NCBI GenBank assembly: GCA_907163375.1
Contig: CAJQUW010007075.1
Location: forward strand, 346,523-410,522
From: Prostheceraeus crozeri
Taxonomy: Eukaryota; Platyhelminthes; Polycladida; Euryleptidae
DNA: 64,000 nt
Direction of reading: 5' to 3'
In this document: piece after piece, positions 1 to 64,000 of the stretch
Layout: each line of letters begins with the position of its first letter
Numbering within the stretch: position 1 is the first letter of the stretch
The notes under the pieces: model-generated
Told to the model about the DNA's origin: nothing
Databases searched by the model: none
The model's input: only the letters and a program-made list of their open reading frames with translations
Program-made: the position numbers and the translations under genes

Positions 1-854
1 TGAAAGTAAAAAATACGCAGTTTTTCCCTTATTCTTTGAACCTATTGAACCACAGTCATTAAAATTGCCTGTCAATATTAACTGATTAATACTTGAACAT
101 CAAAACCTACATCGCTTTTCTTACTTTTTCCAAGTGATTGGTGCTTTACGAATGACTGCACGTTTTTGAATGTGCTGCATTTTCAGCTTGGCAAATGGGA
201 GAATGAAATCGGATGCTTAGCCGATTGATTGGATTCATGCAGCAGGACCTACAGAACTAGACTGGACACTAACACGGACACAGCTGGTGTGGACGAATAT
301 TGAACTAAGATGCTGAAGTGAATGACTTAATGAGGAATATACATCCTCAGAATTAAACAGAGTAGAGCGTTGCGCAGAGCTAGTTTACCAATCATCATTT
401 TCATCTGGCAATCAATTTATATTGCTAATTTTCTGCTCATCTACGTCTCTATAAGCTTACATTGCAGATAGATGTTAGTTGATATATTCAATGCTAGCTA
501 ATTGCTTTTTGTCTTGAAATCAACACTACAATCATAAAGTATAAATATACTCACTCTATAAATATATTTACTCTATGACTCCAATAACATTAATTGAAGT
601 TCTCATCAACAATAGATCCTAGAAAAACATTAAACATATCGATCATGTGATCCATAAATAAATGTGTAACGGCTCCTAACCATGTAAGAACACATACCAA
701 GACTTCTTGATTGCTTTCAAGAAGATATACATTTTAATGTTGCCCACGATAATTGTTGGTTGCTCTTTCTTGTAAGTTGTTATTTGCCTCTTTGTTTCAT
801 GTCTGCATCTGCAGATCGCCATTGATTTTGTTTTCATTATGCTGTTGATATTTG
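1..854. other. Non-coding host DNA
   Basis: AT-rich sequence with no ORF or motif that I recognise. It is probably intronic or intergenic DNA around the SARM1-like gene. Confidence 0.5.
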
Positions 855-1059
855 TGGTGTCCGTGGCACAGTGGTTGCGTACTTGGACTAGCGATCTCAT
901 GGTCCAGAGGTCGAACCCGGAAAGTGTCATTGGAAGTCGGCAGGAAGGGCATCCGGACTACAAAGCATCACACCGCTCCAAACAAAGTCTGACTTAAGTC
1001 AGCACCGTCCAAGGCCCCAGTAGGGGTAAAAAGTGACGTAAAATCCGTAAAAAAAAATA
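855..1059 (+). repeat. tRNA-derived SINE, copy 1
   Basis: The head carries a Pol III A box (TGGCACAGTGGTTGCG) and a B box (GGTCCAGAGGTCGAACCC). A non-tRNA body follows, with the conserved stretches 'gtcggcaggaaggg', 'catccggacta' and 'cagcaccgtccaag', and the copy ends in an A-rich tail. Three further copies in the window share head and body (about 12195, 16401 and 28331), so this is a dispersed SINE family and not a functional tRNA gene. Confidence 0.8.
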
Positions 1060-4000
1060 TGGCAAATTGCACTTGAAACGGGGACGCTTCACCTCATTTC
1101 GGTAAATCTATGAACTAGACGTGTTAATATGAAATTGCCAATTTCCAAGAGATATAGCCATCAATCAGGACATGAACAGTCCCCTGCGCAAACAATCATT
1201 ACAGTAATTGAGAAATCTGGACACGCTCATTGATAATTTCAAGAGTATTTCACTATTTTTGCACACGCTCCTCCCCTACTTGCGAGAAAAAATGAAATAC
1301 GGATCACAACATCAATAACCTATAGATCTAGACATTCCCAATCCCAGATTATTCCATAATTTCAAGTTTAATTGAATAAAGAAAACTGCAATACGATTAG
1401 GCCATCCGGTGGGGGGATGCATCCCGACATCATCCCCCCTCTGGATCCGCCACTGATCACGTGTTATCCGTAGATATGTCGTGAGTGCCTCTAATTTCCT
1501 AGCTTCTGGAAAAACAATCTTGAAGTGGGAAGTTGCATGAATGTCATATTTTTTCAAAACACTATAATGATTCTTCCAAAATCAAGTTTATTGGTTCTTG
1601 GATAAAACACGAAACTGAAAAATATATAATGTGATGGAAACGCCGATGTGATGTCTGCCGACCTGCTATCAATCAAGTCTAAACGATTTTATTCTTGCTC
1701 GTCCCATTTTAATATTTCACTTAACCTTCTAGCGCTGGATTCGACTTTCAGATGAACTTTTTCTTACCGGTTGAAATTCTGACGCAGGCTGTTTGACACT
1801 GGGACATCTATTGCGTTGCAAACGCCTTAAGATGAGACGGGAGGTGGAAATGACTTCATTTTGTGTCACTAACCAGATAAAGATGAATCTTACTAGGCGA
1901 CAGTCATCTGGCAGGCGCTGTGTCAAACATAGATGACCAACATTGCCGTTCATCAACCATTAAAGTGACCTTTTGAACGGAGACAAGTTTGGATAGTCAT
2001 CCCACCACCATTGCACGATTATGTGTGTCAGGAGTACTTTATTTTATGTTTCTCTCAAATTCAAATTCATTCAGGAAAACTGACATTTATTCATTGGGAT
2101 AATTTAAACAATTCCGTCACGCACAATTTTATTGCACCAATTGTTCCTATATTATTTTATTAGCGTCGCCTTTTCACATAATTATGGTCACGTTTTGCAG
2201 AAGTAACTGATTTGAAATAATAATAGATAATAATAAGGCTTATAAACAACAACAGTATTCTGGTGTAGCACTGTGTGATATAATTTGATCACACTAATGG
2301 TAATAAGTACTCATAATAGTCGCACCACATCTGTCAACATCGGTACAGTCCATGTGGTGCCTGAGCTAAGAAAGGTTTAGATCGGAATTCGCCACGACTA
2401 ACAATTATTTCAGAAACTTTATCCAAGGGATGTGCAGTGGGTCCGAAAGTTGGGCATTTGCTATCAGTCTAACTGTTCCAGTCTCATATTAAAGACCATC
2501 TATAGTTCACTGATTCGAAGGCTATGATGGCTCAATGACAATCATAGCCTTCGGATCAGTAGACTATAGGTGTATTGCATAGATGTTCTGTTATTGTATT
2601 GCTGTCTACCCCTCGACCTCAAGACGGCTATCAGCCGACAGCTTTGCTGTCGAACAATAGGTCGAATTTGATCTGAGGTTGTGAGAGGGAAAGGAATCAT
2701 CAAGAAAGAATTTCGACGTCTGCTGAGTTAATCGTCAAATTGCTTAACAGGAAAATCAAACAGATAACAGGTTAGCAGGCTGATCAAATTGTTAGCATTT
2801 CAACAGATAGCGGTCAATTAAGACAACGGAGGACACAAGATAGTGTTACATAAAATAGTTAACATTAGTTAGAGTACAAACGATGTATGTACTACAATAT
2901 TTTAAGAAAATTAGATGAGCATTCACCGAATACCATGCGTATTATTACCGACCGCCCCTGCTTGATTCCATGCATCATTCGAGTATTTTGAGACCTTTCA
3001 CTAGTCACTGGAACCGTTTGTAAATGTTACAAGTATTTCAAAATGGCCACCAAAAACGCTGAGGACATATATATATTTGTAAAAATCGATGGCAAAAAAT
3101 TATATCATCAAAATACTGAGATGTGCTACGAGGATGCATTTTTGAAAGAATTTCTAGTGGTGGAACATTTTGACTGCCAATATTCTTGAAAATATTGACT
3201 TTTGCAGCTTCTTGAAAAAGCAGAGAGAAGAGGAAAATAAAAATCATACAATGTGAATCACTAACTATTTCTACACTTAGCTACGTTAATATTGTTGGTG
3301 TATGTGTATTATACATTGTACATTGTACAGTGCATGATAAATTATGTCGATGATAAGTATTAAAATTAAAGCATTAAAGTATGTATTTATCGAATACAAA
3401 TATTACGTTTACGAAGAAAAAATGAGGGCCACTATCCTGCTGTCTCTATGTATTCTGTAATGTAATTAGCAATCGATGCTTTGCTACTACATTGTGAATG
3501 GATTACGACACGCAAAAAGTGCCAATATATATACAGGAACATGCAAATATCAATTTTGTTAATTAGTGCTTATGTGAACGATCTACTACTTAAAGATGCG
3601 ATGCGAAAACTCCTAGAGGAACTAAGCATTCAGGAGGGTGGACACTACACTCACAATGGGGGGTTGGATGGCAGCGGCGGCTGATGATTTTTAACTCAGG
3701 TGGGACACAAAAAAGCACATTCATTTTATTCTAATATTATTGCAAGCACACACACACGTCGACAAGACTGTCATAACACAGTTTTACCTAAATTAAATTT
3801 TCTTATAACTTCTTGATTCGGATTGACTCAAACTTCAAGCGTATAATGTTTTATCTAGACTAAGCCAAATCCTGATCATTCTCTGTCCTGTCTTACACAG
3901 CTTCAACTGCAGAATATTATTAATGACGTGAACCATCATCGGTTAATTATAAGATTTACGTGAGTGAGGCATGGAGAGATATAGGCTGTGATATCATTTT

Positions 4001-5899
4001 TTTCAATAACCGAATAACTGAAGTTTCTTATTTGGCCTAATAATTTCAAGAATATTCACTCATGTGAGTTCAAGATTGTTATGTTAATAGGCTATGGAAT
4101 TTTCAACATTTGCTAGATGAGGCAGTGCTCCAAATGTTATAATGGACGCGATCTTCCACTGCCAGACGCTGTTGATATTCACAGACTTTAACAGACTTTA
4201 CCTGGAGCATTGTGATACGAATCTGAATGCCTTTCCTGTCGACTTCAAAATGACACACTTGGGGCTCGACCATACGAACAAACGATCACAAAGACGAACA
4301 CTTCGTCGCGCTTCCGGAGACTACCCTATATGAGAGTACGACTGCGAGTGCCTCTGGGAAACATGTCTATATTAGATACAAATGCAACCTTTGATTTTTT
4401 CACAAAGAAGTGAAAATGGTATTTTCGCTTAACAATGGAGTTGATACATGTACTGCAATCTGCAAGTTTCAATCAGGTAAATTAGTGTTTAGTTTTCTCT
4501 TTCCTCACATTTCCCTTATTGATCGATATGTTTTCGTTGACAATAATTTTAGATATTCAATAGACACTCTTGCGTCTCGAGCAACATATTGTTTCACATC
4601 AAAATAGCTAGTTGAAGACAATCGGAAATGTTCGAAATGAAGGAATAAACCACGGGAACAATCGAAGAAAGTTTCTAATCAGAACATCTACTATCTAATA
4701 GGCTTTCCTTCATCAAGTCACGAAACATTCCCTACAAGCACGTATTTGATCAACACCAAACTTCTGATACAGTTAGTTTATAAGAATCAGAACAATGTAT
4801 ATTCTCAAATGAAAATCTAAATTTACAATGCAATGAACAAGACATCAAGATAATAAATTGTAAGTCATAAATTAATACCTAATAAATTAATTCCGTCTGC
4901 AATTATCATTGTAATACACAGTAGACAGTACAGAAAAGCAGCTACGATGTCTTTTTGTGAGTGAAAAAGGTGCACGCAGACGCCGTCCGTTTTGATAGTG
5001 GGGAACGACATAAAAAAGTAATTGTAGTGATCGATTTATAGTTGCCTTTCTTGTTACACTCTTCATGGGTCACACGCTGTAAGTCTATCATTCTTGATGA
5101 AGATGATGTGTTCATTGTATGAAGTTGACAGATATATGATGTGATAGTGATCAAAATAATATTAAAAATATCTAGATAGAATGCACATTTATGAATTTAA
5201 ATTAGCGACTTTGAGACACGTGACAATCCCATAGATATACAAGTTGTACGGATTTAAAATTGAAAATACCTTAAACCAGAGCACTACAAAACTATTGCAC
5301 AATTACTGTAGGTCTATGCTGAGAATTTTGACAATTACGGGTAGCTACCAAGTCGGTGTCATAATAGACGATCTAATGCATCAAATAAAAAGATATTTAA
5401 ATAGAAATATTGACCTACTTCACTAGTCACATGCTACTTTACTTAGTGACAGGCTCTCTTTTAGGCAACTTGTGGCGATAAGAAAATTTTGAGAAACGGC
5501 TCTGAATAATTTCGTTCATCAAAATTGGGTGTGCTCGTTTGTTTTACCGGTATACATATACTCGTAGTATCAGAATACTTGTAATCAAAACCAAAGCAAT
5601 CGACAAAAATCTACATTTCCGTCATAAGAATCGAAAAATTGAACTTCGGTGATGAGGTACGAAGCATGTAGAATTGTAGATATAGGAAAAAGGGCTGTCA
5701 ATGTGTTAATGGACAGCTGTCGATAACAATTGCATGAATTTGATGCACTTCAGTTCATGAACGGCAAATTCAGTTCAGCTCAGTTCAATGACAGTTGCTA
5801 AAAACTCCCGTTCGCTTAGTTCATTCACTTAACAGTGAACACGTCAAAACCTCGTTCACTCACGGTTATGAGGAAATTGGCTTACATGTATTGTCTAAC
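1060..5899. other. Non-coding host DNA with MITE fragment
   Basis: No convincing gene. At about 1392-1456 a short piece ends, on the minus strand, with a CAGTGGCGGATCCAGAGG-type terminus typical of hAT-like MITEs; no matching opposite end was found. A 29-bp-arm hairpin lies at 2500-2569 and is listed separately. The rest is AT-rich unique-looking sequence. Confidence 0.45.
2500..2569. repeat. Short inverted repeat (hairpin)
   Basis: Arms 2500-2528 and 2541-2569 are reverse complements over 29 bp with three mismatches and a 12-base loop. The size is compatible with a small RNA precursor or a fold-back remnant. No function is shown. Confidence 0.7.
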
Positions 5900-6640
5900 C
5901 TACTGGGTACATGGACGTTGTTCAGGGAAAAGAGATGTGTTGACAAGACAGCACAGGACTTCAAGTGCAAGACTTGTGGAGATGGAGGAAGGCAAGAACT
6001 AGAATGTTTCGATTGTTAGATGACAAGCTGGAATGTGTAAGCAAGCTTCTGTACTTGGGAGATCATTTTGAACGATGCTGGTGGTGTCGAATCGCGTAAA
6101 TAAGATCAGCCTGGTTGAACTTCAGGAGCTAGAGTGTGTGTTGTGCACTATAGAGGCATCTGTATGAGATTGAAAGGCTTGATGCACGAGGTATGCGTTC
6201 GTAGTGTCCTGACGTACGGAGCAGAGACGTGGGCATTGAAGACCGAATATCATCAGTGATTAAAGGCCACAGAAAGACGTATGATAAGATTGATATGCGG
6301 TGTAACCCAGAAGGATAGAGCATACAGCAACGAGATAGCAAGCAGACTGAAAGTGAATGACTTGGATGAACATCTGAGACAAAAGATGGTAGAGTTACAG
6401 ACAAGCTCTACATCGAGAGGAGAACGAGGAGGTGAACAAAGTGATGACAAGCACAATTGCAGGAAGTTCCGGAGAAGCCGACCAGCAAATAAGTGGATTG
6501 CTGTGATTGAAGAGGATAGGAAGAGCAAAAATGTTACCAAGGAGTTGGATACAGAGATGAATGGAGAAGAAAAGCAGTGAAAGGACTGGCCAACCTCCAC
6601 TAGCGAGGAACTTATACCAGTATAATAAACCGGATTGATG
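5900..6640 (+). pseudogene. Decayed LINE 3' end (reverse transcriptase C-terminus)
   Basis: In shifting frames the region encodes the conserved tail of a non-LTR retrotransposon. It includes a 'YGAETWALK' motif near 6220, an 'RRMIRLICG' segment near 6275, then a linker and a basic stretch to about 6580. The same order is seen in the better preserved fragment at 6890-7620. Stops and frameshifts show that it is dead. The clade cannot be decided from this part alone. Confidence 0.65.
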
Positions 6641-6889
6641 ATGATGTTTTATCTAATCTAGACTCAAAATAGTCAACCCTATCGTCATAGGACTCATAAG
6701 GATTAAACTGAACCAAAAATCTCTTCAAAATAAAAATCGAAATTTCTACGCATTGTCAAATGTAAATAATTATAGGTGGTAAGAAACTTTAATACTGAAC
6801 ATCCTATAACAAAATACAATAAGATGCATTCAATGTGCTCTGTGGGTCCACCGTAAATGTAGTGGCATCAGCGGCAGTCTACGACTACA
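6641..6889. other. Spacer between LINE fragments
   Basis: No ORF or repeat recognised. Confidence 0.4.
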
Positions 6890-7620
6890 GCACATGAGTT
6901 CCACGTTTAAGTGTAAGCGATGCAGATGCCAAGTGATAGAACGTCCTCAGCCTGCACACCTGTTGGTCGACGGTGACGAGCTTGAGATAGTTTCACACTT
7001 CTCCTATCTTGGCGACGAACTAGAGGCAGGTGGTGGAGTAGATGCTGTCAATAGAAGAATTCGATGCGGCTGGGCAATCTTCAAAGCGTTGATGCCGTTC
7101 GTCACCTCACGTGCTCCGTCCCTCCTCATGAAAGGAAGAGTATATGATGCCTGTGTCCGGAAGGGTATGATATACGGAAGCGAAACATGGGTTCTGAAAG
7201 TGGACAGTCAACAACGTCTGGAGAGGGTGTAGATGCGCATGGTAAGGTGGATGTGTGGCACGAAGCTAAGTGACAGAAAGAGAAGAGTGACGACTTGAGG
7301 CATATGCTTAACATCGAAGCAATATCCGATGTTATCGCACGAAACCGACTCAGATGGTTTGGCCACGTGATACGAAAAGGGCCCGAAGACTGCGTCCGCC
7401 AAGTTGTGACATGGAAAGTAGAGGAAAGAAGAAGAAAAGGTCGACCTCGGAAGACATGGAGTGACTCTGTTGCCGCTGATCTCAAGCAGAATGGTCTCAA
7501 AACGGATGACGCCAACGATCGTCAACGCTGGCACTCTGCGATCCACAGCATTGGGAAGAATCGTCCAACCCTACGAAGTCGGAGAAAACGGACGTTAAAC
7601 GCATAAGTAAGTAAGTATCC
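6890..7620 (+). pseudogene. LINE 3' end, reverse transcriptase C-terminal region with tandem tail
   Basis: Two neighbouring ORF pieces (6894-7232 and 7295-7606) in different frames encode the typical C-terminal region of a non-LTR reverse transcriptase: a 'SYLGD' block, 'YGSETWVL', 'LRWFGHVIR' and a 'KGRPRKTW' block, with 'DRQRWHSAI' near the end. The element ends at about 7610 in short AAGT repeats, as many LINEs do. The frame break near 7232 and the missing 5' part make it a truncated, inactive copy. It lies head to tail after a related, more decayed copy. Confidence 0.75.
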
Positions 7621-9588
7621 TCTTCCAGACACAAAACATTTCCGATTTACAATATTTGGTAGGATTTTTATTACTATCATTTTGCTGTCATATATTACAT
7701 CACCATTTCAGACTGTGACATTCAACTTCATTTGTACATATTTTATCATCAATCCCATTATCTTGTCATTTTGTAACGTTATCCAGTTTTGGAAATAAAA
7801 CGTTTTGAATTTTGGATTTGAACCTGAATCGACTGAAAGACAAAACTATGACAATCACCGCAATCCAGAAAGTTTCATGACGAGTCTTTGAGATAAGAAT
7901 GTAAAATAACAGCAGAATGACACTCAGTGTAGCGGATGTATTCCGATACATCACAATGCTATATAACAAGTGTACAAAGTAGCTCCCACTCCAGCCTACT
8001 CGTCCTGTAATGAGAGCTTCTCTTCCTCTTTGTAAATCAGAATCAGTCATAATAAGGATGAATTAGGATTCGACGAACTGTGGCTAGCATCAAAACTCGA
8101 GAACTGGGGAAGAATAGTCAGACGAATACTGCCACTTGCTAACTTTAGCTCAGACAGAAATTCCAAACAACTATCCGGGATGTGGGGAAGGTTTGAGAAT
8201 TTTCTGACGATAAATTCAATTCAGACGTCAGTAATGTATCGATTACGCATCGATCACTGATTTGCTAACCAGCTGCTGTGTTCACTTCTATGTCATATCT
8301 GAATCAGCATGAGATATCATAACACTTCAAGGTATAAATATTCATTTAAATTTGATAGAAAGCAAATATTGAAGTAGACAATGAAATTTAATGAATGTAA
8401 CAATTTCCGTCAACAAGCTATTAATGGGGATCGCTTTGGGAATCACCCCGAAATTTTTGATGACAGTGCCAGAGCGCTAACTGAATCATGCACAATTAGT
8501 CAGTGATGGTGCCAGCGAACGATAAGAACGGCAACAAATGAGCAAGTTACTCTTAAATAAATTATCTGAAAATTTCAAGACAGAATAGCATTTTTCTGGT
8601 AAATGCGCGTGCACATGCTAACTGCACTGGAGTGGAGACGGCCTATAGTATCAGAATTCGGGTTACAACGTGTAAATTGAAATAAAATTCGAGTGAAAGA
8701 ATTCGAAGCCAAATTACAATGTCCATGCGCTAAATTAGAATGTGAAAAGCATGCATGTATTGTAGTGTGCACGTGTATACAAATGCATATGTCAGCGATA
8801 CATGCACATGCACATGCATATCATGCTACAACCATCTGTAGCCGCCTGTCGCTGTCGTCGTCGTGCGACTTCTGAGTGGTACATACTTGTTGTGCTGTCG
8901 GGTTCGGGCTTGATAAAAAATTGCGATGTTTTGAGCAAATAAATGCAGCTAAATTATGAGTTTAGCTGTTATCTTACTTTGTTATCTTGCATTTTACATT
9001 CCCATATTGTAGATTCACCTTTTTCCACCTCACTTTCAGTGTTTCTGTTATTAACCCACTTAGGCATACAGTTATGAGTTGCATATCCTTTACCATACTG
9101 TTATGTAAACATAATTACTTCGCTATTTAGCTGAATTCCTTCATCATCTCCTCTCCTCTTCTTCTATTTTCTTCTTCTTTGCCTTTAATCTTCTGCTGAG
9201 AGACACTTTTGGTGAATAGACTCGTCTTCTTCCTTCAAGCTTCGATAAAAACTGAATAAAGTCAACAGTGCTCTTCGGATCTTCAATTAAAGTTCACTTC
9301 ATGACATTTGAGATTAGCTCCTCAAACACGACACAGAAATTTTAACCATCATTTCTCCTTTAATTAAAGATACCAATCAAGTATTCATTTAAAAAAATCT
9401 TTTATCTACCTAATGGGATTGGAACGGGTTACTTCAGCATCCATACTGAAATCATCGATAAAAATGATGATAAAAGTGATTCAAGAAAGGGACGTCTGTG
9501 ATTTATTAAAGCATGAAATTTCACTGTAATTCTTTTACTCATCCTTGCCTCAACCAATGCACGAACCCATGCTAGCAGCAAGCTTGAG
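7621..9588. other. Non-coding host DNA
   Basis: AT-rich, with no supported gene. A short simple-sequence patch (acatgc/tgcata repeats, about 8800-8825) is present. Confidence 0.45.
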
Positions 9589-9745
9589 CTGGGCCAACCT
9601 TCGCACACTCGCAACTCTCACCAGGTTAGGGTTAGTAACTTTTAATGAGAGCGATGGTACCTCCCGAGGAGGACAGACTCGAACCCTGGACCCTCTGCAT
9701 CTCCGTACCAAAGCGCGACCCTTAATCAACTGAGCCATCCTATCT
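9589..9745 (-). repeat. tRNA-derived SINE, second family, minus strand
   Basis: On the minus strand the sequence begins with a tRNA-like head. The A box (TGGCTCAGTTGATTAAGG) is near 9738 and the B box (GGGTTCGAGTCTG) near 9685. A short unrelated body follows. The long spacing and lack of a clear acceptor stem argue for a SINE head rather than a working tRNA. Confidence 0.55.
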
Positions 9746-12194
9746 AAATGAATAGAAGATATCGGTTCCTGCGTAAATCGATTCTACCGAGTGATGAATC
9801 AGAGCGGCATTACTGTGTGATGAAGTGACTACTTAACATTGCCCCTGAAATTCTCTTATAGAATAAATGCGTAAGGTTCAATTACTATAATATATTTCGG
9901 GTTCCTCAGGACTTTTTAACTTATAAGGACCTAAGGACTAGTTTATACTTATAAGTGACTGCAAGGTGTCTGAAGCGATTGCATACATCAATATCGAACT
10001 TCGAAAGTTTTCATAATAAGATGAATTCTTAACTCTTCGATTGAAACAATTTCCTACAAGCAAATGAAAACATTGATGTATTTATGTACAAGTTTGACCT
10101 ATCTCACATGATGAACATTTCGGCCATGAACAAACACACGCATGTGGAAACATTCCTACTACAGTGAATGTGAGAGATATTAGACGGGTGTTGATGCCGG
10201 ATCTTGTATAGACGAAAATGTTGAGCGTCTGGTTTGATCCATTTCAAAACCATTTGAACTTCGTGTGTCAGACGAAAGATGAGTCATCGATGCCGATAAA
10301 TCACGAGATCATTAACAGAAAAGGAAATTCGAGAACGTGATGGAAAGTCTTCAGATTCGGCAATTGAACTTTGATGATAAGAGAACACCGGCGGAGTATT
10401 TTCGAGTTGAAGAAAAATAATCAATAGAATAGCTCTCTATTTGATCAGCAGTGGTGAAGGAGAAATTGTCAAATGGAGAGTGAATCAACGAAACTTGTCA
10501 AGCACTTGTCGGCATTCAAATTAGGAATTCAATTAACGTTATTCAACACGACAGCTTTTGACTCGTGCATCTCACTTAGGCAATAATCGACAGCACCAAT
10601 TACCATTCATGAAGAAATGCGATGTATGTGAGAATGTGGTTCAATGTGGATAAGGTGGGTCATCACGTTGGTGCTTGCCGACAGTGGGAGGCTTGCCAAA
10701 TCTAAATATGTGTAGATCCATAGATATATGCTCTTGAACATGATGACAAATGACCTGAAGACACTCCATGTCAAAAATGATGGCTCTAGACTTGGTACTT
10801 TTTTCGGCCTCGTTCCCTGCATAAACTCTGAACTACTTAGAGACTCTGGACTGCCGGTCAGTGCCGGACTATCGGCACTGACAATGAAGTCGTTAACATT
10901 AGACCTTATGCTATTTTACGAAAGTCCTCAAAAATTAGGTAGAAATTACTTTCATCCTCACAGTTTTCCCACTATTCTACGAGCGTGGCGAAGTAGGCAG
11001 TTGCCCCAATCGAAAAAATTTTGATGACTATTAACATCGTGCCTCTTCATATCAGTAGGAGCCAGGCGCCCTTCTCAGTACGCTGCTACCAAAATATTAT
11101 GAAATATTCATCTCATCTCGAAAAAATCAAGATATGTGATTGTTGAGATTGACAGCATGAAAGTTTGATGCAACAATTGAGTACCTAAAATCGGGAGGGG
11201 GATGCACCGGTCGACCACAGCTCGATAATTTTGTGCATCATGAGCAGGGATTGCAATGCTCCGGATTTTCTGCTTTCTTACAAAATTAGGATCACAAAAT
11301 ATTTCAAATTTATGTATTCAAGTTTCGGCTTTTTCCGACTTAACGGTTTTTTTGGTGAGACCTAATAGAGCTTCCTGATTTTGAGTGTATTTTGAGCACC
11401 ATTGTGCATATCGTGTTCCAGTGTCAGGGCGGGGTCGGCCTTGTTTTACCTTCCAAGTGCATCGGTAAGAAGCGTCTCTCTCTCTGTCAGTCCCACAGTC
11501 TTCATGCCATCCATCGCTCGTTTTCTCCACGTCCTTCTTAGTCTTCCCTTTCGGTGTATCCCGGAAACGCATACTCCGTATTCCTAAATCATGATACATG
11601 TATTTCGTTGCCTCGAGTTCGAAGTAAATCGACACCAATGCCACTGGATGTGCCATCGGATGGCTTTGTTTAAAGTCGACGTCGATTGAAACGGCTCTGA
11701 GTCAAAATGTCTTTAAAATACAAGGACAACGTAACCCATAAAAAGGAAAGCTAGGAAATCGGGAAAGGTTAAAAATCACTTACAACTTAATTACACTATT
11801 CAGTCGAGTGGGAAAATCCATCCAAATATAAGAGGATTTGTAAATAAAAAAATTGATCGCTATAGGCTGTCTCATCACTTTTCCTCCTTTTTAGCACCCG
11901 ATTTCCATCAGCGGATAGTCTTCGTCGTTAAACAACAGTTGTTGGCTTACAGTGGTACATGCATTCAGCATGGATGGTTCCATATCAAAACCTCAAAGTC
12001 AGGAGTCAAAAGGATGTAGTTGTTAGCTCTGGAGTGATGTGCGGTTAACGGCATCACGGATACGCTCCGTTACGGTAAAAGTTCTCACGGTAACGGTCGG
12101 TTAAGGTTAATGTGCTCAGCAATTGCGGATAATTACGGCTGAATTTTTGTGAGTAGCTTTCATTATGTAGCTTTAACGTGCTCCCTCTCTTAAC
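9746..12194. other. Non-coding host DNA
   Basis: No supported gene. ORFs at 10728-11024 (+) and 11318-11656 (-) have no recognisable domain and look fortuitous or like highly decayed repeats. Confidence 0.4.
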
Positions 12195-12370
12195 GTGGTC
12201 TGCGTGGCACAGTGGTTAAGTGCTTGGCCTACTGATGCCTTGGTCCAGAGGTCGAGACCCGTAAGTGTCATCGGAAGTCGGCAGAAAAATGTCAGTGGTT
12301 GAGAAAAAATAACTATGTCAGCATCCTCCAGGCCTACAAGATGGAGGAGTAGTGACGCTAAAGCTTAATC
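12195..12370 (+). repeat. tRNA-derived SINE, copy 2
   Basis: Same family as the copy at 855-1059: A box TGGCACAGTGGTTAAG, B box GGTCCAGAGGTCGAGACC, then 'gtcatcggaagtcggcag'. The body is shortened internally and ends with 'tagtgacgctaaagctt'. Confidence 0.75.
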
Positions 12371-13678
12371 ATGTGTAATTATTGTAAGTAGGTAACATCG
12401 TGATCGAAGCGTTCTATCAAATGAAAGTAAGACATAGCAGATACAGGCTTTACCGCAAGTAAGCAGGAATATGAACTTAGTAGTGTAAAATGGGTCAAAA
12501 AGAGGACAATAGAAGTGCTTTTAAATTTTTTGTTTGTTTTTGACTATTTTCTTGAAGTTTTGTTGTTTTCTCTCCGTCATGAAATAGAAATCAAATATTA
12601 TTAAGATTTCTATATGTTTGAAAGAAGCAGTGTCTTCAGTATGTTTGAGATTTCTGGGATTCGATTAATGGCAATCGAATTTCGGATTCTTCAATAGAAG
12701 ACGGAGATAAACAACACCCAAATAGCATTTACGGTAGGGAGATGACAAGTTTCTACGATCAGATTAAGTTAGCAAAAAGTCCAGTTGGTGAATTTAGATG
12801 CCATAAACGTCATTGCAGAATCCTTAGGGATTAAATATGAGGATAAATCGGATACTACTGTTTCATTGACAACAATTGATTTCGTGAGGCATCCACTTCG
12901 ATTAGCGGTCAGAAAGTGTTAATTAGAACACATTTTCGTACAGGACTTAATATGAGACAAAAAATACAATAAAAACATGCAATGTCAAATGAATTGCAAC
13001 ATCAATAATTGGCCATAAATTACGACTATTGTAATCAATTGATTGATAAAGTCGCCAAATGAAAGTAATTGATAAGTGATATTAAAATAAATTTTTGTTC
13101 TTCCCATCAATTATTTCCAATACCTGCTAGGGACAGAGACAAGAGAATTCCGCAACACATAACAATAAATTCTAGCATATTTTCGACATCATTCCACTCA
13201 AAATTCAGGACCTTCTACGGTTTTTTTTGGAGATCAACTTTAGCCCGTCAAATGATTTAATTAAAACAAATATTTTTGGTTGAGGTCATAAAATCACAAC
13301 TCTGTTTCGTCTAAATTTTCATTGAAAATTTATTATTTATTCAGACGACATACATTTCATGCAACAACAAATGACAAAATACACTTATATACATGTACAT
13401 TACAGAACGTTCAATAACTGTTGTTTTCTTCGGAAAGCTGATTCCATACAAGGGGAATATGCTCTTGATGACACAATGTTTATCCATGTCACGAATCTGA
13501 CAAGTGAGTAAGTCAACTAGTGACATAACAGCAACAGAAAGCAAATCCTCTACTCGCACGACCACCAATCCATCCGTTTGAGACCAGAAATCTCATATAG
13601 AGTATTCTGGTGTACTCTCATATATAGTGTACTTTAGGGGAGCATTGAACTGCTACTGCCTAAGCCCCATCCTCAAAA
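12371..13678. other. Non-coding host DNA
   Basis: AT-rich; no gene, RNA or repeat structure recognised. Confidence 0.4.
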
Positions 13679-13830
13679 GATGGCTCGGTGGCTTTGTGCT
13701 TGCATGTCTCATAGCTGCGATATATGGTTCGAATCTCCCAGAACTGATAAGAATCAGTCCAATAAGTCGGAATACCTTTAATGTGGTCTACATCCGCTGA
13801 AATTGATCACTCACTCAACCCAAAAGCAGT
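13679..13830 (+). repeat. tRNA-derived SINE, third type
   Basis: A tRNA-like head has an A-box-like 'TGGCTCGGTGGC' and a B box 'GGTTCGAATCTCC' near 13730. A body follows that ends near 'tgatcactcactcaaccc'. It differs from the four-copy family. I infer a SINE from the Pol III box pair and the non-tRNA body. Confidence 0.5.
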
Positions 13831-14384
13831 TGAATCAAAAATCCATGAGGAGACATGACACATTTAATTGAATGATTGAACCCCATTAATGTGAGCGAAG
13901 ACTAAGAAGCATCTTACAGTGTATCAGCAAGATTACGGAAAAAATGTTTACATGACAAGAGATTATCTCCTGTATTTCATACGACAAAGATTGACAGCAT
14001 CAATATCTGAAAATGCATATCCCTCTTTATAGTGGTTCGTCTTTCATTTAGGCTTAGAAATATCTTACTGTCCACGAAAATACAATACAGTGCGTACTTC
14101 AAATTCGAAATACTACTCGCAGAAACGAAAAGCAGAACTAAAGATGGAAAGAAAATTCCCGTTGATCCAACATATCTGAGTGAGTTGTTGAGAAAATCTA
14201 CTGAGTGAACACTGATGCCGCACACAGCTTATTTTCGGATGCATCTGATCTGCAGGTACACTAAATGCATAGAAAAAGGAGTATCTTTCACTAAATACTG
14301 TAGCTATCATTATCCTTCATGATGGAAATCAGTGATTGAGGAAGGCTTCCCAAGCAGGGTAGTGGCGGGTTCCAGGGACAATTG
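13831..14384. other. Non-coding host DNA
   Basis: No gene seen. Small ORFs on the minus strand here show no family resemblance. Confidence 0.35.
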
Positions 14385-14702
14385 CGAAAGTCAACTCCGC
14401 ACATACGACGCGGGACCCATGGTTTGAGGGCTATGTGTTTGTGTTTCTGTTTCCCAGAATTCGTCGACCGACCTTGGGAGGTCGATCTTTTATCGTTGCT
14501 GCAGTACGTGCCTGGAATGATCTTCCTTCTCATCTCAGGCAAATTGACAGTCTTTGTGAGTTCAAGAAACAGGTTAAGAATCACTTTTATGAACTTTCAT
14601 TCTTTTAGTCTATGCTTTTATTATCATTCTAAAGTGGTCTTGCAGTCCTGTAGCTAAATGCCACTAAAATATAATTCTCTTGAAATTGAATTGAAATTGT
14701 GT
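14385..14702 (+). pseudogene. LINE 3' end (CR1/L2-like C-terminal tail)
   Basis: In one frame of 14455-14610 the translation carries the signature seen at the end of many CR1/L2-type reverse transcriptases: 'GRSFIVAAVRAWNDLP', then 'SHLRQ' and 'FKKQVKNHFYEL'. The 3' end at about 14685-14700 has 'ttgaaattgaattgaaattg', a short tandem tail. Only the last about 70 codons remain, so this is a 5'-truncated dead copy. Confidence 0.65.
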
Positions 14703-14918
14703 ATGCAAGAGAAGGGTAGTTTTGCGTTATGTGGTCGTGAAGGAGGCAAGGAGAAGAAGAGTGAACAGAAAAATTTTCTTATGCAAGCATCCTTCTAAGA
14801 AGAATGGTTTCCTGGTGCAGAGTTTTGCTAATGTGTTTTGCGTGTGCGTCTGTCGAGTGATTAATCCGTTTTGTGATCTCTGGAAGGGGGAGGATTTTGT
14901 AGTTTTGTCTGCTAGCGA

Positions 14919-14953
14919 GCCATAGAAATCCGACACTCTACAGTAATAAATGA
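14919..14953 (+). repeat. Fragment of MITE terminus
   Basis: 'GCCATAGAAATCCGAC' is identical to the terminal inverted repeat of the complete MITE at 19174-19500. Only this end is present here. Confidence 0.6.
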
Positions 14954-15800
14954 CTACACCTTTTTCCATTCCAATTAAAAGTTGTTCCGTTCTATTTAAA
15001 ACCTGTTCCATTCAATTTCAAACATTCAGTTAAGAACGAGCTCTATTATACTAAATGTAACTAAATACCATATTGCTAATCGATTATTCGTTGCTTAGCG
15101 ATGCCATCAGTTTTCTTATAGCTTCTTAGAGTACCTGGTTTAACACCACGATTTTCCATCATTTCACTCATGTCAGTGTCTGTGTCAGATGCACCGGAGC
15201 TTATTGACGTTGACATTGCATGGGAAGTCATGATTTCGTCTTCGTATACTTCGAGAAACTTTACCAAATGAAATAGACTAACTAACTCAGCACTTGATAT
15301 TATTTGCTGCTATTCATACCAAACATACGGAGCGAGCGGGTATCTTAGCATAAAAACGTGTGGATCACGCACTCAAAAAATGTGTGCATGTATGATGCAT
15401 TGGATGATGGCGCGCTAAACCGATCTGAATATTCTTACTTTTGCTATTGTTCGATTTCTAAGAATGACTCATTTTATCCGATAATGTGATGATGTAGTTA
15501 TCGAATGTGGCTGTCAACGCTCCGGTACGACAAGACTTGCATTACGGTGTTACATTGGTGAATTCATGAACACTTTTAAAATAAAATGTTTCATTGTTTA
15601 ATGTTTTTTTATGATCCTCTTATTAGCAGGTATTATTATCCATATTATTTTATTCATCAGATTCCATGTTGTGCATAAGTATATCATGAAATATACCATT
15701 GTCCATATGTCATTTTGTTTTGTAGTAGAATAGAGCTCGTTCTTAACTGAATGTTTAAATTGAACGGAGCAACTTTTAATTTGAATGGAAAGAGGTGTAG
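14954..15800. repeat. Fold-back element with inverted arms
   Basis: Arm 14954-15049 (ctacacctttttccatt to gaacgagctctatta) and arm 15727-15800 are reverse complements with few mismatches. The left arm has an extra internal near-duplicate block of about 20 bp. About 680 bp lie between them, including a 63-codon minus-strand ORF at 15076-15267 with a short acidic 'SDTDTDMSEMMEN' patch that I do not recognise. No target duplication was identified. The element lies just downstream (in gene direction) of the SARM1 exon. Confidence 0.6.
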
Positions 15801-15881
15801 AACGGACAAGACCATTGAAGTCACAGACATCCCTAAAGTATCTTGACCATCAAACCAGACTCTGTAGCTCGTACAACTTAC

Positions 15882-16226
15882 CTGAAGATGTGATCGTTCA
15901 CAACTGGCAAACTGACGCGGTGTATGCTGTTGCACAAAAGGCAGCACCAACTTCAAGGTCCCTGACTGTTCCACAGCTTGAGATAGCTCTCTGTTGGTCG
16001 AGAGCACGACTATAGCCAAGCAGGCGTAATACTGAATGATGTCATCGCGAGAAAATGCCAGTGGAAAGAGCCAGTCAGCCACACGTTGATGAATCATTTC
16101 AGTCTGGTTCTCCGTACCACCGTATAAAGAAAGATTTGCCAGAGCGATCGCTGCATGACGAAGAGTTTCCTTGTCCAGGGATCGACAAGCAAAAATAACC
16201 GACTTCAGTCCTCCAAAGTAGATCAT
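15882..16226 (-). CDS. SARM1: SARM1-like gene, internal exon (armadillo repeats)
   Basis: This is a 345-bp exon of 115 codons, phase 0 at both ends. On the minus strand it is preceded by the acceptor 'tttttcag' (ends 16227) and followed by the donor 'gtaagttg' (begins 15881). The translation starts MIYFGGLKSV and contains 'LRHAAIALANLSLYGG', 'VADWLFPLAF', 'YACLAIVVLSTNRE' and 'SGTLKLVLPF'. I recognise this as the ARM-repeat segment of SARM1 (Drosophila Ect4/dSarm, C. elegans TIR-1), the NAD-cleaving TIR protein of axon degeneration and innate immunity. The ARM domain is the autoinhibitory part; the SAM and TIR exons are not in the window. The preceding exon is at 35124-35321. Confidence 0.85.
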
Positions 16227-16400
16227 CTGAAAAAGGATTCACAATATAATCCAGCGATACAGCTGATGTCGAATTCTTTCTTACTATCAACTAATTTATC
16301 AGTGCATGTTCTTTACAATTTATGTAAACACTCTAGAGAAAAGCACAGTGAAACAATTCAAAGTTCTGAAAGGAACGTAAATGTGTATAGAAAATCTACC

Positions 16401-16602
16401 GAATCACCATGGCACTGTGGTTAAGTGCTTGGTCTAGCAATCTTTCGGTCCAGGGGTCGAGCCCCGAGAGTGTCATTGGAAGTCTTCAGGTAGGCCATCC
16501 GGACTAAAAGACCATAACGTTCCATGTTAAAGTCTAACGATGTCAGCACCGTCCAAGCCCCCCCCCCCCCATTAAGGGTAAGTGGTGACGTTAAACCATC
16601 AC
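16401..16602 (+). repeat. tRNA-derived SINE, copy 3
   Basis: Same family as at 855. A box 'TGGCACTGTGGTTAAGTGC', B box 'GGTCCAGGGGTCGAGCCCC', body with 'catccggactaaaag' and 'cagcaccgtccaagc'. A run of 14 C lies at about 16558-16570. The copy sits inside the large SARM1 intron, about 170 bp upstream (gene sense) of the exon. Confidence 0.8.
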
Positions 16603-18560
16603 AATATCCAGCGGATACATTTTCAAGACATGTGGCAGAAGCGGTAGAGATAAGCAAAACAAAACAGGGAAAAATGAATTAACAGAAAGAAAGAATTCAG
16701 TATTGACAAACTTATAGGCTCATAAGCTCATTGAAGAGTGCTAGTATTATCTATGCATCTTAGGAGTAGCAGTCATAAATTTGTAGATGCATGAACATCA
16801 AAACATTATTTTTCAATACAACATTTACGTCTGACTACAATCATTGCAACCACAGAATTAGATAGGTCGCCACAGGAATCGTGGCGATCTGAGCACTTTG
16901 AAGGAATTCACAGCAATCCGCAAGCGACGCAAGACTATTTCTCCTATCTCTGTAAGGCATTGAAAATTTCTTTTTGCCCACTAAGTAAGTTCCTGCATGT
17001 GCAATCGTTTTGAATCAGTTTGCACTTCTAGCGACAGAAAAAGTGACAGACTTAAGCAATCTAATTCTGTGATTGCAACTATTAGATTCTATGTTATAGC
17101 CATAGAAATTGACAACAATACAACCTCTAGAATGGAAGTTAAGTTTCATAGCAATACACAATAACGGCACATAAATCGCTCGCATTTTCACTTAGATACA
17201 CCTGTCAACGTCTGTACCATTGGATTAGAATCAGTCACACGCGTTAATCTAAGTAGTACGTATACCATGAACAAATGTGGTGTATGGAGATTTATTTTCA
17301 TAGTTTCAAAACATGAGTATTCTGCATAGATCACGAGCTTTAGCGAGTGATCTATGCAGAATACGTGTGTTTTGGAGCTGTGAAAATCTCCATGCATCAC
17401 ATTTGTCTATGGTATAACTATTTTGTACCATAGTTATCAGCACAAGGCAATGATAAATCATAGCCTAGTTCTATGATTTTGACCTTCTTATTCAAAAGTC
17501 AGTTACTTTCACAGTTTTTGATTCAGCTGCGGAAGCAGTTAGTTCAAGATACAATTCTGCCTTGTTCAATTTGATAATTTTGACATTGACGCATGAATGA
17601 CAGGTAACAAAGCCAAAGCACAATAAAATGCTAGGCTAATGAAGACTTAACCACACACCAGGGAGATTGTAAAGGAGGTCGAGGAAAGTTGTTGGGCGAT
17701 GCGCCAGCACCAATTCAAATTTTGCATCTCAACATGTGCGATGAATAACGAAAGTTTAGAACAGTCGAAATTTCAATTAAGAAGACAGTATGAAAATCGT
17801 TTTCGAATTTACAGGAAACACGGATGAAGCAATTAATGACCTTCAAATATCATAATGGTAAACCAATGGAGCCATATTTAGCAATAAAACTGCCACAAAT
17901 TTGTTTAATTGTTTTCTAAAATTGACTCTTGCAAACTTTGCTTATGTAGGGCATCCTTGTGGTTGATTTAATGGACATTCCCAACAATTCAAAGAAATGT
18001 AATATGCTTCTCAAACGAACAGTCATTAGTAATAAGTTATCAAACATAACCAAAACAGCAACACAAATTAGCAAGCGAAGTTGAACTAGCCGGACAATTT
18101 CTTTGTTCAAATCCGAAAAGCCAGATTCTGGCTTCTTCTAATGCTAGACCGATGAAGAATGAAAAATAAGTGGTTAGTAAACAAATGAGAACCAAATCGA
18201 GCAAGGAAATGCATTCTATCGTGATATCAACGCTGCGTAATATTAACTATTCTAATATGGTATATATCACCATTTTTCAGTAAATGAATCCAACCAACAA
18301 TGATATTGCTATAGAGCATGCTCTGTCATCAAGTGTGAAAATAACTGCACTATTCCTACAAATGATCATTTCAGTTATTTTCACTGTTTTCAATTATTTT
18401 CACACTTTCATAGCAAAACTATGAAATTATGGAAATTTATTATTTTATGTCCTATGAAGGAATAACTCAGAACTATGGTACAAGAAGCTCTTAATTGGAC
18501 ATTCATGCCCCGCCTTAGTTCTCCCGGATGTGCCGCGACCTTAAATCAATTCCCATTCTA
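16603..18560. other. Intronic DNA
   Basis: Apart from the palindrome at 17261-17416, no gene or repeat is recognised. Confidence 0.45.
17261..17416. repeat. Long palindrome with 12-nt loop
   Basis: Left arm 17261-17334 and right arm 17347-17416 pair over about 70 bp with mismatches and small bulges. The innermost stretch 'gtattctgcatagatcac' and its complement pair perfectly. It could be a fold-back MITE or a hairpin RNA precursor. Confidence 0.75.
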
Positions 18561-19122
18561 CGGCCTGTTGCAAAACTTGATGTTAACCTAACTGCGAGTT
18601 AGCTTTAACATTAACCATCAACTTAGGAGTGCAAACCGGATAGTTATCTAACTACCAGTTAAATTTAACTGACAGGTAGAAACTTGGCATTGTACAACTT
18701 AACCGCGTTTAATGAGGGTTAACTCATTTGCGCGAACACTTAATCACGTAGTGGACGCAACTGAAGTAATAGAGCTGACCAACATTCTGTCAACAAACGC
18801 TGTTTCCCCAGAGCCACGAATATTTCGAGATTGGACGAATCCTTTGGAGTTTTTTTTAATGAACAATATTTTTTTTAACATTTTCGCATGAAGAGCGGTT
18901 CTTTCATCACATTGTGCAACATAGTAATAGCTGATTTGGAAAAAAATACTTGGATAAAAGCTACTCATTGCAACCTCTTGCAACCTCTTCTTTTGGCTAA
19001 CGCACAACCAATCAGTATGTTGTTATGGAAACAGTGACGTCAGAATGCGTCAAGCTGGCGTATAGTAAGGGAATTCCAAGTTAACTGCCCATTAACTTAA
19101 CCACGAGTTCTGCAACAGGCGG
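18561..19122. mobile_element. MITE with 3-bp target duplication, Harbinger-like
   Basis: The terminal inverted repeat is CGGCCTGTTGC at 18561-18571; the far end at 19112-19122 is its complement with one mismatch. It is flanked by CTA at 18558-18560 and 19123-19125. A 3-bp duplication fits the PIF/Harbinger superfamily. The interior is rich in GTTAA/TTAAC motifs and has no transposase. The class is inferred from ends and duplication length only. Confidence 0.6.
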
Positions 19123-19173
19123 CTACGCTAGTCAGTTTCACATAAACAAACTATTTTTATGGTTATAGCTGAA

Positions 19174-19500
19174 GCCATAGAAATCCGACATTGTATTGCA
19201 ATAAAGGACATAAGCGGCCATGGACATCGAAAGCAATAGAAGGCCGTAGACATCCGTTGTCATGACAACGGCACCTAAACAATGACGGCTTCCAGTGATT
19301 GGCAACGGGAAGATACCGGCTGCTTCAGTGTAATTTGTAAATATCCACGGCTACTATCATTTCTCACTATATAAAAAAACATTTTGATAAAATAGCCTAC
19401 AATGGATCACCTTGCGGCAAGAATCTACAACTGCTGCATGTTTCAGCACTTTGCATTGAAAATTTGCATTTATGTAATTGAAAAGTCGGATTTCTATGGC
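19174..19500. mobile_element. MITE with TGAA target duplication
   Basis: Inverted ends GCCATAGAAATCCGAC (19174-19189) and its exact complement (19485-19500) are flanked by TGAA at 19170-19173 and 19501-19504. It is 327 bp long with no coding capacity. One of the same ends also occurs alone at 14919. The superfamily is not assigned. Confidence 0.7.
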
Positions 19501-19506
19501 TGAAGC

Positions 19507-20990
19507 AGTCTGATCGATGAGATAATTATTCTATGATTGAAAATAAGCATATATTTGTTTATAAGCATTCAAGTGCGCGGGATTGATTATAACTCAAGAA
19601 TTAAGTAATTAATAACATCATTATTTGATTCAAATGTTATCAAAATCCTTTCACTTTGAAAAAATTAAAAACTTTTCATTAGTTTCAATTATGAACTCTA
19701 CTTATGATTATGTTCAATAGTCATTCCTACGCGGGAAGATAGAAACCGAGATTGCACCTCTATGACGTTGTTCTCATCTACCATACATTCACCGTGGTTT
19801 TAGCAGGTGAAAGTTATGGTATCTAGCCATCTTGATATTTTGGACGTGACGCCAATTAACTCAAAGCATCCCTCGACTTTTCTAAAAAATGTCTCCACAC
19901 TATTAGCATTTCCTAATCCCATACAGACACCAATTATGAGGGAAGAACTGCTTCTGAAAGGAAGCTTTTTACCATCAATGAGTCTCCGGTGATTTAGAGT
20001 ACGTTTGAGTAGCCTGATTGTTATTCCGGCTCTATGTGATCATAAGTCACATTGCAGTATTCCCTCTCTCTGTGGCAGCACGGTTAACGTAAACGGAGTG
20101 GCGATAAATCTCCAGAAACATTCTAATCATGTTAAGTACAAATCTTTAAAATCTGTTCAATCCACATTTCGCTAACTTTCCAACTATTCATCCGAAACTT
20201 CAATCGTTAAGCCATAATTTTATTCTCCATCTGTTAAGAATTCCTAGGTTCAAATATTATGTTGGTTATTGCAATATGCATAATTTTGGGGAAACACCCT
20301 AATGCAAATTGTACAACATGCTCATTGCTAATCTGCATTCTGCATCCTTTTTCTCATTGAATAAAACTTAGGAAGAGAAAACTTCAATTTATAATGACAC
20401 GTTGTCATCATAGACTTACGATAACTTAAAGATAATTAACAGGTATAAATATTCATAAAAAGATGCTGTCTGTAAAAGCAGTGACAAAAGAACAAATACT
20501 GCAGAAGAGATTAAAGAGTTTAGACCACAGAATTAAATATTTTGTTTATCTACTTCGAAGCGCGCGCAGATGAATCTAATTCTGTGGTTTAGACAGTGAA
20601 GGGATCATATTTGGAACTGGACTCGATAACCTCCCAGTAATTACTGGAGTTAAAACAAATAAAATAGTGAAAGCATAAAATGACATATAGTCAATTAATT
20701 AATGCCGATAGTCCAACATATCCTCAAACAGTTAAAAGTCATGCAAAGTGTAATAGAAGGGGTTTAATAGCTGATAAACACAGAACAGTGGGACAATATA
20801 CTGCGTTCTCCTTTTGCAAAGGGATTTTAAAGTAACAACAACCAACTGCAAACATTGAGTTATTTTTCACAATTTGAAGTTAGAACCATTTCTAGCAATA
20901 TGAACTGAATTTGTAAAGAAAGATTTATACAACATTCTAATTAAAGAAAATTAAATTTATCTTTCGACGCACGGACAGTAATTTGTTTTT
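19507..20990. other. Intronic DNA
   Basis: No gene seen. A short inverted pair ('tttagaccacagaatta' near 20518 and its complement near 20577) could form a small stem. Confidence 0.4.
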
Positions 20991-21760
20991 GCTTTTCTAG
21001 AATCTTTTAATTTGCAGCAATCTCATCTAACAAGGACTATGATTTCAAAATCAAATCTGGAAATGTCCTGTGCTGTATTAAGAACATCATGGGTGAATTT
21101 TTACCATGGCAAAATACATCAAAACATACAACAGATATGGAAAAACGATCGCAATTCTCTGGTTATAATAAGACTTTCCGAGCAGAAGTCACAAATCTGC
21201 TTTACATGCTTACAACAACATTCTTGAAGATGTGAGGAAAAACGTGCCACCAATGTATCGACCAAAGTCATGGAAATATAATAAACAGAGAGAAAATAAA
21301 CAAAAGAGAAAGAAAGGGGAATCATAATAGCGTTTTCAAAACAGCAACACCGAACTCAGTTCTCAAAAATGAATGTGAGAAGCAAGCTAAGGAAAGCGGC
21401 TGGAGAATAAAGGTCATCGAGAAGACTGGAACAACGTTGAAATCAAAATTGCAAAAATCACATCCATTCCAAAAATCAAAATGCCTAAGAGAATACTTAT
21501 AGTGCAAATCAGGAGGAAAAGGAAATTGTGAAACAACAGGAATGACTTATGAGATAGAGTGTGACAACTGTAGAGCAATATATGTTGTTGAAAACGTCGA
21601 CAAATGCAAGAAAGAGGTAGTGAGCAAATCAAAGAATCATCGTACTGTGGAGACACTGTGAAAACCAGCATGAAGGAATTGAACAGAACTTCAACATGAA
21701 CGTTACAGGAGTACAAAACATGAAACTGATTCATAACAAAACATAACGGAAACAATCAAA
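20991..21760 (+). pseudogene. Decayed Penelope-like element, GIY-YIG endonuclease region
   Basis: In shifting frames on the plus strand the segment 21390-21640 gives pieces in a characteristic order: 'IKVIEKTGT', a Cys-containing linker, 'GKGNCETTG', then 'TYEIECDNCRAIYVV'. This matches the region leading into the GIY-YIG nuclease domain carried by Penelope-like and some related retroelements. The usual Y-I/V-G-E-T core is altered and frameshifts abound, so it is a fossil. The upstream part (20991-21390) looks coding-like but is not assignable. Confidence 0.5.
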
Positions 21761-23529
21761 TTTAACAGCATTAACTCTGCAACATTAGGACGAATGTAGG
21801 TGTATTGTGGCCAGTTAACACAGAAATGTGCTATGTCGACTTCATTGTCTTTGACTACACTATCTTTCCCCCATTCACCCATGACATTTCCAGATTTATT
21901 TTTAAAATCACAATCCTTGTTAGATGAGATCACTGCAAATTAAAAATCTGACTGAGAAGGGCGGCTCGCCGAAGTATATTTTAGAAAAGAAAAACAAATT
22001 ATTATCTGTGAGTCGAAAGATAAAATTAATTTTTTTAAATTAAAATGAAGAAATTAGACCCATTTAGAATATTCGCCAGGGGACCAGTGGGGTGCAAGCG
22101 TTGAAAGTTCTATTCTACGAAACATGAAGAAAGGCGACTCCTCCTGCCTACAGTTATATATTCAGGGATGAGAATTTCCATAGATCCGACGAAATCCGCG
22201 CGGCCTCATTATGTAGACTTAATTTATCCAAGATGAGCCTCAATTTGAGGCTGTCAAAATCTGAGCTTTCGGTTGGAGGCCTGTTAGCACCCTATTCTAA
22301 TCCACGAATATAGTTTGATATAGTCATAATGAAAAGCTACACGGGAACTTCAAAAAATCTAGCACACGGTTTGATATCATGCTAAGCGACTATATTTATC
22401 AGGTCTCTGTGTTTACATAAACAAATGGTTCCCAATTTTTCTTGAAGCCCTTTAAGAACAAATTTTTGAAAATACAGTATTTCATGTACAGGCTGCATGC
22501 GATCCATTCAAGTTTCAAAAGATCTTAAACATAGCTACTTCTTAGGTCGTTCCAAGACCGACATTTCATGATCCAGACTAGCAATATCACTTCCATGAAG
22601 TTTCAGCTGTGGAGATTTTTCTTGAAACCTTTTTGCCACAGTTATTTATCAATGCATTCGAACTCCTCCTATCCCAAAACTTTGTACCAAATATTTATTA
22701 CCCGAGTCTTAGTAAATTAATAGATGTCTATCCCGCGTACACTGTGCTATTCTTCATTTTTACTGAAATCTACATCTATACATGTTGATGCAGCAAAAAC
22801 ATATTTCAACAACATATACCTAACTAATAGTGAGTTTATAAATTTAAGCATTCAATTCATTGATATGCAAACAGACTTAAATCAAATGCATGAAATTGAA
22901 CAATGACTCATCAACATCTTCCTAAATTTCTGTTTCGTTATGAACGACCATAGAATTTGATATTTTATGCACTCATGCGCTCTTGCATGACGTTTATTGA
23001 TACTTATAAATTCTTATTTTGTATAATAAGAACTAAAAATTTATCAACAATGGTTAAAAATGTACCTTAAAACATCATAAAACAGTGACGGTTACATATA
23101 AGCGGTAAGGTTGGCTTACACATGTGGTTGTACAGATATAAAGGGTTATCTATATTTAGGTCTAACCTCTAACCATGACCGTGGTCTAACAGAGCAATAC
23201 TCCGCGGTGAATATCCGTTGCCAAATGACAATTCCAGTCCTCCTTGTAAAGCGTCATCTTAAAAAATCACTGGCGAGTAGCTAAAGTAGCTAAAAACCCA
23301 CATAGAAGCACTGCACAGATGCAGCTCAAATTTGTGCAAGGGTTTCTTGATTTCAAATTTCGAATTTTATCTAAATAATTTTAAAAGATCGCAGCTAGCT
23401 CATGTTTGTTCCAGTTGGCCATAATTAGCCACAATTTTTCTTTGAATGCTTGTGTGATGATAGAAATGGCTGTACAAATTCATCCATTGAGTCAGAGTCG
23501 CTGGCTCAGTGAGAACTTCAGTGCAACAC
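21761..23529. other. Intronic DNA
   Basis: AT-rich; no supported gene. It ends at the AAA target duplication of the Harbinger element. Confidence 0.4.
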
Positions 23530-23786
23530 AAAGGGTGGGTTTCTGCGGCATCTGATTTTGCAGGTTAACGTTGTTTAAATGCTAGAATGACGTGGTTGAC
23601 TTCACATATGAGTTTCTACGTTTGTTTTACGGACGACAACGTGATCGAGATTTTCGTCAAAATTTAGACAAGGTCTCCCACCCTGTTTTAAGCTGTAGTT
23701 AGGGTTATTGACTTGATTGGTTGGCAACTTAGGAAAATTCTCGTCATTTGTACTTCACTTTCACGTCTGCTGTCGCTGTGAATGTG

Positions 23787-24575
23787 ATGGATTCATCCGA
23801 TGATTACTACGAAACGTACGCCGAACAACTTGCAAGACAACACATTTTTCGAAGCTTGCGCGATCATTTAAATCCAGTCTCAAAATTCAGTGATCGAAAT
23901 TTCCGTTTCCGATTCCGAATGGATAAAGAACAATTTCTTCAGTTGCGACAAATGCTTTCTTCTAGAAAAACTTTGACAAATCCCTTAACGGATTTATTAG
24001 TGGCCTTGGATTGTTACGCTACTGGGTCCTACCAAATGTGTGTCGGCGATCATTATGGACTTCATAAAAGTACGGTGTGTAGAATATTACAGGGAATAAG
24101 CCGAGATATTGCAAGCTTGCGATCACAATTTGTATTCTTTCCTAAAGACGACGAAAAAATGGCGATCAGCGAGGGATTCAGAAAGCTGTCTAAGATGAAT
24201 AACATAATCGATGCGATCGACTGCACTCATGTTAAAATTCAATCACCGGGTGGCCGAAATGAAACTGCATTTGTAAATCGCAAAGGATATTATTCATTAA
24301 ATGTTCAGGTTGTTGGCGATACCGAATATCGCATTCGCAACATTGTTGCTCGCTGGCCAGGTGCGACACATGACTCTAAAATCTTCAATGAGTTGTCCTT
24401 AAAATCAAAACTGGAAAATGGATCTATCTCAGGAATTTTACTGGGAGGCGGAGGATATGCTGCCAAGACATATATGTTGACTCCTGTAACGAATCCATCC
24501 TCACACGAAGAAAAGCAGTACAATTTTTTTCACAGCGTAGCTAGAAATGTGATTGAACGGTTATTCGGTATTTGA
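23787..24575 (+). pseudogene. Harbinger transposase, HARBI1-like, C-terminus lost
   Basis: 262 codons from the ATG at 23787 (the frame is open to 23748). A helix-turn-helix-like block around 'LHKSTVCRIL' is followed by the DDE nuclease: 'DAIDCTHVKI' (first Asp), 'VARWPGATHDSKIF' (second Asp) and 'GGGGYAAKTYMLTP', then 'VIERLFGI' where the third acidic residue is expected. The family normally continues about 60 residues. Here a stop follows FGI, and C-terminal-like codons reappear in another frame at about 24584-24680 ('PPQTPLREM'). The protein is therefore truncated. Confidence 0.8.
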
Positions 24576-24683
24576 CACAGATAGGGGTTCCTTCAATAAT
24601 GGAACCGCCTCAAACACCACTGAGGGAAATGCATTTCGCAGGAGCATCATTATTTCTCATTTTAGAAGATGAATGCCTATGTC

Positions 24684-26345
24684 ATCCAGTGCTATAAGAG
24701 TTTCACATACATGTACATTTCGTGTTTCTGCAGTTTATTTTCATATTAATGTTAATACGTGAAGTATGTATTAGTGCTCAATGAACACATTGTGAATGAT
24801 TAGAAAAAGATTATATTCCATGAAACATGATTGTATTTTTCATTTTATGGCTCAAAATCCACAAATCCTAATCATAGGAAGAGTTCGCATGATTCAGATT
24901 ATGAAGTGTTTTGACGATATCCATCTCACATGCATCAGAAGTTGTTGCCCTCATGGCTGACAGCATTTCATGCTCAATGATGAAATCTTCGCTTCGTGTG
25001 CTCCACTAAGATGCACTTGTCCCTCAAACTTAGATTTCTTTTTCCGTCTGAAATAGAAAAAATATATGCTACAACTTAAAATTGGATATACTACATGTAG
25101 GGAAATACTATTCAATTGGAGGATTATTAAATCAACGGGTAAACTAATAATAACTGAACACTCAATATACTATATATAAATGGTATTTAGCCTACAATTC
25201 CTATGTCTCTTCGATTTGTGTTTTCCATCCAGAACCGTTCGTTTCCGTTCGTCTGACCCACCATGGATAACGAGTTCTTTAAAAATAATCTAAGATAATA
25301 ATCGACGATCGTGATGAAGCTTGGCTACAAAGGAAAATGCTGACGTACCATCGTCTCCACGAGAAGGCTATAAGCATTCTTAGGATAGCATTCCAACCTA
25401 TGATCGGCAATGATGTCATTTTATTTTTAAAATGATATATAAAATGATATCATTTTACATCATTATATTTCTTTTATAATGAAGTTACACATTAGTGAAA
25501 TATGCGTAGGCCTACACCGTATATAGATATAGTATTCATACGAATCTTTCGATTTACATTGATGCCATGCTACTTTTACTGCTCTTTGCAATGAAATTAA
25601 AATTAGATTGCATGCAGCATCGATATATTAAAAAATGTATGACCGAAGAAAGCAGTTTAGTCATACAAAGCTTCTTGTAAAACAAAACTTAGGTAGGGCC
25701 TATGGCCTATGCACTAGACATCGTAAGTTCTGATTTTAAGCTTTATACACTCGAATAACAAATGTGCCTGCAACATGTAGTTGGTTAGGCCAACAGTATC
25801 TAAAGTACGAAAAAAGGCTAAAAATATGAAGATTACAGTCAAGACTTCAAAAACATCAAGACAGTTACTAATGAGTTCAATGTTCAATCATAGGCCTACT
25901 GGAAGTCTAAAGTAACCAGCAAAATATGAGATGTACACTGTACATGTAGAGCTATTCCCAGAAAACGGCGATCTTTATTAACCAGAAACATAATTATCCA
26001 AGTCCGAAATGTTGAGCTTTGACCATACTCGTATTTCCAAGTTTCAAAGCCTCGCTTGCATATTTAATAATTTATTCACAAGCTTATTTATATTCGTTTT
26101 ATAGAAACCAAGACAAGTCAGCAAAAAATTCACACTAACGTCTCAGAACTGATGATATGATTCCTAATATGGCACACTCAAGAGCCATATTGCACCAAGT
26201 TTGTTATGATAAGTACGTAATTAGGTACATGCACCATAAATGCTCGCCTATAAGTTCCCCTAAAAACCGAGTCCATGTCCAAAATCATTGACTCGCGCAT
26301 AAGCCGGCCCCCCCTAAACATCGAATCCAAACAGTAACTTAACAC
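24684..26345. other. Internal non-coding part of the Harbinger element
   Basis: The sequence between the two transposon genes is AT-rich without ORFs. The stretch 26220-26340 with 'gcgcataagccggcccccc' resembles the end of yet another MITE family, into which the hAT MITE seems to have inserted. Confidence 0.4.
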
Positions 26346-26771
26346 CAGTGGCGTCGCCAGGGGGGAGGCGAAGGTGCGGGCGCCCCCTTCGACATCACCA
26401 GTAAAAGATTTCCATGTGATGGAAATAATTTGCATGAGCCTTGTAAACTTAGACTTTTAACTTTGATGAGCTAAAAAGTCGCTGCATTCGTAATAATTCG
26501 ATATACGAATATAACAAAACTTATTCAATAATATGGCAAACGTGAATAAGGCACCTTAGATATAAGTCACCTTCATGTAGTAAATGCAACACAGTGGCTT
26601 TTTAGTCACACAAAAATTACGTATAACTATGCAACTAAATTATGTTAATTGATGTGTCTCATAGATAAATGGATGTCCGAATAGATGGACAGATGATGGT
26701 CAAAAATTTGGCGGTCCGCCTAGGGTTTTCTAGACCGTCCCTGCCTTCGAAAAATCCTGGCGACGCCCCTG
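26346..26771. mobile_element. hAT MITE nested in Harbinger element
   Basis: The left end CAGTGGCGTCGCCAGG (26346) and the inverted right end CAGGGGCGTCGCCAGG (to 26771) are flanked by a perfect 8-bp duplication CTTAACAC at 26338-26345 and 26772-26779. An 8-bp duplication and CAG termini are the hAT signature. There is no ORF. It inserted after the Harbinger element was in place. Confidence 0.9.
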
Positions 26772-27004
26772 CTTAACACGGCTTTATTCGACATAAACGC
26801 AGCTGGATACACCTAGGACAAACGTACATAGAGTAGGTGTAGCATATGCCTAAGGGAATAGGCATGTAATCACGATAGGTTTTACAGCAAGATCACGCTG
26901 CTACTCAAGCTGCCTGTCGTAAGAGATCTAGGCGGCGTGCTAGTAATGACCCGCTTATAAGTCACTCCAGGTTTTTCTCTCGTTTTCGTCGTTGAATTTG
27001 AGAC
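26772..27004. other. Harbinger interior, no gene
   Basis: Spacer between the nested MITE and the Myb-like gene. Confidence 0.4.
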
Positions 27005-27640
27005 CTAGGCTATACGCGAGTGTGTGCGGTAAACATGTAAAAACATATTTATGTTCAAGTAAAAACATACAATGAATAACTTACTCTCAACCGATGAATC
27101 GTCAGCGTTAGAGGTCACAGCAGTCTTTGAATCCGCCGCCGTCTGTGAATCCAAGGCTTCAATAGGAACTACTTCACTGAATGAATCCATTGCCTTAGAA
27201 GGACTTGTTGTCATCGATGAATCGTCGTCAAACGGAATATGGAGTTCAAATGCTATGTTCGGGCACATTTCGATTAGAGCTTGAGACTGTGTTGATGGCT
27301 CAGGAGGTGGTGGTCCGCCTCCAGTGTTCTTTAATGACTTCTTGTGTATTGAGTGTTCTTTCTTTGCGTCAGCTTTCAGTCGACGGTATAAATTCCTGAG
27401 TTTGGTTGTATCAGATGGAGCTTTCATGGGAAAGTTGCCATTGAAATTGCATGCTATTTGTTTCCAGCACTTGTTCTTCTTTATATTGATTAATGGTGAA
27501 TTCTGACAATTTTCGATAACAGAGGCTCTTTCTTTAACGAGTTCTATGAGATATTCTTTCTCAAGTGAGGAGTAATTTGCTCCTTTCATCCCACTTTGCA
27601 CCTCAACTTTAGAGCTACCCTTCGCAGCACTACTTGCCAT
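27005..27640 (-). CDS. Myb/SANT-like DNA-binding protein of Harbinger element
   Basis: 211 codons. The N-terminal part, about residues 22-100, fits the Myb/SANT-like accessory proteins of PIF/Harbinger transposons: 'SSLEKEYLIELVKER', then 'KKNKCWKQIACNFN' and 'TTKLRNLYRRLKADAKKE'. These proteins bind the transposon ends and help the transposase enter the nucleus. A Pro-rich linker (GGGPPPPEP) and an acidic Ser/Thr-rich region follow. The last about 25 residues after 'SSVESK' are hydrophobic and may be read-through past a splice donor. It is transcribed convergently with the transposase. Confidence 0.7.
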   Translation of the reverse strand: MASSAAKGSSKVEVQSGMKGANYSSLEKEYLIELVKERASVIENCQNSPLINIKKNKCWKQIACNFNGNFPMKAPSDTTKLRNLYRRLKADAKKEHSIHKKSLKNTGGGPPPPEPSTQSQALIEMCPNIAFELHIPFDDDSSMTTSPSKAMDSFSEVVPIEALDSQTAADSKTAVTSNADDSSVESKLFIVCFYLNINMFLHVYRTHSRIA

Positions 27641-27926
27641 GCTGACAGTCCTTGATTAATGACAACTTCATTCGGAGAGAAAGAATGAAACTGGAAGGCA
27701 TGTGAATGGTTGAAATAGTAAATGACGTCATGATGACCTATTTTATATCGTCATCATCTAATCGTCAAGTTCTCAGAAACCGTTTTCGACAGGGTACCCT
27801 GTCGACACTTGTGCTACTTAACACAGAGCGTGCAGAAACCCGATTTAGACACTGTTATCTACGTAGCCAACGTGGTCGAGCATTGATCTAAATAATCAGA
27901 GTGATTTTCGTAGAAACCCACCCAAA

Positions 27927-28330
27927 TTGTTTTCAGGACATGAAGAAGCAGTGAGAGTAGCTTGGATTTTTTCATTTTTTTCTAAGCAAAAGGTCTCAAA
28001 ATGCGTATTTCCACTTTGAGAAGATGCAACAGTTAAGCCAATAACTTTTGGAGACTCACAGACTCTGCCAGAGAACCATCAGAGCGAAACATTAAGAAGG
28101 TAACTGAGTTCCCCTTTATACATACTGTACTTTACTTTCGTACATACTGTATTTTGCGAACTTAGCCAGTAGTCCTACGGGCTCAGCTCACTGGTTCAGC
28201 AATAATGTAGTCCCACTTGAACTGCAGTCAGTTGCATGAGTCATGCGCTTCACGTTTGGGAACAACAATCAATTATGCATTTTGTAGATACCGCATTGAA
28301 TTATCTAAGTTAAATCATTATTACTTAAGT
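27927..28330. other. Intronic DNA
   Basis: No feature recognised between the Harbinger element and the next SINE. Confidence 0.4.
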
Positions 28331-28584
28331 TGGTGGTCTCCGTGGCACAGTGGTTAAGTGCTTGGCCTGGCGATCATTTGGTCCAGAGGTCGAGCCCCGA
28401 AGGTGGCATTAGAAGTCGGCAGGAAGGCCATCCTGACTAAAAGCACAACAGCGCTCCAGAAAAGTCTAACTGTATCAGCACCGTCCAAGCCCCCAGTATG
28501 GGGAGTAGTGACGTTAAAGCTTCATTTTCGTCCAAAACTCGAAACACGGGGAAGTTGACGTTAAATCGTCGAGTGAGTGAGTGA
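28331..28584 (+). repeat. tRNA-derived SINE, copy 4 (longest)
   Basis: A box 'TGGCACAGTGGTTAAGTGC', B box 'GGTCCAGAGGTCGAGCCCC', full body through 'gtagtgacgttaaagc', then an extra segment with 'gacgttaaatcgtcgagtgagtgagtg' forming the tail. It is the most complete member of the family here. Confidence 0.8.
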
Positions 28585-31500
28585 AATCATCTGCATAGTG
28601 TTAAGTTGCGATCTACTGGAGATTGGGATAATTCATCGATAACCAATTAAAACAGTAGCGGAGAAATTGAATTCCCTTGCGAAATACCGCTGTTAGTGGC
28701 ATGCCACTTTGAAACCCTTTGGTAGTAGCGAGCACAGTATCATCGATCTGATAAACAACACTGAATCCATAATTACGCAAGTTATGAAATTAAGGTCAAG
28801 TGTACAAGTACTGTATATCAACAATTGCTGTCATGTATTTGGACTCAAGATGGCAATCGATGCCGACAGAGACCAAATTAATTACTAATATTTGCTGAAT
28901 AACTTGCTGTTTCATGTAATTTGTAATTCTGATTTCTATAAATGAAAACGTACGTGTTGTGGAAGAAAACATTGATTTACGTAACAAATTCTGTTTTTCC
29001 AGTGTACGTATAATAAATTGACCAGCTTTGCAGGGGCCTATCAAGTGAATAAAGCAAAACGCAGTGGGGCATCGCTGTGCAACGTCAACCAATTGTCATC
29101 CAGTGCAGGACAGCGTATGATGTTTGACTGCACAGCGCTAGCAACTAAGCCGCGTGCCTAAATTGAGGCCAGCGCAGAAGCACGGTAAGATACCCCATTT
29201 TCATCTACTTTTGTAAAAAGGCAACTGCTGACTGCCACAACAGTTTATCTCGAATAGTTGCTATGATTCGAATTCTTGTCTTCTATTTGATATCTAAGGT
29301 CGATTGATCAACCCTCATTTGCTGCACCCAGAGCTCAATTTTTCAGAAGTTGTTCTATCGTTAGAGCATCTTCAAATAATCGAAACAAAAGCTATTTGCC
29401 CTCTCAAGCAATCTGACGAAGACATTTCTCCCGAGAAATGAGTGGGAATTAGTGATGGAAGATAGTGTACGTATATGAAATGAAAGATATTAAAGGGTTA
29501 TCTATATCTCGTGTATCAATGCGTGTTTCATTGCCTCGAGAGAACGACAAGAAGATTTGTTTCCACACAGCTGCGACTTCCCACTTAATGTCTTCAATAT
29601 TGCGAAAACATAAACAGGTTAGCAATTTCTCTACTTGCCTGGAGAAGCAAGCGAAAATGGATAGATAGTAATTCTTCTCTAGCAATTTCCGATTGCAAAT
29701 TACATAATCATCAGCATAACACAAAGGTTATGTCAGATATTTAATAATTGATGGAAACTGCAGCTTGTTCAAAATCAATGCAGCAATTCCTAGTTCCAGG
29801 ATTCAATAACAACCATTTGCTGCACTTTTCATTAATAGGTTGTTCACTGTCGTTGCAAATCAGTGAATCGGCAGATTTGCTAATTGATGAATTTCTAAGA
29901 ATTAGGGACTGTCCATAATCCATGTGAAAAAATGGGATTTTTTGACTCCCCCCTAATGGCCAATTCATGGACACTGGACCACCCCCTCTCCCGTGGACCA
30001 TTACTGATGTTCATTGTAGACATGTATTCAACTTTACTGATCTGCATTTACGGGCCTACAGTGTGGATGCAGTGCCTCGATATTGGGCTGTTCTTCAATC
30101 TCTATTCATGAATATAGGCCGGTTGTTTAAAGTGTTTTCCGGATAATTAGTTGATGGCAGCTGATGGGAGGTTTCATAGTGAATCTCACTTCCGTTTGTG
30201 TCGTCTCCCCAAGAAAAGATTAGCTGCTAAAAATATGTGGTCTATTTGCTAAAAAATATTTGCAAGTCTGAGCTTTCGCGACCCGGCTCGCATTGTCAAT
30301 GTCTGGCAGGAGTGAGGGCATGTTCAACGTCTGGTTATTTCATGCTTTCGATTGAGTGCTGGTCTTTGTCCTTCAATATGATTGGCTTCTCACAGTCTCG
30401 TCTCTATCGGTGATCTGCATCTGTCAATAATCTCTAGCTGGAATTCGCCGTACTTCCTATTCCCCGAATAAGTTTCATATGTTGCACATTGTAAAACGTA
30501 CGGATAATTCGTAACCGTAAATTAATTCGTCAAGAAACCTGAACATCGCACACATTCCCATTTTAGCGCTATTGCCAAGTTCTCTCGTTAGCGGAAGTTT
30601 GTAAAGAGTTTTGATATAGACAAAACATTTAACATTTGTATCAAAACATTTGCTTGGAACACACAAAGATCATTTATTAATCCAATGATTGTATTAACAT
30701 AGTGGTATAAAAGCATTAATAATTGCAACAATTTATTGATGTAGACGACCATGAGACGACAATTTACTGATGGACCAATAGAAACGTAAAATGAAATTTC
30801 AGATATTGCTTTTGATAATTTAATTCAATAGGGCCTGATTCATGGAATATTGTGTGTAGCTCATGAAAAGTTCGGGTCTGGCCAGACCCATCTTGATCAT
30901 TTACAGAAAGGGTCGCTTAACCGTCAATAGACATTAGTTGCAGAAATAGTTTGCTTGATTAAACGGGAAAGAGTTGCGAATACATGAAACACAAATACAC
31001 GAGTTTTGAAGATACTGATTACGGAAATTTATTTACACTGTTAATTCGCCATTTTTTGCATGTCCCGAAGGGTGACGAATTATTCGGAAAACACTGTCCC
31101 ATAAGTATCTTGTAAGCTAAATGCACAGGACACAACATTAAATGTTTATATCTTATGAATTTTGTCCATGAATCTAAGTAGGCATATATATGAAGTTATG
31201 CATGAATTTTATATCTGTATTTCATTTTGAAAGAGATCTATAGACAATATTCGATTAAATGTGATCTGTCGAATATCTTTGACGCTCACACATCATGATG
31301 ATGGGTGTGTGATGCAAATAGAACTCGCACGATGTCAGTTTCACTATGGTTTCACTCATCCATCGAATCACGGACTGCTCCAACCAATCAGCCATGGAGA
31401 ATGGAGGGGCTCTCTTCACATGTCCGTGAATCAACAAAGCAACTAATAAAACATGGTCGACTAGAGATGACATATAAATTTCTTCAGGTACCGATTTTGC

Positions 31501-33125
31501 GGTATTCTAAAATTTCAAACCAGACATTGATCAAGATCCAAACTCATCATTGCAAAATGATAAAAAGCAGATTTATGGTACATACATATAACAGTAATTT
31601 TAACATCTTCCCTCTAAATGTCCACGTGGACTCGACCAATTGTCCCCCCCCCACCCTCCTTGACATGGACAAACAGTGGACGGAACTACAAAGCCCCCTA
31701 CCCTCTGCTGTCGACGTGGATTGTGGACGATCCCTTATAGAATTTCATGATTACAATCATGAATAAATAGAATCACTAATTATTACTAATCTCTCATCCA
31801 CGGGAAAATCAAAATTCTAAGATGACTTACTGGCTCCTCAGTCATCAGATGTCAAACGAATAATGCAATGTCACAATTATTTGTTCATCCTTGATAATTT
31901 AGCTTCGAATGAATTGCGATCAGATATTACATAAAAATTAAATTTATCAGTAAGATTAATGCAGTTCACCTGACCTGTTTTCCACAGCCTTCAAGAAAAA
32001 CGTAACAATCTGCACGAGTTTATCAAGAACCTTGATAGACAGAAGTCAGATGTGATGCAAATGTTCCTTCTGATAACCTTCTGATCAAAACTATTTTTAT
32101 GAGAACTGATTGACAAATGCATGAACCTTGAGCGTCAGACGTAAACATTGATAACAGCATAAAACGGTGATACAAGTCATTTACGGAGGGAGAAACTCGA
32201 CGGAGGGTGACAGAAACAGAAGGAAGTTGAAAAGAGGTCCAATGAAATTCAACACATCCATGAAAACGATAGACAAAAAGACATTAAATTCTAAGTTTGA
32301 ATAACAACAACTTTCCATGATTCTATCAGTTGTAGATGTACGTAGATGTTCGTAGTGTAATACTGTGGCTCGTGTAGGCTTCCACAGTGACTTGTAGTAG
32401 TGTGAAGGAAAAAATTCTGTAAAAATGCGCGAACCATGACCATTTCAGAGCTGACTTTCTTGGGTTTTGGATATTAGCGACCAAGATGTATGTAGTCGAG
32501 CATACAGCAGCAATTTTTCAGGAAATGCATTGGCGTAATTTTCCTTACCAGTTGAATATCCGGGTTCTCAAACCTCAGTCGGTGGGACTAATCTAAGTCA
32601 ATGTCTCCGTGGTCAGTGCAAGTTATGACGGAGATAAAGTTCTCAGAATTTTTTCTTCATCATCTTACTCAACCACTCGAGGATGAAACAGAGATTTCAC
32701 ACGGGAAAATTTTCAAATTGATGTAGTAAGTGAACCTGGAGACTTCGATTGGTATCTGAATGTATTTCCATAAGGGAACCGAATGGAATGGGATGAGTTG
32801 CATAATTTCCAGCCTTTAGATAGTCTTACGGAAGTGGAACAGGAGATAAATACCTACAATATGTAATTTGTTTCGAAATCATATTTAAGAAAAAATCACA
32901 AAGGAAATATAAAATTGCACCGAGATCTTTCGTCTGGTCTTTTCAAGGTGGAACCAGATACTAAAGTGAACGATCGACAAAATTGAAAAATTGATGACAA
33001 GTGACTACATTTTACATGATCACCACAGCAGTGATAGCTACAACACGAATTCTTTCTGAGAACATAAAATCAGCTTTTGTCTCTTGATGAACAATGCCTC
33101 GAGTATGGGCAAATGGCTTTTCGAT
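28585..33125. other. Intronic DNA with two short repeat fragments
   Basis: No gene. About 29906-30000 ('ggactgtccataatccatg', C-rich patches) and, inverted, about 31605-31735 ('gtccacaatccacgt' on the minus strand) look like two diverged pieces of the same repeat family with poly-C patches. The rest is unremarkable. Confidence 0.4.
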
Positions 33126-33547
33126 CGTGCACGTGACAGAATGACAAACCTACTTCTATGAACTACTAAGTCACATTGAGCCAAGAAACAGTCAACTGAA
33201 TGACGAGTCACAGACGTTAAAGCCTTCCGTGTTCGACCACATGTTCTTTGATTCGCGTCGCCAAATGCCTACGAGATCTGACAATGTGGCTATCTCCACA
33301 GTTGCAAGTGCTCTTATTGGATCACTTTGGAACTCGCAGACATCGTCAACGCATCTTTCACTGAGGCCACAAGAATACGTCTGGTCGAAAAAATAACAAT
33401 CGGTCGGGAAGCAGGAAAAAGGGAATACAATCTGCTGACTTGAAAGCAAACTGACCTTTCTGATTCATCCTCATAAAAAGGGAGCTTCAAAAATACAGCC
33501 TTCTTTTCAGGTGCACATGCAGTATCAACAACAGGTAATTCTGACAA
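33126..33547 (-). pseudogene. Penelope-like fragment, GIY-YIG region (minus copy)
   Basis: On the minus strand the translation runs 'LKLPFYEDESE', 'RPIVIFSTRRILV', 'KDAL', 'SSKVI'. In a second frame come a Cys-Asn-Cys-Gly motif and 'HLATRIKEHV'. That order (LP..., KD, C-x-C-G, R-x-KEH) is the lead-in and core of a GIY-YIG nuclease at the C-terminus of Penelope-like elements. The segment 33126-33420 is the inverted duplicate of 33648-33942. It is frameshifted and dead. Confidence 0.6.
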
Positions 33548-33567
33548 TTTATATTTTTGAAGAAGAC

Positions 33568-33985
33568 TTAGTAGATCATAGAAGTAAGTTTGTCATTTTG
33601 TCACGTGCACCAGTATGGACTAAAGACTTTTCAACGATTCTCTTTTTCCTGCTTCCCGACCGATTGTTATTTTTTCGACCAGACGTATTCTTGTGGCCTC
33701 AGTGAAAGATGCGTTGACGATGTCTGCGAGTTCCAAAGTGATCCAATAAGAGCACTTGCAACTGTGGAGATAGCCACATTGTCAGATCTCGTAGGCATTT
33801 GGCGACGCGAATCAAAGAACATGTGGTCGAACACGGAAGGCTTTAACGTCTGTGACTCGTCATTCAGTTGACTGTTTCTTGGCTCAATGTGACTTAGTAG
33901 ATCATAGAAGTAGGTTTGTCATTCTGTCACGTGCACCAGTATGGACTAAAGACTTTTCAACGATTCTCTTTTTCCTGCTTTATAG
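33568..33985 (+). pseudogene. Penelope-like fragment, GIY-YIG region (plus copy)
   Basis: This is the inverted duplicate of the minus-strand copy, nearly identical over about 295 bp (33648-33942). An 85-bp direct repeat flanks it (from about 33567 and again from about 33892: 'cttagtagatcatagaagta...ctctttttcctgctt'). Inverted and direct partial duplications are characteristic of Penelope-like insertions. Confidence 0.6.
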
Positions 33986-35123
33986 AGAATAATATCTACC
34001 TTGTATAATTACCGTATTTCGTCTAACAAACTCCGCGGAGTTTATTTACAATCGCCTACTTTTAGCTGCGGCGCTTCTCAGAGGGCGGCATGTATTAAAA
34101 TGTACAATTTTTCACATGACACTTTACCAAATTGAACAAGAATATCAATAAGATCTGAAAACTCATCTAGCAAGTTTCTCGCACCATGACCGATTTATTG
34201 GTTGTCGACAAGGTGTAGTGGTATCAACGCTGATTGTACACAGCATTAGACTAATTTCTTGGAATTATCGATAACTTTATTTGCGGTTCCCTGTCATGGT
34301 CACTTAAAGGCAGGACTCACACTCACAAAACTTGAGCGTGGTGAGTTATGACATGACTCGGTGCTCGACGGTATGGTATATCAACAGCCAGAGACAGGAG
34401 CCCCTCTCCTCACTCTGACAGCCAACATTAGGTATCGGCTAGGCTATTTTTTTAGAAGAGATTGAGTGTGATGCCTTTATTATGTGACTTACTCTATCAT
34501 AATAGAGACTGCACCACCAGGCTATATCATCATGTATTCCAGTGTCGCTTGATAGCGAAATCTTTATTTTTAGCTCAATAGATGGTATGTGTACTACAGA
34601 TATAAGTCAATATTTCCTAATACTCTTAATATTGAAGATGCGGCGTTTATTAGAGGGTGTCATTTACAGAGGAAATCCGGTAATAATACTTTTATCGTAT
34701 GCTAAAACTCGTAACTTCATAGCACTTTAAGTACTTTATCACACCTTATGTTGCTTTCACTTTATCATGATATTTTCTTGGTAAAGAAGTATGTTGCTAT
34801 TAGACGTTTGTGTCGCATGCGCGTTGTATATCAGTCCTGAGAGACTTTTTCTGTATTCGTAGATTGATCGGGAGTAGTTTGAGATCAAATGGTGGATGGA
34901 ACTTTTAAAAGTGCCTGAGATGACCATGTATAAGGAACGCCCAAGCTAAATAGGCTTGGAAGAAAATAGATTAGGACAAATGAAGAATGCAAAACTGCAT
35001 TATCATACAAGACAGGGAGCGAATCATTTCATAATCATCATTATATCAACTGAATTATAATATGGTAGAGGAGAATAACCAAAACTGCGTCATCTCGATA
35101 ACTCAGACACAATGAAAGTTTAC
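33986..35123. other. Intronic DNA
   Basis: No gene or repeat recognised. Confidence 0.4.
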
Positions 35124-35321
35124 CTTTCTGCATGTTGATTCCGAATGTTTGAACAAGGCCTCCAAACAGGAAATCATCTCTCGATTGATTGCCACGTGTT
35201 CTCTCGTTATCCAGCTGTGGCGAACCATTCGCTCCACATGTCGTTTTACTATCACTTCGTCTTCTTTGGTCAATGATCCATCATCACCAATCAAAAATGC
35301 GACATTCTCCTGAGTCAAAGA
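35124..35321 (-). CDS. SARM1: SARM1-like gene, upstream internal exon
   Basis: A 198-bp exon of 66 codons, phase 0, with acceptor 'ttttgttttcag' and donor 'gtaaac'. The translation begins SLTQENVAFL and ends 'CLEALFKHSESTCRK'. The 'FKHSE-TC' segment directly precedes the GGL block in SARM1 ARM domains, so it joins in frame to the exon starting at 16226. The intron between them is 18,897 bp and holds a Harbinger element, MITEs, one SINE and Penelope fragments. N-terminal exons must lie upstream, beyond or within the Polinton-bearing part; none was recognised. Confidence 0.75.
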
Positions 35322-35800
35322 CTGAAAACAAAAAAGCATTTTATCACAAAATGGAAAATACAACATTATTTGCATGATTAATATCAGACAAATAATGTCC
35401 AACTTTTCTGCAGCACCTCTTCTTTTCAACCAGTCACTATTAGGGGTCGGGGATTTCAGAAATTATTTTGAAAATTTCGGAATTTTAAGCTGACAAATCC
35501 GGAAATATCGGAAAGTGGCATTAATCAGGCATGCTAAACAATATCTGAGAATGAACTTAGTTGATGAATATAAGATTATTAAATTAGTGAGAACCACACG
35601 TTCAGTAATTTAATAATTCGATGTAGGATCTCCATAGCCTCTATACCAATATTGTAGGCCTATAAATAAGAATAAGAGCTTAGATACTACATGACAGATT
35701 AGAAATTGTAGCATCAGGCATTTCTTTTAGATACATGTACGGTTAAAAACACTAGAACATTCTACTGAATGCATCCCAACAAAACTCGTGGGTGAAAATT
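35322..35800. other. Intronic DNA
   Basis: No feature recognised. Confidence 0.4.
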
Positions 35801-36510
35801 TTGCACGGCTTCATATCCACGCAGATCCTCTCATCGCTGTTTCGCTGTTTCTTTCTCTGCTCTCGTGACCTCTCTCTCCCTTATCATAAACTCTTCAAAA
35901 ACCGCACCAACAAAACCGACAAAGCTGCGGCAACCGATTTCGACCGGCCACATATTGATCGTCCATCCTCTCATCCTACACTCTTCCACCAACTCTTCGT
36001 ATCGATCCATCTTTCTCTCATGCGCCTCTTCTAGTCGATCTTCCCAAGGCAACGTCAGATCCACAATCATGCACACTCTCTGTGATGTTGACCACACGAT
36101 CAGATCTGGACGTAGTTGTGTCACTACTCCTACATCCGCCGGAAAATTGAAACCGCCGGCCACATCGCAAGACACGACCCAGTCCATTGCACCACTCAAC
36201 CAACTTGAACTTGGTACTGCTTTTCGCTTCTTCGGTAACTCTTCGCCCTCCTTCACAAATTCAATTTCTTGGGTTTTCACTTGGCTTTTGTTCTTCTCCA
36301 CTGCTCTCCCGATTGTCGTGTGCAGCACTTTCAACACTGCATTGTGTATCCAAGTGTACATTCCATCACTGAGCCTGGTTGAACAAGCGCACAGAATATG
36401 GTGTAATGACCCCTCTCTCCACATTCATATCTGTCACACTCCTTGATTTTCCATCTTTTCAAGTTCACTGGCGTCGGTAACAGATTGTATGTCGACCGAA
36501 CGTTATTAAA
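35801..36510 (-). pseudogene. LINE C-terminal fragment: zinc knuckle and REL-type endonuclease domain
   Basis: On the minus strand, 36331-36510 encodes 'LLPTPVNLKRWK' and a Cys-rich knuckle (C-x-CG...H...C). After a frame change near 36410 the frame 36424-35831 continues with 'HHILCACS', 'YTWIHNAVLKVL', 'LRPDLIVWS', 'VDLTLPWEDRLEEAHERK' and 'VEIGCRSF'. The RPD...DLT/PWE...K pattern with the preceding zinc knuckle is the restriction-like endonuclease end of R2/NeSL-type retrotransposons and their relatives. The fragment is frameshifted and has no reverse transcriptase part. It ends 160 bp from the Polinton. Confidence 0.7.
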
Positions 36511-36670
36511 TTGCATTGTATTATGATGAACAATTTCATTTAAATTTTCAAGATTTAAAAACTGACTAATTTGCAATCTAATTACCTAAATACCTTAAAA
36601 TATCATGCATTATGATTATTAAATTGTCACATTTTTTTCAATAATTTAGCATTGAAATTTTGTACAAATA

Positions 36671-36676
36671 CTCAAA
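36671..36676 (+). repeat. Polinton target-site duplication, left
   Basis: CTCAAA immediately before the left terminal repeat, identical to 62478-62483. A 6-bp duplication is the rule for Polinton/Maverick integration. Confidence 0.95.
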
Positions 36677-37196
36677 AGTAGTAAGCAAAACTCCACTTCT
36701 GGACCGCGCAAGATGGCGGCCATCGCTGCGTCCCCCCCCCCTCTGGAACGACAGAGGTTGTGGTCTGTCGTGGTGTGCCGGCCGGGTGGGTCCACGTTCA
36801 CAACATGTTCGCTGACGTCCCCCCCCCTCTGCAACAACAGAGTGTGAGACTCGGGTGCGTTGGTCCGACCGCCTGGTTGACGTGGGCGACCGTCTAGGTT
36901 GACGTGGGCGACCGCCAGGATTAGTCTTGAGGCTATAGTGTGTGATGTTTTTGGTGTGTAGCGCCCAAACGAAGCATCGGATGAGAAAACGGAGGCCAGA
37001 TTCGGAATCTACGTGAAATTTTGGGTTAGGAAGGATGTTTCCAGCGAAATCGGAGAGAAAAAATTTTCGGCTGACGTCCCCCCCCCCCCTGGACAGCTTG
37101 CTTCCAGTGGACGGATTTTGTCGTGCGATAGCTCGTTTGAAAGCTAAGAGTGAGACAAATTCAGTGAAAGAATCGGCTTGTTCGTATCTGCCTTCG
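36677..37196 (+). repeat. Polinton left terminal inverted repeat
   Basis: It matches the inverted right end in blocks: the terminal 60 bp, the 'acagaggttgtggtctgtcgtgg' block, the 'tggttgacgtgggcgaccg' duplicated block, 'aagcatcggatgagaaaacgg', and the 'ggacag...ttccagtggacggatttt' block. C runs of 8-13 punctuate it at about 36731, 36819 and 37078. Relative to the right arm it lacks a 62-bp C-run module and one copy of an about 190-bp repeat, and its last C run is about 13 rather than about 2300 bases. A diverged further unit lies just inside (37238-37326). Confidence 0.9.
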
Positions 37197-37341
37197 TTTA
37201 CATGTGAGACGCCATTTAAGATTTTGGGACATTGGTGAAAAACGACAGAGTTAGAATTTGGGACGTTTGGGCTGTAGCTTCAAAACGAACTATCGGATTG
37301 GTAAACGGATGCCAGATTTGGAATCAACTTGATGTTATTGT

Positions 37342-37390
37342 CCAATGAGGATCATCATCCAATGAGAATCAAGCATTTCTTTATAAATAG
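37342..37390 (+). promoter_or_regulatory. Promoter with two CCAAT boxes and TATA box
   Basis: CCAAT at 37342 and 37359 (17 bp apart), then TATAAATAG at 37382, 23 bp after the second CCAAT. The first ATG is 106 bp downstream of the TATA box. The spacing is identical to that of the polymerase promoter at 52941-52988 on the other strand. Confidence 0.75.
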
Positions 37391-37487
37391 CGAGCCTTCC
37401 ACAGTGAGAATCATTCCATCGTTGAATCACACGAGTGACGGACGCACATTTTCTCTCTCTAGTTCCCTGTTCTATTATCCAACTAAA

Positions 37488-38263
37488 ATGGTAAGTCGCT
37501 ACTTCCCTCCCTCTCCTCCCTTGAACGTAAACTTAATACAATCTTTTTTCATTTTCAGGCATCTACTCCATCTGCTGCACTAGTAGGACAAAATGGCGGT
37601 CAAACGTTACAAGGTTCGCTACGGTCAGATCATCTACAACTGAGGCCAGTGGAAGAAACATCCAAGGTACATAATCCTACACCGCTACAGCGTAAATTTA
37701 AACAAGCCTTGCGTTATGATGATCATAGCGTAGTACTCCAAACGGGAATGCTCCCTTCCACGGATGTCAAGATAATGCACAATCAGTATGGGGACTACAT
37801 ACTGATCCCCGTGAGTCCGTACATTCGCCACCAACTTGATATTATTGAGGAGTACGTGACATTAAATATGGACATTCCTACTCCTCTTGCTCAAGAGTGG
37901 AAGGCGAGAGATGACAAGGATACTCCCTATAGAAAGATTTGGGATGGTAATCACATTTGCCTACCGGTATCACATTGGTGTACTTACTATAAGAAGGAGG
38001 GAGATCATTCAATACCCATCAGATGTGATGAGCTCGGAGAAGGTACTTGGGATATCCTTTTCAAAGTGAATGGGCTATATTATGGTCGACACAAGGATAA
38101 TAAAATAGCCTCTCTCTCCATGCATATGGAATCCATCCTATATATTCCGAAACCACCCAACGTGGACGACATAATTGATCAAATCCTTAACAGCAGTGGT
38201 ACGAAGCGCAAGTCGGAGAAGAATGCTACATCAAAACGCAAATCAAAGAAGGAGAATTGCTAG
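37488..38263 (+). CDS. Polinton protein of unknown function, spliced
   Basis: Exon 1 contributes only the ATG (37488-37490). The donor GTAAGT begins at 37491, a 68-bp intron ends in 'ttttcag' at 37558, and exon 2 (37559-38263) continues in frame for 235 codons in all. Without splicing the open frame has no suitable ATG near its beginning, which supports the intron. The product has a Lys/Arg-rich C-terminal tail ('KRKSEKNATSKRKSKKE') that could act as a nuclear localisation signal, and a hydrophobic/aromatic middle. I recognise no domain. It is the first gene of the rightward block and has an early-type promoter like that of the polymerase. Confidence 0.65.
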
Positions 38264-38297
38264 TCCTTTCCTAACTCTACCCTATGACAATTCGCTT

Positions 38298-38423
38298 ATG
38301 TGCTTTGAGTGTCGTAGACGTGGTCTTATTAGATACATTTTACTTCTTCGTTGCCATCATATCATTTGTGTATTTTGTCGTGAAAAGCATCGATGTAATT
38401 CTTCATTTTGTAATATGTTATAG
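38298..38423 (+). CDS. Small RING-like cysteine/histidine protein
   Basis: 41 codons from ATG 38298; the frame is open upstream to 38175, overlapping the previous gene. Cys/His spacing C-x2-C, then C-x-H-x3-C-x2-C and further Cys resembles a compact RING or related zinc finger. It may be an exon rather than a separate gene, since 'ttttag' acceptor-like sites lie nearby. A second RING-like ORF lies at 39507-39830. Viral RING proteins are often ubiquitin ligases; that role is inference here. Confidence 0.4.
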   Translation: MCFECRRRGLIRYILLLRCHHIICVFCREKHRCNSSFCNML

Positions 38424-38475
38424 AACGTTTCCTTAGATGTGTAAATTTCCGTTTTAGGCTTCTATCATCATTTTT

Positions 38476-39006
38476 ATGGATTGTGAGGGTGAACCTGTAC
38501 AGGAGCTCAGTGCTATTGCTATGAACAATTGGACATATCAGATTGTTAGTGTCTATCATCAACATGCCAACTGCGATCCCAATGTTGATCAATGGGCGAG
38601 AAAACACATTCATGGACTTAATCTGAAATATTTGCAAGACTATGGCTTTTCTTGTGAGAGTGCTCTTCTTATTGACTTTAAACGATGGTTAGCTGCTTTC
38701 AATGTTATACGCATCTTTTGTAATAATCCTGGTAAGGAGAGGAAAGTATTTCCCAATCTAATCATTGATGATATTTTGCTCCCACCTTGGGATAGTAGAG
38801 TGAATCAACATTATCATGAAGTCACAAAACGTTTTAAGGATTTGTGTGTTCCTATTTTGTCTGTTCGTTGTAGTAGCTACGTTCATAACCAATGCTTCTT
38901 TCCTCCTTACCTCAACACTGCCAAAGTCCTGTATGGTTATCATTGCTCGCTGTATGATAGTTACCAGCTGTATCTATTTTATCTCTTTCAAACCATTGAT
39001 TTATAA
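38476..39006 (+). CDS. DEDDh exonuclease-like protein
   Basis: 176 codons. Right after the start is 'MDCEGE', fitting exonuclease motif I (D-x-E). Near the C-terminus 'GYHCSLYD' fits the H-x4-D motif III of the DEDDh class. The middle acidic motif is not certain. Family members are 3'-5' exonucleases acting on DNA or RNA ends. The usual domain is about 170-180 residues, close to this ORF. An acceptor-like 'ttttag' at 38452-38457 means a short upstream exon is possible. It is located in the early rightward block. Confidence 0.45.
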   Translation: MDCEGEPVQELSAIAMNNWTYQIVSVYHQHANCDPNVDQWARKHIHGLNLKYLQDYGFSCESALLIDFKRWLAAFNVIRIFCNNPGKERKVFPNLIIDDILLPPWDSRVNQHYHEVTKRFKDLCVPILSVRCSSYVHNQCFFPPYLNTAKVLYGYHCSLYDSYQLYLFYLFQTIDL

Positions 39007-39093
39007 TGCATGCTTGTTACCATTATTCAATAAATGTTACTATGAGAAGAGTTGTTGTTTTCATGCAATGGATGGGTTAGATAAAGGGCGATC

Positions 39094-39504
39094 ATGTCTT
39101 TCTCAAACGACTGCGGAACATTACGTTTTCATAGGCAAAGTTTAAAAGGAGCTGTTCAAGATTATGTGATAAAATTTCATAAAGATGAGACCGACATCGA
39201 AGCAGTGGTCGATGATGCTAGCACTCTATTTCTAGAGTTAATGAATACATTCTCTGATAGCATTATCATGGCGCGATTAGTTGCGAAAATTAAGTTTAGT
39301 CATTTTGGAAAGGAAGAGGTGGAAAGTCGCTCTTTCCATTTTGCTTCTTATTCAATGGAAGTGGTAGATCACCCCCAAGAATTTTTTAAAAGACATATGA
39401 TAAAAATTGCTGAACGTCTTAACGCATTTAACCATCATGGTAGCAGTCTAGTGATTGAAGCGATTTCAGATATTCACATTCAACTTTCCATAAAGAAAAA
39501 TTGA
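39094..39504 (+). CDS. Stand-alone copy of polymerase N-terminal domain
   Basis: 136 codons. The segment from 'MARLVAKIKF' through 'FHFASYSMEVVD', 'FNHHGSSLVI' and 'IHIQLSI' can be aligned with the DNA polymerase gene of the same element, which at about 52020-52190 has the same order: 'LKLKYIKI', 'FHIPSSSATEVVD', 'FNQRDSALIF', 'AIFKISL'. So the protein is a free-standing relative of the region that precedes the zinc fingers and exonuclease of Polinton polymerases. The function of that domain is unknown; a role in replication complex assembly is a guess. Confidence 0.65.
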   Translation: MSFSNDCGTLRFHRQSLKGAVQDYVIKFHKDETDIEAVVDDASTLFLELMNTFSDSIIMARLVAKIKFSHFGKEEVESRSFHFASYSMEVVDHPQEFFKRHMIKIAERLNAFNHHGSSLVIEAISDIHIQLSIKKN

Positions 39505-39506
39505 AA

Positions 39507-39830
39507 ATGCAGTGGTACTTGATTGTAGCACAACTGGTTTTCGAGCTATGTCTGCTCACTCTCGAAGTATATTCCTTCTGTACATGCGTCTATTATTTAG
39601 AAAAGGCTAGCAAATTCATATCTTCAAAAAGACTTGCTATAGACATCAGTAACGGTGAAACTATGTGTTGCGATGTATGTAAGCGAAAGGATGGAAATGA
39701 AAAGCGCATCTTCAAGAGATGTAAGCATGCTTTTTGTCAACGCTGTTTCATACGTAATTGCATTCAACTTTGCCAATGTAACCACTGTGACATTGCTCAT
39801 TTCGAGTGTCACTTATGTCGCAATAGTTAG
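39507..39830 (+). CDS. Membrane-anchored RING-finger-like protein
   Basis: 107 codons from ATG 39507, overlapping the previous stop region by a few bases at most. A hydrophobic N-terminus (about residues 3-30) looks like a signal anchor. The C-terminal half has CC-x2-C...C-x-H-x2-C-x2-C...C-x-C-x2-C, a RING pattern. Membrane-bound RING proteins of viruses commonly act as ubiquitin ligases; the sequence supports zinc binding and a membrane segment only. Confidence 0.5.
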   Translation: MQWYLIVAQLVFELCLLTLEVYSFCTCVYYLEKASKFISSKRLAIDISNGETMCCDVCKRKDGNEKRIFKRCKHAFCQRCFIRNCIQLCQCNHCDIAHFECHLCRNS

Positions 39831-39882
39831 TACCTATGCAAATGTGGTAAAGATAGGTTTTTAGCAAAGACTAACACGGAAA

Positions 39883-40239
39883 ATGGCGAAACGTAAAATG
39901 ACGAAACGTAAAAGTCAAAAGTTTTCTTCAGCCATTCAAGCTCTCCGACGAATGAAAGCAAATCAGCGATACAATGCTATACGACATGCTAACGATAAAT
40001 TCATTTGTGAAATTATTTCTCATGTGAGGAAGTTGAGGACGAAGAAATTAGCGCCAAAACAACGAAAGTTACTTAAGCGATATGCTACGAAATTGCGTTT
40101 CATCTCCAATCCTAAAGTCGCCCTTCAAAGAAAGAGGAAAACTCTAACACAAAAGGGCGGTTTCCTTTCAGCAATACTTCCAATGATAGCTCCTGCCGTG
40201 GGCAACCTATTGGGAAATATCTTTGGCTCTAAGCGTTAA
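39883..40239 (+). CDS. Small basic virion core protein, pX-like
   Basis: 118 codons, very rich in Lys/Arg over residues 1-90. Then comes 'TQKGGFLSAIL' and a hydrophobic Gly/Pro/Leu tail ending 'LLGNIFGSKR'. The Q-K-G-G-F junction resembles the Gly-Gly sites cut by adenain-type proteases. A basic part joined to a membrane-active-like tail is the layout of adenovirus-type core/pX proteins and of adintovirus relatives. It sits directly upstream of the ATPase, and a similar junction occurs in the protein at 42887-43342. Confidence 0.55.
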   Translation: MAKRKMTKRKSQKFSSAIQALRRMKANQRYNAIRHANDKFICEIISHVRKLRTKKLAPKQRKLLKRYATKLRFISNPKVALQRKRKTLTQKGGFLSAILPMIAPAVGNLLGNIFGSKR

Positions 40240-40270
40240 TTATGCAAATGTTGAGTCTCAAAGTAATAAA

Positions 40271-40888
40271 ATGGATTTCAGACTTCAATGTGATAAAGTT
40301 CTGACTGTATCAGGTCCATCTCATGCAGGTAAAACTGTTTTCACGCTGAATTTATTGGATAAAAGAAGGGAGTTGTTTAAGGAACCTATCAATCGAGTGA
40401 TTTGGTGTTATGGTATTTATCAACCGTCGCTGTTTCAGGAATTGCAAAGTCGCAACTTTATTCGACATGAAGGAATTATTCCAGTGGATAAACTTCAGTC
40501 TAATGATGTTGTTGTATTGGATGATTTATTAAAAGAAAGTAAGAATTCAAAAGATGTTACAGATATGTTCACTCGCGCAGCACACCATAAAAGGTGTTTT
40601 ATCATCTATATTACACAAAATTTGTTTCCTGATGGAAAAGAAGCTCGTACACGAAACCTGAATACACACTATTATGCTATTTTCAAGAATCCGCGAGATA
40701 AAAGTCAATTTGAAATTTTAGCGCGACAAGTTGCACCCAGAGGATCAAAAGCCTTAATTGAAATTTTTCAAGCAGCTACTGAAAAACCATACGGTTACTT
40801 ATTCATTGACTTTACGCAAGAGTGTCCGGAAGAATTTAGATTTCGAAGTGATATTTTGAAAACTCCCATGATTATCTACAAACTATGA
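40271..40888 (+). CDS. Genome-packaging ATPase (FtsK/HerA family)
   Basis: 205 codons from ATG 40271; the frame is open to 40223, but that start would overlap the previous gene. Walker A is GPSHAGKT at residues 15-22, Walker B VVVLDD at 80-85, and a TQN sensor at 115-117. This is the A32-like packaging ATPase of Polintons, adintoviruses and other double-jelly-roll viruses, which pumps DNA into the capsid. Length and motif spacing are normal for the family. The stop overlaps the next start (ATGA arrangement at 40885-40888). Confidence 0.9.
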   Translation: MDFRLQCDKVLTVSGPSHAGKTVFTLNLLDKRRELFKEPINRVIWCYGIYQPSLFQELQSRNFIRHEGIIPVDKLQSNDVVVLDDLLKESKNSKDVTDMFTRAAHHKRCFIIYITQNLFPDGKEARTRNLNTHYYAIFKNPRDKSQFEILARQVAPRGSKALIEIFQAATEKPYGYLFIDFTQECPEEFRFRSDILKTPMIIYKL

Positions 40889-41577
40889 GTTCTTATTCTC
40901 GCATGATTGTTATTCCTCAGGATGAATATGTACAATTGACTGCCATGCAGCAAGTAAAGCAACCTCTTGCAAATCAAATGTATAGGAAAGAAATAGATTA
41001 TCAGCAAAATGTTCACATCAAAGATCCACATCGTGCTGTATTATTACAATCGGAAACTGTTGAGCAATTGAAAAACTTGAAGAATAAGATGCGTGACTCT
41101 GTATCGACTGCTACACCTTTAGCATCTCGCGCACATGCCATATCTCTTTTCAACAGTATTGAACCCCATCTCAATGTAAATGATAGAGGAGAAATCATTA
41201 CAGATGAAAATAAAGTGATTGATGCTTCACGTTATGAAGACTTGATTCAGTATGCGACACGTAGAAAGCGCCGTCAGGGCTATGTTCCACCTGGTTGGTC
41301 ATACTTTCTTAAACTATTGAAAAAGCATAATGTGCCAAAATTTGCTTTAAATAATGAGACATTGAAAGAACTTGATTCAACAGTGGCTACTACTCCAATG
41401 CTTCAGGCGATGAAAATGCCAACAAATTGGTTTAAGACGTCACCTGCTACATCCCCTCCCACACTCACTAAGCAAACAAGGGGAAGAACTCGACGTAGAT
41501 CTGTATCGCCACTAAAACTGGTAAAAGGAAAACGTAAAACAGCTCCTCCTAGGAAATACATGTTCTCAGACTATTAA
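40885..41577 (+). CDS. Conserved Polinton protein of unknown function
   Basis: 230 codons, overlapping the ATPase by 4 bases. It contains a central 'VPPGWSYFLKLLKKHNVPKF' block, a coiled-coil-prone region near residues 55-75, and a Lys/Arg/Pro-rich C-terminus (from about residue 190) likely to bind DNA or act as a nuclear signal. I believe similar proteins accompany the ATPase in other animal Polintons but cannot name a function. A minor virion component is plausible. Confidence 0.6.
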   Translation: MSSYSRMIVIPQDEYVQLTAMQQVKQPLANQMYRKEIDYQQNVHIKDPHRAVLLQSETVEQLKNLKNKMRDSVSTATPLASRAHAISLFNSIEPHLNVNDRGEIITDENKVIDASRYEDLIQYATRRKRRQGYVPPGWSYFLKLLKKHNVPKFALNNETLKELDSTVATTPMLQAMKMPTNWFKTSPATSPPTLTKQTRGRTRRRSVSPLKLVKGKRKTAPPRKYMFSDY

Positions 41578-41578
41578 T

Positions 41579-41794
41579 ATGAAGCAGATGTGTTGCTTGC
41601 CATGTAATGAGCCGCCAGAGGTGAATGTCGTTGTCACTTGCACTTGCTGCGCCAGCTCTCATAATGAAACCCCTAAGCAATGTGAACACGATCGCAAAAC
41701 CGCTAAAGCTAAATGCTGCAGTTGTTGTAAATGTAGAAAGGCAAGAAAGAAAAAAGATGAGAAGGAGGAAAAAGAGTCAGCCGTCATCGACTGA
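41579..41794 (+). CDS. Small cysteine-rich protein overlapping integrase start
   Basis: 71 codons. About 13 Cys occur in metallothionein-like clusters (MCCLPC, CTCCASS, CCSCCKC), followed by a highly charged Lys/Glu tail. It begins 1 base after the upstream stop, and its 3' end overlaps the integrase start (41757) by 38 bp in another frame. Tight packing and strong Cys bias argue for a real small gene, possibly metal binding. No homolog is recalled. Confidence 0.5.
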   Translation: MKQMCCLPCNEPPEVNVVVTCTCCASSHNETPKQCEHDRKTAKAKCCSCCKCRKARKKKDEKEEKESAVID

Positions 41795-42845
41795 ACGTTT
41801 GAAGTCAATCTATTATGATGTAAAACATCCGGCAGGATTTGCATCTATCAAGAAATTATCAAAAGCGAGTGGTCTTCCACAATCACAAGTGAAACGATGG
41901 TTAAAGGGTCAGGCTACCTATACACTCCACAAACAAGCGAAAAAGAAGTACCGCACCCGCCATTATATTGTTCATGACATCGATGAACAGTGGCAAGCAG
42001 ATTTGTGCGATGTTGCCTCCATTTCAAAACATAACTCGGGCAATAATTTTATTTTAACCGTCATTGATATTTTCTCGCGTTATGCGTGGGCTCAACCTTT
42101 AAAAACTAAAGAAGGGAAAGGAGTAGCAAAAGCATTCCAAACAATTTTTCGAGAAGGTCGCATTCCAAAAAGAATTCAGAGTGATCAAGGAAAAGAGTTT
42201 GAAAATCAGCATGTGACAAGATTATTTGAGAGGCATGACATTGAGTTGTTTAGTGTAAAGAGCGCTTATAAAGCTGCACTCGTTGAACGTTTTAATCGCA
42301 CATTAAAAAATCGTTTGTGGCGACATTTTACTGCCAACTTGACACAAAATTGGACAAAGGTTCTACAAGATACACTCCATGCCTACAATCACTCTATCCA
42401 TCGTTCTATTGGACTCAGACCAGTAGATGTAAATGCTGACAATGTAGATAAAGTGCGCGAATCATTCCAACGTAAACGCACTCATGTGAAAAGTGATGTG
42501 AAAATTGGCGATAAAGTTCGTATCTCAAAAGTGAAAAGTGTTTTTGCTAAAGGGTACCTCCCGAATTGGACAGAGGAGGTATTTACAGTATCAAGGATTA
42601 ATCAAAAAGACTCTCCGACCACCTACAAGTTGAAAGATTACGATAATGAAGAAATTGAGGGTAGCTTTTACCGCGATGAGATTGAGGTAGTCACTGAAAG
42701 TGAAACATATTTGGTAGAGAAAATCATTCGATGTAAAAAACGGCAAGGTGAAGAATGGTGTCTTGTTAAATGGACTGGTTATCCTTCAAGTATGAACTCT
42801 TGGATGCGTCGTGCCGACATCTTTCATCTAAGTGATCGACAGTGA
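41757..42845 (+). CDS. Polinton integrase with C-terminal chromodomain
   Basis: 362 codons from ATG 41757; the frame is open to 41625 with a non-homologous-looking leader. An N-terminal helical region (IYYDVKHPAGFAS...VKRWL) is followed by the rve catalytic core with D82 (QADLCD), D143 (QSDQGKEF) and E177 (ALVERFNRTLK), a D,D(33)E spacing. Residues about 317-355 form a chromodomain (YLVEKI...WCLVKWTGYP...SW). The enzyme inserts the linear element with 6-bp staggered cuts, in agreement with the CTCAAA duplication. All three catalytic residues are intact. Confidence 0.95.
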   Translation: MRRRKKSQPSSTERLKSIYYDVKHPAGFASIKKLSKASGLPQSQVKRWLKGQATYTLHKQAKKKYRTRHYIVHDIDEQWQADLCDVASISKHNSGNNFILTVIDIFSRYAWAQPLKTKEGKGVAKAFQTIFREGRIPKRIQSDQGKEFENQHVTRLFERHDIELFSVKSAYKAALVERFNRTLKNRLWRHFTANLTQNWTKVLQDTLHAYNHSIHRSIGLRPVDVNADNVDKVRESFQRKRTHVKSDVKIGDKVRISKVKSVFAKGYLPNWTEEVFTVSRINQKDSPTTYKLKDYDNEEIEGSFYRDEIEVVTESETYLVEKIIRCKKRQGEEWCLVKWTGYPSSMNSWMRRADIFHLSDRQ

Positions 42846-42886
42846 TTCATGCAAAGTTGTAACTAACAATGTTTAGGGTTTGAGCT

Positions 42887-43342
42887 ATGAATCCAACTGC
42901 CTCATTTTATTCACGACCCTCCTACGTAAGTGGTGGAGGACAAATTTACATCGGTGCTCGCCGCCAACGTGGAGGTAGCATACTTGGTGCACTGAAATCT
43001 GTTGTAGCACCTCTCATATCCAATGTCGGTAGATCTTTAAAACGAAATGTTTTAAGTAATGCCGTTGGCTTTGCTGGTGATGTTGCTAGTGATCTTTCCA
43101 GAGGTAGAAGTTTTAAGAGCAGTTTGTTGAATCGTGGGAAGGAACGCGGTTTAAAAACATTGAAGCAGACCATTGCTGGTGTTACTCAAGGAAAGAAATC
43201 ACCTAAACGAATGAGAAAAGGAAGGAGGAAACATCGCGGAGCTGGTAAGGTGCGATCTTCAGTCAAAAGGCATTCACGCAAACGTCGCAGAGGCTCTAAT
43301 CATTCATCAGGCGCTAAACGACGACGCTGCTATAACTTCTAA
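42887..43342 (+). CDS. pVI-like minor virion protein
   Basis: 151 codons. After an N-terminal 35-residue leader the motif 'RRQRGGSILGALKSV' looks like an adenain-type Gly-Gly cleavage site followed by an amphipathic helix, the layout of adenovirus protein VI (membrane-lytic, capsid interior). The C-terminal 50 residues are extremely Lys/Arg-rich with an 'SGAKRRRCYNF' end. The final residues could be the protease cofactor-like peptide with a Cys, by analogy with adenovirus. It lies between integrase and capsid gene. Confidence 0.6.
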   Translation: MNPTASFYSRPSYVSGGGQIYIGARRQRGGSILGALKSVVAPLISNVGRSLKRNVLSNAVGFAGDVASDLSRGRSFKSSLLNRGKERGLKTLKQTIAGVTQGKKSPKRMRKGRRKHRGAGKVRSSVKRHSRKRRRGSNHSSGAKRRRCYNF

Positions 43343-43344
43343 TC

Positions 43345-44622
43345 ATGGAGTGTAAAACTTCCGGTTTTTGTTTGTTCGATCAACAAGCCATACAGACAGA
43401 TATTCTTAGTTCAAGTATTGTAGATTATCATCCTCGAACAGCTGAGAATGCTGGCCCCATTGAATTTGTTATTCCTGGTGGTAGTGATGACTACATAGAT
43501 TTGAGTTATGCGATGCTTGATTTGAGGTTTAGAATTCAGCAAGCAGATGGAACTGCTATTGACGATGCACATAAAGTTGGACTGAACAATTTACCATTGA
43601 CTACATTACTTCGCGATGTTTCTCTAACGATTGGAGAGCAGCAGGTGGAAGGTGGTCAAAGCGATTATCCCTATAAATCATATTTCAATCATGTATCACA
43701 GTTTCATCCAGCAGCACAAAAAAGTCATATGGAAGCCATGGGATGGTACAGAGATGAAGCAGGAAAATTTGATGTTGAAACAAACAGTGGCTTTGTAAAG
43801 CGATCTGCTATGATTAAAGATAGTAGAGTATGTCAGCTATATGGTCCGCTGAATTTAGACTTCTTTAGACAGTCAAAGTTTTTACTCTGTAATACCAGCA
43901 TGCGACTCAAGCTGACATTGAATAAGCCTGAATTTGCGCTGAATGCATTTGCTAAAGTTGACAATTTTAGAATTCATGTGGAAGATATTGCACTTTACAT
44001 TCGTCGAGTAGTACCGAATCCAAGTGTCATTAGAGGGCATGCTGAAGGTCTTAACCGCCAAAATGCCATTTACCCCGTTCAGCATACAAAGCTTCTCACC
44101 TTTACAATTCCGAAAGATCAAAAGAGTTTCATGAAAGATGGCCTCTTTCCATCGGAAGCACCGAAGCTCCTCATGGTGGCAATGGTTGAAAATGATGCAT
44201 TTAATGGTAATATAAAGAAGAATCCTTTCAATTTTAAACACAATCAGTTAAGTGAAATTGCTTTACGTGTTAATGGTGTGAGTCATCCTGGTCCACCCTA
44301 CAAACCAGATTTTGCTTCGGATCAATTTATGCGCAGTTATGTTGATTTTATGGATGTCTTTGGCTTTTACAATACGGATGATACCAACGGACTGACTATG
44401 AAAGAATTTAAGAGTGGATATACTATTTATGCATTTGATTTGACTGCTGACAGCGATATTAGTGCACCCTATCGTCAAGCGAACGTGCCTCATAATATTC
44501 GTTTGGATTTGACGTTCAAAAGAACACTACCTGAGACGATCAATGTATTAATTTATGCAGTCTTCGATTCAAATATTGAAATTACAAAGTATCGTGACGT
44601 GATTCTTCAGTATAATCGTTAA
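43345..44622 (+). CDS. Major capsid protein, double jelly-roll (F54H12.2-like)
   Basis: 425 codons, intact. It includes 'PIEFVIPGG', 'YIDLSYAMLDLRFRI', 'LRDVSLTIGEQQVEG', 'DYPYKSYFNHV', 'LLCNTSMRLKLTL' and near the end 'YTIYAFDLTAD' and 'RLDLTFKRTLPETINVL'. These are the conserved blocks of the Polinton major capsid protein family (C. elegans F54H12.2 and relatives), which builds T=pseudo-numbered icosahedral shells from hexons. The stop codon overlaps the protease ATG (TAATG). Confidence 0.9.
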   Translation: MECKTSGFCLFDQQAIQTDILSSSIVDYHPRTAENAGPIEFVIPGGSDDYIDLSYAMLDLRFRIQQADGTAIDDAHKVGLNNLPLTTLLRDVSLTIGEQQVEGGQSDYPYKSYFNHVSQFHPAAQKSHMEAMGWYRDEAGKFDVETNSGFVKRSAMIKDSRVCQLYGPLNLDFFRQSKFLLCNTSMRLKLTLNKPEFALNAFAKVDNFRIHVEDIALYIRRVVPNPSVIRGHAEGLNRQNAIYPVQHTKLLTFTIPKDQKSFMKDGLFPSEAPKLLMVAMVENDAFNGNIKKNPFNFKHNQLSEIALRVNGVSHPGPPYKPDFASDQFMRSYVDFMDVFGFYNTDDTNGLTMKEFKSGYTIYAFDLTADSDISAPYRQANVPHNIRLDLTFKRTLPETINVLIYAVFDSNIEITKYRDVILQYNR

Positions 44623-45032
44623 TGAGTTGGTTGACTGCTGACGATATTAAGACTAAAGTGCAGCGTAATGCAGACGAAGCGACGTTGAAAGCTTTCGATA
44701 ATGTCTATTCACTCGATACCTTACCACCTGCAGTAAATCACTATCCCATCTTTATTGTGCTAAACACTCATTCACAGAATTTAGGCGGTGAGCATTGGAA
44801 AGCGATCTTTATTGGAGAAGACCGACGTGGTGAACTATTTGACTCTCTTGCTCAACCTCCAAATATACCAACACAGCAGTGGTTGAGAAAACATACGCGT
44901 CAATATCAGCGAAATGAACGCATACTACAACATCCACTTTCATCAACGTGTGGTGCTTTTGTACTGTACTTCATCTTAAAACGTTTACATGTATCTCGAT
45001 TTGCATCTGTTATTCAAAAACTTTTCATGTAA
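44622..45032 (+). CDS. Adenain-like maturation cysteine protease
   Basis: 136 codons, translationally coupled to the capsid gene by a 1-base overlap. The catalytic triad can be read: H58 (GGEHWKAIFI), D74 or E71 (GELFDSL) and C110 (SSTCGAFVLYF). It belongs to the C5/Ulp1-type protease family that processes capsid and core proteins during virion maturation; candidate substrates are the two Gly-Gly-containing proteins of this element. An AATAAA at 45080 probably serves as polyadenylation signal. Confidence 0.9.
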   Translation: MSWLTADDIKTKVQRNADEATLKAFDNVYSLDTLPPAVNHYPIFIVLNTHSQNLGGEHWKAIFIGEDRRGELFDSLAQPPNIPTQQWLRKHTRQYQRNERILQHPLSSTCGAFVLYFILKRLHVSRFASVIQKLFM

Positions 45033-45109
45033 TCCATCCTCTAATGAAAAATGATTTGTAAGTTCTATCATGATTTGAAATAAAAACATCATGTTGGAAA
45101 AATTGTTTT

Positions 45110-45655
45110 TTATTTTACAATCCGCTGGGTACGTACATACTCAATGAGATAGTCTAGGATCATATTTGCTTGTTCATGAGATTTTAGTCCAGTAATGATC
45201 ACTTTACTATTATGAAAGATTGCCACATGCACAGGCAACCAACAACTAATGAGAGCTGCAGGAAAAAGTTCGGGTTCATAACACAAACTGTAACTGCTGG
45301 TACGAATCTTCAAAAATGATAGACTGTCACTCAATTGAGTAGAGATCACCATATTGTCCACAGTCAGATTCGACATCACACACCTCTCCCTCTTCCATAT
45401 CCGACGTAGTAGTCTCTGTAGCTCTAAGCGCATTGACTGCGCCGATGAATGAGAAAGGGCGCCGAGAATCTGTACAGTCCCATTTGGGAAGAGTTGAAGA
45501 TTCCGTGAATTGTTCATCTTCACCACTAACATTTGAGGACGGCCCGGGTAATACTTGCTGTTTGGAAGCTGTTGGCGTAATGTTGTGAGATCGATTTTGG
45601 TGTAGAGTCTGAAGCGACGGAGAATGTTGACGATGGTGTAGCGATGGCGCTTCAT
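45110..45655 (-). CDS. TATA-binding protein (TBP) homolog encoded by Polinton
   Basis: 181 codons from ATG 45655 (the frame is open to 45799). Two pseudo-repeats of the TBP saddle are present: repeat 1 about residues 7-86 ('IDLTTLRQQLPNSKYYPGRP', 'NLQLFPNGTVQILGA'), repeat 2 about 97-176 ('VDNMVIST', 'YEPELFPAALI', 'VAIFHNSKVIITGLKS'). Three of the four DNA-intercalating Phe of TBP are kept (F56, F131, F147); the first is Pro at residue 40. The length equals the TBP core. It probably directs transcription of the element's TATA promoters. It overlaps the next ORF in another frame and ends convergently with the protease gene. Confidence 0.85.
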   Translation of the reverse strand: MKRHRYTIVNILRRFRLYTKIDLTTLRQQLPNSKYYPGRPQMLVVKMNNSRNLQLFPNGTVQILGALSHSSAQSMRLELQRLLRRIWKRERCVMSNLTVDNMVISTQLSDSLSFLKIRTSSYSLCYEPELFPAALISCWLPVHVAIFHNSKVIITGLKSHEQANMILDYLIEYVRTQRIVK

Positions 45656-45977
45656 GATGAAAGAATGAGTAAATTGAGCGATGTACCTTCCTTTTATACT
45701 TTTCCCAACTACCTTGATGAAATGTGAAGTTAGTATGAAGTTGGGAATGATAGAGTTGAATTCGCCGATTGTTGACGCGCAGCCAGATGCGATTTCCAAT
45801 ACGTGAATGTCTTTTCATATAGAAGTATTTCAAGTCCTTCATGATATGATGTAGAGATTGAAAATGACGATAAGATAAAACAAACTCTCTTCTCACATTT
45901 CCAGTTGAATCTTTGAAATAGACGTTTCGATCATGATCCGTTTCAATACGTTGTAGGGAATCTAATTTCCAACTCAT
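45327..45977 (-). CDS. Paralog A of a Polinton gene pair, possible PC4-like fold
   Basis: 216 codons. Residues 1-108 are paralogous to the whole 46000-46356 product: both have 'W-LDSLQ', 'NVYFK/NVHFK', 'IMKDLKYF/IMRDLEYF', 'WEKY' and 'HRSI'. The beginning, with a strand-rich stretch then 'L-x-RxF-x-L-x-x-IM', recalls the PC4 single-strand-binding cofactor; this is tentative. The C-terminal half (from about residue 110) is low complexity and acidic and overlaps the TBP-like gene in a different frame for about 330 bp, so it may be overprinted or the real protein may be shorter. Confidence 0.55.
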   Translation of the reverse strand: MSWKLDSLQRIETDHDRNVYFKDSTGNVRREFVLSYRHFQSLHHIMKDLKYFYMKRHSRIGNRIWLRVNNRRIQLYHSQLHTNFTFHQGSWEKYKRKVHRSIYSFFHHEAPSLHHRQHSPSLQTLHQNRSHNITPTASKQQVLPGPSSNVSGEDEQFTESSTLPKWDCTDSRRPFSFIGAVNALRATETTTSDMEEGEVCDVESDCGQYGDLYSIE

Positions 45978-45999
45978 GGTGCGTGGTAATCATATCTGA

Positions 46000-46356
46000 T
46001 TAAGATTTGCATAGTAGGGCGATGAACTCACGACGAATAAATGTCATGATGGAGCGATGTATGTATCTTCTATACTTCTCCCAATTGTATTTGCGAAATG
46101 AGAAACAGTTTGCGGAATGAGAATGGTAGATTTGAATTTCATTTCTGTAATGTTGAAGCCAAACTTGATCACCCAAGGAGATGAATCTTAATGTTTCAAA
46201 ATATTCCAAATCCCTCATGATATCATTGAGGTTGACAAATTGTCGCCATGTTAATGTAATTCCTCTTGATGTATGACCATGAGAATTTTTGAAATGTACG
46301 TTTCCATCACGATCAACTCTGATATATTGTAGAGAGTCCAAAATCCAAGTCTTCAT
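46000..46356 (-). CDS. Paralog B of a Polinton gene pair, possible PC4-like fold
   Basis: 118 codons from the ATG at 46356, which aligns with the start of paralog A (an in-frame ATG also exists at 46368). It is the short form of the domain in paralog A without the acidic tail. Tandem position and same strand show a local gene duplication. It lies upstream of, and in the same direction as, paralog A and the TBP-like gene, suggesting one transcription unit. Only 35 bp separate its start from the divergent penton-like gene at 46392. Confidence 0.6.
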   Translation of the reverse strand: MKTWILDSLQYIRVDRDGNVHFKNSHGHTSRGITLTWRQFVNLNDIMRDLEYFETLRFISLGDQVWLQHYRNEIQIYHSHSANCFSFRKYNWEKYRRYIHRSIMTFIRREFIALLCKS

Positions 46357-46391
46357 GATGTTATGCAAAGTTGCAGATTAGCAATATAAAA

Positions 46392-47156
46392 ATGTCGTTT
46401 TATCATATTTTGCTTAGCAATGCGGCTACAAAGAGATTTACTAGCAATCGAGCCGCACTCTTTTCTACTCCCATTGATCATGCACAACAGCTAAATGGGA
46501 ATTTGGAAGTGGGTGTCACTCAACTTGTTTATAGCAACTGTGTCTATACTTTTGATCATGAGGTGATGACTATTAATATGAGACGTACAGCTGCTTATCA
46601 ATGTGAAAAGGGCTGCCGAGTATACATTCCACAGTGGCCAAAGAAAGATCTCTTATCATGTAAAAAGTTTATATATGATTTCTTGAATAAAGCGTGTAAA
46701 CATATTGTCCAATTTACTCCGCACAATGATGATTATAATTATGTACATCATGTAGTTGAGAAAGATTGGATTGTTGGTTTAAGTCCAAGTTTAAGAAATG
46801 ATTTAGGTTACCTCGCTAGCGCCTTAACAAGCTATGATAATTTTAACGTTAATTACCACATAAGTGGTCATAAACAGTTAATATATCGAGAGGAAGCTTA
46901 TTATGTAGATCTTATTCCAAGAAATGAGAAGACGTTGGTGAAGAAGATTGTGATTAAGCCAAGAAAGACAAACATGACTCCTGAAACATTATTGAAGAAA
47001 TTTAATTATCTCCTTCGAGTTGATGGTAAACAAGTGGCAACATTGACTTATATTAAATCATCTAATCATATTGCAATAAGCAAATTAAATGATGATGATC
47101 TAGTATTAGTTTGTTCAAAAGATTTTCATCAGTTCTTGCGACATCATTCTGCAGCT
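46392..47156 (+). CDS. Penton-like/minor capsid protein, N-terminal part
   Basis: 255 codons from ATG 46392 before the frame runs into a G/T tract. It begins 'MSFYHILLSNAA', then 'FSTPIDHAQQLNGNLEVGVTQLVY'. This is the typical opening of a large Polinton protein in which a beta-rich domain starts with a '...LPSN...F..L..PI.L.G.WEVAL.E' pattern, often regarded as penton or fibre-like. No further domain is certain. The gene continues after the tract in fragments. Confidence 0.55.
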
Positions 47157-47533
47157 GGGGGTGGGGGGGGGGGGGGTGGGTGGGGGGGGGGGGGGGGGGT
47201 GGGGTGGGGGGGTGGGTGGGGGTGGGTGGGGGGGGGGGGTGGGGGGGGGGGTGGGGGTTGAGGGGGGGTGGGGGGGGGGGGGGGGGTGCGGGGTCGGGCG
47301 GAGTGGGGGGGGTGGGGGGGTGGGGGGGTGGGGGGGGGGAGGTTGGCGGGTGGGAGGGTGGGGGGGGGGGGGGGTGGGGGGTGGGGGGGGTGGGGGGTTG
47401 TGTGGTGGGGTGTTGGGGAGGGGGTGGGGGGGGGGTGGGTGGGGTGGGGGGAGGTCGGTGGTTTGCGGGTGGGTTCTGTGTGGGTGGTAGGTGTGTGCTG
47501 CTTTGTTGGAGGGTGGGGGATGGTTTGGGGGTG
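47157..47533 (+). repeat. G/T-rich low-complexity tract
   Basis: About 375 bases made almost only of G with scattered T, becoming mixed from about 47400 and ending in GC-rich sequence near 47570. It interrupts the penton-like gene. The long open frames over it are artefacts of composition. It may be an expanded repeat or unreliable sequence. Confidence 0.85.
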
Positions 47534-47559
47534 TGTTTGTTTGTTGTTTCCCGCGCCCC

Positions 47560-48614
47560 CCGCCTGTTTGCGCTGGTCTAAAGGTCTTACGCTGAGGTTG
47601 GATAGTGAATTCTATCCGCATCTCGGTTTTGGTCATGGACTACATCTAACGTCAATTGCTACTGCAAATGATTAGAAAAGTTTTTTCAAATCGAATCACA
47701 AATTTCATTATAGATTTAAAATATTTGCTGAAGATGTTGTAAATGCCAAGAACGCATCATTTTGAAAAAGCGTGGTGTTCAACTTTATCACTTATGAGTT
47801 AGTAAAACGATGAATGAACTGAGGGTAAGAAGTATGGAGAGAAAATTATGGCGGACGGACAAAAATAAGTTGGTTATTCGAAAAATAATGACAAACTTAC
47901 AGTTTATATCTCTCCAAACTTTGCGTCATTTGTAAGACATTATACACCGATATTGGAAGCGGGTGGTGTAGCTTCTCATGAATATCAACACTAAAGCGAT
48001 TCAGTTAATGATGAATGGTGGTGGACATCTATGCGGATCGCATCAAGAAAATTTCCCAGTCTTATGAAGAATCTAAAGTTGCTAATCAATATAATGCCCT
48101 GCGTCATATATCATTTACAACAGTTGAAAGCTTCATTCATGTAGTAAATCCTTATATACAACAGAAGTTGAAGGCATGTGATGAAAAGTAAATATGATGT
48201 AAAGACACACCACATTTCGTTTTCAATTGAAAAATCAACGCGTTGTTCTGAAACTGGGTTGATGACATTCAATGTCAATGAGTAAAAAGAGGTTTGAAAA
48301 AACTCTTTGGTTTTTCAATGCTACAAACTGTGTTTGCTGCTGCGCATACGATTGGTATAGAAACACCAATGACACTTGATAAACATGAACAGCACCTTTA
48401 CATTCAAAGTGATTTGATTCTACCTATTTCTGTTGGCGAGAAAAAAGAATACATTTTACGTGATTTCATTCATGATAAAGACGCTTCATATGGAATAGTC
48501 GAGAAGATGTTTGAATCTATTTTCTATCATCCCGTCGTCAAAACAAACTATACCCTCTATTGCTATCAAAATTACCAATGGTTTACAAGAGTGTATCCAT
48601 GTGAAAGATACTAA
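47560..48614 (+). pseudogene. Penton-like gene, fragmented C-terminal part
   Basis: Coding-like pieces occur in different frames: about 47585-47675 ('RLDSEFYPHLGFGHG'), about 47890-47995 ('VYISPNFASFVRHYTPILEA'), about 48022-48191 ('ADRIKKISQSYEESKVANQY') and 48294-48614 ('LYIQSDLILPISVG', ending 'FTRVYPCERY'). Several frame changes and stops separate them. They probably belong to the gene starting at 46392. An AATAAA at about 48676 follows the last piece. Confidence 0.5.
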
Positions 48615-48830
48615 ATCCCTCGTAACTTTAGTGTTTCGGAAAACAAAGTGAAGTCATTGTGATATGTTTATTGAAATAAAAATATGTATATGAAAAAGTC
48701 TTTTCACAGATATAGGGGGAATGGGCTGACTGTAGGCATATATTCACAAGGAAGAAACGATCTCATGCGATACATAAAACAACCATGTATATCTACAAAA
48801 AGCAACATCAAAATACTGAGTTAAAGTTGA

Positions 48831-51800
48831 TTATGTCAATACATCTCCTGAATGTGGTAGCGTGAGTTTTATTCTTTTGGGTGGAGGTATGTTTGTGTCA
48901 GGATGTCCATGTGGAAGAGATGTGTTATGTCCTATCCAACACCTCTTATCCTCCCATGCTGAAAGTGCTCGTTTCTTGAACGTGTACGTTTTTCACAGTA
49001 TGAACTTGAGATTTTAAGATTGTCATATTGACAAACGTTATAGTTTTATTTTTATAGGCCTTCTTATAGGACCGATGTTTCATTTTATGAACAATGGATT
49101 TTGATATACCTTTAGCACGCTTAATACTATCTGCACATTCTTTTAGTTTCATGGAATACATTTTAGGACGGAGGAGAATCATTTCATCTATTTCCTTTCC
49201 TGCTGTTTTCATCCTTAAAACAACCAAGTTTGGCTTTATTCTGTATGGAATAGAGTGGATGAGTGGGATTGTAGTTAGATGTATCGAAATATTTTTCTAA
49301 TGACTTACCTACTTCATTAAAATTTAAATCTTTTTTGAGTGGTAATTCCTAAAAAGAAACTATCTGTATCACCACCCAGCAAGCGAACCTCTTTTACGAG
49401 AGGGCATGGTTTTAATATTTTGTAGAAGAGTTGATACATTTCAAGCTTGGAATAATCTAAAACGGCTTGCCCAATATAGATGGGTTTGCACAACTCAACT
49501 TCTGATTTAATCATTTTAACACCTACAAGATCCTCATCGATGATGTCTCTATCAATGAAAAGAGGTGATGAGGTCAATTTGTGATATTTTTGTTCATCAA
49601 CGACTAGTTTGTAATTCATACGTTTTCTAACATCCTCCATGGTCTTTCCGAATAGACTATTATTCTTATATTTATAAAAATCCTTTTCAAAATTATTTTG
49701 GGCGAGTGCACGTTTTTGACTGTTACTATCTATGTAGGGTTTGAGGAAGGCTTTCTGTCTAAATTTGATAATGCGGTGAACTGACTTTAGAAGCATGCCC
49801 ATTTCTAAATAGAATTTTAATATGCAGAAGTGTACGAGATAATTTTTCTTATCATATTGGGTGAGTAAAAGTTTGCGGCATGGTTTGTACCTTGGCTGTC
49901 CACACTCTGTTAAGTTATTATGAAATTGTGACATGAATGGTGAAAACATATCTTCAGTCACTTCGCCAGATTCAGGTGCGAGTGGGAAATCAGCAGTTTT
50001 ATTTTTAATACTATTTGGATAAATCAAATCCACTTCAAAATAATATCCCCAATCACCTTCATCTGGAATATTCAGTATGTTTGAAGGGTTGGAGTAATAC
50101 TCAAGCTCATTTTGATTTAACCAACTAAACTCGGAATGAGGTAGTGGTTTAGACAGTGAACTGCCATATAAATTATTTTGGTCATAGTACTTTAGGTGGA
50201 TATGATCATCACCTACTGTTTCAGATTTTATATGATGTTTATTTACAAATGTGAGACCACCGCGTATTCCGCGCTCAAATATATTATACATCTCCGGGTC
50301 TTGTAAGAGATGAATGGTCTCACCAGTCATTTTAAAGGCTGATTTAAAGGACATGGCTGGTAGACTGACAAAGTGGATAGGATCTAATTTGTCTTCTTCT
50401 AATGCCACTCGTCGAAACTCCTGAAAGACATCAGCCAGCAAAATGACATCTAATTCTAAGTAAGCGATCATATAATCGCCAAACGTTTTACAATTAAATT
50501 TTAACCATGCCTCTTGAGCATGTTCATAGTCCTCTACTGGACAATCTTCACCCGTCAAATCGTTTTTGAATTTGTCAATGGAAGGAAGGGTTGTTTCATT
50601 TAGTTTAGACATTGAGCTAAAATACGCATAAGGAAAGACTCCTTTGCGAGTGATTATTTCATCCGTTAAGTTTGGATAGTGTTTCTTCAAAGTTTGACTA
50701 TGGGGAAGAAACTTGAGATTACGAACGAGAGAAGCTAGTGACGCTGACATGAATTGAAATGAATCTAAAAATTTTATTTCGAAGAAGACTGTCTTATTTT
50801 CTTTAGTTTTATCTACTGGTACTTTTGCTGTCATTGCCATGAATTTTTCTCTCGTTTGTGCTATTACATTAAACTGCCACGATTTCATCTGGCTCAACCC
50901 TCCTTTTATGAGCATATGACTGTCATAGCCCTTAAAGTTATGAAAAATGACGGGTAGTACACGACGTCTCAACCTAAGTGAAAAGTTACATTTGGAGCAG
51001 AGTGCGTTTCTAAATTTACCAGTGATGTGATCATGATCACGCACTTTCTTAATTTTATCGTCATCAAACGTTTTATGACATTTAGGACAGGATGTGCAAC
51101 TTTCAAATTTTTGTTTGTCTTCATCTGACATATGTAGTGACTTACGCTGCAATTGGGAATCATATGATTGTTGAAATTTTGCAGCTTTATCGAGAAATTC
51201 TAGAAATTTTGAAATGCAATCTTCACCTTGCCAAGTATGCATTTTGTTTTGTCTATTCCTAAAGTGGTCATGCCATACTTCATAGCAGGATATGGCTGCT
51301 GGCTTGTGGATGATATCATCAATGTAGCATTCTATGTCTGCGTAAATGACACGCAGGGACTTAATTCGTCACCATTATCCCTATGTGAAAATATTTTATC
51401 TTTGGGCATGCGTTCCATTTGTAATTTACCTCGCTTGCACCATTCATAGTGAGTTTCAAATTTATCTTTACTCCAAAATGAGCGGATGCAGCGGTCGCAT
51501 ACAAAATGTTCACCTCTTTTAGAGTGCCCCAAGTGAGTGTACAAGCGAGAGATTTTGGGAATACCACAGTAGTGCCATTCCTCGCTATCATCTTGTTTTA
51601 CTAATAAGAGGTTGACTACACGTTCATAACAAGTTGAACGTGAATTATAGCGGGCACCCTTCAACCCCTTCTCCCACACGTGAACGACAATTTTAATCTT
51701 ATTATGTTTTTCGAACGTTTCTACATCTTTGATTTTCATGTTGTTACTATCACAACCTTCAAAGTCTAGTTCATCCTCCCACTGTCTATAGCTATAGGTG

Positions 51801-52805
51801 CGATCTCGATGCGCGTTGATATCATTATAGTGAAGGATGGATAGGACTGCATATTTGAAACACTGTGATTTACAATCAACATTGATGACAGCTTTCTTAT
51901 TATACAACGTTTTTGGAAGTTTAAATGTGCCTCGAGCTGCATGACTTTCTAATAGGGAAATTTTGAATATGGCTGAGTCCACACCATCAAAAATGAGAGC
52001 GCTGTCGCGTTGATTGAATTTATCTACATTTGATTTTAAACATTGAATGTGAAAATTTAGCCAAGACTCGCAGTCTACAACTTCGGTTGCGGAAGAGGAA
52101 GGAATATGAAACTGTATTCTCTCCGTCACTTGACCCGTTTGAAAATCTATTTTAATATATTTTAGTTTAAGGTAGATGAGCGCCTTCATTCTAAAATTGT
52201 CTAAATTATTGAAGAGCGCTTCGATAATGTTAGAATTTTGAAGGAGCCACTCAGGAAAATCTACAATTTGAGTATTGGACTCCATGCAGTAGTCGCGTAC
52301 TAAATTATTATGTGAAACATTAATGAGGGAGATGGTAGAGGTACCGTTGGTGTAGTGATCATTTGCATGCGTGTGTTGAAGTCTGTGCGAAGATCGCTGA
52401 AAGTGACTATCAAAAGAAAGAGGGCACAAATCGCAAGGAAAGGAGATGTCATCGTCAGAATCAACTTCACCTCCGGAGATTGACGCCGCTTTGCGTTGAC
52501 ACACACGTTGTTTGATGTGTCGAAGGAGACTGTGCTTCCTTGTAAACATATGTCCGCAGTCGGCACATTCCCACTCGTTGCCTTGCCGCGAGAGTCCTGA
52601 GCTGGAACTCACATCACCTGAAAGAGAAATCATTCTTTCATCTCTGTTCAAGCCTCAGTGTAGTGTTACAACCTACCTTGACTCAATAACTCTAAACTTT
52701 CCTCGAGAAGAGAGGGCGTTGGTGATGAAGTTGATGTCTGAAATTGAGGAAGATGCTATTAGTCACACGTTTGAGGGAGATGAGAGGAAATTTTCAACTT
52801 ACCAT
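48831..52805 (-). pseudogene. Protein-primed DNA polymerase B, spliced and frame-broken
   Basis: Exon 1 is only the ATG (52803-52805), intron 1 52738-52802, exon 2 52677-52737, intron 2 52618-52676, then a long exon. In order: C2H2 fingers (CADCGHMF and CDLCPLSF), a domain shared with the 39094 gene, 'CKSQCFKYAVLSIL', a Cys finger (CDRC...H...C), exonuclease motifs ADIE, 'NFKGYDSH' and 'YLELDVILLAD', palm motifs 'NNLYGSSL', 'KNNSLFGK' and 'GDTDS', and a C-terminal 'LRPKMYS' and 'WEDKR' region. Frames change near 51350, 49330, 49230 and 48975, so this copy would not make a full enzyme unless these are sequencing indels. It replicates the element from a protein primer. Confidence 0.9.
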
Positions 52806-52940
52806 TTCAACGAAATCAAGTTTAAGGTTGATACTTCTACAAGATAGAGACTTCACTCAAATAATAGTCAAAGAGAGAGATCGTGCGTTCGTCACTTGTA
52901 TGATTCACAGATTAAATGAAATGACCTGAATGTCACTTTG

Positions 52941-52988
52941 CTTATATACTTTCATCCTCTTCATTCATTGGATGTTCATTCTGATTGG
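52941..52988 (-). promoter_or_regulatory. DNA polymerase promoter: two CCAAT boxes and TATA box
   Basis: On the minus strand CCAAT boxes begin at 52988 and 52971, 17 bp apart. TATATAAG begins at 52948, 23 bp after the second one. The polymerase ATG lies 143 bp downstream of the TATA box. The layout equals that at 37342-37390. Confidence 0.75.
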
Positions 52989-53061
52989 CTGCTTGTGTAT
53001 ACTTAAGAATTAGAAAAATGTTAAAGTTATCATTATTCAAAGTCAGCATTTCAAAGACAAC

Positions 53062-53499
53062 ATGACAAGTCCTCCAACAACACCAAATACCGCATTGGAG
53101 TTCTCCTCTCCATATACATCAGCAAAGGTGCTCGTTACAGCAAATGCACCAAGAAAGGCGAAGGTGGAGAAGACATACAATCTCGACAATATACGAAAGT
53201 TATCATTATCGGAGGAGGATGAAGAGGAGTTGCCCGACCTAACAGGCATACGGTGGAAATATTTACAATATGATGCCGAAGGGGTGATGGAGATGACCAG
53301 CAAGTCGCACTTGCATCAAATATGGGAGTGGTACACCCCTAACTCCCAACCGCGAACCGTGGCGGAGTGGGCGTACATTGAGAAAGTGAGGGACGCTGCA
53401 GAAGAACGTTTAAAGCAGCTCAACTGTTTTTGTAATCTATGTGAAGCCAGACTCTGGGACGATATTGACGATGAAGACCTTTTGAAATACATGCCATAA
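53062..53499 (+). CDS. Acidic Polinton protein of unknown function
   Basis: 145 codons, divergent from the polymerase (256-bp shared upstream region with a TATACTTAA near 52997). The N-terminus is Pro/Thr-rich and an acidic cluster lies at about residues 48-58 (LSEEDEEELPD). Trp-rich motifs follow (GIRWKY, HQIWEWYTP, VAEWAYI), then two Cys pairs (CFCNLC) and an acidic end. An AATAAA directly follows the stop. No family is recognised; the position next to the polymerase suggests an early or regulatory protein. Confidence 0.5.
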   Translation: MTSPPTTPNTALEFSSPYTSAKVLVTANAPRKAKVEKTYNLDNIRKLSLSEEDEEELPDLTGIRWKYLQYDAEGVMEMTSKSHLHQIWEWYTPNSQPRTVAEWAYIEKVRDAAEERLKQLNCFCNLCEARLWDDIDDEDLLKYMP

Positions 53500-53544
53500 T
53501 AAATGTTTATTTCGTATTATCTTTGCTTTCATACTGACTTACTT

Positions 53545-54368
53545 GAATGGGGTTTTAGTGAATAATTTAACCATGTATACTTTTTCATTTGGAAATAGTA
53601 GCACGCTTAGTTTAACTTGTAAATCTTATAACATTTCATATGGACGATGATGGTAGATGAAATAGTGTCAAATAAATTAAGATAGCTTACACTTCTGATA
53701 CAGGGATAGCAATCGACTGCGATCCATGTGTAAAGAGCTTGTTAGACTACGGATGGGCTTAAGTGGATGATTTAACCATGTATACTTTTTCATTTGGAAA
53801 TAGTAGCACGCTTAGTTTAACTTGTAAATCTTATAACATTTCATATGGACGATGATGGTAGATGAAATAGTGTCAAATAAATTAAGATAGCTTACACTTC
53901 TGATACAGGGATAGCAATCGACTGCGATCCATGTGTAAAGAGCTTGTTAGACTACGGATGGGCTTAAGTGGATGATTTAACCATGTATACTTTTTCATTT
54001 GGAAATAGTAGCACGCTTAGTCTAACTTGTAAATCTAAAAACATTTCATATGGACGATGATGGTAGATGAAATAGTGTCAAATAAATTAAGATAGCTTAC
54101 ACTTCTGATACAGGGATAGCAATCGACTGCGATCCATGTGTAAAGAGCTTGTTAGACTACGGATGGGCTTAAGTGGATGATTTAAGCATGTATACTTTTT
54201 CATTTGGAAATAGTAGCACGCTTAGTCTAACTTGTAAATCTAAAAACATTTCATATGGACGATGATGGTAGATAAAATAGTGTCAAATAAATTAAGATAG
54301 CTTACACTTCTGATACAGGGATAGCAATCGACTGCGATCCATGTGTAAAGAGCTTGTTAGACTACGGA
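53545..54368 (+). repeat. Four tandem 205-bp repeats
   Basis: The motif ATGTATACTTTTTCATTTGG recurs at 53573, 53778, 53983 and 54188, exactly 205 bp apart. Each unit also has 'gatacagggatagcaatcgactgcgatcc' near its end; part of that (agggatagcaatcgactgc) recurs alone at about 55205. Units differ by a few bases. There is no coding frame, and the role is unknown. Confidence 0.95.
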
Positions 54369-54706
54369 AGAGAGAAGTGTGTTATGTTGCGTGTGGCGCG
54401 TGAGTGTCCTCCCATTTCATTCCATTCATCAATTCGTCTCATTGATAGAGACAGGTAGAACTCATGGTTCTCATAACGTATGCAATGGAAAGTTTTAGGC
54501 AACCTTCGACAGTTGGCTAAATGTCGCCCTGACGCGAATGCATGCTACGTTGAGACAGAGGCAATCACTTGCAAACATGACGCAGAGAGGTTTAACAAGA
54601 TTGACCATTGCCGAATGTCCCTTGCGGTATACATAGCTACGGGTTTCACCGCCGCCCTTTACAGGAACGCCCGTCGAAAGGAAGTATTACACCGAACTTC
54701 ATTTGC
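54369..54706. other. Intergenic Polinton DNA
   Basis: No convincing gene. A plus-strand ORF at 54480-54884 runs through the repeat and has no family resemblance. Confidence 0.35.
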
Positions 54707-54846
54707 AACGTTCAAGTTGACTGATAGCAGATTCAACTTAATGATAGTATTCGCCAGTCCGAAGACTGCCCAGGGCAAACCGCGAGGAGGTTCTATCATG
54801 TCTTGCCCCATGGTGGCCCTTAAGAGAGCCGATGGTTCGTTCTCGG
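54707..54846 (-). repeat. Dispersed 140-bp repeat, copy 1
   Basis: Near-identical to 55229-55368 and 55702-55844. It contains two potential hairpins: AAGTTGA...TCAACTT and CAGTCCGAAGACTG. It lies just downstream of the stop of the minus-strand gene at 54862-55113. Confidence 0.9.
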
Positions 54847-54861
54847 TGACAATTAAGTTGA

Positions 54862-55113
54862 CTATTGGCTTGAATAGTCAATAGGTATGACAGTTAGGTT
54901 GTCATAAACCCTGTGCCGCCTAAGCCGTGCTGGTGCATCTGGCACCTTTCGGATGCGGGTGGTATTTGGAGTCCACACCTCATCCGTCCAAACGATCCTC
55001 TTGATCTTCCCCTTCTTCTCATCCTCATCCCACTCGTCGAGGATGACGAACTCGGGAATACCGTTGTCTTCATCAGTGAAGACGGGAATATTGTCGGCAG
55101 ATGTCGCTTCCAT
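54862..55113 (-). CDS. Small acidic Polinton protein
   Basis: 83 codons. Acidic/aromatic N-terminal half with 'PVFTDEDNGIPEFVILDEWDED', then a basic half. A TATA box (CTATATAAG, about 55153-55161 on the minus strand) lies roughly 45 bp upstream of the ATG, which supports expression. After the stop is a hairpin (TTGACTATT...AATAGTCAA) and then repeat copy 1. Function unknown. Confidence 0.5.
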   Translation of the reverse strand: MEATSADNIPVFTDEDNGIPEFVILDEWDEDEKKGKIKRIVWTDEVWTPNTTRIRKVPDAPARLRRHRVYDNLTVIPIDYSSQ

Positions 55114-55228
55114 CGTGACTTCAAATTGAATGAGAAGCGCTACAATCTTCTGGCTTATATAGGGTTTTCAACAATGAATTGCTCAACAGCGAATCAGAAT
55201 GCTTCAGGGATAGCAATCGACTGCATAA

Positions 55229-55368
55229 TGTTCAAGTTGACTGATAGCAGATTCAACTTAATGATAGTATTCGCCAGTCCGAAGACTGCCCAGGGCAAAC
55301 CGCGTGGAGGTTCTATCATGTCTTGCCCCATGGTGGCCCTTAAGAGAGCCGATGGTTCGTTCTCGGGA
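55229..55368 (-). repeat. Dispersed 140-bp repeat, copy 2
   Basis: Same sequence as copy 1 with a few changes. It lies immediately downstream of the minus-strand gene ending at 55378. Confidence 0.9.
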
Positions 55369-55377
55369 GTCGTCATC

Positions 55378-55644
55378 CTACAGCCTACCAATTCTGCTGA
55401 GAGAGTCAAAGACTCTCTCTTTGGTAGCACTGTCGACTTCCACACTAACTGGCATGTGAGTATAGAGTGGAATGTAGCGCCATTCCGTTGGATTGACAGC
55501 AGTTGCTGTCATCGGATTGCCAATCCGAGCAAGATTATTAAAAACTCTGTCTTGCTCCTCTAGCCTGACGAACTCCTCAAATAAATTTCGCGGCCTTAAC
55601 TGCGGTCCGCGAGGAGAGCTAACTTGACTGTTCGGCGTCTGCAT
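55378..55644 (-). CDS. Small Polinton protein of unknown function
   Basis: 88 codons with a TATA box GTATATAAACC about 35 bp upstream (about 55674-55684). Two similar short stretches, 'RVFNNLARIGNP' and 'RVFDSLSRIGRL', suggest an internal duplication of a helix-forming segment. No family known. Confidence 0.5.
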   Translation of the reverse strand: MQTPNSQVSSPRGPQLRPRNLFEEFVRLEEQDRVFNNLARIGNPMTATAVNPTEWRYIPLYTHMPVSVEVDSATKERVFDSLSRIGRL

Positions 55645-55701
55645 GATTGAAATGAAATGAAATGAGAGGCAGTGGTTTATATACCCCTCTAACGCGACGC
55701 A

Positions 55702-55844
55702 ACGTTCAAGTTGACTGATAGCAGATTCAACTTAATGATAGTATTCGCCAGTCCGAAGACTGCCCAGGGCAAACCGCGTGGAGGTTCTATCATGTCTTGC
55801 CCCTAGGTGGCCCTTAAGAGAGCCGATGGTTCGTTCTCGGGAGT
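55702..55844 (-). repeat. Dispersed 140-bp repeat, copy 3
   Basis: Third copy, lying between the coiled-coil gene and the promoter of the 55378-55644 gene. Upstream of it (minus strand) an intron-like stretch (donor 'ttggtaag' near 55936, acceptor 'cattgcag' near 55877) could connect it to the 3' untranslated part of the coiled-coil gene. Confidence 0.85.
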
Positions 55845-55941
55845 AAATTGATGGGGTGGTGAAGGCGGGCAAAGATCTGCAATGAAAATGATATGTATTA
55901 GAATAGGATATACTATCTTATTTACTTTTTCACTTACCAAG

Positions 55942-57132
55942 TTAGTCATCCTTAGGTAGTCTCGCGCGTTTCCGAATCGAAAATTTATGGAGATGGCCGC
56001 GCATTCGTAAGCTTGCATGGAGACACTTTTTCGTGGGATGACCGTTGTAGCAAATAATTGATTCGTCCAGATTTTTATTCACCAATACTTCGCCGGCCAA
56101 ATGATTGTCCCGAATAGGGATGTGAAACTCAAACAAACGATCCTCATTCACACGTTCCCACTCATCCCTCATGCGCTCCAACTTCTCACACGCCTGCCTC
56201 TCATCACCCCGCCGAGCCACAGTCCTCTCCAACTCAACATTCCTCGCTCTCAACACACTCATCTCCTTCATCATCTCCTCAAACTTCGCCTCTGCATCTC
56301 TCATTCTTCTCTCCGCAGCACTCGCCCTCTTCTCACACGCATCATTCTTCTCTTCCAACTCTCGCGTCTTATTCTTCAAATCAGTCACACAACGCCTCAT
56401 TCTAATGTTTTCATCCGCCACCTCCTTCGACTTCAAATCCTTCTTTTTCAACTCATCCAACTCCTTCACAACTTCATCCTTCACTTTCTTCAAACTCTCA
56501 AACTTATTCACTAACAACTCATGCGCCATCTGCTGCGAAACATGTCTCTTCTCTTCATCCTTCAACCACCTCGCCGACTGCACACGAATCCCACCACTCT
56601 TCACTTTTGGGGAAGATGAGCTCTTCGGGGGGTCGGTGATGACGATGTTGGACACCTCCGATGACGAAGAGCTCAACTTCCTCACACGCTTCCTCACACG
56701 CTCCCTATCTAAATCCACATCATCCTCATCATCACTCTCAAGCACTCTCTTCCGCTGCTCAATCTCACCCTCCAACGACGCAACCGCTCTCGCCAACTCA
56801 TCATTCTCAACAACATTCTCAACAACATTCTCAACAACATTCTCAACAACATTCGCAACATTCGCCAACATTCGCTCCCTCTCTTCCACAATCAACTGTG
56901 TAAATCTCAAATCAGTCACTAAACCACCACTACAGTCAGCATGCACTCTGTAGAAACGCGCCTCATCCTCATCACCCTTCAGCACTCTACACTTCACGCA
57001 CGCAACCCTATTCAAGACAATCATGTGGCCGGTGCCCGCCTTCTTGACGTGAGCCTTGGCGTCCGCACTGCGATTAACTCGCCCACAAGAGCACATTTTG
57101 ATGTGAAATTTTCGATTTTTGTCGTTGGCCAT
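55942..57132 (-). CDS. Coiled-coil protein with N-terminal zinc-binding-like region
   Basis: 396 codons. Residues about 12-75 hold a Cys/His array (CSCG...H...H...C-x2-C...H...C). About residues 92-110 are a run of NVVEN repeats encoded by 15-bp tandem units. A basic nuclear-signal-like 'RERVRKRVRKL' follows at about 145, then a Ser-rich linker and a long charged coiled coil (about 210-325). The C-terminus has His/Cys residues again and a basic end. A TATATAAA at about 57723-57730 and a possible 5' untranslated intron lie upstream. No homolog recalled; a structural or DNA-binding role is conceivable. Confidence 0.6.
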   Translation of the reverse strand: MANDKNRKFHIKMCSCGRVNRSADAKAHVKKAGTGHMIVLNRVACVKCRVLKGDEDEARFYRVHADCSGGLVTDLRFTQLIVEERERMLANVANVVENVVENVVENVVENDELARAVASLEGEIEQRKRVLESDDEDDVDLDRERVRKRVRKLSSSSSEVSNIVITDPPKSSSSPKVKSGGIRVQSARWLKDEEKRHVSQQMAHELLVNKFESLKKVKDEVVKELDELKKKDLKSKEVADENIRMRRCVTDLKNKTRELEEKNDACEKRASAAERRMRDAEAKFEEMMKEMSVLRARNVELERTVARRGDERQACEKLERMRDEWERVNEDRLFEFHIPIRDNHLAGEVLVNKNLDESIICYNGHPTKKCLHASLRMRGHLHKFSIRKRARLPKDD

Positions 57133-57929
57133 GATAGATTTTATTGTGAACTGTAAGATAATGAAATTTGTATAAGTTTGGAATCATGTAGTACAGTCAT
57201 ATTCCTAAAGAGTGTAGTGAGTGGCACTCGATCCCGTCGACAGCCCGAAGGCCTTGTACCGATCACTAGGGAAGTGAGAGATCTTCCCCGATACCCGCTC
57301 TTTACAGCTGAAGACATCATTGTCACTGCCCCGAAGTGGTAACAGGAACGCCGAGTCAAAGGTAGTGATCAGTAGCTGGGATCTAACCCCTCAAAGCTGC
57401 CTTAGACTTAGTTAAATTTCAAATCTGATAGCAGATTTGAACTCAGGATACTTGAAAACCTTAGTCTATATGTTAAAACTTTGAAAAAAAGTGAAAATTA
57501 AGAATTTTTAAAAAATTCCGCATTTTACTACTCATACTACTTTTAAAAAATTTTATCAGTAGTAAAGACACTATCAAACTCTATCATACAAACTTTGAAG
57601 TAGCAAGATAGCTTGCCTACTTCAAAAGATAGAGTCCTTTGCACCCGATATCGGGAGCTCAGAGCGACGACCGTCGCTTACCTCGTCTTTCGATGAAGTG
57701 ATCAGACTTACGTTGTCGCGGGTTTATATATGCTCGGAAGAAAACTTAAAATGGCTCTATCTCCGAAAGTATTCATCGTAGCGACATGCGGTTTGTTGCA
57801 AACGATTTGTCTCATCATTCTTTACAATATGACACCTGAACCATTCTCATATGACCACGGGAAGTTGGTCCGCCAGCACATGTCCATGTAACATGCCACA
57901 AGTGAAAAAATTCCTAAGTGTGAGAGCTC
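57133..57929. promoter_or_regulatory. Upstream region of the coiled-coil gene
   Basis: On the minus strand CATATATAAAC (about 57722-57732) is a good TATA box. A donor-like 'gaggtaagcg' (about 57675) and an acceptor-like 'ttacag' (about 57151) would define an untranslated intron of about 530 bp ahead of the ATG at 57132. No ORF of note. Confidence 0.4.
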
Positions 57930-57934
57930 CAGTG

Positions 57935-58110
57935 TGGTGAAAATTTTGAAAAATTTAAAACTTCCGAATTTCAACCTGGGACCTTCACCAAAACATTTTT
58001 CATCAAATTTCACTGACCTCCCCCCCCCCCTCGTTCAGAGAAATTTGATGAAAAATGTTTTGGTGATGGTCCCAGGTCGAAATTCCACACTTTGGAAAAT
58101 TTTCAAAATT
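57935..58110. repeat. Inverted repeat centred on a C run
   Basis: Segment 57940-58018 is the reverse complement, with few changes, of 58036-58115. The C run at 58019-58030 forms the centre. It contains the start of the 296-bp repeat in both orientations, so the tandem array begins with a head-to-head unit. Confidence 0.8.
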
Positions 58111-59380
58111 TTACCCATACAAAGTCACTCTGACACTTAGGATTTTTTCAGGTGAGCGAGCTCCGACCTAAAATCTTGTAACCGCTCTAACTTTTGAACG
58201 AAGACAGATAGGAACAAGCCGATTCTTTCACTGAATTTGTCTCACTCTTAGCTTTCAAACGAGCTATTGCACGAGAAAATCCGTCCACTAGAAGCCAAGA
58301 TAGAAGCTAGCTGTCCAGAGGGGGGGGGGGAGGTCAGTGAAATTTGATGAAAAATGTTTTGGTGACGGTCCCAGGTCGAAATTCCACACTTTGGAAAATT
58401 TTCAAAATTTTACCCATACAAAGGCACTCTGACACTTAGGATTTTTTCAGGTGAGCGAGCTCCGACCTAAAATCTTGTAACCGCTCTAACTTTTGAACGA
58501 AGACAGATAGGAACAAGCCGATTCTTTCACTGAATTTGTCTCACTCTTAGCTTTCAAACGAGCTATTGCAAGACAAAATCCGTCCACTAGAAGCCAAGAT
58601 CGAAGCTTGCTGTCCAGAGGGGGGGGAGGTCAGTGAAATTTGATGAAAAATGTTTTGGTGACGGTCCCAGGTCGAAATTCCACACTTTGGAAAATTTTCA
58701 AAATTTTACCCATACAAAGTCACTCTGACACTTAGGATTTTTTCAGGTGAGCGAGCTCCGACCTAAAATCTTGTAACCGCTCTAACTTTTGAACGAAGAC
58801 AGATAGGAACAAGCCGATTCTTTCACTGAATTTGTCTCACTCTTAGCTTTCAAACGAGCTATTGCACGACAAAATCCATCCACTAGAAGCCAAGATAGAA
58901 GCTAGCTGTCCAGGGGGGGGGGAGGTCAGTGAAATTTGATGAAAAATGTTTTGGTGACGGTCCCAGGTCGAAATTCCACACTTTGGAAAATTTTCAAATT
59001 TTTACCCATACAAAGTCACTCTGACACTTAGGATTTTTTCAGGTGAGCGAGCTCCGACCTAAAATCTTGTAACCGCTCTAACTTGTGAACGGCTGGTCCG
59101 ATTGACTCGCAACAAAAAATGTTGTCGAGCAGTTTTTTCTCCTCTTTCAAACGAGTAGCTGTAAGACAAAATCCGTCCACTAGAACCAAAGTTAGAAGAT
59201 TGTTGTCGGGGGGGGGGGTCAGTGAAATTTGATGAAAAATGTTTTGGTGACGGTCCCAGGTCGAAATTCCACACTTTGGAAAATTTTCAAAATTTTACCC
59301 ATACAAAGTCACTCTGACACTTAGGATTTTTTCAGGTGAGCGAGCTCCGACCTAAAATCTTGTAACCGCTCTAACTTTTG

Positions 59381-62477
<3,097 letters not shown>

Positions 62478-62483
62478 CTCAAA
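62478..62483 (+). repeat. Polinton target-site duplication, right
   Basis: CTCAAA directly after the right terminal repeat; same as 36671-36676. Confidence 0.95.
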
Positions 62484-64000
62484 TACAATCATTTTGCACT
62501 ATACATAAGGTTGTATCTGTACAATATTAATTTACCCGCAGAGATAGGAAGACAAGGGATAGTTTTATCTAACTGTATAACTGTGGCGAGTGATAAATGT
62601 CTTTTTGTACTTCAGCATCAGAGCTCTGCAATGACACAACTTTCAATTTCGGAAACTTATCCTAAATTTGGTAATTCCGAAAACTGCGGTCCTTAGTACC
62701 ATACAGACCGCTTCACAATTTATTGACAACAGAAATTAATTTACATTTAATCTTATATTATCTTTTTTAGTGTGATAGGCTGATGCTGTGAATATATGTT
62801 TGCTGATCTCCTAAGACATTCGGTTTAGGAACAATCGCCTTTCACACCGATATTGAAGAAATTATTGACATTTCGACTTTTACTTGCTACTTTTTTTTTA
62901 CTGCCAGATGTCGCCTATCAGTCCCCGTCAATATAATGAATACTTCGATCCAAGTTCGGACAGAGCGATATGCAGAACCGAGACCAGTGGCTTCGCAATA
63001 ACTCTTTCGGTGTGGCGAGTGTGTCTGATCTGTATTTTGATATCTTCAAGCTGTACCTTTAAGTAGACGTTGCATGCTGTTCATGCTCTTGCGAAAGGTA
63101 AATTGGAAGCGAATGAAAAACAAATTGAAGTTAGCCAGAGAGGGATGTGACGAATTTTTGATGAAGCTAACATATTATTGGGGAGTAATTGCATCAATGT
63201 GGTAACGTTATAAACGAGCGTCTAGCTCATATGTAAAGAAAAAGCTTATAGACAAAATCTACAAACTTGCTGCGTGAAAGAGCAATTTCACTCAATTAAT
63301 CTCACTTGGAGAACTTGAAATATTGTTGTATATAAATTGGATGGTTAAAATGCTTCAATGTTGCCAGAGCTTGAAAAATATTACATGTTTAAATGCTTAT
63401 TAAAAGCCTATTAAGGTGACAATCTAATTTTTTAATGCAAAGCAGCTCCTTCTTGTGGTACTTCTGAAAATATAATGACCCATATTTTTATGTATTTAAA
63501 TCCACTAACCACAGTTACGCCGATATAGTCGTAAACGGCCTGCCTAGTTTAACAATAGAATTTCTGCGGGCTATAAAAAACTTTTCATGCTTGCTACAAA
63601 ACACAAAAATTACTTATAATTACCCTTCATTATTATCAATTGTGATAAGTATTAGCGAGCAAGAAGTGACAGACCACAATACATCCCTTTTTGATGGATT
63701 ATTATTTGTCGTCTCTACGATTTGCCATTTCGCAGCTGTCTTAAAGGGACAGGCAATTTTGATAAAGTGATCATATTTTCTGTACTGTGAAAAATCGTTT
63801 CCTTATAGCCTTAAACGAATTCTCAACGAAAATATTACTCACAAATTAGAATTTTTTCCGTTAATGACTGATTATATACATTGCCACTGAACCTTAAAGA
63901 ATTAGAAAAATGTGAAAGCTGTGATTTAACAGAAAATGCTTCTAATTTGTCTAAATTTGCAATAAGAATTGGGGCGCGAAAATCCTACATTAATACCGGA
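62484..64000. other. Host DNA right of the Polinton
   Basis: AT-rich. No exon, RNA gene or clear repeat was recognised. 'cttaaagggacaggc' near 63738 and an inverted relative near 63050 may be ends of a diverged MITE, but no duplication was found. Confidence 0.4.

Follow-up and report, generated by a model that had tools for sequence, protein, structure and literature searches.

The Polinton in the window (the whole stretch of 64,000 nucleotides analysed here) contains a gene for a divergent TATA-binding protein (TBP), and family-wide conservation together with purifying selection show, at the level of sequence, that this is a standing gene of the Polinton lineage. We propose, with somewhat less than even confidence, that the divergent TBP is expressed early and would switch host TFIIB and Pol II to late genes marked by the word TATGCAAA.

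The element ends in AGTAGT...ACTACT and is flanked by a 6-bp duplication, CTCAAA, at 36671-36676 and 62478-62483, its terminal inverted repeats being 99% complementary. Several hallmarks of Polintons/Mavericks are present: terminal inverted repeats, AGT/ACT-type ends, a 6-bp target site duplication (TSD) and a retroviral-type integrase. The TBP gene sits inside this Polinton, as an earlier note on this DNA had claimed, and the element ends, TSD, integrase and TBP profile match bear that claim out. The features of the element are as follows.

36677..62477, no strand: Polinton/Maverick element with an assembled length of 25,801 bp, counting its poly-G stretches and tandem repeats
36819..37089, plus strand: part of the left terminal inverted repeat, pairing with 61808-61948 and 62133-62270
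61808..62270, minus strand: part of the right terminal inverted repeat, pairing with the left repeat
39883..40239, plus strand: small basic ORF with a weak match to adenovirus core protein X (PF05829, E 0.0024, below cut-off)
40271..40888, plus strand: packaging-ATPase-like ORF with a weak match to Pox_A32 (PF04665, E 0.022 on the 40223 frame, below cut-off)
41625..42845, plus strand: integrase (PF00665, E 1.2e-10) with chromodomain (PF00385, E 6.5e-7)
42887..43342, plus strand: small basic ORF with no convincing Pfam family match
43345..44622, plus strand: putative major capsid protein, by position
44622..45032, plus strand: Adenain/Ulp1-like protease (PF02902, E 0.001, 19.4 bits against a cut-off of 20.7; PF00770, E 0.036)
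45110..45655, minus strand: TBP gene, 181 aa
45656..45977, minus strand: PUR/PC4-fold ORF a, whose open frame continues as far as 45327 and overlaps the TBP gene in a different frame
46000..46356, minus strand: PUR/PC4-fold ORF b, 118 aa, two bbbba repeats
46392..47156, plus strand: putative minor-capsid ORF, named by position and by the earlier note, entering a poly-G stretch in the window copy
49317..51242, minus strand: part of a putative protein-primed DNA polymerase B, with an endonuclease VII domain (PF02945, E 8.2e-7)

The integrase with its chromodomain and the endonuclease VII domain score above the Pfam cut-offs; the protease, ATPase and core-protein-X matches fall below them. The ORF at 43345..44622, which we take mainly from its position to be the putative major capsid protein, has 263 homologues (the best 120 of the 263 were listed) and no match in Pfam, NCBIfam or PDB. 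The frame at 49317..51242 matched no polymerase family profile, and the DTDS and NSLFGK motifs recognised in it by eye are presumably those of a polymerase B. Poly-G stretches with G-rich noise occupy 47157-47451 (295 bp, inside the putative minor-capsid gene) and 59494-61819 (2,326 bp), and look like assembly or read artefacts rather than element sequence. The right arm also holds tandem arrays at 53550-54368 (a 205-bp unit repeated four times, 98% matches) and 58035-59486 (a 296-bp unit, 4.9 copies); a relative of the second array lies close to the left end, at 37097-37228. The first left-arm gene, at 37488-37559, apparently has its start codon alone as exon 1 and then a GTAAGT...CAG intron some 68 bp long (by eye). 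The ORF at 39507-39830 is Cys-rich and RING-finger-like by eye, while the overlapping 39501-39830 frame gave no Pfam RING match. Outside the element, 33127-33936 forms a near-perfect 300-bp inverted repeat with arms 210 bp apart. The AGT/ACT end motif is the one reported for Mavericks, and the order integrase, small basic ORF, putative major capsid protein, protease agrees with the second module of vertebrate Mavericks (PMC8097293).

The 181-aa product matched the Pfam TBP profile PF00352 in two stretches with 74.2 bits, against a curated cut-off of 22.9, and its predicted fold is the pseudo-symmetric two-repeat TBP saddle; identity to the human TBP core is 22%. Both identity and predicted fold show the gene to encode a divergent two-repeat TBP, so that the two pseudo-repeats which the earlier note had read in the minus-strand frame, and the profile and structure match that it had asked for, are both found. 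Residues were numbered on human TBP for 61 mapped sequences and are given their usual TBP roles (kinking Phe, TFIIB contacts, central Thr). Repeat 2 is kept: Asn257 and Val259 in all 61, Phe288 in 60/61, Phe305 in 61/61 and Thr313 in 60/61, together with the EPELFP stirrup. The TFIIB-contact positions Glu284, Glu286 and Leu287 are kept in 60, 61 and 54 of the 61, and the window protein has all three. In repeat 1, Asn167 (49/49) and Phe214 (61/61) are kept, but Phe197 is Pro in 57 of the 58 sequences with a residue there, Val169 is replaced by Met, His or Leu in most (not Val in 53/54), and Thr222 is Leu, Met or Phe in 61/61. The set of four DNA-kinking Phe is therefore incomplete, Phe197 being lost and the other three standing at 61, 60 and 61 of 61; the retention of three, noticed before in the window protein, holds family-wide. 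The replacements of Phe197 and Thr222 suggest an altered rather than an ordinary reading of DNA.

In a database of 5.8 billion proteins, the window TBP has 60 homologues at 34-81% identity. A tree of 22 family members (the window protein, that of locus L009 and 20 of the 60 homologues) and five cellular TBPs, the host's own not among them, placed the two sets on opposite sides of a branch with support 100/100, separating the viral TBP from archaeal and eukaryotic TBP alike; this split argues for a separate, long-diverged TBP lineage that was not captured from the present host. The other homologues likely also sit in Polintons. Coinciding sizes of the longest contigs (P0002/P0063, 1771; P0016/P0154, 7106; P0065/P0069, 11119) are a weak hint that TBP, PUR and capsid genes are linked. 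No TBP match was found in PHROGs, and IMG/VR returned zero loci with the queries P0001, A1, the putative capsid, the polymerase piece and the capsid alignment A4. Searching genome contigs with the capsid alignment yielded one 3.6-kb contig (L021, WPAE01000167.1), in which a capsid-like ORF is followed by a protease-like ORF (letters partly X) and no TBP was recognised by eye among the listed ORFs, so that a TBP beside the protease need not hold for every Polinton. This contig and P0069 (Ignavibacteria; Pseudomonadota AAGK05) are Polinton-like pieces in records labelled as bacterial MAGs, presumably eukaryote-derived contamination.

The TBP-bearing element is present in many copies in a large genome (2.05 Gb in 14,165 contigs). 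A search with the window TBP gave 11,886 loose candidates, not necessarily real, and all 150 scored places were 100% identical and without stops; the window's own contig is absent from these 150, so the real copy count, at least 150, is higher. A second search with a distant TBP homologue scored 150 places, 147 of them without stops. The earlier note had asked for the same gene at the same place in other Polintons/adintoviruses. Within this genome, all 20 loci examined from both searches align with the window across the TBP and PUR ORFs, and 19 across the protease too, the alignment of L019 ending before it. An open TBP gene is found in 18 of the 20; in L011 the start is missing, in L019 the frame ends early by a few residues, and in L013 the protein is one residue shorter. 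TBP is also broken in L026. A second subfamily, at about 84-88% DNA identity, comprises L009, L022 (on the contig of L009), L023, L024 and L025. Against L023, L024 and L025, the window TBP gives dN/dS values of 0.21, 0.26 and 0.22 (Fisher 1.9e-10, 7.3e-8 and 3.7e-8), and against L009 a value of 0.30, in each case with no stops. Stops in the best-aligned segments of L023, L024 and L025 numbered 1, 1 and 1 for the major capsid protein, 0, 2 and 2 for the integrase, 0, 1 and 1 for the ATPase, 0, 1 and 0 for PUR ORF b, 0, 2 and 1 for PUR ORF a, and none for the protease. Taken with the dN/dS values, which come from loci related to each other and not independent, these counts indicate that TBP is conserved as well as the core genes in copies that are partly decayed.

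The two neighbouring ORFs are 45% identical to each other over 104 aa. ORF b has the bbbba repeat fold of the PUR-alpha/PC4/Whirly kind and is probably a single-stranded nucleic-acid-binding protein, judging from the modelled fold. PC4 was dropped as the identity of these ORFs, PUR-alpha being the closer fold. ORF a shows dN/dS of 0.21-0.35 against L009, L023, L024 and L025, with 1, 0, 2 and 1 stops. In L010, L011, L013 and L018, deletions fuse ORF a and TBP into one open frame of about 290 aa (without the TBP start in L011).

By sequence, the element carries promoters of host type and a second, candidate class of upstream box. Those of host type combine a TATA box with an initiator.

45691..45698, minus strand: TATAAAAG box in the TBP gene's promoter, its first T lying 43 bp upstream of the ATG, with a TCATTC initiator 22 bp past the box
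37382..37389, plus strand: TATAAATA box and initiator of the first left-arm gene, g1 (ATG 37488), kept in the diverged copy L028
52941..52948, minus strand: TATATAAG box and initiator upstream of the C2H2/polymerase side
55154..55161, minus strand: TATATAAG box and initiator, right arm
55676..55683, minus strand: TATATAAA box and initiator, right arm
57723..57730, minus strand: TATATAAA box and initiator, right arm

Six of the 14 TATAWAWR sites in the element have TCAYTY 19-23 bp past the box (binomial 2.4e-8, with the background counted stretch by stretch), compared with one of 27 in the window outside it; the pattern and spacing were picked after the sites had been seen, and a looser pattern gives P 4e-5. 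The six belong to g1, the TBP gene and four right-arm sites, with complete gene models only for the first two. Judged by its letters, the TBP gene's own promoter is of host type, TATAAAAG plus initiator. Among six aligned loci, its box is kept in L009, L023, L025, L026 and L027 and changed in L024; in L013 a small deletion cuts it. In P0003, a 69%-identical homologue, the gene call reads SIKGK before the TBP start, resembling the SIKGR that the window reads in frame over TATAAAAGG, so the box may be conserved there too. A fetched right-arm piece, L029, could not be aligned with window positions 50500-57000.

The earlier note had seen strong TATA boxes in several of the element's promoters and took them, together with the TBP, to suggest self-directed transcription initiation. 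On this reading the viral TBP would be an ordinary extra TBP that raises transcription from the consensus boxes, and the six TATA-initiator sites, the three kinking Phe and the TFIIB stirrup residues all speak for it. The boxes are real, yet consensus TATA lies within 200 bp of only 2 of the 19 listed ORF starts, those of g1 and TBP. Self-directed initiation is plausible but not the best fit, since host TBP can already use, and should already serve, consensus TATA-initiator promoters, and since the viral TBP has lost one kinking Phe and the central Thr almost throughout its family, which points to altered DNA reading. We regard the ordinary extra TBP as unlikely. A better fit is a switch from early promoters of host type to late promoters specific to the virus: a consensus TATA is lacking before most structural genes, and TATGCAAA recurs before several of them.

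46362..46369, plus strand: TATGCAAA candidate late box, 30 bp before the ATG of the putative minor-capsid (penton) ORF, with one change in L009
40241..40248, plus strand: TATGCAAA candidate late box, 30 bp before the ATPase ATG; first base C, not T, in L024
39835..39842, plus strand: TATGCAAA candidate late box, 48 bp before the ATG of ORF 39883; 8/8 positions kept in L023, L024 and L025, and CATGCAAA in L027 (first base C, not T)
42848..42855, plus strand: CATGCAAA candidate late box (first base C), 39 bp before the ATG of ORF 42887; TATGCAAA in the second subfamily (L022-L025)
46006..46013, minus strand: TATGCAAA before PUR ORF a, within the last part of the ORF b coding sequence; altered in L024 and L025

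Upstream of 16 starts, no 8-mer is shared more widely than TATGCAAA (4/16). Its enrichment is modest: an 8-mer was as common in 4 of 300 dinucleotide-preserving shuffled sets, and the 7-mer and 6-mer counts were reached in 13 and 130 of the 300. Its distance to the ATG is 30-48 bp at ORF 39883, at the ATPase, at the minor-capsid ORF and at PUR ORF a; for the TATA box of the TBP gene the distance is 43 bp. Across the four non-coding sites, 98 of 104 box positions are kept in the five second-subfamily loci, against 291 of 414 adjoining non-coding bases plus 28 inserted bases, in 13 alignable comparisons of 20 possible (the other seven were uncovered or not aligned through, and L026 and L027 were not counted because they belong to the subfamily of the window); flanks at the ATPase site are also highly conserved, so the contrast is due to the other three sites. 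The box was not found before 8 of the 16 starts, being absent from the 120 bp before ORFs 38476, 39094 (which has ATGCAATG only), 39507, 40885, 41625 (integrase), 43345 (major capsid protein), 44622 (protease) and 48318; some of these ORFs may be read from an upstream start. Comparison of copies thus reveals a conserved TATGCAAA upstream of several structural-side genes, spaced much alike from their start codons.

TATGCAAA contains ATGCAAA(T), which we take to be the octamer bound by host POU factors, with ATGCAAAT as its consensus. The box could accordingly be an octamer site through which a host POU factor promotes replication or the expression of late genes, the viral TBP having an unrelated role; the sites at ORF 39883, the ATPase and PUR ORF a do end in T. 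Over the four non-coding sites, window included, 19 of 24 rows counted by eye have the T ahead of ATGCAAA, whereas the T after it is found in 12 of 23 and, at ORF 42887, in 0 of 7, and the distance from box to ATG is that of a TATA box. The POU explanation appears rather improbable to us.

A further alternative is that the viral TBP starts no viral genes and acts as a competitor, binding TFIIB, TFIIA or parts of TFIID and so dampening or retargeting host transcription. TBP-related factors that have lost kinking Phe are known (TRF2/TLF and others), and they keep the TBP fold and the surfaces for general factors; unlike the viral TBP they are cellular genes. The retention of Glu284, Glu286 and Leu287 beside a partly altered DNA face is what a competitor would show, but a pure decoy would not need the conserved Asn167, Phe214 and repeat-2 DNA contacts, and we consider this the least probable of the three explanations. 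That the gene is a host retrocopy or a chimeric assembly, which the earlier note had raised, or a recent host capture is ruled out for practical purposes by the low identity to human TBP, the at least 150 identical places, the context shared by 20/20 loci and the 100/100 grouping in the tree, with no point found in its support.

Given the promoter classes and the altered residues, we favour an early TBP that reads DNA differently. Once the element has entered or been reactivated, host TBP/TFIID and Pol II would transcribe the early genes with TATA and initiator, that of the viral TBP included, and the viral TBP would then bind the late, structural genes at the box in TATA position. One half of the box would be gripped in the ordinary way by repeat 2, which keeps its EPELFP stirrup, Asn, Val, two Phe and Thr and would also recruit host TFIIB. 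Repeat 1, altered by the replacements of Phe197 by Pro and Thr222 by Leu, would permit the non-consensus centre of TATGCAAA, after which host TFIIB and Pol II would start the capsid-gene module. The two PUR/PC4-fold proteins may help to open or hold single-stranded promoter or replicating DNA. The altered residues presumably lie in the first repeat and the centre of the saddle, and altered bases lie at the centre of the box; this fits a changed reading and is suggestive, not proof. More tentatively still, an altered-specificity TBP in an element of about 25 kb may redefine the core-promoter code, host TBP reading TATAWAWR early and viral TBP TATGCAAA late with a common Pol II and TFIIB.

Small Pol II-dependent viruses and transposons usually borrow host core promoter factors, TBP being normally supplied by the cell. 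The viral TBP resembles cellular TBP of eukaryotes and archaea (PF00352) in its two-repeat saddle fold, its length and its second-repeat contacts to DNA and TFIIB, and differs in being 19-27% identical, in the replacements at Phe197 (Pro) and Thr222 (Leu/Met/Phe), and in being encoded by a mobile element. Virus-encoded TBPs of giant viruses are among its best BFVD fold matches (the 50 rows listed have 7-20% identity and TMq 0.35-0.74, mostly below cellular TBPs), although giant-virus and mirusvirus genomes are far larger than a Polinton. Algal giant viruses have TBP together with TFIIB (PMC4602308, PMC12085832), giant-virus TBP appears also in PMC11464507, 59% of mirusvirus genomes have TBP (PMC10132985), and TBP genes are sporadic in mirusvirus-like elements of an alga (PMC10675990). 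For the principle there is a precedent in CpV-BQ1, a giant algal virus with genes for TBP and two TFIIB; according to its authors' proposal, factors of this kind divert the RNA polymerase of the host to viral genes (PMC12085832). With Polintons/Mavericks and adintoviruses the element shares its ends, TSD, integrase with chromodomain, protease-like and ATPase-like ORFs and module order; the core gene list of vertebrate Mavericks (PMC8097293) is without TBP, in agreement with the earlier remark that TBP is not a standard Polinton gene. No Polinton TBP was found by title and abstract start among the open-licence papers listed, a coverage that may miss work in subscription journals; TBP and TATA terms are absent from PMC8097293, PMC11071296, PMC11071308 and PMC10120064, and the parts seen of PMC12220804 and PMC7786948 contained nothing relevant to a Polinton TBP and TBP only in a reference, respectively.

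A TBP encoded by a Polinton lineage would demonstrate that the most fundamental factor of promoter recognition can travel with a small mobile element. It provides a TBP that has diverged in nature, with a first repeat that may recognise another box, and a concrete handle on capsid-gene switching, which bears on whether Polintons make virions. The viral TBP could give the element a means of directing the cellular transcription machinery towards the element's late genes and, if the proposal is true, this would be an early-to-late switch at the level of the core promoter carried by a mobile element.
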